A stretch of 64,000 nucleotides of DNA from Auriscalpium vulgare. Lineage: Eukaryota > Basidiomycota > Agaricomycetes > Russulales > Auriscalpiaceae. This document shows positions 1 through 64,000 of this stretch, in pieces. Made by a program: the position numbers and the translations under genes. Each line of letters starts with the position of its first letter. Position 1 is the first letter of the stretch. The notes below the pieces were generated by a model, which did not search any database, had not been told where the DNA came from, and saw only the letters and a list, made by a program, of their open reading frames with translations. The stretch covers positions 186,001 to 250,000 of the forward strand of contig JAHBBC010000010.1 in assembly GCA_019915015.1 (NCBI GenBank), given 5' to 3'.

Positions 1-2
1 CG

Positions 3-209
3 CTGGAGGGCTTGCAATTGGTCACCTGCGCGCGCTACTCGTCGGCCGCCCAGCTCGCAGCGCTCGAAGGAGCGTGCCGTGGCCGTGGTGCCGAATTCAA
101 GACGTACGAAGATCCGCGCTGCATTCTGGTGGGTCTCGATTTGATTAGCATGCATGCCGTGGCTGAATGTCTTGCAGACACCTTGGGACGTGGGTTGGAT
201 ATGACATGA
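3..209 (+). CDS. 3' end of an unidentified gene entering from the left
   Basis: An open frame runs from the window edge to a TGA at 207-209 and gives about 68 residues. It is the C-terminal part of a larger protein whose start lies outside the window. The stretch LQLVTCARYS...ACRGRGAEFKTYED matches the minus-strand fragment at 480-698, so both derive from one family. Such short leucine-rich tails with an ACR-RG motif resemble the C-termini of basidiomycete F-box/LRR-like proteins, but no F-box is visible here, so that identity is a guess. No domain can be assigned from the sequence alone. Confidence 0.5.
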   Translation: MEGLQLVTCARYSSAAQLAALEGACRGRGAEFKTYEDPRCILVGLDLISMHAVAECLADTLGRGLDMT

Positions 210-479
210 ATTACGCAGGACGTCTGGCCATGTTGATCCCAAGCAATCAACATTTTTCTTACACCCGCATTCGTCTTATCAAACAGTTCTTCTCACTTTG
301 TAAACCAGCCTTTGTGCATAGTCATTGATAAATGGGTCACAGGATGTCTCGTTCCCTGCCATCTCGTGTGCGACCCCGCCGAAAGCACGAGAATGCGAAC
401 AGAATGTCGCGGTGTTACTCTCGTCGGTTCAGAGATGATTGCCATTGGCATCGACGAACGAGAGTACCGTCATGCCGAC

Positions 480-698
480 TTAGATCCAGTCGACATACCG
501 AGGACTATGCAAGACAGTCAGCCGTCGCCGGGCCCTGTAATCGAGTATCAGACTCACAGGAAAGAACCCAGAGTCTTGATACATCTCGAACGCCACCCCG
601 CGGTCACGGCATGCCTCTTCAAACGCCATTCGCTGGGCCTCCGACACACCGTGCGCGAAAGTGACGAGCTCCAAATTGCCCAACGCACGCGGCTCACG
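480..698 (-). pseudogene. Related C-terminal fragment, inverted relative to the first
   Basis: Minus-strand frame ending at 480 with NLELVTFAHG...EEACRDRGVAFEMYQD, clearly homologous to the plus-strand tail at 3-209 (shared LxLVTxA, AC-R-RG and F-x-Y-x-D positions). Upstream of 698 no continuing coding frame or convincing splice acceptor was found, so this is probably a truncated copy. The two tails point at each other and are separated by about 270 bp, which suggests an inverted duplication followed by loss of the 5' part of this copy. Function unknown. Confidence 0.4.
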
Positions 699-1019
699 TC
701 CTCTTTTGTCTTTTGTTACAATGTTAGGTCAGCATTGCCGGCCAGCGGACTCTAGGGTGGGCCGTTCTCAATTTGCCGCCGAACCTATCGTGCTTACTCC
801 TTCCAATCGTTCACTACAGTACAGCTGCAGTAAACTCGAAGACGCTTTGGTCAATACAATGTGTGGTCACTCTCGAGGCTTGCTGGAGGGGCTGAGATGT
901 ATTGTATATGGTACGGGAATTAGAAATTGAATATGAAGACGTGCACGGCTCGTAGGCTATCGGGAATGGACAAGATACGCGAGTGTCCCCTCGAAGGCGA
1001 TGCGAAAAGATGAGGGTAA

Positions 1020-1207
1020 TCAAGGTCGAGTTAGTGTGAAGTAATCCATGGAGTACCAGAAGATGTAGAGATCGCACAGCAGAGCGCCGATGTATGAGTA
1101 AAAGATCACCAACTCGTCATCGAGAGACGACGTAGAATGTACTTCTCCTTGTCCATCCTGCGGAGCATCTTCTTGAGCTGCTTGATGCTAAAGCCGTCGA
1201 TGGAGAG
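1020..1207 (-). pseudogene. Decayed 3' continuation of the upstream helical gene
   Basis: Immediately after the TAG at 1208-1210 the same frame continues LSIDGFSIKQLKKMLRRMDK to a TGA at 1106-1108. A shift of frame near 1140 then gives DDELVIFYSYIGALLCDLYI and on to a TGA at 1020-1022. The two stretches look like one former C-terminus of about 60 residues, broken by a nonsense change and a small indel. If so, the annotated stop of the gene is secondary. The alternative is chance coding-like composition just past a real stop. Between 699 and 1019 nothing recognisable is present. Confidence 0.5.
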
Positions 1208-2563
1208 CTAGTCTTCAACTCTCATCAGCGCGAAGATGTGGGTATCTGTGTCCAAAATCGAGCGCCATATACTCTCCCCGTCGCGCAGCATCGCCCCAAG
1301 CTTGCTAAATGCCTTGCTGAACTTCTTTCCCGCCACTCCTAGGAACATTATCAAAAAACATCCCGATAGACAACTAGAGACGGCACGCACCCGAATCCGG
1401 CGCCCGAGTGAGCGCGTCTGCGCGACCCGCGATTGGGCCATCGTTCATCAGCGTCGTTGCCTTCTCGTGCAGGCCAAACATAGCGGCAGCGCGCTCGGGG
1501 TTCTGTCGGGATAAATCAGCGCACGCGGACTCGGCGGCCTTCCGCGCGTAGTCGACGCAGTCTCCAAAGAATTGGAGGCAGCGCCGCTTGTTCCGTTCGA
1601 CGCTGAGGTACGCCTGCTGGAGGCTCCGGAGGTGCTTCGCTTTGAGGACCGAGAAGTCTCTACGGAAGGTACGCGCGGACGCAATGGAGGCTTGAATGGC
1701 ACAGATCGCGGGGATCAATGTAGACGCAATCTTGGGGGTGTCGAGCTGCGATTCTGAATCAGTGTCGGAGCGAATGTGTTACTGTATGATTTGACGGCAT
1801 CACACCTTGTGCTGAGATCGAATGGTGTTGAAGCGCGGAGATGACTGCAGTGCATCTGAAGGTGCTTGCTATACTAGCCGTTAGGAGAGGGAAAATATGG
1901 AGTGAATTTGGACGAGCTGACACTCTGACCGTTGACGGCCCCATCCAACGTGCTGCCAAGGCCGCGCCAATACTGACCCTCGCCTTGTTCAATGCGGCGT
2001 TCCTTCAAAATCTGCGTAACGTGCCGGACCTCGTCCGTCCAGAATTTATCCAGCTCGACGTAACACGCCTTGATCACGCCGATCAGCTCATCCAACTCGT
2101 CGAAGAGGGCGGCTTCTTGATCGAGCGGGCACGCACGCACTGCAAAATCCTGTCAGCGATTGCGACAACACGGCGGGCTGCGGGCCAACGCACCAGCCGC
2201 ACGAACGCCTTTCAGCTCCTTGCTTACGCCCTTCGCAAAAGACGCCCCGAGGTCCACGGCTGTGCTCCGCAGCGTCTTCGCGAGCTCCAGGCGGCGCTCC
2301 AGCAAATCGAGCCAAGCGCTCTGGGATCGTATCTCGTCGGAGAGGTCGTGGAGGTATTGCTCCGCGTACTCCTTCGACAGCTGGACAAATTCGTCGTAGC
2401 GGTTCTGGTGCCGTGTGAAGATGTCCCGGAGCTCGACGACCTGTGCGCGCAGAGAGGGCTGGTGCTCGGCCGAGGCAGTGCACACGAGCTCTTCTACGTG
2501 GTTGATAGCGGTAGCCAGCCGGGTCATGAGTTTCTTCCACGAGGACAGTGTGGAATGGACGCT
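1208..2563 (-). CDS. Helical, coiled-coil-rich protein; may be the C-terminal half of the homeodomain gene
   Basis: Five exons join in frame: 2563-2194, 2139-1930, 1868-1806, 1753-1391 and 1338-1208, with GT-AG introns of about 52-61 bp. Read from the ATG at 2527 the protein is about 366 aa (MTRLATAINHVEELV at the start). It is rich in charged helices (ELRDIFTRHQNRYDEFVQLS, LKERRIEQ) with no catalytic motif that I recognise. No ATG lies in frame in the exon before 2527, and the exon begins right after a good acceptor (ctcgcag), so the 5' end may come from the homeodomain gene. The ATG overlaps the TGA of the unspliced homeodomain frame. The 3' end appears to be cut by a nonsense codon at 1208. 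Confidence 0.6.
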
Positions 2564-3476
2564 CTGCGAGGAGTAAAATGGATGATGCTTCGGGGTGCCT
2601 CTTGAGCTCGTGGGGCTAATCCCGCTTGTCGAGGACGGTGCGCGCTATCCAGTATGGGTGAATATTCGCATTGTAGGGCGAGTTGAGGACAAACCTCCTC
2701 GAACGGTGGCGATCCAGATAATAAACCGCCAAGCACCTCGGCTAAACGGGTTTCCAGCTCCTGGACGCGCTCCAGTTCCCTTGTGGATGCCACCGAGGGT
2801 TCGGCCTTATACGCCTCCTCCGGACGCTTGCGGCGGCTAGTCCGTTTACTTTGGAACCTGCAATGCTCGTAAAAGACCGTGCAACAGTGATGGCACACCG
2901 ACACACCAGATCTGCACTTGGCGGGGTAGCAAGTCAAGTTCCTTAGCCAGTGCTTCCCGCTCTTCGGTAGAGGGAAATGCTGTGCGATTGTAAACTTCAT
3001 TTAGGACTTGCAGGCTGCGCGCATCCGCACGCTTGCGCTTCTTCTTAGGAAAGGGAGGAGCGACGGTGGGCGAGGCGTGAGCGCTGCATTCCTCGAGAAG
3101 TCCACACGAGCTAGTGTTGTAGTTTGAGATGTCCGAATCTACGGTATCTGTGGAAGAAGGCGGCCTTGCTCTGGTGGAGGAGGAGGAGGAGGGGAGAGGG
3201 GTGGGGCGATGAACTTCAACGGCGTCGGGCAGTGGCACGGGGCTGTGCTCTTCCTCGACGTGCTCTAGCAGCTCATGTAGGTCGGCGAGCGCGAGGCCAC
3301 AGCAGTCAAGGTTCAAGATATGACGAGCCTGAGCGTCAGTGTTAGCCTAGAGCAATACTTATGAGTGACCCACGCACGGTATCCGTATCGCGGGAGCGGC
3401 AGCGTGTCGCACACCGCGGGTTGCCCTGAATCGCTTCCCGCGTAGAAGTGGCGCGGATGTGGGATCTATCCCACAT
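2524..3476 (-). CDS. Homeodomain transcription factor with an N-terminal Cys/His segment
   Basis: Exons 3476-3378, 3328-2907 and 2857-2524 join in frame through 49-bp introns and give 284 aa. Exon 2 begins with CCGLALADLHELLEHVEEEH, a CC...H...H pattern like the SFP1-type C2H2 segment of fungal regulators. A basic patch (KKKRKRADAR) and a homeodomain follow: SLQVLNEVYNRTAFPSTEER, then helix 3 QVQIW|FQSKRTSRRKR interrupted by the last intron. The WFQ-K-R core is kept (S replaces the usual N). It should bind DNA in the nucleus. It is not the paired HD1/HD2 mating arrangement. If the donor GTTTGT at 2694 is used, exon 3 skips its stop and runs in phase into the helical gene at 2563, a 606-aa fusion. 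The first exon lies largely in transposon sequence (3412-4449), so the native N-terminus may be lost. Confidence 0.75.
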
Positions 3477-4449
3477 CTTCGCCGTTTCTGCGCAGAATCG
3501 CCGCGACGCGCAGAAGTGTCGAAGAGTTCAACTCTTCGCCGTTTCTACCCCGGTTCTATCCCAAATCTGCGCCGCTTCTGCGCATAGCTTAGATTCAGGA
3601 CCCTGGCCATGGGTGGTTTGCATTATTCACGGAATGCCGCAATATATGCTCGAATTGACTGGATTATGCTACACATGGGACAGTATACGGTACAAATGAC
3701 TACAATACCCGTCACCCTCGCTCACGTCGCCCTTCGCTCACCTGCAGGACTGTCTCAGCGGCTCTGTAGCACGTCACAATGAGCAATCAGATAGGACAGA
3801 CATGAAGAATACTGACCGTGGCCGAAGAAGCGTGGAGCTCGAGAAAGTGAACTAAATGCATAGGATGAGCCGAGTCCGACAGACTGAGTGTAGCGGAAGC
3901 AGGACTTACCTCCACTGCAATCGGGACCGACCTACGACGAAAAGGTGAGTAACAGCGCCCCAGAAGAGACATATAGCACTCACCCGGAGCGCATATATCC
4001 ACCTTGCGATGCCCTTGAGGCCTCTGCAGTGGGTGTGGCGCGCATACCTAGGTTGAGCACACCATCGACGTTGCTCGAGTAAGCCGAGGAGTCGACATTC
4101 GGAGGCTCAATGAGGGGACGAGTCTTGGAGGCAGGGCGGGAGGGCAGGGCGTGCGGGTGAGGGAGGTGGTGGTGTGGGGGAAAGGGAGCTCAAGAGACAA
4201 GTCGAGAGGCTGCGGTATAAATGAGAGACGACTCGGACGTGTTGTTTGCGCGTTGTTTGGCTTGAGCCGCGCGGCACTGGCTCGGCATCGTGTGTACCGG
4301 AAATATATTTGGTGGCGATTTAGGCCTCAAATTTACGCTGGGGGTAAATATGGCGGAAATGGCACGGAGCGTCGATTTGGCGGAGAGGTAGCGTAGATAT
4401 TGTATCTACTCCACATCTATCTGGAGGCGATTTAGGGCAACCCGCGGTG
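3412..4449. mobile_element. Short TIR element, CACTA-like ends, non-autonomous
   Basis: The ends are inverted repeats beginning CACCGCGGGTTGCCCT and matching at 25 of 27 positions. They are flanked by GCA at 3409-3411 and 4450-4452, a possible 3-bp target duplication. A CAC start with a 3-bp duplication is the pattern of CACTA/EnSpm elements; no transposase is present in its 1,038 bp. Inside are a palindromic GC-rich stretch (3430-3600, repeated TTCGCCGTTTCTGCGCAG) and, on the minus strand, a promoter-like stretch plus tiny exons (see next entry). The element covers the first exon of the homeodomain gene. Confidence 0.6.
3780..4262 (-). pseudogene. Minus-strand mini-exon gene remnant with promoter
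   Basis: Read on the minus strand there are a motif AGCCAAACAACGC (4250-4262), a TATA-like TTTATACC (about 4214), an ATG near 4100 and several splice donors (GTGAGTGC, GTAAGTCC) and acceptors bounding exons of about 20 nt, including GTGGATATATGCGCTCCGG. The same upstream motif and a similar exon (GTGTATATGCGCCGG) occur in the segment at 8.1-8.7 kb, so the two are paralogous. No product can be named, and an open full-length reading was not established. Confidence 0.3.
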
Positions 4450-5479
4450 GCACCCGGGTCTGGCAAGCCTGGGCGGCTGGGCGATGGCGATCTCGGGAAT
4501 AAGATAAAACCGTGTGTTGGGATAGGCGCTGCGAACCTGCGGCCGCAGTTCAACGAATACGGCGGGGTGCCGATGGGGGACATCAACGCACTTGACGGCG
4601 TTGCGGCCTTGTGTCAATGTCATTTCTTCTGGCGACAGCAGGAGAAGTGGGCTCCACGTCGATGGGGTTAAAGAGCACGGACGTGCAGGAGACACGGATT
4701 CAAACAGGCAATGAGGGCGATGGTGCGAGGGAGATTGGAGGGAGACTCGGAGAGCACGGCATGACTCCGGTCGCTCGGCCGGGCGGCACAGCCGCTCCGA
4801 CGGCCCGGCCGAGAGCCGCACACAGTCACGACGCCGACTCGGTACGTCCTTCAGTGCCCTTGCAGTGCCCTCACTTGCACCGTCGATGAAGACCCTGACG
4901 CGCGCGCAGCGAAAAGAACTGCACGAAGGCTGCACACAGCACCGCGATCCGCCCGTCGCGGCCATTGCACGACGGATACTCAGATCTAGAGCCGAATGTT
5001 GTACTAACAGGGGCCGCTGTCGATGGCATCCGCGCACAGGATCTTGCAAACCCGACATCTATTTCTATTTAAATCCGACTACCGACGAATCTGCGGTGCC
5101 GTTGCTCCTCCCCCAGCCAGTCCACGCGGGGTCATTTTCGACGACGACAAGTATTGCCCCGGCCAACTATCGTTTCCCTTTCCCTCGCTCCTTCGCCCCG
5201 AGCTCCTTCGACCGCATCAGCGGCCTTCGCGCCCCAGGTGTGAGTTCCCGAGCTGTGACGCTTGTACGGATAACTGATTGATCAAACAGCTCTTGGATGG
5301 TAACATCAACTGCATATGAGCGCTGCACTGCGCCTCTCGAGTCTCGCCACTAGTCGCTCCCAAACCACCGCCCATCCCATTTGAGTTATTCTCGTGCTTT
5401 TGCAAGGCCACGCGTGTCCGTAGCATCAAAGTTGGTCGTCTGAAAGCATATCCCATGACTGTAACTGCTGGCGCCGCAG
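4450..5479. other. No gene recognised
   Basis: Open frames exist on both strands but none shows a family motif, and splice-based joining gave nothing convincing. From about 5160 the sequence looks like 5' transcript of the next gene: a C/T-rich stretch followed by introns ending in aacag (5288) and gcag (5479). Confidence 0.3.
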
Positions 5480-6001
5480 CGCCGACGCACAGACCTTGTC
5501 GAGAACAGGTATATGGGCGCCATCCATTTCATAGATATAGTACGTGTCAACTGACTCGGATGTCTTCCTAGTATCCCCACGCTCCCGGCCTGGTCAGACC
5601 ACATCTTGTCTGTCGTCTTTCGTGACAACGCTATCCGGTATGTTGTTCGCTCGTCCATGAATGGCTAGCGAGTTGAGCTATTGCCAGTCCCATCATCCTC
5701 GACATGTTTAAATCCAAGGCTCTCGACCTCGACCCTATCTTCGCACTGTGGAAAGACCCGCTGCGCTTCTCATGCGAGCCGAGGAAGAACTTACGGGTCG
5801 AGACGTGGCTTGTGCAAATCAAGACCGGATGTCGCGCGCGCGCGATCCCGAGGGCGTACTGGCACGAGGTCGGAGAACGGTTCCTCGGAGGCAAAGCTCG
5901 CAAGCGATTTGGCGAGCTGAAGAAGGTGATGCAGATCATGCACAGGGGAAAGTATCGTTGGGACTGGAAGAAATTCAAGGTTGCTATGATAAACATGGGA
6001 T
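5480..6001 (+). CDS. Small spliced gene, incomplete at both ends
   Basis: Exons 5480-5508, 5572-5637 and 5688-6001 join in phase through GT-AG introns. The reading is RRRTDLVENSIPTLPAWSDH, then MFKSKALDLDPIFALWKDPL and YWHEVGERFLGGKARKRFGE, ending KYRWDWKKFKVAMINMG before a donor GTGAGC at 6002. The composition is typical of a small basic helical protein, but the family is not one I can name. The 5' exon(s) before 5480 are uncertain. After 6002 no further exon fits, and repeat-like sequence begins within 100 bp, so the 3' end was probably lost to a rearrangement. Confidence 0.5.
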
Positions 6002-6079
6002 GTGAGCATGCATTTTATTTACATAGCGCAGGCGTGACGACTAATCGAAACTCGTCGATTTGGAAGTCGACACGGTAAG

Positions 6080-7001
6080 CTACCGCGTCGACTAAAATCA
6101 ACGTCTGCGGCGCTAACGTTGGCATTAATAGTTAATAGAAGTCTGTGGTACTAAGTTCCCACGGCTCTAGTTCTTTCCCTTTGACGACAACGAACTTCAA
6201 CGTTTCAACACCGCCGCCTCGGGGGAACCTTGAACATGTACCACCACCATGGAAGGTTCTTCCCACGCTTTGACGTGGGGAGGTTTGGCTGTTGACCACC
6301 GCACAAGACGACGAGCTCGTCTTCCTCGGTCTTCATGACAGCCACAGCTGCACCCGCTGTCCCCCCCCCCCCAGGCTGGCCGAGCAACCTTGACGCTGTG
6401 GTCCACCACGACGGAGGCAGCTGCGAAGCCTTTGTGGCCCTCCACATCCGCCATGCGAGCACCCGCACGACCGACCTGCCCACCCGGCACCCACCCAGAG
6501 CACCCCAAAGCCTGCTATAAACCACTGTGTACGTAGAGTATACCTCAATAGAACTACCTGTGCCCGTACACCCTAGGCCTGAATGGCCCCGCGTATGACC
6601 CCTCGGGCTATGACCCCCACACACCAAACCCATCCCACATCACCCTACGGCGCCACGAGCGTTTCCCCCCACTCTGTCGTACCAAGACCCCTGCTCATCA
6701 TCGCCGCTCACTGAGCACCCCAGACAGACGGGCCACCCGACGAGCACAAAGGCAACGACCACGTTGGATCCGATACACGCGGCACACGCGTGCATGAAAG
6801 CGAGGCAAGACACAACGCCCTACCCGAGCAACACGACCCCATCCCAAAACGAATCAAAGGGATCAAATGGACAAATGAAAGCCGCGTGTCCACGCAATAT
6901 TTAACGACGCACTGCTCACCTATCCCTCCCCAGACTTCAAACGACCTCTATCTCTTACAATCGACTACGTCTACCGCATAGAATCAACTGCCCAGCCAAA
7001 T
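6080..7001. other. C-rich, gene-free stretch before the gag-like ORF
   Basis: Short ORFs only. It contains a run of 14 C (near 6361) and long CA/CC-rich tracts. By position it could be the 5' leader of the element whose ORF starts at 7002, but no repeat copy is available in the window to prove this. Confidence 0.3.
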
Positions 7002-10000
7002 ATGCCCGCCGAGAACACCAAGACCTCCACGACCGCTCGCAAGGCGAACTCAGACGGCCCCCACGCCACCTCTGCCGAGGCCAGGCGCGCCTCCAAGGCC
7101 CCCTCGGAAGACGCCCCGGGTGAGAACACCCCTCGAGTACGAACGACATAAGCTTAACCTAGACTTCCCACCCAACAGCCTTCTCGTACGCCTCCGCCGC
7201 TGGCCGAGGACTCAGGCGCTCCCAGAGGGGCTCGCGCGCCAATCTGAAGGAACAAACGACGGACACCCCAGTTGTCGAAGAGCACACCCCCGAACCGCAG
7301 GGAACCCCGAGTACGCCCTCTACCGCATACACAACCCGTAACACACCTAACATCCAACGCAGACATTGCCTCCAGGAACCCATTTGACGTCCTTGATGAC
7401 AACGAGCCTATGTCGCCACTCTCGGACAAGGAGAATGACGACAACGCCACCCCCACACCCCAGCCTCCTCCCACCAAGGAGGAGACCCCCCTCCCCCGCA
7501 ACAGAACGCCCACCCCGGAGCAGCAGGCCCCCGGGCCCCACTACACCCCCAAGGAACCCCAGCACGAGCCCACCGCGGCCAAGGAAGAACCGGCCCCCTT
7601 CGGCGGCCCCAATATCGAAGACGGGCCCCCCTTCACCCCGGCGCCCAAGCCGAAAGGCAAAGGCAAAGGCAAAGCGCGTGCCTCCAGGCCCCAGACGCCG
7701 CCTCCCCCCACGCCCTCCACGATACCAGACTCCTCTCCGCTGCGCGCACAGCACACTGGCAGCCGGACCGCGGCCGGCGGCGCATCCACCGATACACAGG
7801 ACCTCAGGTCCAATATCCGACGCCGGGCATCCTCCGGGCATTCCATATTCCCGGCGTCTGCCCGTACCCTGCCCAGTTCCGGACATCCTCTGGGCATCCT
7901 CAGGATTTTCCGCGTGTCCAGAGGATGCCCGACGGGGCACAGGTCAGGGCCCTGCTCACTGTTGCCTATATTTTCGCTCATTTTCATTCAAATTACGCTC
8001 AAAATACGATTAAATAGCGCATATATTCGCAAATTCTAGTTACATGCTACAGAGCGACTATGCTACACAATCGTACCCCTAGTAGCTACAGAAATACAGT
8101 TCCTGCATGCTGACGGGCGAGTTCAGTGAGATGCGAGTGAAAGGACCGACGGGAAAGGTGCTTACCGGCCGCAACACGCGCAAAATTCCGGTGGCCGTTG
8201 AGGTGGACTACAAAGGAACAAGTGAGCTCGAGCACTCTACAAGGGATGGGTACTCACCGTTGACGTCGACGTCCGGCGCATATACACCTAGAATATGCAG
8301 GAGTTAGCAGCTTTCAGGGTGACTCGACGCAGCACTTACCTCTCGGCGGTGAGTCGGATCCTGGAACTCGGATGTCGAGCCTTGCTGAGACAGTATACAG
8401 CCAAGTGTCAATCCCGGTGCTCCTGCTGGCTGATACGAGTCGAAGTTGCTCACCGACGATACATAGGATGGCGAGGGGAGTCGTGGAGTGGCGGCATGGT
8501 GGCGGGGAAAGGTGGGAGAAGTGGGGAAGGAGCGAACGCAGGGGACGGGCGACGCATGGCACTATATATACGGCCCCATCCCCAGCTTTCGCACGGGGTC
8601 CGGATGGCCATGGTTGGGGGCGGCGTGACTGGGCGGGGAGCGCGACTTGGGGAGACGTGTCGCCTCGCGTCGCGCGTTGTTTGGCTATGTGTAGGAGTCC
8701 AAATAAAGGTCACTACGCCCTGCTCAGGACAGCTCAGGACTTCCTCTGGATCTGGTGCGAGAACGGATCAGCTCCGGACAGCTCAGCGCCTTCCGCATTC
8801 CCTGACCTCCACAGCTCCGGACATTTAGGGCCGATGTGCTGTGTACCTGGGCCGAAGGCGCCTTCAACTTCATCCACGACCTACAGAACGACTACGCGGG
8901 CACGTACACTACACAGCCTGAGCCCACCCCGGCCTTTCTGTTCGCCACCTCCTTCGGTATCACCCCAGACGGAAAAGTCCGACCCACCGCGTCAATGGAA
9001 GAAGTCGAGGACGAGGACGCAGAGCCTGCCAGGAAGCGCCGCCGTGAGACGACGGGATCTTTCGTACAAGACCGTACCGTGCCACCCACCCCAACCCGCC
9101 TCAGCACCCACGTCCCGCGCCACGCCGCCTTGCCTGCGCCGTCAACCTCTGTCCCGAAGTTCACCCCCCAGGGCACTGCACCAGCCCAGGCGTCGGCAGC
9201 GCCAGCCGCGCCGCCCGTAAATTGATCCACAGCCGCAAGGCTGAGGCAAGCCCATGTCCGTCCCGCTGCAACCGCAGGCTTAGCCGCGGCGGCCGCGCCC
9301 AATGCCCTCACGCAAGCGACCTTCCCGAAGATCCACTACACCCACTCGGGTAACCTCCTGCAGTACGTCGCTATGCACCAGATCGACCGCTGGGACGCAG
9401 AACCCACCCCGCACTGCCTCCTCGACATCTTCGACCAGAGAGCGAAGAACCCCGACGCCCACGGCAGCGTAGGGGCCACCCTATGCAGCAAGATTACGGA
9501 GTGGTGTGGTGACGAAGACCCACACGTAGCCCCCCCCATCCAGTCCCGACGAAGGCGCAGCCGCCAACATATTCCCATCAGTCTTCTTCATATACAACAT
9601 CTCAGCACGCTCACGCGACTTCCTCCTCCGCCAACGCATCCTCGACTGCGAGCAGTTCTCAGCACACGCCGTCCCACACCAGCTCATCTCCCCCGAGTAC
9701 CTCTTCCCCCTCGGAGGCTTCACAACCACGAGCGTGGAGAAAGTCGCGATCATCGTACGTGACGAGTGGCTCACACTAGAATCACGAGAAGGACTCACCA
9801 AGATCATACGGGACAACGCCAACAAGCCCGTCCCGCTGACCGAAGACCACGTCACACGCTTCATCGGCTCATTGCACATCAAACGTGTCGACACAAAGGG
9901 CCCCGGCGGCATCCTCATTCCTCGGTTCATTATCCTAATCAACCCCTCAACGATCCCCGACGACGACTTCTGGTGCACGCTCCGCGACCACTTCCTCTCC

Positions 10001-10234
10001 CTCACTTACCGTTCGCCGATGGAAGGAACCGGCACCGTGCAAGCCCCACTCTACTGCCACATCTGCCATGGCTGTGACCATCCACCCGGCCTCTGCCCTT
10101 TCCCCAACGTCCCTGGCTGGAAGGGCCCCCAGCATGACGCGCCCACCCGTGGCAACAACGGCCACACTCGTGAAGACAACCGCGCCCCGCGTGGCGGATA
10201 TTTCAACGCTCGCCGGGGTGGCCGCCGCTTCTAG
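7002..10234 (+). pseudogene. Gag-like ORF1 with CCHC finger, LINE-type candidate, split
   Basis: The ATG at 7002 (MPAENTKTSTTARKANSDGP) begins a disordered Pro/Lys-rich N-part. Two GT-AG gaps lead into DIASRNPFDVLDDNEPMSPL. The frame loses sense after about 7830 and resumes at about 8829 with LCTWAEGAFNFIHDLQNDYA. Further frame changes occur between 9225 and 9734. The last part (9734-10234) has TKIIRDNANKPVPLTEDHV and a CX2CX4HX4C knuckle, CHICHGCDHPPGLC. A disordered N-part plus a late CCHC finger fits ORF1 of a fungal non-LTR element. No endonuclease or RT ORF follows, so the copy is a dead fragment. A gag of another element class remains possible. Confidence 0.45.
7831..8828 (-). other. 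Foreign 1-kb segment inside the gag-like ORF, with a minus-strand promoter and mini-exons
   Basis: The coding sense of the plus-strand ORF stops at about 7830 and returns at about 8829. On the minus strand the segment carries AGCCAAACAACGC at 8675-8687, a strong TATATATA at 8563-8570, ATGCCGCCACTCCACGAC at about 8500 and alternating donors/acceptors that bound exons of 30-42 nt (for example GTAAGTGC...TTCTAG and GTGAGTAC...TTGTAG). It is paralogous to the promoter/mini-exon remnant in the 3.4-4.4 kb element. Degenerate copies of GGGCATCCTCCGG/CCAGAGGATGCCC lie at its left end. No product is recognisable. Confidence 0.35.
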
Positions 10235-11048
10235 ATTATCACATACCCCACCACGCAACGTATATTGACATGACCCAAGCAGTGCACGACCATCTTACGA
10301 TCACGTACCCTAACGACCACTTACGAACATCACCGCTCGCATGTACCCCGCACGTAGCACGTACCTACTATCATTAATGACAAACTCGTTTGCTACTGTA
10401 AACAATGTGGCACCCTTCCCATTGCTACGCCGGCTCCTCGGAAGAGCATCGGTAGACACTCGCGGTGTAGGGAAACACATGACGGCGAAAGAGAACCAAG
10501 GTGCTCTCCCGCCCGGTAAAAAGGACAATAGCCTGCGCCCAAATATACTGACTGGAGACAGGACAGGAAAGCGCGGGTGTCCACTCACCAAGATGACTGG
10601 CAAAGTGCCACTGCAAACGGAGGCTTCTCTAGGCCTTGGGCTAGCCGTGCCGAGAGGCTGAAGTCGTACCAGTACTGCCCCGATGAGTACCGAGATGAAC
10701 CGGGGTATGGAAGATACGACATGTGCTCACCTCTGGTGGTTAGGTTAAGCCACCCGTGCCCGCTGATAGTCGCAAGCGGTGCGATGATGTCGACTGCTAC
10801 TCCCACCCCCCCCCCCCCCCCCAACACATCAACACACACAGCGTTCAGAAACGGCGTTGGTTCGAGCTTCTTGGACCGCGGAGAGGGGCCATCTCCGACC
10901 GCCGGGACCCCCTCGCATGATGCGGTTCGGGCAAATGCAGGCGGAGCTGGATTGCCAGCGCAGCGACAACTACCCGATCACGGGCGTCCTCATCGTCAGG
11001 ACTTGGGAGAACACCCAGATACAATAGGACATGTTGAAGTATATAATA
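10235..11048 (-). other. No firm gene; possible small minus-strand exons
   Basis: On the minus strand, donors at about 10735 (GTGAGCAC) and 10589 (GTGAGTGG) bracket an exon reading YWYDFSLSARLAQGLEKP, preceded by IAPLATISGHGWLNL and followed by a frame containing GAGYCPFYRAGEHLGSL. The pattern resembles an eroded membrane-protein gene, but no complete model exists. A run of 18 C sits near 10806-10823. Confidence 0.25.
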
Positions 11049-11120
11049 TGGTCAGGCCCAGAGTCGAACTGGGGACCTCCCGATAGATCTGGGATGCTGT
11101 AACCACTCAGCTACCCGACC
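11049..11120 (-). tRNA. tRNA gene or tRNA pseudogene, isotype uncertain
   Basis: The minus strand folds as a cloverleaf of 72 nt. The acceptor GGTCGGG pairs with CCTGACC (one G-T), the D stem is GCTG/CAGC, the T arm CCCAG-TTCGACT-CTGGG is perfect, and the anticodon stem TCCCA/CGGGA has one A-C mismatch. Box A and box B are present. The seven-base anticodon loop is GATCTAT, which would place TCT (Arg) at 34-36 but lacks the near-universal T33, so either the copy is degenerate or the anticodon assignment is wrong. No CCA is encoded. An LTR starts 14 bp upstream of its 5' end. Confidence 0.6.
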
Positions 11121-11134
11121 GCACAAGGCCAGGG

Positions 11135-11924
11135 TGTTCCGGATTACTCATGTATCAACAGTCCCCCGTAAGCCGGAACACCTAGAGACGGTGCCCGCTC
11201 CGGATCCTGCGGCTGAGGTAATCTCGGTTGCCACCTCTGGTCCATGTGACAGGCCTGGAGAGTTCCGGTGATAGGTTCAGGCCGCGGGCAAGCGTGTAGC
11301 GAGACGTCGCGAGACGGGGAAGCAGCATGCGAGGCGCAGGGTCGCGGGAGCGGGGGTGATGGGAACGTGGTCCGGCGACCCAGGAGCAACCGGGACTGGC
11401 GACGGAACGGATCACCGGAACGGGCTAGATCGGGAGGGCTTAGCGACGTAGGTAGAGCCACTACTTAGGGAGCTGCGCGAGACGTAGCAACCCAATCAAC
11501 CTGTGGGCGGCGCAAGCCACCCACACCCTTTACCTCACAGAAACTGTAGCCTGAGGCGCTACCAGACTTAGGAAGGCAGGACCCCACCGATGTGGGAACA
11601 GGTAGGCAGGCGGACAGGCAAGAGGGGGTGCAACGGCCCATAGGCGGACGCTTCGCACACGGGTGCGAAGCACTCGGAGGAGGATCCCGTAGAGGGCATC
11701 TCCAGGCAGGTGAGTGTTTAGTTTGGTGTTTAGGCGGTAGGAGGTGGCCCCGCACGACCGCGGGGAGGGCACGAAGCGCAACAGCGACACGAACGCCTTC
11801 CCACTCAGCAAGTCTAGTCACCCGGACTGGATCGCGACGTATAGGAGGCAGTGTTGGTGGTTGTTGTCCTGTGAGGCACTCGCCGCATGCCCCGCTAGGG
11901 TCCGTCCCGGGTGATAGCGTATCA
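11135..11924 (+). repeat. 5' LTR of gypsy element A
   Basis: Begins TGTTCCGG and ends TATCA, followed by TTT and then a TGGAGCCCACC primer-binding-type sequence that also occurs after the LTR of element B (39678). Boundaries are inferred from TG...CA and the shared primer site, because the 3' LTR of this copy is lost. The first base lies 14 bp from the mature 5' end of the adjacent tRNA-like gene. Confidence 0.6.
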
Positions 11925-11927
11925 TTT

Positions 11928-11938
11928 TGGAGCCCACC
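11928..11938 (+). promoter_or_regulatory. Primer-binding site of element A
   Basis: TGGAGCCCACC three bases after the LTR; TGG is the complement of tRNA CCA. The sequence continues CGCGAGGGG identically in element B. The primer tRNA could not be identified. Confidence 0.5.
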
Positions 11939-12014
11939 GCGAGGGGTATGGTGATGACGATCGTGTTCGAGCTTTAAAATCAGCCTCGTAGACGGCACCC
12001 GGTCGCTGATCAAC

Positions 12015-15008
12015 ATGGCGCCGAAACCCAAGATAGCCCACCTCCCAACGCGAACACAGCCGCAGAGGACCACAAGGGCGGACGCTCGCAATACGTCGCG
12101 ACAGGCGGCCATAGAGGCAGAAATCGCATCGCTATCAAGTCTGCCATCAGAAGAAGAGGATCCGCATGGACCGAACCTCAGTAGGGAGATCCGACGCGCC
12201 GGAGAGGACCCTAGGTCCCTGATCACAGGAGGGGATCGCGTCACGATCGAGGGACTAGAAGGTTTGCTTCTGAATTCTGATGGTTGCGATAGCGACCATC
12301 ACACACGGCATGATCCGGAGGGGGAATGCTCGAGGAACGAACGGGTCAGTCCGGGATGGGGACGGGCCGTTTCCTGACAAGATAGGACTTCGCGAAACGT
12401 CGCGGAAGCTAGCAACAATCCCCAAGAAGCTCTATCAAGCCGTTCGAACCCCAGCAACCCAAAGTCGCCAACACAGTCAGGAATGAGCACACAGCAACAA
12501 GGAACAGGAACGGGTGGAGGAGGCGGCGGCGGAGGCGGCGGCGGTGGAGGAGGGGGAGGCGGCGGACAACAGGCAATACCGCCTCAGCCCAACGTCGCGC
12601 CAGTCGCAATGCCTACCCGCGGGGACCGCAACGCACCGTCTTTCAATCAGAAAGCCCACGAGTTACCGCGTTACTTCGACGAGCTGAACCATCTCTTTGC
12701 CCGGGCTCAACTAGCGGATGATACGGCGAAGAAGGGCCACGCAGTGCGTTACCTAGACGTCGCGACGGCTGAGGAGTGGGAAGCGAGGCCGGAGTTTAAG
12801 GATCCCACCAAGACCTACCAAGACTTTCAGGACACCATTGTTAAACTGTACCCGGGAGCCGATGAGGACCGCAAGTATACCATCGCGGACATGGACGCGC
12901 TCGTAGGCAGTCGGTACCGTCTGGGCATTGCGTCCGGCGGCGAGCTCAGCGAATTCTATCGGCAGTTCTTCGCGATCACCGACTTCCTGGTTAAGAAAAG
13001 CAGGATCTCGACCCGTGAGCGCGATATCGCGTTCCTTCGCGCTTTCCAGGACAGCCTCATGAACAGGGTGGCGACGAGACTGCAGATCAAATTGCCGGAC
13101 CACGATAAAGAAACACCGTACCCCATGGCCGACGTACTAGAGGCAGGAGAGTACGAGCTGAGGGCCACTCCCTCAATCGTACCAGCGGTCAGCGCAGGAC
13201 CGGCAGTGGCGGTTGCAACGACGGAGCCTGTAATCAAAATAGAACAGTTTCAAGAAGCAATCAAAGCCGCGGTCGCCGAACAGTTCGCGCGGATGCTCGT
13301 CAACCAGGGGAACGGCGGAGGTCAGAGGGGTTATGGGGGTACCTCGGGAACTCAACAGCCGCGCGCCACGCAAGGAAATCAAGGCGGACAGGGGGGGCCG
13401 TCAGGATGCCTTTTCTGCGGCCAAACGGGGCACTTCGTCAGGGAATGTATGGTGGTCCAGGACTACATCGCGACGGGTCGCGTATCTAGGGACCACAACA
13501 ACCGGGTCGTTCTGAAGGGTGGAGGACTTATCCCGCTAGGAGAAGGCCCGCTGAAGCAGCGTGTGGATGCGTACTACGCCGGGAATCAACACGGACAGTC
13601 AGAAGCCATGATGCTGACGACGATGGACTACGAGCCGGTGCCGGCCAAAGTGCAGACGGTCGCCGGCCTAATCCAACTGACGCCGCAATTGACCGACGAA
13701 GACAGAATGACGGAGCTCCAGCAGGAGATGGCAGTACTCCTGACAGCCCGAGCGGAAAGGCAAGCTCAGAAGGAACGCCGGCAGGCCGCACTGGACGCGG
13801 GCGAGTTTCCCCAGGCAATAGGGCTGCTGCCTGGCGAGCGCGAAAGATCGCGACGAATCCCAGAGGTGGTCATCCCAAAGAGGAAGCCGTTTACGCAAGC
13901 CAAGAAGCAGGTTTCCTTCGAGCCGGAGGCAGTCGACCGACCAGGGGAGACTGGGGATAGCGCAGACAAACAAAGGCAGGCCGACGAGGACACCACAGCG
14001 GGTGAGGAGCCGTTAACACCTCCGATCCATCCTTTCGCGAAGGTGCCCGACGCGACGTACATAGGGCCGGCAAGTTACCAACGGAGCGCGGGGCAGCGCA
14101 AGGCGAACCCAGCATACAATAAGGTCGCCCCGGTCCGCGACCCCGTAATAGCAAATAAGGTTTATGAGAGGGCCATGAATGCGGAGGTCACCTTGACACA
14201 GAGGGAGCTCATGTCCATTGCCCCGGAAGTACGCGCTCAAGTTCGCAACGTGGTGACCCCTAAGCGGGTCCCAAACGAGGCAAGAGTACCAGTAGTCCAG
14301 GCGATGGTGGAAAGCGAACCAGAGCTCTTTCCGTTCGACTTTGACCAGGACGAAGGGGCAGGAGAGGACGAGAAGGTGGTGAGGGGATTCGCGGACCATA
14401 TGCCCGAAACCTTTCTGCAAGCCCTAGGACACCAGCCAACGGAGTTGCCCGAGGGGACGCGTGTAGGAGAAGTCATTGTGGAGGTTCTGATGGGAGATCT
14501 AGGAGAAGCAGGAGACGGGGAACCAGACCCTGAGCCGTTGGAAGTCGCCAAGGAATCGCTGGCCCTCCGTTCGATTTTGCCACTAGTCGACAACCAAGCG
14601 CACATCGAGGCAGTCGTGGATCCCGGGTCGCAGATTATTTCCATGTCCGAGGACGTATGCCATTACCTCGGGCTGCATTACGATCCGAACGTTCGCCTGG
14701 ATATGATATCGGCCAACAAAAGTCGCGATAGGTCGCTAGGCCTGGCTAGAAACGTCCCGATGAAGATTGGGGGTATAACGCTGTACGTACAGGTGCATAT
14801 CATCCGCAACCCGGCGTACGACATGCTCCTGGGGAGGCCCTTTGACGTTCTCACGGGAAGTACCGTGCAAAACTTTGCAGACGAGAGGCAGACAATCACG
14901 ATCACGGACCCCAACACTAGAGTCATGGCGTCAATCCCCACTATTCCACGCGGCCGCAAGCGCATCTCGCGAACCCAGAAGCAGGGGGTGGAGGGTTTTC
15001 GCGACTAG
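12015..15008 (+). pseudogene. gag: Gag-protease ORF of gypsy element A, one in-frame stop
   Basis: The frame opens at 12015 with MAPKPK, like the Gag of element B (MAPKAR), meets a TGA at 12375-12377 and stays open from there to a TAG at 15006-15008. The uninterrupted part from ATG 12483 is 841 aa. It contains a long Gly run, a capsid-type region (PTRGDRNAPSFNQKAHELPR), a CX2CX4HX4C knuckle (CLFCGQTGHFVREC, about residue 309 from 12483) and a retropepsin-type segment (AVVDPGSQIISMSEDV) near the end. The internal stop probably inactivates this copy unless translation starts at 12483. Pol follows in the -1 frame. Confidence 0.8.
14993..14999 (+). promoter_or_regulatory. -1 ribosomal frameshift heptamer, element A
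   Basis: In the Gag frame the bases fall as G GGT TTT, the canonical X XXY YYZ pattern, three codons before the Gag stop. The -1 frame is open across it and continues as Pol (GFSRLEDLLEDQEEVGLVVG). Element B has G GAT TTT at the homologous place. Confidence 0.65.
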
Positions 15009-15141
15009 AGGATTTGTTGGAGGACCAGGAGGAGGTAGGGCTGGTCGTGGGGTTCGAGCCCGATAAGCCTGATACTCTTAGAATGGAATCCCTGGTGTAC
15101 CTCGAATCCTCGCCTACAATCGAAGATGTGCAGTTACGATT
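15009..15141 (+). pseudogene. pol: 5' piece of pol, element A
   Basis: In the -1 frame relative to Gag it reads LLEDQEEVGLVVG...SSPTIEDVQLRFL, matching the start of Pol in element B (SLDDQAEVALVLEF...SSSPEELRATYL). Homology stops at about 15141, where a 4.6-kb insertion begins; the rest of this pol resumes near 19706. Confidence 0.7.
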
Positions 15142-15361
15142 CCTATGAATCGTTGCTTATGTCATCCATATACAGCGTTTTTTCGACCCCATGCAACAAT
15201 CATCTGTGTCGCCTTTTTTGGAAATTCGCTCCCACGCTATGTCAACTCACGACTTGGTGTGAAATGGCCAGTGCACGCATGGCAGTACAATTACTCTTAA
15301 TCGTTGGGAGGGAGGAGGGCAGGTATCTTCTTGATTTGAAGATAGACTGAATTACAGATTA

Positions 15362-15720
15362 TCAACAAAGGCATTGTGTCAGCCATAAGGTAGATGTTGT
15401 TTGGGTTAACATGTGTCTTGTCTGAAAGAACAAGTTTGTTATGTCCTTCTTACCCCAGATCTTCTTCCCCTTTGTGGAATCAGTGAGGATATTCTCAATA
15501 CACGAAAGGGGTAAGAGTCTGGGACAGTTATGGCATTGAGCACACTGTAGTTGTTCACCTCCTGTGGGAGGGTGGTGAAGTCTGCCTTCAGGATGATAAA
15601 GGCGGGCAACACCTAGGGACTCAACAAGGGGGCAAATCCTCCCCGTGGCCACATGCTAGTTGAGGAGGGTGCACCATGCTTTGTAGTCCTTGCAAGGACA
15701 GCTGTATAATTGTGTTGCAA
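15362..15720 (-). pseudogene. Relic of another gypsy reverse transcriptase, antisense
   Basis: On the minus strand CKDYKAWCTLLN, HVATGRICPLVES, then in another frame EVNNYSVLNAITVPDSYPF, then IENILTDSTKGKKIWGKKDI and TNLFFQTRH. These are, in order, the conserved steps of the Ty3/gypsy RT N-terminus (the 'fingers' and the region before the active site). At least two frame changes and stops are present and the catalytic box is missing. It belongs to a different gypsy lineage from elements A, B and C. Confidence 0.7.
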
Positions 15721-16160
15721 TTTTCTGCATAGCATCCTTGAGTCAGATGCGGTGTCACCATAGAGGGCCAAGATTCAAGGGCTATGCATTGCATTTGGTG
15801 GACTGCTCTAGATGCTTGGGTGAGTTGGGTTAGTCATGCGGTAATGTGGCTGGCTGCGTGCGGACAGGTGATGCAACTGCATAGGGATGCTAGGGCAAAG
15901 CTGTGGTATTGACTGCGAGTGTGTGCCAGCTTGTCTAAATATATAGCGAGTTGGTGCGACCTTGGGCAAATATTGCAAGACTGTGGCAAACGTCATCTGG
16001 CAATGTGCAAGTGTGAGCGAGCGTCAGGCAAACTGCATGGAGCTACTGTGAAAACAGCTACAGAGCTAGCTGTCGTGTGAGTGGGTGAGTGAAAGTGATA
16101 GCATTGGGGATACCTGGTGAAGATAGGAGCTGCTGCATAAGCGCCGCAGTATATCAAGAG

Positions 16161-18151
16161 ACTTCAGTTCCGTGGGGCACCCTCCGGGCCCACTCGGTAT
16201 ACTCCGCGGGGACCCTGCGGAGTCCCACATGCACCCCGCAGGCGCAGACCCGCCCAGTCATTGCTGGAGCGGCTGGAGCTCGTGCGCAGCGCATGAGACG
16301 ACGCGAGATCCTTGCGGGAGCCGCCAGGACCGCGTGTGGCGGGGGCTTAGCGGCACCGTCGATGCAGCCGCCGTCCGCCCACGCAGGGGCCCTGCGCAAC
16401 CGACAGAACCCCGCGCCGCAGGAGTCGAGCGGCACTCACCATTGCTCTCCCGAGGGACTCCGCCAGGACCGGGCGGACTCCGCCCCAGGCTGCCTGCCGC
16501 TCGAGTGCCCGCCGCTGCTGTCACCGCCGTCGTTGGCACCCCGCGCACGTCCCTCAAAGCGCACCCCTACTTGTTGCCCTTGCCGCGCCTCCGTGGCCCT
16601 TGTAGCGCGCCGTGACCCCATCATCGTGTGCCCCACCCGGCCTATCAACGGGCCCGCCTGGTCCACGTCCGTGCCCCTTGTTGCCATCGTTGTGCACCAG
16701 GACTGGGCGGATACCGCCCGGTTTGCGCGCCGCTCGGGTGCTGCGGTACACCCCGCCACGGCATTGGCGGCCGCCGTTGGTGCTCCGCCTGGTTGACGCG
16801 CACGCCCCTCGTCGCCCGCAGCGCGCGCACCCTATCGCTGCCGCCATGCGCCCGTCGGCGCCGTTGTCGTCCACCCCTTGTTGCAGTCGTCGCCCGTGCC
16901 CCTCGCCGCCGCATGACCCTGTCGCCGTCGTGGTCTGCCCCTGCTCCTTGCCTGTGTTGCGTGCCATTCTGCGCCCCTGCACATTGCCCTTGCTGTGCGC
17001 TGCTCCTCGTTGTTGCTCTCATTGTACGCCCCTGGCGGTTGTCTTGGTCGTGCACCCTGTCGTCGCACACCTTTAACATCCTCGTTGTTGGCGATTTGTC
17101 GCATAGCTGAGCTGGGCACTGGTAGTGTGAGGGGGAGGCGCAAGGGTGGGGGGAAGGCGCAGGGGTTGGCAGCAGGTGGAGGCATGTGGTACAAGTCCGC
17201 TGCGTTGAACAGAGCCGCACAGTCACACGGTCATGTGTGTTTGTTGATTGCCCGTCATGGGAATCAGCCTTTGGCTACAGGAGGCTACAGCTTACAGTTT
17301 GTCAGATTCTCTCCCTCCGTCACTCGCCCTCCTGCGTCGCTTCCGCATCCTCATGCCCCCCTGACAATCGTGATTTTTGCACAGTCTTGTATGGCGCCAC
17401 ACCAGGTGCCTCCTGGCTGTGCCGCGAGGACGACACACATGGGCGCGCAGTGTGACAAGGGTGACACACAGTGAACACAACAAAGACGATGAGCACGACA
17501 TGTAGGAACACTCAGCGAATACGACGAGGGCGAGGGCGAGGAGGGCGAGGGCAATGTGCAGGGGCGCACATTGGGACAACGAGCAGAGATTTGCGTGGAG
17601 GGTGACTGCACCCGTCTCTCGAGGCGAAAACCAGGTACGCCGCCTCCCATCCCACCCCACCCCACACCCTCTACTGACCCCTGGCAGACTCCTCGCCAAC
17701 GCGCAGCTTCTTGATGTCAAGTTCTCCACGCTCAAGTCTGACAGTGTTCCCACCGCGATGCTCGAGACTTTCGTCTCTGACAAGCGCATCCCGGGCACTG
17801 CTTCGCGCCTGAGCTCACCGCTGCCAACGCCCATGCCGGAAATTCCGCTCGCGTCGCCGTGCCCCGCTCTGCCGCCAAAGCGCGGCTCGTTGTTCGCTCA
17901 ACGCATGGCACGCAGGGTCCTTGCGGGTGCGCAGGGTCCCCGCGGGGCGCAGGCGGCGGCGGCGTGGACGGTGTTTGGCCTGTCAGCTCCCGCGAGGACC
18001 TTACGACATCTCGTGCGCTGCGCGCGAGCTCCAGCCGCTCCAGCAATGGCTGGGTGCACCTGAGCCCGCGGGGTGCATGGCGTGCGGGACTCCGCAGGGT
18101 CCCCGCGGAGTACACTGAGTGGGCCCGGAGGGTCCCTCACGGAATTGAAGT
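16161..18151. mobile_element. 2-kb element with ~170-bp inverted ends
   Basis: The left end (16161, ACTTCAGTTCCGTGGGG) and right end (18151, read backwards ACTTCAATTCCGTGAGG) form imperfect inverted repeats that extend to about 16330 and 17980, through ACCCTCCGGGCCCACTC and TACTCCGCGGGGACCCTGCG. The interior is very GC-rich with overlapping ORFs on both strands but no transposase motif, so it looks non-autonomous. No convincing target duplication beyond 2 bp was seen. Confidence 0.5.
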
Positions 18152-18505
18152 AGTACGTGCATCAGAATTGTGTAAATGGTAGCCACCCACGTAGGAGGCA
18201 TATCACTATGTTCGAAGCATATCAGCGGAGCAAGGTGTATCAACATACCACTTTGCATATTGCTCACATAATCAAATGATCTGAACACAGGTGAGCAATA
18301 TAAAAATGTCTCGTACTTTGCAAATGATCCAGACTCTGGGATCCTGGCCATTGTGTTTACATGAATTTTACCTTTCTACAGATATATAATATGTATATAT
18401 TGTATTGGGGAAAGGAAAAGAAAGTGATGAGAAGAGCAAAATGTATTGTAGAGCAAGAGTCAAGATAAGGTTGGTATAGACTATACACAGCCTAACTATA
18501 CCCAC

Positions 18506-18585
18506 TGCACTGTAGTCTAATGGTTAATGCTCTTATATTGTATTGTGTAAGCAATGGGTTGTAGGTTCAATTCCCCCCCTTTGCA
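18506..18585 (+). repeat. tRNA-like sequence, likely SINE head
   Basis: A box A match (TAGTCTAATGGTTA) and a box B match (GGTTCAATTCC) are spaced as in a tRNA gene. The outer ends TGCA/TGCA pair, but the acceptor and T stems are too mismatched for a working tRNA. An AT-rich tail follows. This is the layout of a tRNA-derived SINE or a tRNA pseudogene. Confidence 0.45.
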
Positions 18586-18634
18586 CATTTTTAATAATAT
18601 AGATATTCAGCCCGGGTATTGTAGTAGCCGGGTT

Positions 18635-18692
18635 AGAGAAGCATGACGTAGTAAACCGGCTCAACCACTCGAAAACTACGTCATGCTTCTCT
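18635..18692. repeat. Perfect 18-bp hairpin
   Basis: AGAGAAGCATGACGTAGT and its exact reverse complement are separated by 22 bp. The flanks are also partly repeated (GCCGGGTT before the stem, AACCGGC in the loop). Confidence 0.6.
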
Positions 18693-18827
18693 ACACCAGC
18701 CGTGGGAACTTTTTACCAAAAATAGAAATCCAGGAGCTTCTTTTTCTGATCATAGAACAATTGGAATTATATGCATACCTGCGCTAGTTAGCTTGGAAAA
18801 CATAAAATACTCGCAGACACGAGCGTC

Positions 18828-19260
18828 TTTTGAAGCGCAAAGATGTGGAAAGACATTAGGCAGAAGCTACTTACCTAAGAATTATTGAGTTAGACAGGTG
18901 GGACAACGCAACTATCTATTTCCTTTTGTGACTTTCCTGATGTGCACTTTTTGACCTGACTGGTTAGAGAAAGAAACGATTGAAAGTAGTTGTAACACAG
19001 GAAGCTTCTTTCATTCAACTGATTGAAGAAGTTAGAGCCAACAGCAAAACTACATGCAGTACTAGTATTATTTGAAGTGCAAAGAGCCTGCAACGCTTAG
19101 GGCAGGACCTGCTTAGCTAAGAATTACTGAAAAAGGCAGTTGGGACGACGCGACTTGACCGTGGGATCTATTTCCTAAAGCGACTTATAATGTGTTCGCA
19201 TTTTGGCCTGACCTGTTGGAGAAAGAAACGATTAAGAGTAATCGTAACTTTACCCCTCCT
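18828..19260. repeat. Diverged tandem duplication, 243-bp period
   Basis: TTTGAAGCGCAAAG at 18828 recurs as TTTGAAGTGCAAAG at 19071. Both copies continue with CTAAGAATTA, GGGACAACGC/GGGACGACGC and GAGAAAGAAACGATT. No ORF of note. Confidence 0.55.
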
Positions 19261-19705
19261 CATTAAATTTGCTCCACACAATATACACAAATGATTGCCT
19301 AAATACACTGATTACTAGGCCATGCAACATATACAGAAGTTGCAGAACAGTGATGTTGCGACAACTGAGACGCACCAGACAACACAGGCAGAAATACGAT
19401 GATGTCACTCGGGGGTTTTAAATTACAATTAGAGCCCGAAATGATGTCATCACTCTTGATTTCACAACAACCACCTCAGGTGCAGCTGCACACCCAACTT
19501 ATGTAAATTTTAATGCCCTCCAGTGTACAGTATTGCCCACCATGACTTAAATTTGGTACCAGGGCCACTCCCAGTCGTGTTTTGGTGTCTAGTACATACT
19601 GTCTCAAGACTATTATTTATGTATATATTTGATTATGTAACCAGAAACCCCCTCAGAGCGGAATCGTACTGCCGCGCTACCCGTCGGCCCACTCCCAGCA
19701 AGTCA

Positions 19706-20592
19706 GCTTATTTGTCAGTGTGTGACCTACCGGAGGAATACGCGGGAGTGTTCGCGAAGCGAGCGGAAGAAGGAGAGGAAGAGGAGGAACGAGCAAGAGC
19801 AGGGACATTTATTTGGACGGCGGCAGACTGGGGAGACGGCGAGAGTGGGAGAGAAAGAGAGGAGGAAACGGACAGAGGTGAGCTACAGCCGACCGCGATG
19901 CAGCGCGAAGTCTTTGCGGCCACAAAGAAGCGTTACAAGCCAGCACACCTCAAGGTAAAGCCCATTCGTACGGACCTGCCGGAGCACTTCCGGATCCTCA
20001 GAGAGATCAGAGGGGACCCCCTGGCAGATATGCCGCCGCTCCCAGAGAAGCCACCGGACTTCGTACCCACGGGGAGGTACACCGCGGAACGTCGCGAACA
20101 ATTTGACCGAGTCCACGACGGAGATTTCCTATGGCCGGAAGAAAGGAAGCTCATGCATGCGTTTATGTGCGCACAAAACGAAGCATTTGCCTGGGACGAC
20201 TCGGAGCGGGGGCGCTTCCGAGAAGACTTCTTCCCCCCCGTCACAATACCAGTAGTTCCGCATCGGCCGTGGGTTCAGCGAAATATTCCGATTCCGCCAG
20301 GGATATACGACAAGGTCATGGCGCTCATCAAGACCAAGATCGCCGCGGGCGTCTACGAGGACTCAAACTCGCCGTACCGCTCTAGGTGGTTCTGTGTGGT
20401 TAAGAAGGACGGGACCAGCCTCCGTATAGTCCATAGTCTGGAACCCCTGAATGCGGTGACCATCGCGCACTCAGGAGTACCCCCCTTCCCAGATCATTTG
20501 GCAGAGCAGTTTGCGGGGCCGCCGTGCGGGGGAATTCTGGACCTCTACGTGGGCTATGACGAAAGGAGACTAGATGAAGCCTCAAGGGACCT
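19706..20592 (+). pseudogene. pol: Second piece of pol, element A, truncated in RT
   Basis: Continues Pol from AYLSVCDLPEEY through KKRYKPAHLKVKPIRTDLPE, RRWVQRNIPIPPGIYD-type residues, RSRWFCVVKKDGTSLRIVHS and LDLYVGYDER. It matches element B residue for residue until RDL at about 20592. There the homology ends just before the FQTPYGALRL segment, so the catalytic FIDD box, RNase H and integrase are absent. An acidic, Arg/Glu-rich insert (EEGEEEEERARAG) replaces a different linker in B. Confidence 0.75.
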
Positions 20593-20976
20593 CCATCTGC
20601 AAACCCCCTCTATACTAATTAGGTCTGCATTATATCTTATTAGCACTAATATGGATTAGCATTAGATTAGGGTAACCCTCCTCTAATTGCTGCATAATTG
20701 CACCTTAATTTCACACAGTTGGGACAACAAGGACATGTCTAATTTGGCTCTAATAAGTACATATCTATGCTAATATAGGAATGCGCGATGAGGCCATGTT
20801 GCTGCGAATTAGACACATATAAGCAAGCCGTTGCTATCACCCGGACTAGTTCAGGCTGAGTAATTAGTCTTATGTCAAATAGTTCATGCGATACCGAACT
20901 ACTTCAATATGACTATCAGTTAATATACTTCTACACCGCAGAATCCAAATAGTTTGATAGCGCGTCAGTCACCAAT
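20593..20976. other. AT-rich stretch, no gene
   Basis: Rich in TTAG/CTAAT words (TGGATTAGCATTAGATTAGG near 20650). Toward its right end appear TAGTTCA/GAACTA words that lead into the tandem repeat. Confidence 0.4.
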
Positions 20977-21590
20977 GATCTAGTTCACGCTGAAATACTT
21001 CAAGGCCAGTAGCACAATGAGCTAGTTCAACGTGAAGTAATTCAAGGGTGGAGTGCGGAATGATCTAGTTCACGCTGAAATACTTCAAGGCCAGTAGCAC
21101 AATGAGCTAGTTCAACGTGAAGTAATTCAAGGGTGGAGTGCGGAATGATCTAGTTCACGCTGAAATACTTCAAGGCCAGTAGCACAATGAGCTAGTTCAA
21201 CGTGAAGTAATTCAAGGGTGGAGTGCGGAATGATCTAGTTCACGCTGAAATACTTCAAGGCCAGTAGCACAATGAGCTAGTTCAACGTGAAGTAATTCAA
21301 GGGTGGAGTGCGGAATGATCTAGTTCAACGTGAAATACTTCAAGGCCAGTAGCGGAATGAGCTAGTTCAACGTGAAGTATTTCAAGGGGGGAGTGCGGGA
21401 TGAGCTAGTTCACGACAAAGTATTTCAAGGGGGGAGTGGGGGAATGATCTAGTTCATGATGAAGTACTTCAATGGGGGAGTGGGGGAATGATCTAGTTCA
21501 TGCTGAAGTATTTCAATGCGGCGAACTATTTCGAAGGAGTGGGAGATGATCTAGTTCGAAGAGATGGCAATGAACTACTTTGATGTCAGC
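20977..21590. repeat. 85-bp tandem repeat, decaying to half-units
   Basis: GATCTAGTTCACGCTG starts at 20977, 21062, 21147 and 21232, exactly 85 bp apart, and a fifth unit starts at 21317. Each unit is itself two related halves of about 42 bp (TAGTTCA-N-AAATACTTCAAGG and TAGTTCAACGTGAAGTAATT). After 21340 only degenerate half-units continue to about 21590. CGCTGAAATACTTC also occurs at about 33680 next to the KDZ transposase. Confidence 0.85.
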
Positions 21591-21638
21591 CAAATGACTA
21601 TACAAAAGAATGGTTCGACGCACGACGCACATGTGTCA

Positions 21639-22521
21639 TCAACCGTGAACGGCAGAGAAAAGATCAAAGACGTTGGGGGGTGATATATGGTCTCGACACC
21701 ATACAAAAAGCTCGGGCATGTCGGGGGCCTCAATCAGAACATCCTGCACAATGTCGTGAACCCAGAGATCAGCCGCAGGGTCGTACACCCATATCTTGTC
21801 CGTGGGCTTGACATCAAGATGCTCGTAGTCCTTCCAGTGGTCTTGGAGCCGGAATGAAGACCCGTCGTTCCACGCCAGTGTGCATGCAACCGGGTCTTCA
21901 TCTTTCTAATCAAAGAAGTCAGATCGCTTGACTCTTGGACAAACACAGACGACCGCTTACAGCAAGATATGCAATACTGAGAACGTGTGTGCGGACTGGG
22001 ACGTGTCCCTGTCCCACAGGAAACAGAGTGCGGCGTACGGGCTCCTCGGTTGGCAATACATCTGGAGGTGTGCGTCGTCTTTGAGATCGAGCAGGGGAAC
22101 TGGCGACCTGTCTTTTGTCACCACGCTGTTGACGAGACCTGCCGCGTACGGGAGACGACACGACATGTCGAGCTTCAGACAATGACTTGCACATGTCGAG
22201 TATTTCATTGTGTTGCACGTCTGAGAGAGGAGGCGTAAGGAAGATGATGTGTCGTTGTTCCTTGCACTGTGCAAGAGTCAGGAATGCCGCAAGAATTAAT
22301 TCATGACGTACCACTGTATAGTAGCGACCGAGATTTTCGTTCATAGAGCGGTACTGGATGTCGATAGCGGCAACACTATGATTGGGATTGCAAAACGGAG
22401 CCGTTCTCCCAGGCTTTCGTCCAGCAAGGCGAACTACGAAGGCCTTGAGCTGTTTCTGTGAAGAAGGGGGGAGAGTCTTCAGCACTCTTCGGTATTCAAC
22501 GTCTGAAACGTTCAGCATCAT
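21639..22521 (-). CDS. Spliced 275-aa protein of unknown function
   Basis: Exons 22521-21961 and 21905-21639 with a 55-bp GTAAGC...TTAG intron give an open 275-aa protein. It starts MMLNVSDVEYRRVLKTLPPS, has a Ser/Arg-rich middle (SPVRGRSRQQRGDKRQ) and ends with an aromatic, acidic domain (KDYEHLDVKPTDKIWVYDPA...LFVWCRDHISPPNVFDL). No known fold is recognised. It lies in the same orientation as the next two genes and next to the tandem repeat, as the third member of a presumed cargo module. Confidence 0.7.
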
Positions 22522-22837
22522 GCGGAAAGATCAAGGCGGGAGGGAGAGTCGGCCGGGGGGGAACTACGGTGAAAAAGGCCAAGGGTACCAACTATTTATT
22601 CCGGCCAGGAGTCTTGGCCGGCCGTAGTCACGCGGGACGATAATGTCATTGTTCGATTCAACTAGTTTGAAAGGACGGCCACACCCTCATAATCTATGGA
22701 TTTTCCGGCCACATGTCGTCAGCTATTGTGTAACGGACAGAACGAATACCGGTACAAGTTCACGTACATGTTTTTTGAACGCAAGCAACTCTCGTTTGGA
22801 AACTGTGGATTATTGCAACGACATAACAAATATACTA

Positions 22838-24890
22838 CTACTTCTTCGTCGTCTTACGCCGCTTAGCTGCCGGCTGAGTGTCACCGTTCTCCTTTTTCCC
22901 TGCCGGTTGCCCCCGTGTTGACCTCCGCACTATGCTAGTTGCTTCATCAACTGAGGCGCTTGCTACAGGAACCCTTGACCCCCAAAAAACCGATAAGTAA
23001 TGAGCGACGAGAGAATATTGCTAGCTTAAATACGTACAGTTCTTCATGGACCTGTGCTTGTGTATTACGACGACCTGAACGACGAGGTTCCTGTGGTGCG
23101 ACCTCTGCCACCTTTCTCTTGCGACCTCCCTTCGACTTGGAAGTTTGAATGCGCTCGACTGCGACTTCCTGAGCGGGTACGCCATCCTGAGCCACATCCT
23201 GAGCAGCTTCGGCGTCCTGAGCGAGGACACCCCCCTCAACAGCAGTGACCGCATCCCGAGCACCTTCGGCATCCTGATCGGGTACGCCATCCTGATTTTC
23301 AGTAGGAGTTGCCTGGTCCCGATGGGACGCTTCGTCTTTGTCTGTGTACGACAATGGGCCACTAGGGGGCATGTATTCAGGAATGTCAAGAGGAGGAATG
23401 CCGGCAGGCACGACTGTGGATGGCGTGTGATCTTGACTAGCGGAAGAGGTCTCAAAGATCGGGGACAGTATCTTCGGTTCCTCGACTGCCGGATCCCGCT
23501 GCGAAGGGCGCTGAGGAGTAGCCGACGCTCTCACAAAGCGCCGAGAACTCGTAGAAGGGGTGGCGGGCGTGGCGAGGCGTCGGGGAGTCTGTGGAAGCGT
23601 TGTAGCACCGTCATCGGGTGAGTTCTCTGATGCCTGTTCCACAGCAGTCGGATCCTGCATGCTTGGAAATACACGGGTGAGACACTCCGTCATGGCCGCC
23701 TTGAAAGATTTGTCGCTTCGCTCGATTTCATCCGCTATGCCAAAGCCGTCCTCGCCAGACGGATCAGAGGCACCCCTGCAAAGATGTAATCAGACAATCA
23801 TCATTTCAGCGGACTGAATGCGCGCACCACATCAATTGAAGGCCACCGACTTCGTTGAGAGTCCCGACAACAGTCAAGATAACGCAGTTCGTCTTCTGAG
23901 AATAGTCGGCGCGGATGTTTTGCAGGGTGTAGTCGAGATTGCGTAACATCCTGCGTACCGCTGATGAGACAAAGATATAGCTACATGGAATGATGGACGT
24001 ACGTTTGTCGAGCAGCTATTGCTTCCTCCGACCCCTCCGCTGCATCTGATGGTCCGGCCACGGAGTCCTTCGCCTGTTTGCGTCTGGCAGCCGCAGCCGC
24101 CTTCTCCTCTTCACTCAGGGCACTGTACTTTGCCACGGCCTCCGGATCGGCGCGATACGCCTCCCCAACTGCCTTGTTAACGTGCGCCTGGAGTTGGCTT
24201 TGAACGATCTCATCTCCGCTTGCCTTAGCGTTGTCGATGAATGTCTGGCGGGCGGTCTGCGCAACGTGATGGTTTTGAGGGTCGGCACGGAAGAGGTCGA
24301 GAGCACTGTGAGCACGGCCACCGGTGGGCACGTCCGTGAGTTGGAGAAACTTGGGAAGGGGTTCGGAGGTTGGAGCGTCGCCCGCATTCTTGCGAGCATG
24401 GTTGCTGATCCATTGTCTGACTTTCTACAAGTAGACGTGAGTTAGAGATGAAGAAATGGAGACAGTCGCACACGCACCTCCTTGCGCGCAATCCTCCTCT
24501 GTATCCACACCTCCGTGTCCTCCCGCACGCCGTCAACTTCTTTTCGCTCGACGGGAAACCTCTCGCAAAATGCCTCCACCATAGTTGACCGAAACGTCGA
24601 AGCTTGCGTTCTAGTGAACGATAGCTTGCAGTGTGTGCGGCAATACTGGACTAGCCAATCCCATTCTTCCTGTGTAGCCCAGCGAGGATTCGGCATGACG
24701 AGTGGATGGTGAGTGTGATGGGTGGAAAAGGACGTCGAATCTGTGAGTGAAGAGTAAGAGCAGGTTGAAGCTGGGTCCCGGTTCGAGTCTGCAAACAAAA
24801 GACCGTCAGTAGATACACGTACAAACAAAATATGCCTACGGCACCTGTGACGCGGGGAGTGTGGCCGTCATCGGCTAGCTCGGTCGCCAT
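22838..24890 (-). CDS. Spliced 591-aa nuclear-type protein of unknown function
   Basis: Six exons (24890-24845, 24788-24478, 24424-24003, 23950-23828, 23775-23038, 22973-22838) with introns of 52-64 bp sum to 1,776 nt, open throughout. The N-part contains PRWATQEEWDWLVQYCRTHC and KVRQWISNHARKN, a layout seen in Agaricomycete proteins of unknown function often found near transposons (my recollection, not tested). Then come an Ala/Glu helix, DYTLQNIRADYSQKTNCVIL, a long Ser/Thr/Pro region with degenerate VPDQDAEGARDAV-type repeats, and basic ends KGGRKRKVAEV and KRRKTTKK that look like nuclear signals. Preserved frames and splice sites argue for selection or recent arrival. Confidence 0.75.
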
Positions 24891-25005
24891 TGTTAGCGTG
24901 GGGACTTACTGCTTCAGTGGTGTTCGCTGTCGCGCAGGTAATCAGTGCAGCAAATCAATACAATCATAGCTGGAAAGATGTCAAGTATGTCAAATATAGA
25001 TACAC

Positions 25006-27243
25006 TCAGATCATGTCAAGTACAGATACAAAGTACACGTCAAGGTCCATCTCTGCCAGGTGCGCGAGACACTTCCGCTCGGTGAAATTGGGACGCGGCG
25101 TCCACGGTGAAGGATACCAGCCGAAAGTCACCATGAACGCTCGAACATAGCATGCCAGGAGCTGGCCCTCAACGTCAACGTAGACGTCGCGCGAGAGTGT
25201 CTGGAAAGTAAGGGCACGCAACTCTGCAGCTGTGTAACCCCGCCATGGATAGCTGTCGAAGATCGGCCAAGCACTGACGATTTCCCTGACTATGTCCAAC
25301 CACTCTCTCCGACCTTCCGGGTTGATCACCTCCCAGCCATGAAGCGAGTCGGCACCGAATGGCCAAATGAACCGAGAAACGAGCTCTTCGAAGGAGCCCT
25401 CCCTGACGAAGCTGGATGTGGCGCGAAGTGTGTGCTCCAGGGCATGCAGCTCATCGGCGATTGAGCAGAGGAGAGACTGGGCAACGACAGAGTATCGCAA
25501 CTCGCTGCTCTGAAAGACCTCCGCCGTCACGGGGCATCCACAGGCCATCGGCTGAATGGGATTGAGGTCGCCAGATATGATTTGCCCGTGGATTTGATCA
25601 CCAAACAGAAGGCGACCTCCATACCGGTAAAATGCAGCAGGGTCGTACGGCGTCCCTACGCTGGGTAGCGGCCAGCACTTTTTCCAGTATGTGTCGCCGA
25701 GAATCTCCCGCCAGTCTTTGGTGTCAAGGCCGTTGATCCCTCGCGCGCCGCCATCGGGAACATGAAGGTGGCGATCCCGGATGTAGGGAAAGAGCTGGAG
25801 GTAGCGCGTGAAGTAAAGGGCTTGCTTTTCTGACGTCTGAGCCCCCCAAAAAAGATAGTATGGTGGGTGGGAAAACATGCGGCGCTGGCGGCTCACGGAC
25901 TCATCGTTGCGCAACAAGCTCGGAGGATTGGTCCATTTAGCAGTGAAGTACAACATGGATATGGGAGGAAAGTACGCTGGGCTGTCAGCAATGTCCGATG
26001 ATCGACGGATCTCCTTCAAGTGCATAAGTCTGTCACGATTTTCCGTTGCTGTGGATTTCACATGAGCAAGAGAGCTGTCATATGAGAATAGGACAACGCA
26101 CCATGGCCGCGCTTCTGCTTGGGACCCTTCACGATTCCCATGGATGCTTGGTATTCGTCGGATGGATTGAGGCTGTCCTCCCGCGGACAGTGGCCCCTGG
26201 CTGCCGACTCGAAAGACCGAACATGCATGACATGAGGCGGGTAGAACCAAAGGGGCTTCGTATGCTTTTCGGTGACAGATCGCGGGCCCGTGAGGCGTCC
26301 ACGATCATGCAGTGGTGATCGAGGGCGCCAACGAGAAGGTGAGAGATCCCACTGCCCCGCACGGACAACCATGTAGACAGCCACATTCATGCGATGGTAG
26401 TCGTGGAACTGGGTGATAGTAGTTACGATGGAGCCGCGAGTACTCGGCCGAATGGGAGGGGCAGACCCGACAGGTTTCAGGATGTCATTCTTTTGATCTT
26501 CCCACCAGTTGCGGAAGGCAAAGACTTCGAGCAGGCCACGTTGTGCAGCGCGGAACAAATCCACGAAGTCATCCCATGACTGGACCCCATCCTCAAGACG
26601 ATAATAGCTATCTCGCGCACGTCGCAGCGCCTCGTCAGGAATTGTTACGTGAGCAACGGTTTTATGACGACGGGCCTGTGGGAAGACGGTGTTGGTGACC
26701 TTCCACGCATCGTTCAGCCTGGCGTGCAGAGGCTCTCGGACTTTGTCAGCCATTGTACGCCGGTGCCGGCCGTCCTTGTCAAGTGGCATCCACATTGTTT
26801 TATCGACCGAGTCCGTGAGAATGTCATTGGTGCCATGGTGAGGAACATTGATATACGCTAAGTAAGGCGAGGAGACGTCATAGGTTTGGGGTATGCGCGT
26901 CCACTCATACACGCCCCACAAGCCGTCGCTTTGGACGTGGACAGATGGCGGGGGGTCGGAAGGCATGGGACAGGGGATGAATGATGTGTTGGCTGCGATC
27001 ACGACGGTATCGGACTCGTCATCGGACGTCCAGAATGCTAGCGGGAACGGGAACGGAACCATCTCTTCGCGGCTGACCCTGTCCTAGAATTAGCGATCAG
27101 AATTGTAAATAACGTAGATTGAGACTCACGTAGGCAATCTTGAGGTCGACTACAACGAGGTGCGTGTTTACCGTACGATCAACCCAACGTGAACCCCGCG
27201 TACTACAAGCCGGCACATTAGTGTCTGAATTAATAGAATGCAT
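25006..27243 (-). CDS. Spliced 712-aa protein of unknown function
   Basis: Exons 27243-27130, 27083-26102 and 26048-25006 (introns 46 and 53 bp) give 2,139 open nt. The start MHSINSDTNVPACSTRGSRW was chosen as the first ATG of the open exon; the region upstream is the palindrome arm. Visible segments: REEMVPFPFPLAFWTSDDES, WEDQKNDILKP, GDTYWKKCWPLPSVGTPYDP, and near the C-terminus RREWLDIVREIVSAWPIFDS and YPWRGYTAAELRALTF. No enzymatic motif is recognised. With its two neighbours it forms a co-oriented block between the 85-bp repeats and the 28-kb palindrome. Confidence 0.75.
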
Positions 27244-27289
27244 GGTGAACCACGTACGGAGTCTACACCGATGTGGCGCAGACAGAGGT

Positions 27290-28590
27290 ACGAGAGAGAC
27301 GCGGACCGCCGCACAATGCAAACCGCGGAGCAGCACTGCACAGTGGCGAAGAAGCAGAGGGATGTGGGAGAGCACACGCAGCCTGCTCGGAGTAGACGAC
27401 ACGTCAAACTCTCTGCAAACTGGATGCACTGGAGAGAGGGGCAGAGCGGCGGAGGGCGCTGAGGTCCAACGGGTGACGCCTGTTGCTGTTAAATCAGACA
27501 ATGAGCACGAGCACAGACATGGCGATAGAGCAGCGAGAGCGCACCTGGAGAAAGCGGCCGGAGTCCGAGCGGGCGGCGAGTGGTGCTGTAAAATAACAGT
27601 TAGTAGGCACAAATGCATGGATTCGGCCAAAAAAAAACACACCGAAGGGAGCCGGAGTCTGTCGCGGGCGTTCCGGGAGGGGCAGGGACAGAGCAAAGGG
27701 TGAGAGCAGAGTGGGGACACGCGCACGCCGCTGCCTTCGCTCACGGAGACCCGGAGGTTGGAGACGCCGAGCAGGACGCGCGGTAGGGAATAAAGCAGAG
27801 GGACGGGGGGTAGCACGTACAGCACGCTCGGAGTAGACGGCACGTCCGACTCTCTGCGTACTGACCCCCCGGGGGGGGGGGGCGGGGCGGGGAAGGGCGG
27901 AGGGTGAAGGTGACGTGGCACGAGAAGTGCGACTTGATGATGATAGCAGCTGTGGACTTAGAGTTCACACTCAGCGCAAGTCGGGCGCTGCCGGTTGAAG
28001 TCTGAACTCTAAGTCCACAGCTGCTCGCATGACAAGTCGCACTTCTCGCGCCACGTCACCTTCACCCTCCGCCCTTCCCCGCCCCCCCCCCACCCCCAGT
28101 GTGTTCAGTACGCAGAGAGTCGGACGTGCCGTCTACTCCGAGCGTGCTGTACGTGCTACCCCCCGTCCCTCTGCTTTATTCCCTACCGCACGTCCTGCTC
28201 GGCGTCTCCAACCTCCGGGTCTCTGTGAGCGAAGGCAGCGGCGTGCGCGTGTCCCCACTCTGCTCTCACCCTCTGCTCTGTCCCTGCCCCTCCCGGAAAG
28301 TCCGCAACACACTCTGGCTCCTTCGGTGTGTTTTTTCTTCTCTTCTGCGATTTTTCTCACTGATTGTTATTTTACAGCACCAGTCGCCGTCGGCTGAGAC
28401 ACCCACACCCTCCTCCTTCCCCACCAGCAGAGAGTCCGACGTGCCGTCTACTCCTACATTGTCCTATCCCCTCTGCACTGCAGCGCACACAGCCCGCGAA
28501 GAGTTTGACGTGCCGTCTACTCCGAGTGAGCTGCGGGTGTTCCCCCACGTCTCTCTGCTTCCTCCGATCGTCTCTGTGTCTCCAACCTTG
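27290..28590. repeat. Large palindrome (inverted repeat, ~27-bp loop)
   Basis: Inner arms of about 390 bp (27580-27974 and 28002-28390) are highly similar in reverse complement: GGACTTAGAGTTCA/TGAACTCTAAGTCC at the centre, the C/G run, GAGTAGACGGCACGTCC, and CTGTAAAATAACAG at the outer edge. A weaker match continues to about 27290 and 28590 (GAGAGTTTGACGTG...TCTACTCCGAG). The left arm leads into the 5' end of the 712-aa gene, the right arm into the cyclin pseudogene. Arms hold no protein gene of their own. Confidence 0.85.
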
Positions 28591-28740
28591 GACCGCGTGT
28601 CGCAAGGTGTGTTCACGGTACGTCCAACTTCGTAGCAATACTCTGCGCTTGCTCACTATTTTTGTTCATAGCGCGCCAACCTCATGCGATCCGTACGAGT
28701 TCATCCCTCCCTCCCCGCCCCATACCAGCCCCCGTCCCCC

Positions 28741-29641
28741 ATGGCCACCGTCTCCGGTCCTCCCGTCGCTCGGCACCCGTCGCCCGCCTTCCGCAAGGCC
28801 CACAAGATCTCCCGCCCGTCCGCACACGGCGCGGCCCCTTCGGTGCGCATCCCCCGCGCTTTCCTTTGTTCTATATATATTCATCTCCGCCTCAGTCGGT
28901 GAGCGATCCGTACCACGGCCATGAGCCGACAGCGAAGCTCTGTGCTAGATTCGTCTCGCACCTCTTCGCCTGTCCCGACCTCCCTCCCCTCCCCGCGCCC
29001 CCAACCAACGCGCCCAACCCGCGCCTGGAGCACTTCATTGCATATGCGCTGCACCGCACCCGGCTGCACGCATCGTTACCTTCGCCGCCCTCTACCTCCT
29101 CCAGCGTCTGAAGGCCCGGTTCCCCGCAGCGAAGGGCTCCTCCGGCCATCGACTGTTCATCTCTGCCTTCATGATTGCTTCCAAGATCATTTGCGACGAC
29201 ACATACAGCATCAAGAGCTCGTGTATCGTCGGCCAGGGCATGTTCGCGCTCCGCGAAATCAACCAGATGGAGCGCGAGATGTGTAGCTATCTCGAGTGGT
29301 AGCTCAATGTTGACCCCGCCACCCTGCACGACTTTGAGATCCAGGTGCGCCGCGACTTCGCCGGCCCGGGCCCGTACTCTCCCATCTCCCTCCTGACGCC
29401 CGCGCCTTCGCCGTTCGCACACCCCGGCGCCAGCACGGCGTCGAGCGTCCCGTCGTTCGGGCACCGCGCGTCGCCCGGGGCCGCGCCCATCATGATCCCG
29501 AGCCTGACGATCACGTACCCCTCGCCGGCCTCGCCGCCTGACACCCCCGAGACCTCCCTCACATTCCGCGTTGAAGTCCCACGTGTACTCCCGTCGACCC
29601 CGCTCGACTCTGCGCAAGGCGAGGAGGTTGTCATCTTATGA
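28741..29641 (+). pseudogene. PCL-type (Pho85) cyclin pseudogene
   Basis: ATG at 28741 (MATVSGPPVARHPSPAFRKA), an intron GTGCGC...CTCAG, then SDPYHGHEPTAKLCARFVSH and RLEHFIAYALHRTRLHAS. Here one base is missing (about 29073) and the cyclin box continues in the next frame: VTFAALYLLQRLKARFPA, HRLFISAFMIASKIICDD, MFALREINQMEREMCSYLEW. A TAG at 29300-29302 stands where related cyclins have Gln, then LNVDPATLHDFEIQVRRDFA and a Pro-rich tail to 29641. The order is that of Pcl1/2-like cyclins that activate the Pho85 kinase. With a frameshift plus a nonsense codon it cannot make the full protein. Confidence 0.8.
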
Positions 29642-30037
29642 GCTGCGGTCGTGTGCAGCCCGATTTCCGCAGGCGTGGAGGGGGTCATGTTCTCGTCGCA
29701 CCCGATAACCGCCTAGTGCGCCCAGTTTGCCTACGCTACATTGACGATCCTCCTTGCTCATGTGGTTATGCTGTCCTGTATGTGCTTGCTCGTCTGCTCC
29801 CCTCCTAATGGCAATTTTATCTTTGTACTATATGACACGTATATCCAGTTCACACTTGTCAGGTAGCCTATCCCGAAATTGTAGTTGGACTTCGTATCAT
29901 AACTCTGCTTACAATTATCCGTTTTCCATTGTTCCTGCCAGTGTGGCCGGTCTGGTGCACATGTGCTTGCTTGGACCGTCAGTACCCTCCACACTGACAT
30001 TATTCTCTCACTCTGTCCTTGCTGCTGCAGTATTGCG
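29642..30037. other. Upstream region of the KDZ gene
   Basis: No ORF of interest. A tract rich in T and C and ending CTGCTGCAG precedes the transposase ATG, so part may be an untranslated exon or intron of that gene. Confidence 0.35.
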
Positions 30038-33000
30038 ATGGCCCCTGCAAAAAAGCGCAAATACGAGCCGTCGCGTGCAGCCGTACTGGACAAAACCATC
30101 AAATTAGTTCACCGACGTTGCAACGGTGATGTTGACAAGCGACAGGTTCCCCTGGGCATCCGCGCCCTCGCTGCCAGGCCCGAAAAGCCAACCATCTCGT
30201 ATCTGCCGACAATCGAGGAAGAGAGTGAGATGGAGAGGGCGGCTGAGGAGGAAGAAATGGCTCCTGCGTCAACAAGCAGATATATTGTGAGTTTGGATTA
30301 CATGTCTGATGCCTCGGTGTTCTAACGAGACCTGGTAGCCAATGCACACTGTCAACAGCGAATGGCGTACTGAGTGGGCCCCAAAAATGTTGGAGGCCAT
30401 CTTAGGCTACGAGGCTGCAGATGACCTTGGCCGCCCTTGCTCCGCCGCTGGCTGCTCGAGCACCGCAGCTGACATCCGTTGTCGTGACTGCTTCTATCGT
30501 CGAATGCTCTGCAGAGACTGCGCCGTCAAAATTCACCTCGATAACCCGTTTCACCAAGTGGAGGAATGGGTCGGCACGTACTTCAAGCGCAGAGGACTTC
30601 AAGAGCTAGGCCTCGTCATCCGCCTTGGACATGGGGGCGACAACTGTCCCTTCGCCAAGGAACCTGTTTCGATGACAGTGACCCATGTCAACGGCATTCA
30701 CACTTGCAATGTCCAGTTCTGCGGCTGCTTTCCACCCGACAAGTATAATCCTGTCGATGTCCCACTGCAGCTGGCAAACGCAGGGCTCTGGCCCGCGTCA
30801 TATAAGAACCCCCGAACGGCGACAACTTTCCACTCAGCACGGGAGTACAATCAGTTCTCCCTCCAGGCCAAGGTGAATGTGATGGACTACAACCGTGTCA
30901 AGCTGCGCATGACAAACAACGCTTTTCGTGACGACGTACCGGTGAGTTTATCTTGCGCTCATCATGACTGTCGCCCATGCTGATCCTCGCAGGATCGATA
31001 TAGGCAGCTTCTCACAAGCCAACGACAATTCATGTTCATCCAGACGCTCAAGCAGTTTGGAGCGAGTGTACAGGATCGATACGCCGCCGGAAGTCTCGTC
31101 GTCCTATGTCCTGCCTGTCCTCAACCTGGGAAGAACATGGACCCCGGTTGGAAAGACGTACCAGCAAAAGACCAGTTGAGTACACTCAAATATATCAGAG
31201 TTCGCTGTCTGCTGACGCCGCGTGCAGATACATCCATGCACTGTTTTATGCAAAAGACGGGAACTTTCAGCTCCATCAACACATGAAGAAGATGGATCTT
31301 GATGACGTCGCGTTCACGAGGGGCGGTGGTTATTATGTTGATGATGTTGAGTGTGCGAATCACCTCAAGATCATGGACAACGACCCGGATAGCAGCAAAG
31401 AGGTACGTATGCAACCGTCTACAATTGACGAAGTATCTCACATATCGTAGACGTCGACGTGCAACAAGTTCTTTGCTCTCAATGGCAAGCGACTCGACGG
31501 CAAGCGCATCACGGGAGTGGTGTCTTTAGTATGCGCACCGCACGGGATGATCATGGGGTCCTCAACCGTTGACTTGACGAAAGGCGAAAGGTGCGTTGTT
31601 GTCGTCCAATCACATGTTTGTGAGCCTCACTTGTTGAGCTAGATTTGCCCATGTGGACCTTGCGACGGTGTCTGCGACACGCCCATACAAAGATCTCAAG
31701 TTGCACATCTCTTCATACGATATCAATTGTCAATACGGAATTAACTTCGACACGCGCATGGACAAATTTCCGTCCGGTCGTCCAGACTTTCCCCTTACCA
31801 TCCGTGTCGTTCCTAAATGGCACTTGAATGGGCACAAGGATGACTGCAAGTTTCTCAACTCGCCGGATGTCACTCCTGGGTGTGGCATGACGGAGGGCGA
31901 GGCGCCTGAGCGTCGGTGGGCCGTGCAGAATTCACTCGCACTTCAGACAAAAGAGATGGGGCCAGGGTACCGCCACGACACGCATAATGTTCACAACGGA
32001 GATTTCAACATGCAGAAAATCTTCACGATAGGTGAGTATAGCTCCTGCGTATCTTCTGTTTGTTGCGCGCTGACTGCAATCAGCCAAGTTTCTTGCAAAA
32101 AAGCTGGACCAAGCAAAGTCTGCCGCGGCGGAAGCTGAAGAGCAACATGAACGTTGCGAAGCGACCTTCAATTTCCGCGGACGTCCACTGGACGAGTGGC
32201 GGACTGCCGAAACCGAGTTCTTGACCACACTTGCCGACGGAACGGCACGAAAGGACCAGCCAAAAGTCAGCCCGTATGAACCGGCGAGTGACAAAGGTGT
32301 GAAGTCGTTTTTAAATTTTGCGCTCACTTGAACTAATATATCTTGTCTTAGCACCGACCGAGAAGGAAGCGTTGCTGATTTTGGAGAAGGAGTTTGACGC
32401 TGAGCGGGGCACAGCAAGCGAGGAACATGGTCGGCCAAGCCTCACTGCATTTCTGAAGCTTGGTCTCGACTTGGAGGCGCGACAGTACGTCTTTCTTGCA
32501 ACACACTTCAGGTATTCCCCTAACATGTTTGAATAGGTACGATGTACAAAGCAAGGCAAAGCAAAAGGAGCTGTCAGGTGCCGAAAAAACCGCTATCGAA
32601 GACAGCCGATCGCGCCTTGACACTCAGATTGCACGCTTCGAGGACCTTCACGCTGCTATCGTGGCCCCGACAGTCCTCAGGCTTGAAAGTCCAGAAACGA
32701 GCTGGCCGGCACCGCGTTCTGACCAAGATGTCCTAGCCGAGGACGTCCAACTTCGCTTGCCATCGACATACCCCATGGACGTCAGGCAGAATTCCTTATT
32801 TAAGTCTCTAGCGGAGGCAGAGCTCCTTCTGCGAAAAGGTCGGGCTTGTGATCTTCTGCGGGAGCTACGCCTCAAGATTTCATTGAAGTCCTTCCTGTGG
32901 AGGTCAGAGAAGGCGTCGTATGGCCAAGAGGCGAAGACACGCCACCAGAAGATGGTCACTCGCGCTTACCAGGCAACCGCCCGACTTCGCCATCTATACA

Positions 33001-33641
33001 CTACAATGCGGTCGAACATGCTCACGCTAGGGCTCCAGGAGGATGACAAGAACTATCGGCCGCTAACGGAACATGACTGTCGCGTCGTGGCCCTCGTTCA
33101 TGCTGTTGAAGACCACGACACATCATCGAAGGACCGTGAGCGCTCGTGGCTCTGGCGCGATGGTGAGTATTGGGCTTCTGACTCGGATGACGCTACAGCA
33201 AAATGGGATGAAGAGCGTGAGTCCCTTTGATTATACGTGCTTGGTACCCAGCTGACATCATGATAGTTGACCGTCTCACCTGGTTCCGATCGAGTGCGAA
33301 GCAAGCTCGCTGGCAGGAACATGTCAAGCGCCTGGAAGAATCGATACGGAGGACGCAGCGGCATTGGTACGATGAGCAACAGGTTTGGCTGAGTCGTGCA
33401 GAAGCACAGGGCAGTTCATTAAGTCAACGTGGTGCCGCCGCATATGCTGCACGGTCGGTTTCTAATTCATACTCTGACAATGAAGTATCTGACATTCAAG
33501 CGTAGGAAAGCTGCAGTATTTGCGCGTCTGCTGTCTGATGCGAGGGAGCTCTACCCTGAGTACCTCAGGCTGTCGGATACTGAGGTCAGTACTGATATTG
33601 TCATAGACACTTCTACCTTGCTGACCTGGGAGCCCAGGTAG
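30038..33641 (+). CDS. KDZ-family transposase with CxC2-type cysteine cluster, apparently intact
   Basis: Eleven exons (30038-30286, 30339-30941, 30993-31174, 31228-31402, 31451-31590, 31643-32031, 32084-32296, 32352-32484, 32537-33216, 33267-33453, 33506-33641) sum to 3,087 nt, 1,028 aa, without a stop. Residues 1-10 carry a basic signal (PAKKRKYE). About 115-160 is the cysteine cluster CSAAGCSSTAADIRCRDCF...CRDCAVKIHLDNPFH. The RNase-H-like core shows GVVSLVCAPHGMI...TVDLTKGE, SSYDINCQYGINFD, HLNGHKDDC and GCGMTEGEAPERRWA, the usual D...D/C...H-K-D...E order of KDZ enzymes. The C-terminal helical part ends RLTWFRSSAKQARWQEHVKR. It should cut and insert its own DNA in the nucleus. A 3' partial copy lies inverted at 36.3-38.8 kb. 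Confidence 0.88.
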
Positions 33642-33991
33642 CATTACATGACTGACAAGCAATGGGTATGAATTAGTTACTTCGCTGAAATACTTCCACT
33701 GTACATTGCGTTGGAGTAGTCCCACTATACATTGCGGTGAAATAGTTGCATTCGACAGACACAAACTAGTTGCGCATGGAAATATAATCTAACTAGTTGA
33801 ACATGGAAATGTAATGTGGATATAGTTCATCCTCGAACTAGTTCGTGTTTTTTTCTTAAGGGTATCCTACCTGTCAGGCTCCAGAAGCCTACAGTACTAG
33901 TGCTAAATACTCGACCGTCATAGTCGGCGTTGAACTAGGTCAACGCCCAGTAATTACTCATTTGAACTACTTCAGTTGTCTGCAAGTACTG
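31457..33991 (+). repeat. Arm 1 of a 2,535-bp near-identical inverted repeat
   Basis: From ACGTGCAAC (exon 5 of the KDZ gene) to GCAAGTACTG. The reverse complement occupies 36281-38815 with the same length. In the about 330 bp past the stop codon only a handful of substitutions and one T-run length change were seen. The terminal 340 bp hold TAGTT/GAACTA motifs (TTGAACTAGGTCAACGCCC). Confidence 0.9.
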
Positions 33992-34079
33992 TATAAGCAA
34001 TGAATACTACATAATAACAGTGCACTCACAAGGCTACACCGGTGCGCCACCGCGACGACATTGCTCGTACTGCTCGGAG

Positions 34080-36280
34080 CTACCCTTGGGCCTTCGGCTT
34101 GTTGAAGAACGCTGCAAAGCCCTTGGTGTTCACAATGCCGTCGTCCGCGTCGCTGGAGGACGCATCTTCACCCTCAGCATCGAACTCGTTGGGATCACCA
34201 GAACCTGAAGTTCTGAAGTGAAAAGACCGCGTCACTCAGATTAGCGTGTGGTGAAAGACGACATAGCAAGTCACTTGGGCTCACGAAGCACTCGCACTCT
34301 CGTACAGCCGCGCTAGCAGCTCCCAGAATCCATCGGCGTTTGTCTTCTTCAGCAGCTTCAAGCGCTTCAGGTGGTCCTGGTAGACCGGCTTGAACTGGTC
34401 AGCAGTGAAGTCGACCTTGCTCGCAGTGCCTGGGGCGAGTTGGAAGCTGAGCAGACCTGCATCGATCTGGATTGCCGTCTCGCGGCTGCCCATCAAAAAA
34501 CCCGCACACTAGAAAGGATGAATGACGTACCGTGGTTGCCACAAATGCGAGCATAACAGGTGGCACAACCGGCTTGTCGAGACCAGGCGCCACCGCAACA
34601 TATGCTGCCTTGGGGAAACGGAACGGCGCATTGGGACCAAAGAACTTGTCCTCGAGAACATCGACGATGGCCTGGTGGCAGAATGGAAGCACAGTCGTAA
34701 ACTTCATCGTCTGGCAAGCCAAAATAAACAAATCATCAGTGCGATGCCGATCACGAGAGCAGGAAGGCGGAGGACATACCGCGATACTCCCAGGGAAAAC
34801 GTACAGGCGCCCCTTCGGCCCTTCTGTGAGGATGCGCTTCATATTCTTGACGTATACGTCGTGCGGAATGGCCTTGAGGTTGTACGCGTTCTTGACAATC
34901 GAGGCAGCCATCTTCTTAACCTCGGATCGAAAGATGGGCATGCGCGCCTCGGGCTGTGAAAGTCGGGGCAAACATATCAGTGTTGATCGATCAGGTGGCG
35001 AGGGACTCACCAGAACGGCCATTAGCTCCTTATATGCTTCGTCCTCCTTCAGTCTCGCCACTATGTCTTTATCGTGGAGCTCAGTAGCTGCGGAGATGAG
35101 GGCGTCCACGATGTACGCCTGGCGAGCGCCATCCGCAGGATACGCGTTCCTGAAGAACATGAACTTGGGGACGCCGTTCGCAATGCCGCGCTTGATCACT
35201 GCAGCGACTCGCCGGTGCTGGTCGCCCATGGTCATTCGAGTCCGCCCACCTTTCTCCGGCAGCACCACGTCTGTATCCGCGGGCCAGTCGCCTTGTTGTT
35301 CTTGTGGCGTCGCATGCGCCCCTTGTGCTCGCCCAGTCTTGCTAGGAATGCCGTCACGCGCGCGGTCGTCCTCAGGCTGTTGTCCCTCCTGGCTGTTGTT
35401 GTCTTCTGAATCCTCGATCGTGAGCTGCTCCATGCGTACGGATGGGCCGGCGATGTCGCGCTGTCAATGTGTGTGTGTAAGTATTGCGCTGCGCCCGCTT
35501 AGACTGTGGATTGTACGCGCCTGGGACGGGGCGATGCTTGGTGCCCTCAAAACCTAGACGTCTTCAATCAGCATCTGATCAACTTGATTCTTGTATATCA
35601 AGCGGTCGTCTCACATACCTTTTCCCTGCCTATCAACGGCGGGAGGCCGTCGCTGTCCGAGTTGCCGCCATCTTCGACAATGACGACGGCGGCCTTGTTG
35701 AGCTTTAAAGATTTTTTCTGTAGGTGTAGTGACGATGAAACAATACAATCAGTCAGACGGCAGCCAACAGAACACGACGCGACGCACCTGTGCGCTCCGA
35801 TGCGCGCCTTGCGCGCCGCCGCTCTGTATGTGTGACAATGGAAGAATGCAACCAGTCAGACACAGCAGCCAAGACTCCACGACACGACGCACCTGTGCCC
35901 TCTGATGCGCGCCATGCGTGTTGCCGTCTGTCGCGGGCAAGCGGCTGTTACTGCCGTTGGTGGCGTTTCCTGTAACAACGACTGGGGGGTTGTTCCCGCT
36001 CTTGGATGGCTTTTTCCGAGCCTGTGCGAGTAGTGAGTGGCGACGGCCGTGTACCAAGCAGCCAGTGAAGATCCAGCGGCCAATGAGGGCAACGCGGCGC
36101 ACCTGAGTGACCTGTTGCGCGTCCTGCGTCTTGCCGTCCTTTGTAACAGTCAATCACCTTTGCGCGCGCCGTCTGGACATGAAAACATACCTCAGAGCCG
36201 TGCCCGCGACGGTCCTGACTCGGCACGCCCGTGCCCTTCGCCGGTTTTTTGCCCTTCACTCGAGATGAAGTCGCGGCTGG
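34080..36280 (-). pseudogene. DUF6532-like gene, 5'-truncated, between the inverted arms
   Basis: Minus-strand exons follow each other in phase: SSRVKGKKPAKGTGVPSQ, several very short exons, KSLKLNKAAVVIVEDGG, then the main exons with QHRRVAAVIKRGIANGVPKF, EARMPIFRSEVKKMAASIVK, MKRILTEGPKGRLYVFPGS, TTVLPFCHQAIVDVLEDKFF, FRFPKAAYVAVAPGLDKPVV, FKPVYQDHLKRLKLLKK and an acidic tail ending FAAFFNKPKAQG at 34080. This is the order of the DUF6532 proteins common in basidiomycetes (function unknown). Three introns are multiples of three without stops. The reading runs at its 5' end straight into the repeat arm at 36281, so the native start has been lost. Confidence 0.7.
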
Positions 36281-38815
36281 CAGTACTTGCAGACAACTGA
36301 AGTAGTTCAAATGAGTAATTACTGGGCGTTGACCTAGTTCAACGCCGACTATGACGGTCGAGTATTTAGCACTAGTATTGTAGGCTTCTGGAGCCTGACA
36401 GGTAGGATACCCTTAAGAAAAAAACACGAACTAGTTCGAGGATGAACTATATCCACATTATATTTCCATGTTCAACTAGTTAGATTATATTTCCATGCGC
36501 AACTAGTTTGTGTCTGTTGAATGCAACTATTTCACCGCAATGTATAGTGGGACTACTCCAACGCAATGTACAGTGGAAGTATTTCAGCGAAGTAACTAAT
36601 TCATACCCATTGCTTGTCAGTCATGTAATGCTACCTGGGCTCCCAGGTCAGCAAGGTAGAAGTGTCTATGACAATATCAGTACTGACCTCAGTATCCGAC
36701 AGCCTGAGGTACTCAGGGTAGAGCTCCCTCGCATCAGACAGCAGACGCGCAAATACTGCAGCTTTCCTACGCTTGAATGTCAGATACTTCATTGTCAGAG
36801 TATGAATTAGAAACCGACCGTGCAGCATATGCGGCGACACCACGTTGACTTAATGAACTGCCCTGTGCTTCTGCACGACTCAGCCAAACCTGTTGCTCAT
36901 CGTACCAATGCCGCTGCGTCCTCCGTATCGATTCTTCCAGGCGCTTGACATGTTCCTGCCAGCGAGCTTGCTTCGCACTCGATCGGAACCAGGTGAGACG
37001 GTCAACTATCATGATGTCAGCTGGGTACCAAGCACGTATAATCAAAGGGACTCACGCTCTTCATCCCATTTTGCTGTAGCGTCATCCGAGTCAGAAGCCC
37101 AATACTCACCATCGCGCCAGAGCCACGAGCGCTCACGGTCCTTCGATGATGTGTCGTGGTCTTCAACAGCATGAACGAGGGCCACGACGCGACAGTCATG
37201 TTCCGTTAGCGGCCGATAGTTCTTGTCATCCTCCTGGAGCCCTAGCGTGAGCATGTTCGACCGCATTGTAGTGTATAGATGGCGAAGTCGGGCGGTTGCC
37301 TGGTAAGCGCGAGTGACCGTCTTCTGGTGGCGTGTCTTCGCCTCTTGGCCATACGACGCCTTCTCTGACCTCCACAGGAAGGACTTCAATGAAATCTTGA
37401 GGCGTAGCTCCCGCAGAAGATCACAAGCCCGACCTTTTCGCAGAAGGAGCTCTGCCTCCGCTAGAGACTTGAATAAGGAATTCTGCCTGACGTCCATGGG
37501 GTATGTCGATGGCAAGCGAAGTTGGACGTCCTCGGCTAGGACATCTTGGTCAGAACGCGGTGCCGGCCAGCTCGTTTCTGGACTTTCAAGCCTGAGGACT
37601 GTCGGGGCCACGATAGCAGCGTGAAGGTCCTCGAAGCGTGCAATCTGAGTGTCAAGGCGCGATCGGCTGTCTTCGATAGCGGTTTTTTCGGCACCTGACA
37701 GCTCCTTTTGCTTTGCCTTGCTTTGTACATCGTACCTATTCAAACATGTTAGGGGAATACCTGAAGTGTGTTGCAAGAAAGACGTACTGTCGCGCCTCCA
37801 AGTCGAGACCAAGCTTCAGAAACGCAGTGAGGCTTGGCCGACCACGTTCCTCGCTTGCTGTGCCCCGCTCAGCGTCAAACTCCTTCTCCAAAATCAGCAA
37901 CGCTTCCTTCTCGGTCGGTGCTAAGACAAGATATATTAGTTCAAGTGAGCGCGAAATTTAAAAACGACTTCACACCTTTGTCACTCGCCGGTTCATACGG
38001 GCTGACTTTTGGCTGGTCCTTTCGTGCTGTTCCGTCGGCAAGTGTGGTCAAGAACTCGGTTTCGGCAGTCCGCCACTCGTCCAGTGGACGTCCGCGGAAA
38101 TTGAAGGTCGCTTCGCAACGTTCATGTTGCTCTTCAGCTTCCGCCGCGGCAGACTTTGCTTGGTCCAGCTTTTTTGCAAGAAACTTGGCTGATTGCAGTC
38201 AGCGCGCAACAAACAGAAGATACGCAGGAGCTATACTCACCTATCGTGAAGATTTTCTGCATGTTGAAATCTCCGTTGTGAACATTATGCGTGTCGTGGC
38301 GGTACCCTGGCCCCATCTCTTTTGTCTGAAGTGCGAGTGAATTCTGCACGGCCCACCGACGCTCAGGCGCCTCGCCCTCCGTCATGCCACACCCAGGAGT
38401 GACATCCGGCGAGTTGAGAAACTTGCAGTCATCCTTGTGCCCATTCAAGTGCCATTTAGGAACGACACGGATGGTAAGGGGAAAGTCTGGACGACCGGAC
38501 GGAAATTTGTCCATGCGCGTGTCGAAGTTAATTCCGTATTGACAATTGATATCGTATGAAGAGATGTGCAACTTGAGATCTTTGTATGGGCGTGTCGCAG
38601 ACACCGTCGCAAGGTCCACATGGGCAAATCTAGCTCAACAAGTGAGGCTCACAAACATGTGATTGGACGACAACAACGCACCTTTCGCCTTTCGTCAAGT
38701 CAACGGTTGAGGACCCCATGATCATCCCGTGCGGTGCGCATACTAAAGACACCACTCCCGTGATGCGCTTGCCGTCGAGTCGCTTGCCATTGAGAGCAAA
38801 GAACTTGTTGCACGT
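36281..38815 (-). pseudogene. Arm 2: inverted 3' copy of the KDZ transposase, 5'-truncated
   Basis: Near-identical reverse complement of 31457-33991. It carries exons 5 (partial) to 11 with all splice sites and the same stop (36631). The 5' half (exons 1-4, the cysteine cluster) is missing: homology ends at 38815, exactly where the LTR of element B begins. Frames are still open; exon 9 differs by one Met/Thr change. It cannot encode a full transposase. Confidence 0.88.
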
Positions 38816-39673
38816 TGATGGGACCCGCAGCGCTACAGGCACCGAAACGGACCAATCACACCGCTACACCAAGACACACACCCCCGAGACGCCCCACAGG
38901 CGTCGCGGCACCGGCACGACCACGGGACAGCACAAAGCGAGCGAGCGTCTGGGGAGGAGACGGAGAGCCGAGGTAGGGAGTCGGAACGGTCGGGCGCGGA
39001 ACTTGGTAGGACGCGTAGGAGCGCAGACGCGTGGGAAGAGCTGACGAAGCAGCGGTATATAGACGCGATTCGACTTGTTGTAGGGACACTTTTGGACCTT
39101 GGGCCTACACCCGAGACTACACCTTTCATTCCTGCTTCACAGAGAGCATCGCACGACGCGACACAGCCAGACCACTGGGCCGACACGATGCCTTAAACCA
39201 GGAAGCCGTAGCGACATCCGGGTCGCGCCACCTTTGCGATACCACGGGCTACGCTGCCCCGACTCAACCACAGACTGGAGTGATACAGTGTGGTAGGTTT
39301 TATGACTGACGTTTATATTCCAGGATAGCGACTCGGACGGTACGAGCGCGGGGACACAGGTCGGACGGTCGGACGGCAAGGGCGACTCCGCAACTAGGAC
39401 GGACCGGCGGCGACAGACGGGAGGGTCGCACCGAATAGTGTGGGAAGAGACGCAACGTGCGACGGTCGGACGGGAGCGGAGAGAGAGAGAGAGAGGGGGA
39501 GAGGGCCGCAGGACGAGGGCAGGACCCGCGGGGTCCTGGGTGGTTTGTTCGGGGCACGGTCGCGATCTTGGGTTTCTTTCTCCGACCCACTACCTCTTGG
39601 GCCAGCGGTTGGCTGCTCGCTCCCTCCATTTCTATCGACGTTCCCGGGGCCTCCCCCAGGGTTCACCTCATCA
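38816..39673 (+). repeat. 5' LTR of gypsy element B
   Basis: Begins TGATGGGACCC directly after CACGT, where the KDZ copy is broken, and ends CTCATCA before TTTG and the primer site. The left edge is fixed by loss of identity with the other KDZ copy. No second copy of this LTR lies in the window. Confidence 0.6.
39056..39062 (+). promoter_or_regulatory. TATA box in the LTR of element B
   Basis: TATATAG about 240 bp into the LTR, in the sense of the gag-pol genes. Confidence 0.4.
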
Positions 39674-39677
39674 TTTG

Positions 39678-39688
39678 TGGAGCCCACC
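39678..39688 (+). promoter_or_regulatory. Primer-binding site of element B
   Basis: TGGAGCCCACC, identical to element A including the following CGCGAGGGG, placed four bases after the LTR. Confidence 0.5.
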
Positions 39689-39722
39689 GCGAGGGGGCTA
39701 GTGTCAACCGCTCAGCAACCCG

Positions 39723-42700
39723 ATGGCACCAAAGGCGAGGGTTATCGTAGAGCCCACTCGACGTGCACCGCCCCGATCGGCCCCGTCGGAGTACTCGACC
39801 AGTCAGCGGGCGGAGTCCATGCCAGGACACCTCGCATCGTCGGAAGGTGGGGCGTCGGACGAAGAGCGCGCGACTTCCAGCGCTGAAGGCGCCGAGGGCG
39901 ACAACGAAAACGACGACGGCGAGGCATCGGGTGTGTCGGACGCAGCACCCGAGAACGACGGGGATGCTGCGGGCGAGGCTCCCGGCGATCAAAACGCGGA
40001 GGCAGGCCCTGTCCAATCGGAAGAGTCGGAGCACGGTTGGGATGGTAGACGGTCCCTCCATCAGGAGCTCCTGGACGTCAATGAGGCGTCGATCGAGTTG
40101 CTGACTGGCGGAGCGATGCGACAATGGTCGTCGCCGGAGCTTACCCCGTCGGAATCGGAGCCCGAAGTGGCTGCGCTGATTGATGAGGACCGAGACGAGG
40201 CACAGGTGCCTTCCGACAGCGACCGCTTGGCTTCCGACCGCGGAAACGTCGGAACGCACGGAGGTTTATCAGGAGACGGGCGTGGAGCGGCCGCACAGGT
40301 TTCCCGACCAGTTTCTCCCACATCGCAATCCAGTACTCCGTTATCGCGTTTACCCCGTCGCACGACCATGGCCACTCCGATGCCTACCCGTGGCGACCGC
40401 CAAGCCCCTAAGTTCGACAATCTTAAGCCGCGCGAGCTGCAACGCTATTTCGCGGAGTTGAGGCACTTGTTCACGCGGGCGGGTATCGAGGACGGCCAGG
40501 ACCAGGAGAAGAAGGAGCACGCCACGCGATACCTGGACGTCCTTACAGCAGACCAGTGGCAAAGCCGACCCCAGTACGCGGGCAATGCGACGTTCGAAGA
40601 GTTCGTGACCGCGATCATAGCGCTATACCCCGGAGCGGACGAGGAGCGCAAATACACGATGGGCGACCTCGATCAGCTCGTCGCCGAGACAGCCCGCCGA
40701 GGCATCACGACCATCGGCGACGTTGGGGAATACTATCGCGGTTTCTACGCGATCTCCCAGTTTCTTATAGGGCGGCAGCGTATCTCCGAGCGCGACCGCG
40801 ACTACACTTTCTTGCGTGGATTTCAGAAGGGACTGCAAGATAGGATAGAGCAGCGGCTGCAGCTGAAGTATCCCGACCACGATCGCGACGGCCCGTACCC
40901 GATGGACCAAATAGTGGAAGCGGCGCGGTACGTGCTGCACGGCACGTCGAGCACCCCGCGATCGGCAGGGCTCAGCGTCCCCGCGGGTCTGGCCGACTTG
41001 TCCCAACCCGTGGCCGTCAAGGCGGAAGAACCTGCGATCAAGGTCGAGCAGTTTGCCGCTCTGATGGAGAAGGCGGCCGAGCAGATCGCGAAAGCGTATA
41101 GCGCGGGGAGAGCCGATGCGATGGGGATGAGTAACGCAGGCCCGCAGCCGTCGGCGTACACGCGCGGGCCACCGGGCCCGATGATGGCGTCGGCCGCTCG
41201 TTTCGATCGTCCTCGCCCGGCCCCGGGACAGGATGGCGCCAGGTGCTCGTTCTGCAACGGCCCCGAGCACTTCATCCGCGAATGCCTCGTCCTGCAAGAC
41301 TACATAGCGACGGGGCGGGTGGTACGCAACGAGATGAACCAGGTGGTACTCAAGAGCGGCAGGCCAGTGCCATTTGGGCTAGGCCCGATTCAAGCGAGGG
41401 TAGACGAATATTATCGCACGGACCCGTCCGGGCTGCGCGCCGACGTCGCGGCCAGAGTCGCGGGCAACGCGACGGAAACAATGATGTTGGCATCGACAGG
41501 CCCCATCGCTGTCACCGACTACCCACTCCGACCTGCGCGCGACCAGCCCGTCGCCGGGCTCATCCAGTTAATCCCGCCATTGACGGACGACGAGCGACTA
41601 GAGGAGTTGCGTCAAGAGATGGCGGTGCTAACACTCATGAAGGAGCAGAGGAACGCCGGCCGGGTCCGAAGGGAGGCTGCGATTCGCAACGGAGAGTTAC
41701 CGCCACCAATCGGGCCGCTGCCCGGGGAGAGAGTGCGATCCAGGAAGCTAGTCCCTGAGGTGGTGATATCCCCGTCGAAATTCACGGCAAAACGGTCAAA
41801 GGTTACGTTCGCGGTGCCCGAAGATCCAGAGGATGCGGAAGAAGCGAGGGAAGCGAGCGAGGGCGAACCGACAGTCGAGAAGGACCCCAACGAGATAGAG
41901 CCGGAACCCATCCATCCGTTTGCCTCCGTACCCGACGCAACCTACATACCCGTCGGGGACGCGTCCCGACCAGACAAAGGGAAGAAGCCAGTCGCCGCCT
42001 ATACCAAGGACACGCCCATCCATAGTGAAGAAGTCGCGAAGGAAGTCTACGGCCGCGCGATGGGGACTTCCGTCACTCTGACGCAGAGCGAGTTACTGTC
42101 GCTGGCGCCAGAAGTACGCTCCCAGTTGCGATACGCTATCACCCCGCGACGCATAGCGGCCCCGGTATTGTCCAGCGGGGACTCCCCAGTAGCGGTCCTG
42201 CACACGGCCGTAGCGGAAGGCGAAGAGCCTACCAAGGAGTGGTCGGACTTACCAGGCGACTTGTACGAGGAAGAGCGCGAGCAGGAGAGAGATCGAGCGC
42301 GGGGATACACCTCGCACATGCCGTCGTCGTTCTTACAGGCCATACAGAGCCAGCCAGCGGTGCCGCCTCGCGGGTCGCTAGTGCTCTCCGACCCGATGCT
42401 GACGTTGATGAGTGCCTCGGCCGAGAAACCGGCCCCGCTGGTGGTCGCAAAGGAGTCATCGGCATTGCGAGCGGTCCTGCCCTTGGTGGATAACCAAGCG
42501 CACATTGAGGCCATCCTGGACCCAGGGTCGCAGGTCATCTCCATGTCCGAGGACGTTTGCCATTTTCTCGGCCTAGCATACGATCCCGCGATCACACTGG
42601 ACATGCTTTCCGCCAACGGCTCGATTGACAAATCCCTCGGGCTAGCCCGCAACGTAGCGCTAAAGCTAGGCGACATTACGCTCTACGTGCAGATACACGT

Positions 42701-42905
42701 CATACGTTCTCCGGCCTACGACATCCTGCTAGGGAGGCCCTTCGACGTCCTCACTGGGAGTATAGTCCGCAACTTTGAAGATGAGCGACAGACCATCACG
42801 ATCACCGATCCCAACACTCAAGCGACGGCGACCGTCCCGACAGTAGAGCGAGGCTCGCGTCGCATCGTTCAGAGCGCCGGCGAGCGCAGGGATTTTCGGC
42901 TCTAG
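39723..42905 (+). CDS. gag: Gag-protease of gypsy element B, 1,060 aa
   Basis: ATG at 39723 (MAPKARVIVEPTRRAPP) 45 bp after the primer site. The acidic disordered N-part is followed by the capsid-type region (TPMPTRGDRQAPKFDNLKPR, ALYPGADEERKYTMGDLDQL), a CX2CX4HX4C knuckle (CSFCNGPEHFIREC, about residue 507) and the protease segment AILDPGSQVISMSEDVCHFL near residue 930. D-P-G-S replaces the usual D-T/S-G, as it also does in element A. The frame is intact to the TAG at 42903-42905 and pol overlaps it in the -1 frame. Confidence 0.88.
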   Translation: MAPKARVIVEPTRRAPPRSAPSEYSTSQRAESMPGHLASSEGGASDEERATSSAEGAEGDNENDDGEASGVSDAAPENDGDAAGEAPGDQNAEAGPVQSEESEHGWDGRRSLHQELLDVNEASIELLTGGAMRQWSSPELTPSESEPEVAALIDEDRDEAQVPSDSDRLASDRGNVGTHGGLSGDGRGAAAQVSRPVSPTSQSSTPLSRLPRRTTMATPMPTRGDRQAPKFDNLKPRELQRYFAELRHLFTRAGIEDGQDQEKKEHATRYLDVLTADQWQSRPQYAGNATFEEFVTAIIALYPGADEERKYTMGDLDQLVAETARRGITTIGDVGEYYRGFYAISQFLIGRQRISERDRDYTFLRGFQKGLQDRIEQRLQLKYPDHDRDGPYPMDQIVEAARYVLHGTSSTPRSAGLSVPAGLADLSQPVAVKAEEPAIKVEQFAALMEKAAEQIAKAYSAGRADAMGMSNAGPQPSAYTRGPPGPMMASAARFDRPRPAPGQDGARCSFCNGPEHFIRECLVLQDYIATGRVVRNEMNQVVLKSGRPVPFGLGPIQARVDEYYRTDPSGLRADVAARVAGNATETMMLASTGPIAVTDYPLRPARDQPVAGLIQLIPPLTDDERLEELRQEMAVLTLMKEQRNAGRVRREAAIRNGELPPPIGPLPGERVRSRKLVPEVVISPSKFTAKRSKVTFAVPEDPEDAEEAREASEGEPTVEKDPNEIEPEPIHPFASVPDATYIPVGDASRPDKGKKPVAAYTKDTPIHSEEVAKEVYGRAMGTSVTLTQSELLSLAPEVRSQLRYAITPRRIAAPVLSSGDSPVAVLHTAVAEGEEPTKEWSDLPGDLYEEEREQERDRARGYTSHMPSSFLQAIQSQPAVPPRGSLVLSDPMLTLMSASAEKPAPLVVAKESSALRAVLPLVDNQAHIEAILDPGSQVISMSEDVCHFLGLAYDPAITLDMLSANGSIDKSLGLARNVALKLGDITLYVQIHVIRSPAYDILLGRPFDVLTGSIVRNFEDERQTITITDPNTQATATVPTVERGSRRIVQSAGERRDFRL
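42890..42896 (+). promoter_or_regulatory. -1 ribosomal frameshift heptamer, element B
   Basis: G GAT TTT in the Gag frame, three codons before the Gag stop. The -1 frame is open upstream and downstream (GFSALEASLDDQAEVAL). It lies at the same place as G GGT TTT in element A. Confidence 0.65.
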
Positions 42906-42913
42906 AGGCGTCG

Positions 42914-45900
42914 TTGGACGACCAGGCGGAAGTGGCGCTCGTCCTCGAGTTCACGGGCGATGCCGCCGATCCTATTTCCGTGGAAGCCGTGGTCCCCTTC
43001 GACTCCTCTAGTTCGCCGGAAGAGTTACGAGCAACCTATCTATCATTTTGCGATCTCCCAGAATCTACCCCTCCCATATTTAATCGGCCGACAGACGCGA
43101 CTTTGGACGCTCCGTCGGCGCCCGTCTTCTTTCTCGCCCCAGCCGGGGTGCCCTCGTTCGCGGGCGAACAGGAATTTCGCGACTGTAAGTCGTTGCCTAG
43201 CAGCGCGCGGGCACGCGCGGTTTTCGCAGCGACCAAGAAAAAGTATAAGCCCGCCCACCTAAAAGTGAAGCCAGTACTAGCCGACTTGCCTGGGCAGTTC
43301 AGAATCATACGCGACATACGAGGCGACCCGCTAGCGACACTACCCAAGTTACCGACGAAGCCCCCCGACTTCCGGCCGACGGGGCGTTACACCGAGGAGC
43401 GCCGCGACCAATTCGACGTAGTTCACGAGGGGGACTTCTTGTGGAAGGAGGAACGCAAGCTGATGCACCATTTTATGTGCGAGCACAACGGTGCGTTCGC
43501 GTGGGACGACAGCGAGCGAGGCCACTTCCGCGAAGATTTCTTTCCGCCGGTCACGATACCCGTCGTACCGCACACGCCATGGGTACAACGCAACATACCG
43601 ATCCCGCCGGGAATCTACGACCAAGTCATGGAACAAATCAGTCGGAAGTTGGCCGCGAACGTCTACGAACCATCCAATTCGTCGTATAGGTCGCGGTGGT
43701 TCTGCGTGGTCAAAAAGGATGGAACGAGCCTGCGCATAGTGCACAGCCTGGAGCCGTTAAACGCCGTCACGATAGCTCATTCCGGTGTGCCCCCGTTTAC
43801 CGACCAACTGGCCGAGCAATTCGCGGGTCGGGCTTGCGGCGCGATGCTGGATCTGTACGTCGGATACGACGAGCGAGCGTTGGACCCAGCGTCGCGCGAC
43901 CTCACTACGTTCCAGACCCCTTACGGCGCGCTGCGGTTGGTAACACTACCGATGGGCTGGACGAATTCAGTGCCTATCTTCCACGACGACGTCACACATA
44001 TCCTGAGGCCGGAAATTCCCCACGTCACGATACCGTTTATTGATGACGTACCGGTCAAGGGCCCCGCGAGCGAATACAAGGACGACCAGGGGAAGTACGA
44101 GACAATCGCTGACAACGAGGGCATCCGCCGATTTGTCTGGGAACACTTTCAGAATCTCAACCGCGTCGTACAGCGCATGGGTTATTCGGGCGGGACGTTT
44201 TCGGGTTGGAAGACTATTTTGTGCGCGCCCGAAATTGTCGTGGTCGGACACCGCTGCACGAGGGACGGGCGGATCCCCGACGAACAACGGGTGGCTAAGA
44301 TTGTGAATTGGGGGCCATGTCAAGACCTGTCTGATGTACGGGCGTTCCTCGGGACGGTCGGGGTGCTGAGGATCTTCATCCACCATTTCGCACATCGCGC
44401 GCATGCGCTCACGCACCTTACAAGGAAAGATGTGCCGTTCGAATTCGGAGCGGAACAGTTAGCAGCTATGGAAGATCTCAAAAGCGCGTTGCTGGAGTCG
44501 CCAGCTCTGAAACCGATCGACTATCAGTCGGGCGAACCGGTTATCCTCGCGGTCGATACGTCTCCTATTGCGGTCGGGTTCTTGCTGTGCCAGGCTGACG
44601 CCGACGATCCGAAGAGTCGCAAGAAGCGTCGGTACGCACGGTTTGGGTCCATCGCGTTGAACGATCGCGAGGCGCGTTTTTCGCAACCAAAGTTAGAATT
44701 ATACGGCCTGTTTCGGGCGCTCCGCGCGCTGAAGATATATCTCATCGGAGTGCGGAACATGGTCGTGGAAGTCGACGCACGCTACATTAAGGGCATGCTC
44801 GACAACCCCGATATTGAACCCTCAGCCAGCATGAATCGGTGGATTATTGCCATTCTAATGTTCCATTTCGTCCTCGTTCACGTGCCCGGCCTATTTCATG
44901 GACCTGACGGGATGTCACGACGAAGGCGCCAACCGGGCGACGTACCAGAAAACGAGCACGACGGGTTCGAGGACTGGGTCGACGCCATGTATGGATTTAT
45001 TCACCTCGTAAACGCATACGTACCGCGCAGTACAAGGCCACGGTCGGGGGATCCGCGCGACCACCCAAGGGCCGCGATCGCGACGTTCGTTACCCAGGCC
45101 GCCCCGACAGAGTTGTCTTACGACGCCGTCGACCGCGACATCAAGGCGCAGCAAGCCGACGAACGAATCGTGCGAGTACGGGAATGGCACAACACGCTCC
45201 AGCGGCCGGAAGGCCTAGCAGACCAAGAGTATGCGACGTTCCTGCGGTACTGCACCGAGTTCTTCCTCGACGGCACGAGTCTCTTTCGCAAGGAGCCCCA
45301 GGGGCGACACCAACTCGTACTGCCCCCGGAACGCCGCATAGGAGCCCTGAAGGCGTGCCACGACGACGTCGGCCATCGCGGCGCGTACCCGACGAAGATG
45401 TTTCTCCTCGAACGCTTTTGGTGGCCCTACATGGACCGCGACGTCGCGTGGTTTGTGCGATCGTGCCACATCTGCCAGGTGCGGCAGGTGAAGCACGTGC
45501 TGATCCCCCCAACGGTCGCGACGCCGGCGCCGCTGTTTGCCAAGATGTACGCTGATACCATGCACATGCCGGCTTCACGGGGCTTTAAATACATCGTACA
45601 AGGAAGGTGCTCGGTCTCGCACTTCCCAGAATGGCGTATGCTGCGACAGGAAAACGCGAAGTCGCTCGCACGATGGATATTCGAGGACGTACTCTGTCGC
45701 TGGGGAGCGCTCCGGGAAATTGTAACGGATAACGGAACGCCGTACCTGGCAGCGATGAAGCATCTCGAAGAAGATTACGGCGTGCACCACATCCGCATCT
45801 CCGGTTATAACTCGAGATCCAACGGAATCGTAGAGCGATCACATTTCGACGTCCGACAGGCCTTGTACAAAGCCGCCGACGGTGACGCGAGCAAGTGGGC

Positions 45901-46573
45901 CGCGGTCGCACACTCGGTATTCTGGGCGGACAGGATCACGACGCGCAGGCGTATGGGCTGCTCCCCCTACTTCGCGGCGACCGGCACGCAGGCGTTGATG
46001 CCCCTCGATATCGTCGAAGCGACGTACCTCCTACCACCGCCCGACTCAATACTGTCGACCACGGATTTAATCGCGCGACGCGCTGTCGCACTACAGAAGC
46101 GCCGCACCCAGCTCCGCACACTCCACTCGAAGGTGTTCGACAAGCGGCGGCACGATGCTCTAATTTTCGAGCGCGACCACGAAGTGTCGATCAAGAATTA
46201 CGGCTTCCAACGAGGGGACCTCGTCCTGGTGCGCTTCACGCAGTTCGAGAAATCGCTCGACCGCAAGATGCTGCCCCGTTACGACGGTCCGTTCATCGTA
46301 ATCGGACGGCGACGCGGCGGGCCGTACGTCCTGTGCGACATGCACGGGGCGGTCTTTGACAGGCCCACAGCGGAGTTTCGCGTCGTTCCGTACTTCGCGC
46401 GACCGCACATCACGCTACCTCCGCTGCCGGAGTTCATTGACATACCCGCCAGGCGACTAAACGAACTCCTCGGGCAGCCTGACGTCGACGCCCAAGCACA
46501 GGAATCACGCAGCATCGACAGCGACGCATCGGACACCGCGAGCAACAGCGCAGAAGACGGCAGTGTCACCTGA
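42914..46573 (+). CDS. pol: Pol of gypsy element B (RT, RNase H, integrase), 1,219 aa
   Basis: Expressed by -1 frameshift from gag; the frame is open from before 42890, so no start codon is needed. RT: WFCVVKKDGTSLRIVHSLEP, FQTPYGALRLVTLPMGWTNS and the catalytic FIDD (about residue 375). RNase H: PVILAVDTSPIAVGFLL. Integrase: zinc motif HDDVGHRGAYPTKM...CHICQ (about 816-855), then catalytic D in YADTMHM, D in VTDNGTPY and E in VERSHFD. A GPF/VIG-type C-terminal segment follows (RYDGPFIVIGRRRGG). No chromodomain is visible. The ORF is intact, so this copy may be active or recently so. Confidence 0.9.
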   Translation: MDDQAEVALVLEFTGDAADPISVEAVVPFDSSSSPEELRATYLSFCDLPESTPPIFNRPTDATLDAPSAPVFFLAPAGVPSFAGEQEFRDCKSLPSSARARAVFAATKKKYKPAHLKVKPVLADLPGQFRIIRDIRGDPLATLPKLPTKPPDFRPTGRYTEERRDQFDVVHEGDFLWKEERKLMHHFMCEHNGAFAWDDSERGHFREDFFPPVTIPVVPHTPWVQRNIPIPPGIYDQVMEQISRKLAANVYEPSNSSYRSRWFCVVKKDGTSLRIVHSLEPLNAVTIAHSGVPPFTDQLAEQFAGRACGAMLDLYVGYDERALDPASRDLTTFQTPYGALRLVTLPMGWTNSVPIFHDDVTHILRPEIPHVTIPFIDDVPVKGPASEYKDDQGKYETIADNEGIRRFVWEHFQNLNRVVQRMGYSGGTFSGWKTILCAPEIVVVGHRCTRDGRIPDEQRVAKIVNWGPCQDLSDVRAFLGTVGVLRIFIHHFAHRAHALTHLTRKDVPFEFGAEQLAAMEDLKSALLESPALKPIDYQSGEPVILAVDTSPIAVGFLLCQADADDPKSRKKRRYARFGSIALNDREARFSQPKLELYGLFRALRALKIYLIGVRNMVVEVDARYIKGMLDNPDIEPSASMNRWIIAILMFHFVLVHVPGLFHGPDGMSRRRRQPGDVPENEHDGFEDWVDAMYGFIHLVNAYVPRSTRPRSGDPRDHPRAAIATFVTQAAPTELSYDAVDRDIKAQQADERIVRVREWHNTLQRPEGLADQEYATFLRYCTEFFLDGTSLFRKEPQGRHQLVLPPERRIGALKACHDDVGHRGAYPTKMFLLERFWWPYMDRDVAWFVRSCHICQVRQVKHVLIPPTVATPAPLFAKMYADTMHMPASRGFKYIVQGRCSVSHFPEWRMLRQENAKSLARWIFEDVLCRWGALREIVTDNGTPYLAAMKHLEEDYGVHHIRISGYNSRSNGIVERSHFDVRQALYKAADGDASKWAAVAHSVFWADRITTRRRMGCSPYFAATGTQALMPLDIVEATYLLPPPDSILSTTDLIARRAVALQKRRTQLRTLHSKVFDKRRHDALIFERDHEVSIKNYGFQRGDLVLVRFTQFEKSLDRKMLPRYDGPFIVIGRRRGGPYVLCDMHGAVFDRPTAEFRVVPYFARPHITLPPLPEFIDIPARRLNELLGQPDVDAQAQESRSIDSDASDTASNSAEDGSVT

Positions 46574-46611
46574 CAGGCCCTGTACCGCTGCTGGGGTCAG
46601 CAGTCTCAGTC

Positions 46612-46623
46612 GGGGGGAGGATG
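46612..46623 (+). promoter_or_regulatory. Polypurine tract-like sequence 1
   Basis: GGGGGGAGGATG preceded by TCAGTC, 39 bp after the pol stop. This is the place of a plus-strand primer before a 3' LTR, but the following bases (TGCGACGAGACG) do not match the 5' LTR of element B. Confidence 0.45.
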
Positions 46624-46893
46624 CGACGAGACGAGACTAGGAGGCACGCTAAGGAGATACACCACGGACAGTACATTGACCCTACTGATTTAACTTATTT
46701 TTCTTCCTCCTTTGTGGTGGGGGAGCACTAAAATTCTATTTTTACGAGCACATGCAGGTGGACAGCACACGAGAATCAAGAAAGGTAGCAGAGGTACGCT
46801 ACGCAAGAAAAGGGAAAAGAAAACACGTCGAGCGGCCGGGTATCGTACAACTATAGAAGGGGAAAAGGACAGGGAAGGTCGGGAAAACGTACA

Positions 46894-49091
46894 CTACTCG
46901 TCGACGTCCATGGCGACGGCCTCCGCGGAGGCAGCACCCTCCTCAGCAGCCGCCTCGCTGCTCTCCTCGTCCGTCGCGACTTCCCCGCCCTCGGCCACAG
47001 CGACGCCCGCGTCTTCTTCTTCCTCCTCATCCTCCGCATCGGCAGCACCGTCCGACGGTCGGTCGACCTCGTCGGGACCGTCGCTCTTGGCTGCGACTAC
47101 GTCGTCCTCCTCGCTGCTCTCCTCGTCCGTCGCGACTTCCCCGCCCTCGGCCACAACGACGCCCGCGTCTTCTTCTTCCTCCTCGTCCGTCGCAACTTCC
47201 CCGCCCTCGTCACCATGGTCGGCCGCAGCGTCCGACGAACCCGCGACGGGAGCCGGGCTGGCACAACCCGAAGCGTGGTCGTCCTCCTCCTCGTCGGGAC
47301 TCGGCGGCTGGTCGGGGACGGCGAGCTCGTCTTCGTCCTCGTCGGAGTCGGCGGGATCGCCCGGCGTCGAGGCGGCGACGGAACTCGGCGGGATGGTGGC
47401 AATGGCCGGCGAGTCGGGAGCGTGGGCAGCGCTAGGCCCGGCGATGGGGGAACCAGGCGGCGAGGGAGAGGGAGCGGCGTCGGAGCCGGGGACCTCGGAC
47501 GTGTCCCGCGCCCCGTACCGATGAGTCAACTGCGCCCAGCGAAGGAGGAGGCGGTCGTGGCGGTGCGGCCAGGTGAGGAGGACGGTCCGACTGGCATCGA
47601 GCTCCGCCTGGACGAGGGCGATGGACTCGGCACCCTCGGGGAAGCGGTCGGCAGCCGGGAGCGACTCGAACCGACCGACATCCGCGTCCACAGACGACAA
47701 GACCTCGGCCAGGAGCTCGCGGGCGCGGCGCGGGGGATCTGTGAAAGGGGACCAGAGTCGTCAGAAAGGGGACCGGCGAGAGACGGGGGAGCACCCACCC
47801 ATGGAGTCGGCGGACGCGAGCAGGTCCTCCAGCAGGCGGGCGGTGGACGACATCGCGGCGGCACGAGGTGCCGAGCGAGACCGCGGGGCACGAGAAGCAG
47901 CCCGCGAGCGGCCAGAACGCCCGCGGTTGGAGCGGGGAGGGGGAGCGAGCGGTCGCGTACCGTCCGCGAGCACGGCGCCGGAGCAGGATTTTCGCTGCGC
48001 GCGGCAGCGGATGCACTTCGAGGGTCGGTGCGGCTTGAACTCGCACCGCTTGGGCCCTTGCTTGAAGTTCGTGGCACAGCGGGTGCACCGGGTGGCAGTC
48101 TGCGAAACGAGGGGCGTGAGCCAGCCTGAGAGCGGGTACAGCGGAAGGATGGCGCGACTTACCTTGAGGCGCTCGCCGGCGTAGCGCTCAGTGTTTGTGG
48201 GGCGGCGGTCCGACTTGTGGAACATCGCATCGCCGTCCTCGTCGACCGCCTCCGACAGCGAGTCGTCGAGGCCGACAGGAGGCGACGGCGACGAGGCGCT
48301 ACGGCGGGAGAGGGCGGGCGCGACGGAGGCGGGGGTCAGACGGCCCCTTTTGGTGGGGCGACCACGGGCGGAGCGGGGGCGAGGCGGCGAACGGGGAGAC
48401 GATGTAGGCGCGGGCGAGCGCGACGCGCGGCGCTTCCCCGCGACCTTGGCAGACACCGAAGCGGTCGACACATCGGTGCGCGCAGCGTGGCGCTCACCCC
48501 GAGCAGAACGAGGGGACGCAGGGGGTACAGCGCGCGGCAGCACAACCTCGACACGGTTGGCGGGCACGCGGCGAGCCTGTGAGCGCAGCCGGGGGCGTGT
48601 TAGCGGCGATACAGGCAAGACGGGAAGCTGACGCACCTTGGGGCGACCGGTACGAACTGGGCAAGTCTCCGCCTCCACGTCCCCTCCAGCGACGACAGCG
48701 GGCGGCAGAGTAGCGGCGGGTCGGGTAGGCGGCGGGGCGGACGCGGGGGCGTCGACGGCGTCCTCGTCCTCCTCCTCGTCGTCGAGGGCCTGGTGCGGCG
48801 GACGGACGGCCTCCTCGAGGGCGTAGAAGCGCGCCCGCGCCGCGGCCGAGAACGTAACGCCGCGATCACGAGCGTCGTGGTAGGTGCGCTGAGCGGCGAC
48901 AGACAACGAAGAGTTAGCGGGGTTGGCAAGGACTGTGAGAGCGGGCGCACCATGAACTGGCGGACTTGGGGCCGCAACAGAGCGAGCTGAGGCTCGGCGG
49001 TGGCGTCGCGAGCCATGCCCGCCAGCAAGGCGTGCTGGGCGTCCAGCAGCGCGCGGGTGGCAGCGGTGTCGGCGGCGGATGCGGCGTCCAT
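46894..49091 (-). CDS. Spliced 670-aa Cys-cluster protein, convergent to pol
   Basis: Exons 49091-48951, 48888-48163, 48099-47799 and 47738-46894 sum to 2,013 open nt. Start MDAASAADTAATRALLDAQH. The middle is a very basic Ser/Arg/Pro region (KRRASRSPAPTSSPRSPPRP), then a cysteine cluster CTRCATNFKQGPKRCEF...CIRCRAQRKSC that could bind zinc. The C-terminal half has AELDASRTVLLTWPHRHDRL and a long Glu/Asp-rich tail with a duplicated EGGEVATDEE unit, ending in VDE. Function unknown; Cys-cluster proteins of this kind are frequent near basidiomycete gypsy elements (family memory). It may be an antisense accessory gene of element B. Confidence 0.7.
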
Positions 49092-49580
49092 GGGGAAAGG
49101 AATCGGGGTGTCGAGGGAGGGAGCGAGTGAGAGGGGAAGGAGGGAAGAAGGGCGACGGCGACTTCGCCACAGGCGCACGAACAATGGCGCGTGCGTGGGA
49201 GCGACCGGCCGCGTGGCCCGGCCAGAGCGCTGGTTTTACCTCCGAGCGCCCACGACGCCGGGTCGATCCGCGATCTGATCAGCGATCGTTGATTTGATCC
49301 CGCGACAGGCCCCGGACCGGTGCGGGACGCCACGCGCGGCTCCGACGCCGCGTGGCGGGCACGTGTTGCTGGCGCGAGCGAAATCGCACAAGTCGTTGGC
49401 GCCCGCCCCTCCCACGGGGCGCGACCACGGTACACTGGCGTCGCACAAGCGGGTAACGCGTCGCAAGTTCAATACTCGTATTGGGAGGCATTCAACGACG
49501 TACATGCGGGCACAAGGCACTACACTAACGCGGGCTCTTTCTTTCCCTTTATCTCCCGACGCTCCGACAGTGCGACGACG
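49092..49580. other. Intergenic, no gene seen
   Basis: Between the start of the 670-aa gene and the end of the next minus-strand gene. It holds GATC-rich words (GATCTGATCAGCGATCG near 49272) and no frame with coding character. Confidence 0.4.
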
Positions 49581-50762
49581 CTACAGCGTGGCAGGATCGT
49601 CACGCGGGATACGCCCCTGCTGATTGAGGCGCCCCCGAGTCGCACCCCCGCCTCGACGACCACGGTGCGCGTTTTGCCAACCCATCGGGACTGCGCGGAA
49701 CGTCACGACCTCGTCCAAGAACATCGTCGGGTCGCTGTGGACGTCGGCCAATAACTCGGTGGGGAGGTTCGACGCGAGGATAGCGCTCTCAATGGCGGTG
49801 CGCGCATGAAGACTGTCGATAGTGGTGGACCACTGCAAGGCGTCGCGCAGATACGCGGCAGCGGCGGCCTCCAAGAACCCATCCGCAGAGTCAAAGGCGT
49901 CGGCATACGGACCCCAGCGACCACGCGCGCGGCGGTCGTCGGGTCGCGCAAGTTGCGCGACGGTGCCGTAGATCGACGCCAAGGTCGCCACGGTCTCGGT
50001 GGTGTGGGTAATGAGCGTATCGGACAGAGGGTGCGCGAGGGTACGCAGGAGGTCGGGGAGGGATATGCCGGTGGTCGAGTAGGAGAGGCGATGGACCTCG
50101 GACAGGAGGGCCTCTTCCCCGCCGTTCAGGCGCTGAAGAGCCGAAGCGCAAGCATTCATGCCGGCAATGAACTCCGCGTGGACTGTCGCGTCGATGCCCG
50201 CTCCGCGACCGGTGGGATGAGCGGCCAAGCAGAGCTCACCAAGGCTGCGACGGTACTGGGGAACGGACGTGCGGCCCGACTCAAATGCGGCCCACAGGGC
50301 GCCCTCGCAGAGGCGCGAGAGCTGGCGAGAGTGGTCGCGATTGTTCGGGAAGGTGAATCCAGCGATCGGGCGAACCGAAAATGTCGGGTCGAGAGGAGCG
50401 GACGTCGGAGGCGCGAGGTCGCTGATGAGGTTACCACCCCATTCAGCAAACGCGGCGCGCGACTCGGGGGACACAGTGAACAGCGTCTCGAAGACGGGGC
50501 TGACAATTGCCTGGACAAGACGAAGGACGGATGGCTTCGCAGTGTTATACACTTCATTCTGGATAAGCGCGACACGGACGTGAGCGGGGATCGCAACGAC
50601 AGCGCGAGGACTTACGTAGAGCGTAGCAACCTTGCGACCCCACTCCTCCCGAGCCAGAACCAGGGTCTCGACGGGAGCGGTCTCCAGGTCAATCGCGGGC
50701 GGAGTGAGGAGTAGCCCGACAAGGGCGAAAGCACGCGCCTCAAGGGTGAAACTGGACGACAT
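49581..50762 (-). CDS. Helical protein of unknown function, about 374-393 aa
   Basis: ATG at 50762 (MSSSFTLEARAFALVGLLLT). A stretch of 57 bp beginning GTAAGT after VATLY and ending TCCAG before NEVYNTAKPS is a probable intron that happens to be in frame without stops, so both 374 and 393 aa are possible. It is Ala/Leu-rich and helical (SRLCEGALWAAFESG, RLSYSTTGISLPDLLRTL) with a basic Gly/Arg tail (HRGRRGGGATRGRLN). No known fold. The Arg/Gly tail would suit nucleic-acid binding. It is co-oriented with the 670-aa gene and may belong with it to element B. Confidence 0.6.
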   Translation of the reverse strand: MSSSFTLEARAFALVGLLLTPPAIDLETAPVETLVLAREEWGRKVATLYVSPRAVVAIPAHVRVALIQNEVYNTAKPSVLRLVQAIVSPVFETLFTVSPESRAAFAEWGGNLISDLAPPTSAPLDPTFSVRPIAGFTFPNNRDHSRQLSRLCEGALWAAFESGRTSVPQYRRSLGELCLAAHPTGRGAGIDATVHAEFIAGMNACASALQRLNGGEEALLSEVHRLSYSTTGISLPDLLRTLAHPLSDTLITHTTETVATLASIYGTVAQLARPDDRRARGRWGPYADAFDSADGFLEAAAAAYLRDALQWSTTIDSLHARTAIESAILASNLPTELLADVHSDPTMFLDEVVTFRAVPMGWQNAHRGRRGGGATRGRLNQQGRIPRDDPATL

Positions 50763-50887
50763 GGTCGGAGGCTGGGTCGCACGCACCGACCGCACTCGTT
50801 ATGTAGGCCGTCGGAAACCCGCCGCGACCCGATATGCCGGGGTTTGGCCGGAGAATTTGCGTCTGAGGACAGGCGCAGATTTCAGTT

Positions 50888-50899
50888 GGGGGGAGGATG
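50888..50899 (+). promoter_or_regulatory. Polypurine tract-like sequence 2
   Basis: GGGGGGAGGATG preceded by TCAGTT, an 18-bp match with one difference to the tract at 46606-46623, 4.3 kb away. It could be the true 3' plus-strand primer of element B, but the next 180 bp do not resemble the 5' LTR. Confidence 0.45.
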
Positions 50900-51081
50900 G
50901 CCAGTCACGAGCGACGAGGAGAAAGATAGGGATTTTCTCGGCGACGGGTGACCAGCCTGCGCAGGGTGCACGAGGAACAAGTAGCCAGAAGGGAGCGGGA
51001 CAAGACAAAGTCAGAGCCGACCACGCGCAACCGAATCCGCGATCCATCAGAACACGGTCGGAGACCGCGCGACGCTATGAG

Positions 51082-51694
51082 TGAGACGCCTCTGATAGGT
51101 GAGTCTCGAGATTCGGGCGTAGGACGGGCGAGAGACGAGCCCAGGGAGGAACCAAAGGTGTGTTGTCCTGTCGGTACGGGGCTTCCCCGTGTTGACAGAC
51201 CTCCTCCGTAGCACGGAAGGAGTGGAGGGCGAGGAGATGTGATCACGCCCGTAGGCGCAAGGCCCGAGCGGGAGCTCAGTCGTTAGGAGGCTTCCTCCTG
51301 GTGACTGGCTCGAGAGAGAGAAGGGCGAGGCGCCGACGGCCCAAGTGCGTCGCGCGTGTGTGGTTCTGTGGGCGCGCTGTTGGCGCTCGAGAAGCCTCAC
51401 GCGCTCGTGACTCGTCGCGTCGTCGCGTCGTCGATTCTCGTAGTCGACTGGCAACTACTTTGCTTGAGGGAGACTTGAAGAGAATTGAGGAGGGCGAAGA
51501 GACGAGAAAAAGAGAAGGAAAAAGAAACACGTTGTATTGATGATGCACGATGCTGTCAGTACACGACTTATATACTTACAGACATCTTGAAACTCCGACT
51601 AATCTAATCTATTGTACAGTAATCTAATAGCGTCCTGCGTCGAGACTGATGACCTTCTGCCCGCGTTACCTCCGGGCCTCTTTCTCCCGTCACA
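51082..51694 (-). repeat. 3' LTR of element C
   Basis: On the plus strand TGAGACGCCTCTG...CCCGTCACA. Same length and sequence as 62998-63610 as far as compared. Confidence 0.93.
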
Positions 51695-54611
51695 AAGCCC
51701 CCCCAGTCTCGGCGTTGGAAGCTTCGCTCGAATTGTCCCAAGAGGCCTGCAGCGCGCCCAAGTCGAGGATTCCCAGGGCTGCGATGTCGGGGTCCGCGTT
51801 GATCTGGCCTTCTGCATGTGCTTCCGAGCCTACACCGTCCAGTGCACGTCGTTCAGCTGGGCGCAAGGCATTACGCAGTTCCTTAGTCCACTGTGTCGGC
51901 GTGAGGGTGAGGTCTTGCTTCGCCGCGGAGAGATTGTTCAGACGTGTGGTGAACCAGACTTCGTTGGACCATGACCATTCACCGTTCCATGCGCGACTGT
52001 CCAAGAAGTCCTTCTGTCTCGGCCAAAGGCTTCGTCCGCTCTTTCCTCCATACAGCCGATCTACCTCCGATGGGGTCGTGCGGTCGAAGCAGCTAGGAAC
52101 TGGAGTGGTAGTCGCGTCGCCAATGCCATATTCCGTTACTAGCCGCGAAGGCCCCGTACCCGCATCCTCCAACAGGCTAGGAGGCCCAAATTGAAGGGCA
52201 AGTCTCCAAGAAATGCCACCCGCTTGGAGGAACATGCGTGCGTTAGGCTGTGTCATGAGGTCGCGCACAGTCGCGAGGTACGCGTCCCAGATGTTGGCGC
52301 GTGCCTCCCACCAACGAACTTGGGTGAGGTTGACGTGCGCGTACGCCGCCCAGCTGTCCGGCAGGATTGGGAGTGGCCCCGGTAAACGACTCTTTGGATA
52401 GCTCCATCGGAAGGAAATGCCTTTGCTGAGCATGAAGGCAATCACGTCTGGCCACGGTGCAGTGCAGGCATCTCTCCACATCGCTACTCGCAGTTTCGAG
52501 CGCGACAGCAAGTGAATATGCCCCGTAAGGATGGGAGAGGTGGGCGGGATGGACAACGGAGTCTCCGAAGGACGTAAGATAGCCGCTGAGAACGTAGCGA
52601 CCCCATGCAGCGGTGAAGATGGCCCGTACACTTCCGTATTAACAGTGACGGGCTGCTCCTCTAAGCTGACGTTGGCCGGAGCGGGGGAAACAGGCTCGGT
52701 GTCCATGGCCGTCGACCGATCGCCGCGCGTTTCGGATATTCTGTCCATCAGTGAAGTCGTGGGCACTGTATCCAACCGCGACAACAAAGATGCGGGCTTA
52801 GCAGAAATTCCGTGGGACATGCGAGCCAGCAACGTTGGAACTTTTGGAGTGTCAAATTCTCTCGATATACTCTCAACCATTGATGTGGGACCCGTCAGAC
52901 GATCAAGAAGAGATCGAGCGCTCGATCCACCCTCGAGAGAGCTGTCCTCTCGAGGTCTTTTACGTCCGCGTGTCTCGATGGGCGTGGTTGGTCCTCGGGA
53001 GGATGAAGAAGAGCTATCCTTCTTCGCAGAACCGGACTGTCCAGTTCTGTCCTCCATAACCACGTCCGATGAGGCACGTTGCGACGAACTTTCTCCAGGC
53101 CCGTGATGGAGAGTTTGGAGAGAGACACGAATGGCGGTTTGAACGTCGGCCTCTTCTTGATGCAGCTGATGTTCAACATCCGCGTCGCTTTCGCGGAGTG
53201 GGGATGATGGGTCGACGTGTGCTCTCTGCTTCCCTTTCCCGGATGGCGATGAGGCGCGCGGCTCGGCAGTTGAAGGGGTTGGAGGATCGGCCGGCGGCCT
53301 CATGGGACCGATGTTCTTCCCGTATATAGACTCGATGAAATCGTCTTCTTCGTCCTGGTCATAGGCGGGAAGCGGCAGCATCTCCCATTCGCCCGGCAGC
53401 TCCTTGGTCGCACGGAAGTCGGTTATGTCGACGAACACGGTACCGTCCCCAGGTTCAGGATGATTCAACCGAACCGCACATCCCATGTACTCGCCATCCT
53501 TCACGTGCTTGGCTGCGATGTACCGCCTCGTGGAGGGGTCGTCCGAATCCATCTGCTCGTGCCAGCGACGGACTTCACTGACTTTTCGAATACGGTCTTT
53601 GCGGAGCAGTTCGTTTGTCCTATGCTTCAAGTTCTCGGCGTTTTTCTCCCACTTGCGCAAGCGTTTGTCTCGTTCACGAGTTACCGCTCCGATTTCTCGC
53701 GCACCCAGATTGCGAGGGTTGAGCATTTCCAACTCAGGTTTCTCCAACCCGAAGTGCCACAGATACCGAGGGTTCGCGCCATGAAGGTAGAGTTCTTGAA
53801 CATTCGGCCAGGTGATTCGAGGGAGATGAAAGTCTATGAGGGTGCCCACGCGCTCTCCTGAAAGCCAAATGATGATCGTATTGGTCCAACCAGCTACGGG
53901 GAGAGGGATTGCTTCCCAGCCATGACCCGCATGAGTTGCGAGAAATACCACGAAAGCCATCCACTCGTGCATAGAACGACGAATGATCGAGAGTTGTTTC
54001 TTGAGGTCGCCTTTAACCGCTGGCTCTCGGGTCATGGCAGGGATACGTAGTGGAGCCGCATCGTAACCCAAGTACTTCTGCATGGCCTCTCCGATCTGCA
54101 TCATATGGCCTGTGTACTCCGTTAACCACGATAAGGCCTTCGGAGTGCATTGATACCGGTCGTTGCCGACACGTACGAAGCCGTTCCCGTCCGCTTCATC
54201 GTTATACACCCACTCGTCGTTGGTGCTATCGTTGGGCAGCGGGCGATAAGCCAGCCAAGGTCGTTTGTAATCCCACCATTCGATGGGAATGTCTGGACCG
54301 TCCGATCGATAACGAAATGGGGGAGTCGCGTGTAAAGCAGTTCGTGAAGGTAAGGGCACCGGCGAGCGTCCGCACGGCGTTGGATCCATTCCGAATCCCA
54401 CCCATTGAACTCCTGGAACTGAAGACGTGTATACTTCGGCGAGATATCCTCCGGACGTCACTATGCTGTATGGCTTGACCGATTCATCGTAAACTGCCTT
54501 GGGGTCTCCGGCGCGCCGTCGACGCGCAATGTCTCGCAGTTTCCCTGCCGGCGGGGGCGTGGGAGCGGCTTCCGCTCCCCAACCATACGATGGTTGTGCC
54601 CACGACGACAT
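51690..54611 (-). CDS. 973-aa second ORF of element C, unknown function
   Basis: Sense with Gag-Pol, starting 233 bp after its stop. First ATG MSSWAQPSYGWGAEAAPTPP; the open frame extends 14 codons upstream without ATG. Intact for 973 aa. The N-half is globular and rich in Trp and Tyr (PDIPIEWWDYKRPWLAYRPL, MHEWMAFVVFLATHAGHGWE, TNTIIIWLSGERVGTLIDFH), followed by a basic helical stretch (RERDKRLRKWEKNAENLKHR), a disordered Ser/Glu part (SSSSSRGPTTPIETRGRKRP) and a C-part with VRWWEARANIWDAYLATVRD. No signal peptide or membrane segment, so it is not envelope-like. Its last codons (ETGGAL) are encoded by the polypurine tract and the stop lies in the LTR. Confidence 0.8.
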   Translation of the reverse strand: MSSWAQPSYGWGAEAAPTPPPAGKLRDIARRRRAGDPKAVYDESVKPYSIVTSGGYLAEVYTSSVPGVQWVGFGMDPTPCGRSPVPLPSRTALHATPPFRYRSDGPDIPIEWWDYKRPWLAYRPLPNDSTNDEWVYNDEADGNGFVRVGNDRYQCTPKALSWLTEYTGHMMQIGEAMQKYLGYDAAPLRIPAMTREPAVKGDLKKQLSIIRRSMHEWMAFVVFLATHAGHGWEAIPLPVAGWTNTIIIWLSGERVGTLIDFHLPRITWPNVQELYLHGANPRYLWHFGLEKPELEMLNPRNLGAREIGAVTRERDKRLRKWEKNAENLKHRTNELLRKDRIRKVSEVRRWHEQMDSDDPSTRRYIAAKHVKDGEYMGCAVRLNHPEPGDGTVFVDITDFRATKELPGEWEMLPLPAYDQDEEDDFIESIYGKNIGPMRPPADPPTPSTAEPRASSPSGKGKQRAHVDPSSPLRESDADVEHQLHQEEADVQTAIRVSLQTLHHGPGESSSQRASSDVVMEDRTGQSGSAKKDSSSSSSRGPTTPIETRGRKRPREDSSLEGGSSARSLLDRLTGPTSMVESISREFDTPKVPTLLARMSHGISAKPASLLSRLDTVPTTSLMDRISETRGDRSTAMDTEPVSPAPANVSLEEQPVTVNTEVYGPSSPLHGVATFSAAILRPSETPLSIPPTSPILTGHIHLLSRSKLRVAMWRDACTAPWPDVIAFMLSKGISFRWSYPKSRLPGPLPILPDSWAAYAHVNLTQVRWWEARANIWDAYLATVRDLMTQPNARMFLQAGGISWRLALQFGPPSLLEDAGTGPSRLVTEYGIGDATTTPVPSCFDRTTPSEVDRLYGGKSGRSLWPRQKDFLDSRAWNGEWSWSNEVWFTTRLNNLSAAKQDLTLTPTQWTKELRNALRPAERRALDGVGSEAHAEGQINADPDIAALGILDLGALQASWDNSSEASNAETGGAL
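51695..51708 (-). promoter_or_regulatory. Polypurine tract of element C
   Basis: GACTGGGGGGGCTT directly before the 3' LTR in the element's orientation; plus-strand DNA primer. It is also coding sequence of the second ORF. Confidence 0.75.
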
Positions 54612-54843
54612 TTGCGTTTGGCGGGGTAGAGGCGAGGTGATGGTTCGAGACAAAGAAGAGGGACCCGAGTCGTCCGTTCTCCGTCTAAGCGCGCCTCGAG
54701 GCGGTGGCGCCCGGCGGGGTCACGTGCTGCAGTCGCGTCGCGTAGAATAAGTAAGATAGAATTAAAAGGCGGGGCTCTTAGCGATGAATAGTACATCAAG
54801 AAATAAAATCAGAAGAAATTATATACATGGAGGCGATCCTGCT

Positions 54844-57800
54844 TCATCGTTTAGCAGGACCTGCCAAGCCCGCGTCCCGTCGGTAAGAGAATAATCGTTG
54901 GGGTGCGTTCCGTAAATCCGTGGCGGTTGCCCATGAGTCGTATAGCGGCGAATACCCCTCCCAACGAATGAGGTAGAGCATCCGCTTCCTGCGCTTATCG
55001 TAACGATGACCGACAATCTTATCGACATGATATTCTTCAGAAGCTGGCTTGTCTGAACGGGTGTCTGGTAACACAGTGCGATGCCCGAATTCGGGATCTG
55101 ATGGTCTGTACAGACGCAAATGTTCGAGATTAAGGACATTGGAGCCAGGGTAATTGTCGGGAAGTCGGAGACGGTAGACTTTGGGGTTAATACGCTCCTG
55201 AACTTCGAATGGACCAACTGCACGCTGTACTAGCTTGCTCCCTTCCCCTTTACTTTCCAACCATTCCAAAGAATGGGGATTCACCAGGACCTGATCTCCG
55301 ACCTTGAATTCTAACTCTCGTCTACCCTTGTTGTAGGATTCGCTCTGTTTCAACTGAGCTCGCGCGAGAGCCATCCTCGCGCTTTCCCTATGGTATTGCA
55401 TGAGTCGCACGAAATCATCGGATCGGTCATTCAATAACGCGTCCTGCGGAGCGGCTTCCGCTCCTTCTGCCTGCGCAAAATCTAAGCTGGATTTGGGTTG
55501 GAACCCATAGAGTACGAAATGAGGACTCATCCCCGTGGACGAATGAGGAAGATTATTATAAGCGTGTTCAAGCAGCGGCAACCATTCGGCCCAACTCGTC
55601 TTGTCCGTAGCGACATAGGCGCGTAGCATGATCTCCAGCTTCTGATTTACGATTTCCGTCTGTCCATCGTGCTGAGGATGATGCGAGGATGATAGAGACA
55701 TTCTAGTTTTGAGCGCTTTCGACACCCCTTTCCAGAAGTCAGAAGTCCACCTAGGATCACGATCGGAAACTATGTTATCGGGCACGCCGAACCTGCAGAT
55801 GACATGATTGACAAAAAGCTTCGCGAATCCTTCGGCTGTTAGGCCAGTCGTAGTAGGGATAAACTGCGCATGTTTTGACATTCGATCGACTGTAACCAGG
55901 ACAGCATTGAATTCTAGCGACCAAGGTAGGCCAGTCACTAAATCCAGCGATACAGATTCGTAGGGGCGTCGCGGAACTGGATTCGGAATCAAACGGCCGA
56001 ACTTAGTAAAGTTCCTGTGCTTGATTTTCTGGCATACATCGCAGGTGTCACAGAACCGTTGTACGTCTTTCTTCATTGAAGGCCAAAAGAATTTTCCGCT
56101 CATGAGCTGCCATAGCTTCTCAGCGCCGGCATGAGCCGATTCGAATGGAGATTCATGAGCTTGAAGGAGCAGACTGGCTCGCAGGGATTTGGGAACACAA
56201 AGCCGGGGTTGGAAATCCGCATCTCTAAAGTATAGGAGTCCTTTCTCGTCCTTGAAATATCGCTGTCCCGCATCCCAAGAATCCGGAGAAGTACTAGTAC
56301 TTTCCCATCTCTGCTTGAAAGCGGCATCCGCTTTATATCCTTGCAGAAAGGATTGCAGATAACTCTTATCCATGTGGACATGAATAGTAGGAGGGGGATT
56401 TGCGGCTTCCCAGGCTCGCTGCTTGTCGTACAGATCGATATGCTCTGACAGGTCAGACGCCCTGATCTCTCCTGTGTCGGCTTCCAACGATGGCTCCCCC
56501 GAGGTGTAGTCCTTCGTTGCGCGTTCCGAATCTAGGTTCTTACTAGCCGTCTTGTAGGAACGGGTCGTAACTTGGAAACAATGATGTGGCGGATTAAACA
56601 AGCCGTCGTTCCAGTCCGTTAATACCAATTGTACGGACTTCTCTAATTCTCCTACGGAGTTGCCCCTCAGAGGAGACTCAGACAACTTGGCGAGCGTTAG
56701 AGCGGGTGAGTCTTCGTCGTTAGGAGTTACATAACTGGGCACGCCTTCGAGCAAGCGAGAGATGGGATCCACATTGGAGTGTACCCTACCCGGACGATGA
56801 ATGATCTCCAGGCCCGGAGCGTAAGCCGAGAAGACAGTTCCCCAAGCTCCCAGTCGTCGATTATTGTTTTCATACGTCTTTGCCCACTGAAGAGCCGCGT
56901 GATCAGTGACGAGTAAGATACGTTCGCCTTCGATGAACGGCTGGAATTTTACGAGCCCTTCTTTAGCGGCTAGAGCCTCCCTCTCCGTTGCAGAATAATT
57001 CCTTTCCGCTGGTTTGAAAGTTCGACTCCAATATCCTACTACCCTTTCGACTTGTACGGTCGTATCCTCGAAAGAGCTTCCCCAGGAGCTCTCGTAATCA
57101 CAGTCAATAATCTTGCTCGATAAAGTGGTCGTGAGCTTGGGAACCGGCTTCCCCAACTCGTATGCCCGACGGACACGCTCATAAGTCCTCGTTCCTTTCA
57201 GATCTTTCAAGGCCATTATTTGCACTTGTTGCAAGGTAACCCCTAGACCGTCTCCGGAAGCATCCGTATACAACCGATAGGGCTTCCCCATCTCCGGATG
57301 CGCCAGTACCGGAGCACGAGATAGAGCTTTCTTGATCTCTTCGAAGGCTCTTTCGTGTTCGGCACGCCAATTCCATGCAGCTCCCTTCCGGGTCAGCGAG
57401 AATAGAGGAGTTGCAAGTGTAGCGTAGTGTGGTATGAACGCTGAAAAATACACCGCCATCCCCAGGAACGTGCGTAATTCGGCCACCTTAGTAGGCCTCG
57501 GCATCTTCAAGATGGCTTCCACCTTTTGTTTGTGCGTCGACAAACCTAACCGAGAGACTTTGTGTCCGAGTAGAATGATGGAACTATAGAAAAGATGACA
57601 TTTCTTCGGAGATAATGTAATTCCTGATTTCTCAATGGCTCCGAGTACTTTGTCCAAATGTTCAATGTGTTCTTCATAGCTCCTCGAATAAACCACTATG
57701 TCGTCTATGTAGACCAGACAAAACAACCAGAGGTACGGGGACAAGATCTCTTGCATGACGCGTTGGAAGATCGAAGGGCCGTTACGTAGTCCGAAGGGCA

Positions 57801-60800
57801 TCCTCAAGAACTGGAAGAGCCCTTTGTGCGTGCGAAAGGCAGTTTTCTCTACATCCTCCGGGGCCATCTCTAACTGAGTGAATCCGGCTAGAGCGTCCAG
57901 AGATGACAAGACTTGAGATCCTGAGAGTGAAGAAAGAATCTCAGACTGGCGTGGAATAGGAAATTCGTCTGGGACAGTGACTGCGTTGAGCTTCCGGTAG
58001 TCTACACAAAATCTTGGCTTGTTATTTCGGTAGACGATGACGACCGGAGCGCTCCAAGGGCTAACGGATGGTTCAATGACCCCTTGCTCAAACCACACAT
58101 TAAGTTGCTCTTCAATAACCATTCGTTTGGCCGGAGAGCTCCCGTACATGGGCACGGCTATAGGCACTTGTCCGTCCTCGGTACGAATGTGTACCCTCGA
58201 TTGGTGCTTTCCCAATCTTCCATCAAATCCAAATGCTCGTTGTCTGCGTCGCAGCATTTCCCAAGCTCGTTCTCTCAGCTCCTCCGGAAGTTGCCCTACA
58301 TCGAGGAGCTCTTCCATGTCTTGAGATGGCCATATGGTTGGATCGGGCACTTCAGCAGTTTTGGGCCCCCAAATCTCCTCTTCCTGAGGTTCTGGCTCGA
58401 CGGCTTCCGTCGGCCTTTCGGGAGCAACCCTGACTTCCGCATCTCTTACTTCAGATTGCAAGTTTAAGTTCGCGTGTACTAACTGCTTGAGGACGCTTGC
58501 GTGATTTGCTAAAGCTTCCGAATTCTCGACACTCCCGGGGGCATCCAGGAATTTAGCAGGGTCGACCAGATGTCCTACGACTTCTCCTTTCCGCAGCATC
58601 TTAGGGTGCGCTGACGTATTCGCTATCGGGAGGTACGGAGACGATTGGTTCAGAAGAGTATTGGGAACTACGAAGACGGGAGCTCTGGACGAAGCTACCA
58701 TAGATTTCTCTACCATCCAAGTGCGCTCGTCCGTGAAGCTAGCGGAGACTTGTACACGCTTCACTGAATGTGGGGGAATTTTGACGTCACTAGATACCCG
58801 CACGCTTCGTGGACCTTCCGCGTCCTTTCTCAAGACTCTGCGCTTCGCCTTGTTCCGACGATGAGCTTTGGCGAGAATAAAGCGTGCCAGGGGAGCCCCC
58901 AGTACCCTTTTCGCTATCCGAGCTTCCTTCCCATTTGACTCTTGAACTCTTTCAGCTAGAACCTCGTATTTCCGTCCTTCGAAGTATACTCGAGTTCCTG
59001 ATTCCAAGTTTCGTTCAACAGCCAACTCATAAGCTTGGTGGAAGTCCTCTCCTAATAGAATGGGCACCGACATGTTCGATACCACGTACGCCTCGACTTC
59101 TAGTTGGAGTTCTCTTCCGTCGACCGTGTGCACGAAAATGGGTAACATTACATATCCATGTAAGGAAGCCTCCTTAGCTGTCAATTGCACGAGCTTCAAC
59201 TTCAACCCCTGCCTCAGGGCCGGCGGATTAACTAGCTGATCATAAGTCGATTTGGAGAGGAGAGAGATATCTGCGCATGAATCTAGTCGTAAATCGCGCA
59301 AAGGTCCAGAGGGAATCATGATTCGTCCTCTCATGGACACTACTGACACGCCTACGGCTGACATTCCGGGGATAGAAGTGCGCTTCCTCTTTAATTTGAT
59401 GATCTCCATCTCAGGCGTTTCGGCTTGCAATGCCTCAATTCGTTCTATGAGACTGCCGTCGCTAGGACTTGGTCGACCGTGGAGCCTTAATTGAGTGTAA
59501 TACTCGTCTTCCACTTCCTCTACAGTAGGAGAGGGGGTCCGTACGATTTTCTCGAGGTTTCCTCGAGTACGCGCTGTCAGCACTTCTCGTACGGACGGGA
59601 TTTCCTGCCCAATATCTGCCTGCTTCTCAATGGATCTCATTTCTATCGTCTCATGGTCGGCTTCCGACCATTCGCTCTGGCGCGATACGATATAAGCTGA
59701 AGAAATAGCTTCCATTAGGTACGCTTCAAACAAAGTATTATACATGAGTTCATCCTCCGGAGACCTATCCGACTCTAATCCCGCGCTCAAAAGATTTACT
59801 TCCTTCTTCTTGACGTAAGTCGGCCAGTGAGGGCATTCTCGGTCCCAATGATGTTTACTCCCACAAAGCTTGCAAGGTGAAGGAGGTGGTTTGACAAGGG
59901 ACTTCGTGCCATCAGCTTTAGGAAAAGGATAACCTCCTTTCGGAGGAGCCCTCTGCCGTTTAACCAACGTAGCGAATACTTGTGCTGATACGGCGGGGTC
60001 GACTTGGTCCGGGGCACTTAGATTCTCCTCGTCATCTTCATTAACGATAGGGAATTCAGCTTCTTCAGCTTCATCCCCGTTCCCGGAAGCTAGATGGACG
60101 GACGCTTGGCCTCTATCATTACGGCCGCGGAATGCTCTAGGCCGGAAGGGCCGGGCATTCTCTTCACGTATCGCTTGCCGGACTAACTGTGGTATCTCTT
60201 CTTTAGATACCAAATCGCTGGAATTACGCGAAGCAGCAATTAGAGCTAAGGCATTATCCTGAGCCCTTCGAGTGAGATCGTCCGTGCTTAATGGTAACGG
60301 CACATTCAGAGTCGTCATCCAGCTAGAGGGTACATTGCGAAGGACGATCTGGGCTTCTTCGGGTCCTCCGTTATCCGTGTTCAGGAGAGCGCGAGCATAC
60401 ATAATGCGCCTCTGTAGGTAATCCTCGGGCATTTCACGTTCATGTCCCTTTTGACGGAAGAACATCTCCGTGAATTCCATGTTCCGTTCCAACTGCCATT
60501 GACGTCCCAGGAATACGGATTTGAGACCGTTCAGCCAATTCAAGTGGTTGGCCATCATGTAGGTTTTCATGCGCCTCGACACCTGGATCCACCACCGCTT
60601 CACTCGCGAGTTGTCCTTGAGCTGCGTCCATAGCCAACGTCCCATGGCCGCGGGAAGCGACTCATTCATTACCGCTAATTCCTGAACATCGGCGAAGTAT
60701 GCAATAGCGGTATGCTTGTTCCCATCCCAGCTGGGCAAATGATCGGGCCTTAGCTCTTCCTTTAACCTCGGCCCGAGGTTCAGGTTACCTTGAGGATTGT

Positions 60801-62925
60801 TGGGATAACCGTGCCACTGCCAAGGGTAACCCCACCCCGGAGGCGGCCCTCCGCCTCCACCGGGTGGCCCTCCAGGTGGTCCTCCACCTCCAGGCGGTCC
60901 ATAGGGTCCACCCGGAGGCGTTCCTCCGGGATATCCTGGAAAATTTCCAGGCAACCCTCCTCCAGGTGGTCCTCCGCCACCTCCAGGCATTCCAGGATAT
61001 CCGCCGGGCGGCCCTCCGCCCGGAAATCCTGGGGGACCTCCAGGGGGTCCACCTCCCGATCCTCCTGCTCCTCCTAGTGAAGGAGGCCATCCTGGGGGTC
61101 CTCCTCCAGGAACTCCTCCGCCAGCTGGTTCAGCCGAGTCTCCGTGGTTCGAGTACCCGGCTGATGGATCTTCAGGAAGAGGATCAGGTTTAGAGGGAAA
61201 ACCGGTTACGAGGGTGTTCCGGCGAGGCGCGAATGGGAAATTACTGCCCCATGGTGGAGTAAGATTCTGCTGATCGGGTTTCGGCGGTGAGCTCCGGGGC
61301 CATTCTCCTTTGAGGAGAGGTAAAGAACTGGAAGGCCCGGTAGGGAATTCGTCACCATTGTCTCTAGCCATACGCTTGTCCCAAGGTACACGTTCCTCGA
61401 AGTTCACCGTGCGCTCAACGCGTGTAGGTTGAGTCGCGAAATTATTTAAATTCGCGCTTCGAAGGTGTGGAGGCGTTTGACGGTCCGGTAAGCCTTGGGT
61501 GATAGGCTGCGTCTTTACGCCCATGGCATCTAAGGAGAAGGCCGGCTGAAGCGGAGGTTGAGCGTAGAGATTGCGTTTGTATGGCATAGCCGAGACGCTT
61601 CCTGTTTCCGCGTTGTACATCGATGGAGCGAGGTACGTCGCTACTTCTTTGGAGGAAGTATCTGCCTCGGGTGTTCTCTGCACTTGAATCTGCTCGGCGA
61701 CATTTTCCGGTTCTGAAGGGAGCGGGTCTGCTCCCGGTATATCCCCGGGAAGCCCCAATCCTTGGGTGACGTCGCCTCTGGCCATAGAAACCTGAGTGGC
61801 CGTGCGTACTGGCGTATACGGTAACACCTGTGACACGTACGTAGCCGATGGTTTATTGAACCGTTCAAAGAAATCTCCAGCTTTTCGAAAAGGCGGATGC
61901 TCCACATTTTGAAGAGTTAACTGCGCAGGTAGAGAAGAACGAGGCCGACTTGAGGCTCCTGTCGCAAAGCTTTCGTACCGAGTATGTTGCTCTCCGATGA
62001 TAGTCTCGTCCTCTCTTCCTTTACCCTTATTTCCCTGTCCCGAGGCTTCCTCGGGCTCATCTCGTATACGAGGTGGGGTTATAAGAGTATTCTGTCGAGG
62101 AGAGGGCGCTAGAGTTCTTGGAGGCGGCTGCGATTCGGCCGCTATGACTTCATCGAGGAAATTGTCTGGGAGAGGCCAGACTTCGTGAGGTAGAGCTTGT
62201 GCGTTTGTCCGTAGTAAATCCATGATGAATTGATCCATACGCTCTCTCAGAGCAGGCCGCTGTAAATACTCTTTGAGAACGTTAAGAGTACTTAGTCCGT
62301 GGAGTCGCACTGTCTCGGATTGCGTGGTTGTGGCTGGCGAAGCGATTCTGACCGACCCTACTATTTCCTCTCTAGCTTTCTCCAAGTGTTTGACAGCTAA
62401 GGAAAGCCGGTGTACGAGGATTTCCCAGGCTAAGTCGAGCTCGTTCAATGTACGGGATCCTCGCAGCGCAACAATTAGATGATTGTTATAGTCAATGACA
62501 AAGCTCGACCTTGGGGGATCCAGGAGCGCATAGAGTTGTGAAATTAAATCCTGAAGCTCTGCGGCTACTCCAATAGCAGGCCACAACGCATGAGATTTCA
62601 ACGAATATTGCTCCGATCCTACGGGTAATAGAGGTCCATCTCGTAGAATATATCGTTGTGACAGCGGAGCACTGATCAAAGCCTCCACTCGTGCTTCTAA
62701 AGATGGTTCGTAGTCGTCGGGAGAAGTGCGAAATTTCGCGTAAATGCTGTCCGCAATTTCCGCACGAGACGCATTGTCCAAAGTAATGTCTTCCTCTGAC
62801 TGAGGGGCTGCTGGCAAATGTCGCGACTGGGCTTTCACTTCTCCAGCGCGCCTGGGAGTGAAAGAATAATCCAATGTAGCCGCTCTGGAGGGGGTCTGTA
62901 AATGACTTGGGCTAGGCGGCGGCAT
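54844..62925 (-). CDS. gag-pol: Gag-Pol polyprotein of element C with chromodomain, 2,693 aa
   Basis: One uninterrupted ORF from ATG 62925, so no frameshift is needed. Gag: disordered start, a Gly/Pro-rich tract (about 600-700), capsid-type LPSWDGNKHTAIAYFADVQE and a CCHC knuckle CKLCGSKHHWDREC (about 1018). Protease: RLDSCADISLLS (about 1213), with Cys where Gly normally follows D-S. RT: PFGLRNGPSIFQRVMQEIL and YIDD (about 1738). RNase H: YRLYTDASGDGLGVTL. Integrase: HAGAEKLW...CDTCDVCQ, then D in SLDLVTGL, D in VSDRDPRW, E in GQTEIVNQ (about 2325-2423). Chromodomain: EEYHVDKIVGHRYDKRRKRM...YLIRWEGYSPLYDSW (about 2630-2678), which in chromoviruses targets integration to marked chromatin. The initiator lies 73 bp after the LTR. 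Confidence 0.93.
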   Translation of the reverse strand: MPPPSPSHLQTPSRAATLDYSFTPRRAGEVKAQSRHLPAAPQSEEDITLDNASRAEIADSIYAKFRTSPDDYEPSLEARVEALISAPLSQRYILRDGPLLPVGSEQYSLKSHALWPAIGVAAELQDLISQLYALLDPPRSSFVIDYNNHLIVALRGSRTLNELDLAWEILVHRLSLAVKHLEKAREEIVGSVRIASPATTTQSETVRLHGLSTLNVLKEYLQRPALRERMDQFIMDLLRTNAQALPHEVWPLPDNFLDEVIAAESQPPPRTLAPSPRQNTLITPPRIRDEPEEASGQGNKGKGREDETIIGEQHTRYESFATGASSRPRSSLPAQLTLQNVEHPPFRKAGDFFERFNKPSATYVSQVLPYTPVRTATQVSMARGDVTQGLGLPGDIPGADPLPSEPENVAEQIQVQRTPEADTSSKEVATYLAPSMYNAETGSVSAMPYKRNLYAQPPLQPAFSLDAMGVKTQPITQGLPDRQTPPHLRSANLNNFATQPTRVERTVNFEERVPWDKRMARDNGDEFPTGPSSSLPLLKGEWPRSSPPKPDQQNLTPPWGSNFPFAPRRNTLVTGFPSKPDPLPEDPSAGYSNHGDSAEPAGGGVPGGGPPGWPPSLGGAGGSGGGPPGGPPGFPGGGPPGGYPGMPGGGGGPPGGGLPGNFPGYPGGTPPGGPYGPPGGGGPPGGPPGGGGGPPPGWGYPWQWHGYPNNPQGNLNLGPRLKEELRPDHLPSWDGNKHTAIAYFADVQELAVMNESLPAAMGRWLWTQLKDNSRVKRWWIQVSRRMKTYMMANHLNWLNGLKSVFLGRQWQLERNMEFTEMFFRQKGHEREMPEDYLQRRIMYARALLNTDNGGPEEAQIVLRNVPSSWMTTLNVPLPLSTDDLTRRAQDNALALIAASRNSSDLVSKEEIPQLVRQAIREENARPFRPRAFRGRNDRGQASVHLASGNGDEAEEAEFPIVNEDDEENLSAPDQVDPAVSAQVFATLVKRQRAPPKGGYPFPKADGTKSLVKPPPSPCKLCGSKHHWDRECPHWPTYVKKKEVNLLSAGLESDRSPEDELMYNTLFEAYLMEAISSAYIVSRQSEWSEADHETIEMRSIEKQADIGQEIPSVREVLTARTRGNLEKIVRTPSPTVEEVEDEYYTQLRLHGRPSPSDGSLIERIEALQAETPEMEIIKLKRKRTSIPGMSAVGVSVVSMRGRIMIPSGPLRDLRLDSCADISLLSKSTYDQLVNPPALRQGLKLKLVQLTAKEASLHGYVMLPIFVHTVDGRELQLEVEAYVVSNMSVPILLGEDFHQAYELAVERNLESGTRVYFEGRKYEVLAERVQESNGKEARIAKRVLGAPLARFILAKAHRRNKAKRRVLRKDAEGPRSVRVSSDVKIPPHSVKRVQVSASFTDERTWMVEKSMVASSRAPVFVVPNTLLNQSSPYLPIANTSAHPKMLRKGEVVGHLVDPAKFLDAPGSVENSEALANHASVLKQLVHANLNLQSEVRDAEVRVAPERPTEAVEPEPQEEEIWGPKTAEVPDPTIWPSQDMEELLDVGQLPEELRERAWEMLRRRQRAFGFDGRLGKHQSRVHIRTEDGQVPIAVPMYGSSPAKRMVIEEQLNVWFEQGVIEPSVSPWSAPVVIVYRNNKPRFCVDYRKLNAVTVPDEFPIPRQSEILSSLSGSQVLSSLDALAGFTQLEMAPEDVEKTAFRTHKGLFQFLRMPFGLRNGPSIFQRVMQEILSPYLWLFCLVYIDDIVVYSRSYEEHIEHLDKVLGAIEKSGITLSPKKCHLFYSSIILLGHKVSRLGLSTHKQKVEAILKMPRPTKVAELRTFLGMAVYFSAFIPHYATLATPLFSLTRKGAAWNWRAEHERAFEEIKKALSRAPVLAHPEMGKPYRLYTDASGDGLGVTLQQVQIMALKDLKGTRTYERVRRAYELGKPVPKLTTTLSSKIIDCDYESSWGSSFEDTTVQVERVVGYWSRTFKPAERNYSATEREALAAKEGLVKFQPFIEGERILLVTDHAALQWAKTYENNNRRLGAWGTVFSAYAPGLEIIHRPGRVHSNVDPISRLLEGVPSYVTPNDEDSPALTLAKLSESPLRGNSVGELEKSVQLVLTDWNDGLFNPPHHCFQVTTRSYKTASKNLDSERATKDYTSGEPSLEADTGEIRASDLSEHIDLYDKQRAWEAANPPPTIHVHMDKSYLQSFLQGYKADAAFKQRWESTSTSPDSWDAGQRYFKDEKGLLYFRDADFQPRLCVPKSLRASLLLQAHESPFESAHAGAEKLWQLMSGKFFWPSMKKDVQRFCDTCDVCQKIKHRNFTKFGRLIPNPVPRRPYESVSLDLVTGLPWSLEFNAVLVTVDRMSKHAQFIPTTTGLTAEGFAKLFVNHVICRFGVPDNIVSDRDPRWTSDFWKGVSKALKTRMSLSSSHHPQHDGQTEIVNQKLEIMLRAYVATDKTSWAEWLPLLEHAYNNLPHSSTGMSPHFVLYGFQPKSSLDFAQAEGAEAAPQDALLNDRSDDFVRLMQYHRESARMALARAQLKQSESYNKGRRELEFKVGDQVLVNPHSLEWLESKGEGSKLVQRAVGPFEVQERINPKVYRLRLPDNYPGSNVLNLEHLRLYRPSDPEFGHRTVLPDTRSDKPASEEYHVDKIVGHRYDKRRKRMLYLIRWEGYSPLYDSWATATDLRNAPQRLFSYRRDAGLAGPAKR

Positions 62926-62980
62926 ACTGTTCCCGACTTGCGAAGAAAGTTCCTCAGGACCGGTCTTCGTGTCCTACGTT

Positions 62981-62993
62981 CCGGATGTGTCCA
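62981..62993 (-). promoter_or_regulatory. Primer-binding site of element C
   Basis: TGGACACATCCGG four bases inside the 5' LTR on the minus strand; differs from the site shared by elements A and B, so another primer tRNA is used. Confidence 0.55.
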
Positions 62994-62997
62994 CCTT

Positions 62998-63610
62998 TGA
63001 GACGCCTCTGATAGGTGAGTCTCGAGATTCGGGCGTAGGACGGGCGAGAGACGAGCCCAGGGAGGAACCAAAGGTGTGTTGTCCTGTCGGTACGGGGCTT
63101 CCCCGTGTTGACAGACCTCCTCCGTAGCACGGAAGGAGTGGAGGGCGAGGAGATGTGATCACGCCCGTAGGCGCAAGGCCCGAGCGGGAGCTCAGTCGTT
63201 AGGAGGCTTCCTCCTGGTGACTGGCTCGAGAGAGAGAAGGGCGAGGCGCCGACGGCCCAAGTGCGTCGCGCGTGTGTGGTTCTGTGGGCGCGCTGTTGGC
63301 GCTCGAGAAGCCTCACGCGCTCGTGACTCGTCGCGTCGTCGCGTCGTCGATTCTCGTAGTCGACTGGCAACTACTTTGCTTGAGGGAGACTTGAAGAGAA
63401 TTGAGGAGGGCGAAGAGACGAGAAAAAGAGAAGGAAAAAGAAACACGTTGTATTGATGATGCACGATGCTGTCAGTACACGACTTATATACTTACAGACA
63501 TCTTGAAACTCCGACTAATCTAATCTATTGTACAGTAATCTAATAGCGTCCTGCGTCGAGACTGATGACCTTCTGCCCGCGTTACCTCCGGGCCTCTTTC
63601 TCCCGTCACA
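62998..63610 (-). repeat. 5' LTR of element C
   Basis: 613 bp, TGTGACGGGAG...GGCGTCTCA in element orientation. Pair of 51082-51694. Confidence 0.93.
63483..63490 (-). promoter_or_regulatory. TATA box in the 5' LTR of element C
   Basis: TATATAAG about 120 bp into the LTR on the coding strand; the identical site occurs in the 3' LTR. Confidence 0.55.
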
Positions 63611-63718
63611 ATGAGTCGCCCACGCAGCGAAACGCGACGATCTTTGCTATGAGACATCAGGGGCCACAGTTCTGTGCGATTCATGGCGGCCGGAGAGACC
63701 ATTTACAGAAGGGGTACA

Positions 63719-64000
63719 CTACTCGCGACTGCTCGCGATGTCGCTATCACTATCGCTGCGGTAATCCACTATCGCGCCGACATCGCCGACCACCACACGC
63801 TCCATCACAGCGACATTATCCCCGACACCCCCGGCGTCCACGGGATCGCCCTGCATCTGCTCGTCGGAATCGACACCGCCGGCATCGTCGTCAACCAAGC
63901 CGACACCCTCACCGGCGGGCAAGGCGGGGAGCCCCGACAATACACGATGGCGCACAAAGGTCACCAAGAGGTTGTTCGTGTAAAGGTCGGGCTCGGTCGG
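63719..64000 (-). CDS. C-terminal part of an unidentified acidic protein, leaving the window
   Basis: The minus-strand frame is open from the right edge: PTEPDLYTNNLLVTFVRHRV, LPALPAGEGVGLVDDDAGG, ending SDSDSDIASSRE at 63719. Rich in Asp, Gly and Val with no motif I know. It lies just outside element C and would belong to whatever element C inserted next to. Between 63616 and 63718 nothing is recognised. Confidence 0.4.
   Translation of the reverse strand, partial: PTEPDLYTNNLLVTFVRHRVLSGLPALPAGEGVGLVDDDAGGVDSDEQMQGDPVDAGGVGDNVAVMERVVVGDVGAIVDYRSDSDSDIASSRE

Follow-up and report, generated by a model that had tools for sequence, protein, structure and literature searches.

Here we report the analysis of a mobile element and its genes within a window of 64,000 nucleotides, that is, the whole stretch of DNA analysed, which comes from the genome of a mushroom-type fungus. 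One end of the element is occupied by a KDZ transposase gene of 11 exons (30038-33641, + strand; 1,028 aa), which had been called intact in the initial annotation and is indeed open over all of its exons. Its product contains a KDZ domain (PF18758; E 4.7e-43, 147.8 bits against a cut-off of 26.6, in a Pfam scan of 1,010 of the 1,028 residues) and a CxC2 domain (E 5.9e-25, Pfam scan). The KDZ group was reportedly named in a 2014 paper. Three further genes lie on the opposite strand: ORF275 (21639-22521; 2 exons, 275 aa), ORF591 (22838-24890; 6 exons, 591 aa), and ORF712 (25006-27243; 3 exons, 712 aa). They were previously described as intact, co-oriented, and intron-bearing, and all three are open on the minus strand with 275, 591, and 712 codons. 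Between ORF712 and the transposase gene are a long palindrome with arms of ~363 bp (27574-28395), at the place near 28 kb where one had been noted, and a cyclin-like pseudogene (28900-29640, + strand) with both a frame break and a stop codon in frame.

Repeat and word counts place a subterminal array of tandem 85-bp units, which carry the words TAGTTCA and TACTTCA, at 20974-21516; the array itself had been recognized before, at 20977-21590. Four occurrences of the word CGCTGAAATACTTC fall in this left array and a fifth at 33683-33696, within the right subterminal and terminal region (33642-33991); the genome has 14 loci with all or some of this region. For TAGTTCA, 16 occurrences lie in 20825-21590, most of them inside the array, three in 33642-33991, and two in the 12-kb interior, against none in the two stretches counted on the flanks, so that the sharing of motifs between the two ends, as first reported, was confirmed.

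Ends, target-site duplication, and copies of the element

The element corresponds to positions 20825-33991 of the window (13,167 bp, + strand). It starts with AAGCCGTTGC in the window copy and with GAGCCGTTGC in the eight other copies that were read at both ends, and its 3' end is GTACTG. The unit had been drawn earlier at 20593-33991 with neither ends nor a target duplication found; the right end of that proposal stands, the left end moves to 20825, and end comparison identified a 7-bp direct duplication, TATAAGC, at 20818-20824 and 33992-33998. In the window copy alone the flanking repeat reads 9 bp (TATAAGCAA), and the length of 7 bp was established because the window copy could be compared with the eight others. 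The transposase of the element was found at at least 13 loci in the assembly, and all nine of these 13 loci that were read at both ends have a 7-bp target duplication around identical ends. A related site on contig C45 is empty, with the element absent and one copy of the target sequence kept. Alignment of the left terminus (20825-20870) with the right one gave a degenerate inverted repeat of ~46 bp with a score of 9, against a best score of 6 for 2000 random interior pairs. The listed matches were also checked for transposase copies that terminate shortly before 30 kb and carry their own terminal repeats, and none was present among them. The occurrence of the same unit at unrelated sites with target duplications, together with the empty site, supports the unit that had previously been inferred.

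Several incomplete pieces were observed as well. C2 has a match to the left end only, C39 a match to the right end only, and near the C28 element lies another ORF275 together with a left end; in the C38 copy the similarity starts at 29305. The window itself also contains the 3' part of another copy in inverted orientation, C10b (36281-38818, - strand), which is interrupted by LTR-element sequence from ~38816. The copies are long and nearly identical, and no feature of these sequences demonstrates current movement.

With its PF18758 domain and its movement as a unit with a target duplication, the element has the features of the KDZ superfamily. Kyakuja elements are defined by a 7-bp target-site duplication, 5'-CA..TG-3' termini, and the lack of terminal inverted repeats (PMC12730594). 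The window element resembles them in its KDZ-group transposase, 7-bp duplication, 3' TG, and possession of an accessory gene inside the unit, but its 5' end is GA (eight copies) or AA (window copy) instead of CA. It has no clean terminal inverted repeat, though the degenerate one of 46 bp can be recognized. We call its target duplication Kyakuja-like. Zisupton elements belong to the same transposase superfamily, but 8-bp target duplications and terminal inverted repeats are described for them (PMC12730594), in contrast to the 7-bp duplication at nine of nine loci read and the degenerate inverted repeat seen here. Overall, we consider it about 90% probable that the window contains a complete KDZ-group DNA transposon with its Kyakuja-like target duplication, three travelling genes, and mosaic structure.

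Linkage, conservation, and selection of the three accompanying genes

Close relatives of ORF275, ORF591, and ORF712 are found at 12 of the 13 transposase loci, the exception being C38, so the expectation that these genes and the KDZ gene always occur together holds at all loci but one. The opposite arrangement, a block of the three genes away from any transposase locus, was also searched for, and no such close copy was present among the listed matches. All four genes are open in two of seven near-identical full-length copies; ORF712, considered by itself, is open in three of the seven and broken in four, and it has a stop at codon 704 in five of the six other copies compared. Orthologues of all three genes were found in Auriscalpium vulgare, probably as a block on a single contig of 6,706 bp. 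The relatives found for ORF712 number five, all from Russulales.

ORF712 and ORF275 are under purifying selection. The dN/dS of ORF712 is 0.10-0.13 (0.132 against C10b, 95% bootstrap 0.097-0.164) and that of ORF275 against C10b is 0.228 (0.156-0.312). The transposase has a dN/dS of 0.135 (0.107-0.171) against C19; ORF712 is thus constrained like the transposase and ORF275 somewhat less, as judged from different lineage pairs (C10b versus C19), which suggests that the element needs both. For ORF591 the value of 0.69 (0.36-1.51), from a pair of low divergence, does not demonstrate selection, and near-identical pairs of the other genes were equally uninformative.

No Pfam match above cut-off was obtained for the products of the three genes, ORF591 being scanned, and searched for homologues, as a 545-aa model that starts after its first 46 residues; a resemblance of its N-terminus to homeodomains was considered but gained no support from Pfam. 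TET/JBP domains were looked for and not found among the Pfam matches of the four gene products and of the three orthologues scanned, a result that applies to relatives recognizable by sequence. For ORF712 and ORF591, the structures predicted from the A. vulgare orthologues are of low confidence (mean pLDDT of 60.2 and 41.2, respectively); a fold search with the ORF712 model gave nothing at E 0.001, and sequence searches of the PDB with both orthologues gave no match at this threshold and one chance-level match (E 0.56).

Ten divergent relatives of ORF712 in the genome were compared with the listed KDZ, Plavaka, and Transposase_21 matches. None of the ten is within 10 kb of such a match, and two are located 12-13 kb from a KDZ match; these distances refer to the listed matches, the KDZ list covering part of the 168 matches obtained when 150 of 204 candidates were scored. 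The ORF712 family therefore extends beyond this element.

The palindrome and the mosaic structure of the element

Comparison at informative sites showed that the window element combines two other lineages present in the genome, as a mosaic in which one switch lies in the right arm of the palindrome. C19 is matched at 396 of 404 informative sites in 27060-28250, and C10b at 54 of 58 in 28301-28700 and 254 of 269 in 29094-31460; the change from the C19 type to the C10b type falls within 28260-28337, most likely at 28283-28299. The transposase half and most of ORF591 are C10b-like (59 of 62 informative sites in the ORF591 stretch), and the part from ORF712 into the right arm of the palindrome is C19-like, as is ORF275 by protein score alone. 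Two further lineage changes were located near 22.8 and 24.65 kb, outside the palindrome. The 5' end of ORF591 (24575-24890) is just 84-90% identical to C10b, and therefore ORF591 was not inherited whole with the transposase. The mosaic would have arisen through recombination between element copies.

The palindrome was considered as a recombination hot spot, but a single switch is too little for such a claim, the palindrome makes up ~6% of the element, and the two other changes lie outside it. A broader and rather doubtful proposal is that KDZ elements swap gene modules, with the central palindrome as the preferred point of exchange between the accessory and transposase halves and most of ORF591 kept with the transposase because the two proteins cooperate on the subterminal repeats; it is made less probable by the 5' end of ORF591, which departs from the lineage of the transposase.

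Proposed mechanism and possible roles of the genes

In the mechanism that we propose, the CxC2 cysteine cluster of the transposase, perhaps together with the ORF591 product, would bind the TAGTTCA/TACTTCA subterminal arrays at both ends, and the transposase would excise the element and reinsert it with a 7-bp stagger. CACTA/En-Spm transposons combine short subterminal motifs, arrayed at both ends, with a second DNA-binding protein. By analogy, an additional protein, for which ORF591 is a candidate, could bind the arrays of the window element, although both the transposase of this element and the length of its target duplication differ from those of CACTA/En-Spm. The function of the three genes can only be inferred: ORF712 and ORF275 may aid the element in transposition, expression, or escape from silencing, and a comparable helper role is proposed for TET/JBP genes of other KDZ elements. 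The genes were initially viewed as cargo. They do travel with the element, but cargo is perhaps the wrong term, since the purifying selection on ORF712 and ORF275 is at least equally compatible with genes that work for the element.

Three other explanations were weighed. It is unlikely that the three are host genes trapped between the ends as neutral passengers with no role for the element: although the broken cyclin-like fragment shows that capture without a role can happen, and both the four broken copies of ORF712 and its divergent relatives elsewhere in the genome agree with such an origin, the low dN/dS of ORF712 and ORF275 persists across the deep divergence of element lineages, and the three genes are retained at 12 of the 13 transposase loci and, in A. 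vulgare, probably as one block. Still less probable is that they mainly serve the fungus, with the transposon just a vehicle as in cargo-carrying giant elements; the coding sequences are conserved in the A. vulgare orthologues, but no enzyme, resistance, or metabolic domain exceeded the Pfam cut-off in the accessory products, and the listed close copies reside at loci of the element, apart from an additional ORF275 close to the C28 element. The length and near identity of the copies might suggest segmental duplication of a chromosomal block, but this is ruled out for practical purposes by the empty site and by the nine copies read at both ends, whose flanks differ and which each have a 7-bp direct duplication of their own.

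For the transposon reading that we prefer, the closest described systems are the Kyakuja elements with TET/JBP genes, reported from Agaricomycetes including Russulales (PMC12730594; Kojima 2025). The accessory genes of KDZ elements described there are TET/JBP dioxygenases, whereas the window element has no TET/JBP match and three other genes instead. KDZ elements, which at least some mushroom genomes commonly contain, have been described as understudied in the Marasmius oreades genome paper (PMC8290104). With its exact ends, its empty site, and two copies in which all four genes are open, the window element makes the roles of other accessory genes testable, and the mosaic indicates that accessory and transposase modules can be newly combined inside one genome.

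Ends, target duplications and an empty site

The KDZ transposase, the three minus-strand genes and the palindrome that the initial annotation had joined into a single transposon of about 13 kb are all present in the window sequence, and they constitute one mobile unit, with the same ends in all copies read at both ends and an empty site on another contig of this genome. The proposed unit was thus upheld, while its ends, which had not been seen, are now placed at 20825 and 33991 by comparison of copies. Using the transposase gene as a probe, we found at least 13 transposase loci in the 51.6-Mb assembly containing the window, and compared up to 10 kb per side of the flanks of the 12 other matches. 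Several copies align to the window element as a single block from about 20826 to 33991, except for the repeat array. Visual inspection of the flanks showed a 7-bp direct duplication, whose sequence varies by locus, in nine of the nine loci read at both ends (the window, C47, two on C4, C1, C2, C10b, C48 and C28; the loci on C22, C3, C19 and C38 were left out), and the element therefore spans 20825-33991, or 13,167 bp. At the window element the repeat extends by chance to 9 bp. Right ends were found at 14 loci, namely the 13 transposase loci and an end-only match on C39; further left ends lie at C2:2594655 and at another position beside the C28 element.

The empty site, allelic or paralogous, is found on C45, where a stretch 92% identical to the spacer past the right end of the element has the left flank, one TATAAGC and the right flank uninterrupted. 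C45 also lacks the second, inverted copy located further right in the window (C10b), with three substitutions around the target of that copy.

The TAGTTCA motif is concentrated at the ends: the left 766 bp hold 16 copies, most of them within the tandem array, and the right 350 bp hold three, against two for the 12-kb interior and none for the two flanking stretches counted. The arrays of this motif at the ends are probable protein-binding arrays. The outer 46 bp of both ends form a degenerate inverted repeat with an alignment score of 9, compared with 6 or less for 2,000 random interior pairs.

In the spacer separating the two inverted elements, about two copies of a 105-bp repeat occupy 35729-35918. 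C10b is broken by an insertion of about 27 kb (38816 to about 65953, past the window end), which is bounded by 858-bp direct repeats, 99.9% alike, and contains LTR-retrotransposon genes, including a 2,709-codon minus-strand frame with reverse transcriptase, integrase zinc-binding and chromodomain matches; it probably represents nested LTR elements. An 876-codon frame at 12378-15008 with a gag-type aspartyl protease match is probably another retroelement fragment.

Gene content, selection and classification

The transposase gene (30038-33641, plus strand) is divided into 11 exons, and its 1,028 codons encode KDZ (PF18758) and CxC2 (PF18803) domains. The accessory genes ORF275 (21639-22521), ORF591 (22838-24890) and ORF712 (25006-27243), all on the minus strand, comprise 275, 591 and 712 codons; a Pfam scan of their products gave no matches above the cut-off, low-confidence structure models of the ORF712 and ORF591 orthologues and one fold search with the former gave no functional lead, and the literature searched yielded no account of any of the three.

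The dN/dS ratios were calculated after removal of residues with local identity below 40%, which somewhat lowers dN. The ratio is 0.132 for ORF712 against the divergent C10b copy (dS 1.03; 95% bootstrap interval 0.097-0.164; 649 of 712 codons) and 0.098 against C22 (520 codons), 0.228 for ORF275 against C10b (0.156-0.312; 264 of 275 codons), and 0.135 for the transposase against C19 (0.107-0.171; 1,019 of 1,028 codons). The ORF591 copies compared are too alike for their value of 0.69 (0.36-1.51) to discriminate, and near-identical copy pairs give wide, uninformative intervals. Among seven near-identical full-length copies, the frame is open in seven for the transposase, six for ORF591, five for ORF275 and three for ORF712, for which a stop at codon 704 was not scored as a break. 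All four genes are open in only two of the seven, the window copy and one on C4, and this minority of intact sets counts against a strict need for the accessory genes.

The palindrome (27574-28395, arms of about 363 bp) has a folding z-score of -42 against 20 shuffles. It is adjoined by a cyclin-like sequence (28900-29640, plus strand), for which straight translation of the C10b copy matches Cyclin_N with an E-value of 1.5e-9. An in-frame stop interrupts this sequence, which in the window copy also carries a frame break; related sequences occur outside the element with 85-90% identity on C15, C10 and C2, and 69-74% on C13, C2 and C3. It looks like a captured, decayed host gene.

We place the element in the KDZ group of transposons. 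Its target duplication is Kyakuja-like, and none of its three accessory genes was recognised as TET/JBP. In the description by Kojima (2025, PMC12730594), Kyakuja transposons duplicate 7 bp of target, begin with CA and end with TG, lack terminal inverted repeats and carry TET/JBP genes; they occur in Russulales as well. The 7-bp duplication is shared, whereas the 5' end of our element is GA or AA rather than CA, and the Kyakuja label is therefore provisional.

Mosaic origin of the window copy

The window element was compared with other copies in unjoined 250-base steps. C10b is 98-100% identical over 22825-24574, most of ORF591, and over the transposase gene, 93-98% over the cyclin stretch, and 84-90% at the ORF591 5' end, but its identity falls to 76-78% across most of ORF275 and to 72-82% across ORF712, with 56% in the step across the ORF712 start. 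C3 and C22 show a C10b-like pattern over the stretches compared. C19 shows the reverse: the compared part of ORF712 is 98-100% identical, the transposase half 74-92%.

Informative sites were those that distinguish C10b from C19, omitting gapped sites and, up to 29049, sites where C3 differs from C10b. The window sides with C19 at 396 of 404 such sites in 27060-28250, is split three to two in 28251-28300, and agrees with C10b at 54 of 58 in 28301-28700, 28 of 43 in 28701-29049, and 254 of 269 in 29094-31460. The lineage switch falls in the right palindrome arm, within 28260-28337 and most likely at 28283-28299. Arm-to-arm identity is 98.2-99.7% in the C10b type, 98.6% in C19 and 91.3% in the window element, as expected if its palindrome was assembled from two. 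For ORF591, a 721-base stretch gives agreement of the window with C10b at 59 of 62 sites. The C19 ORF275 protein scores 175 bits, close to the 171 bits of the window's own (C10b, 129), so ORF275 probably arrived together with ORF712. The simplest reading is that the window lineage is the recombinant; a fourth, unseen lineage could alter the assignment.

Co-occurrence and relatives of the accessory genes

Of the 13 transposase loci, 12 have close relatives of ORF712, ORF591 and ORF275; on C3, intervening sequence puts them as far as about 23 kb from the transposase. At the thirteenth, C38, similarity to the window element starts only at 29305. One further ORF275 lies near the C28 element. The closest relatives in the protein collection are all from Auriscalpium vulgare (ORF712, 89% identity; ORF591, 66%; ORF275, 81%), each on a 6,706-bp contig, presumably the same one, and the locus tags of two of them are consecutive; ORF591 has a second, partial relative on a contig of 2,319 bp. 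Four more ORF712 relatives (30-34% identity) come from the Russulales A. vulgare, Artomyces pyxidatus and Dentipellis fragilis, and the host fungus probably belongs to the same order.

The genome itself is rich in KDZ domains (at least 168 matches, counted exon-wise), with 127 Plavaka matches. A divergent ORF591 relative (C44:102955-104619, 30-41% identity) has none of the KDZ matches listed within about 40 kb. Divergent ORF712 relatives at 10 loci, on C47 (two), C13, C52, C10, C23, C2, C4 (two) and C22, sit apart from the KDZ, Plavaka and Transposase_21 matches listed, and may be parts of further mobile elements not recognised as such.
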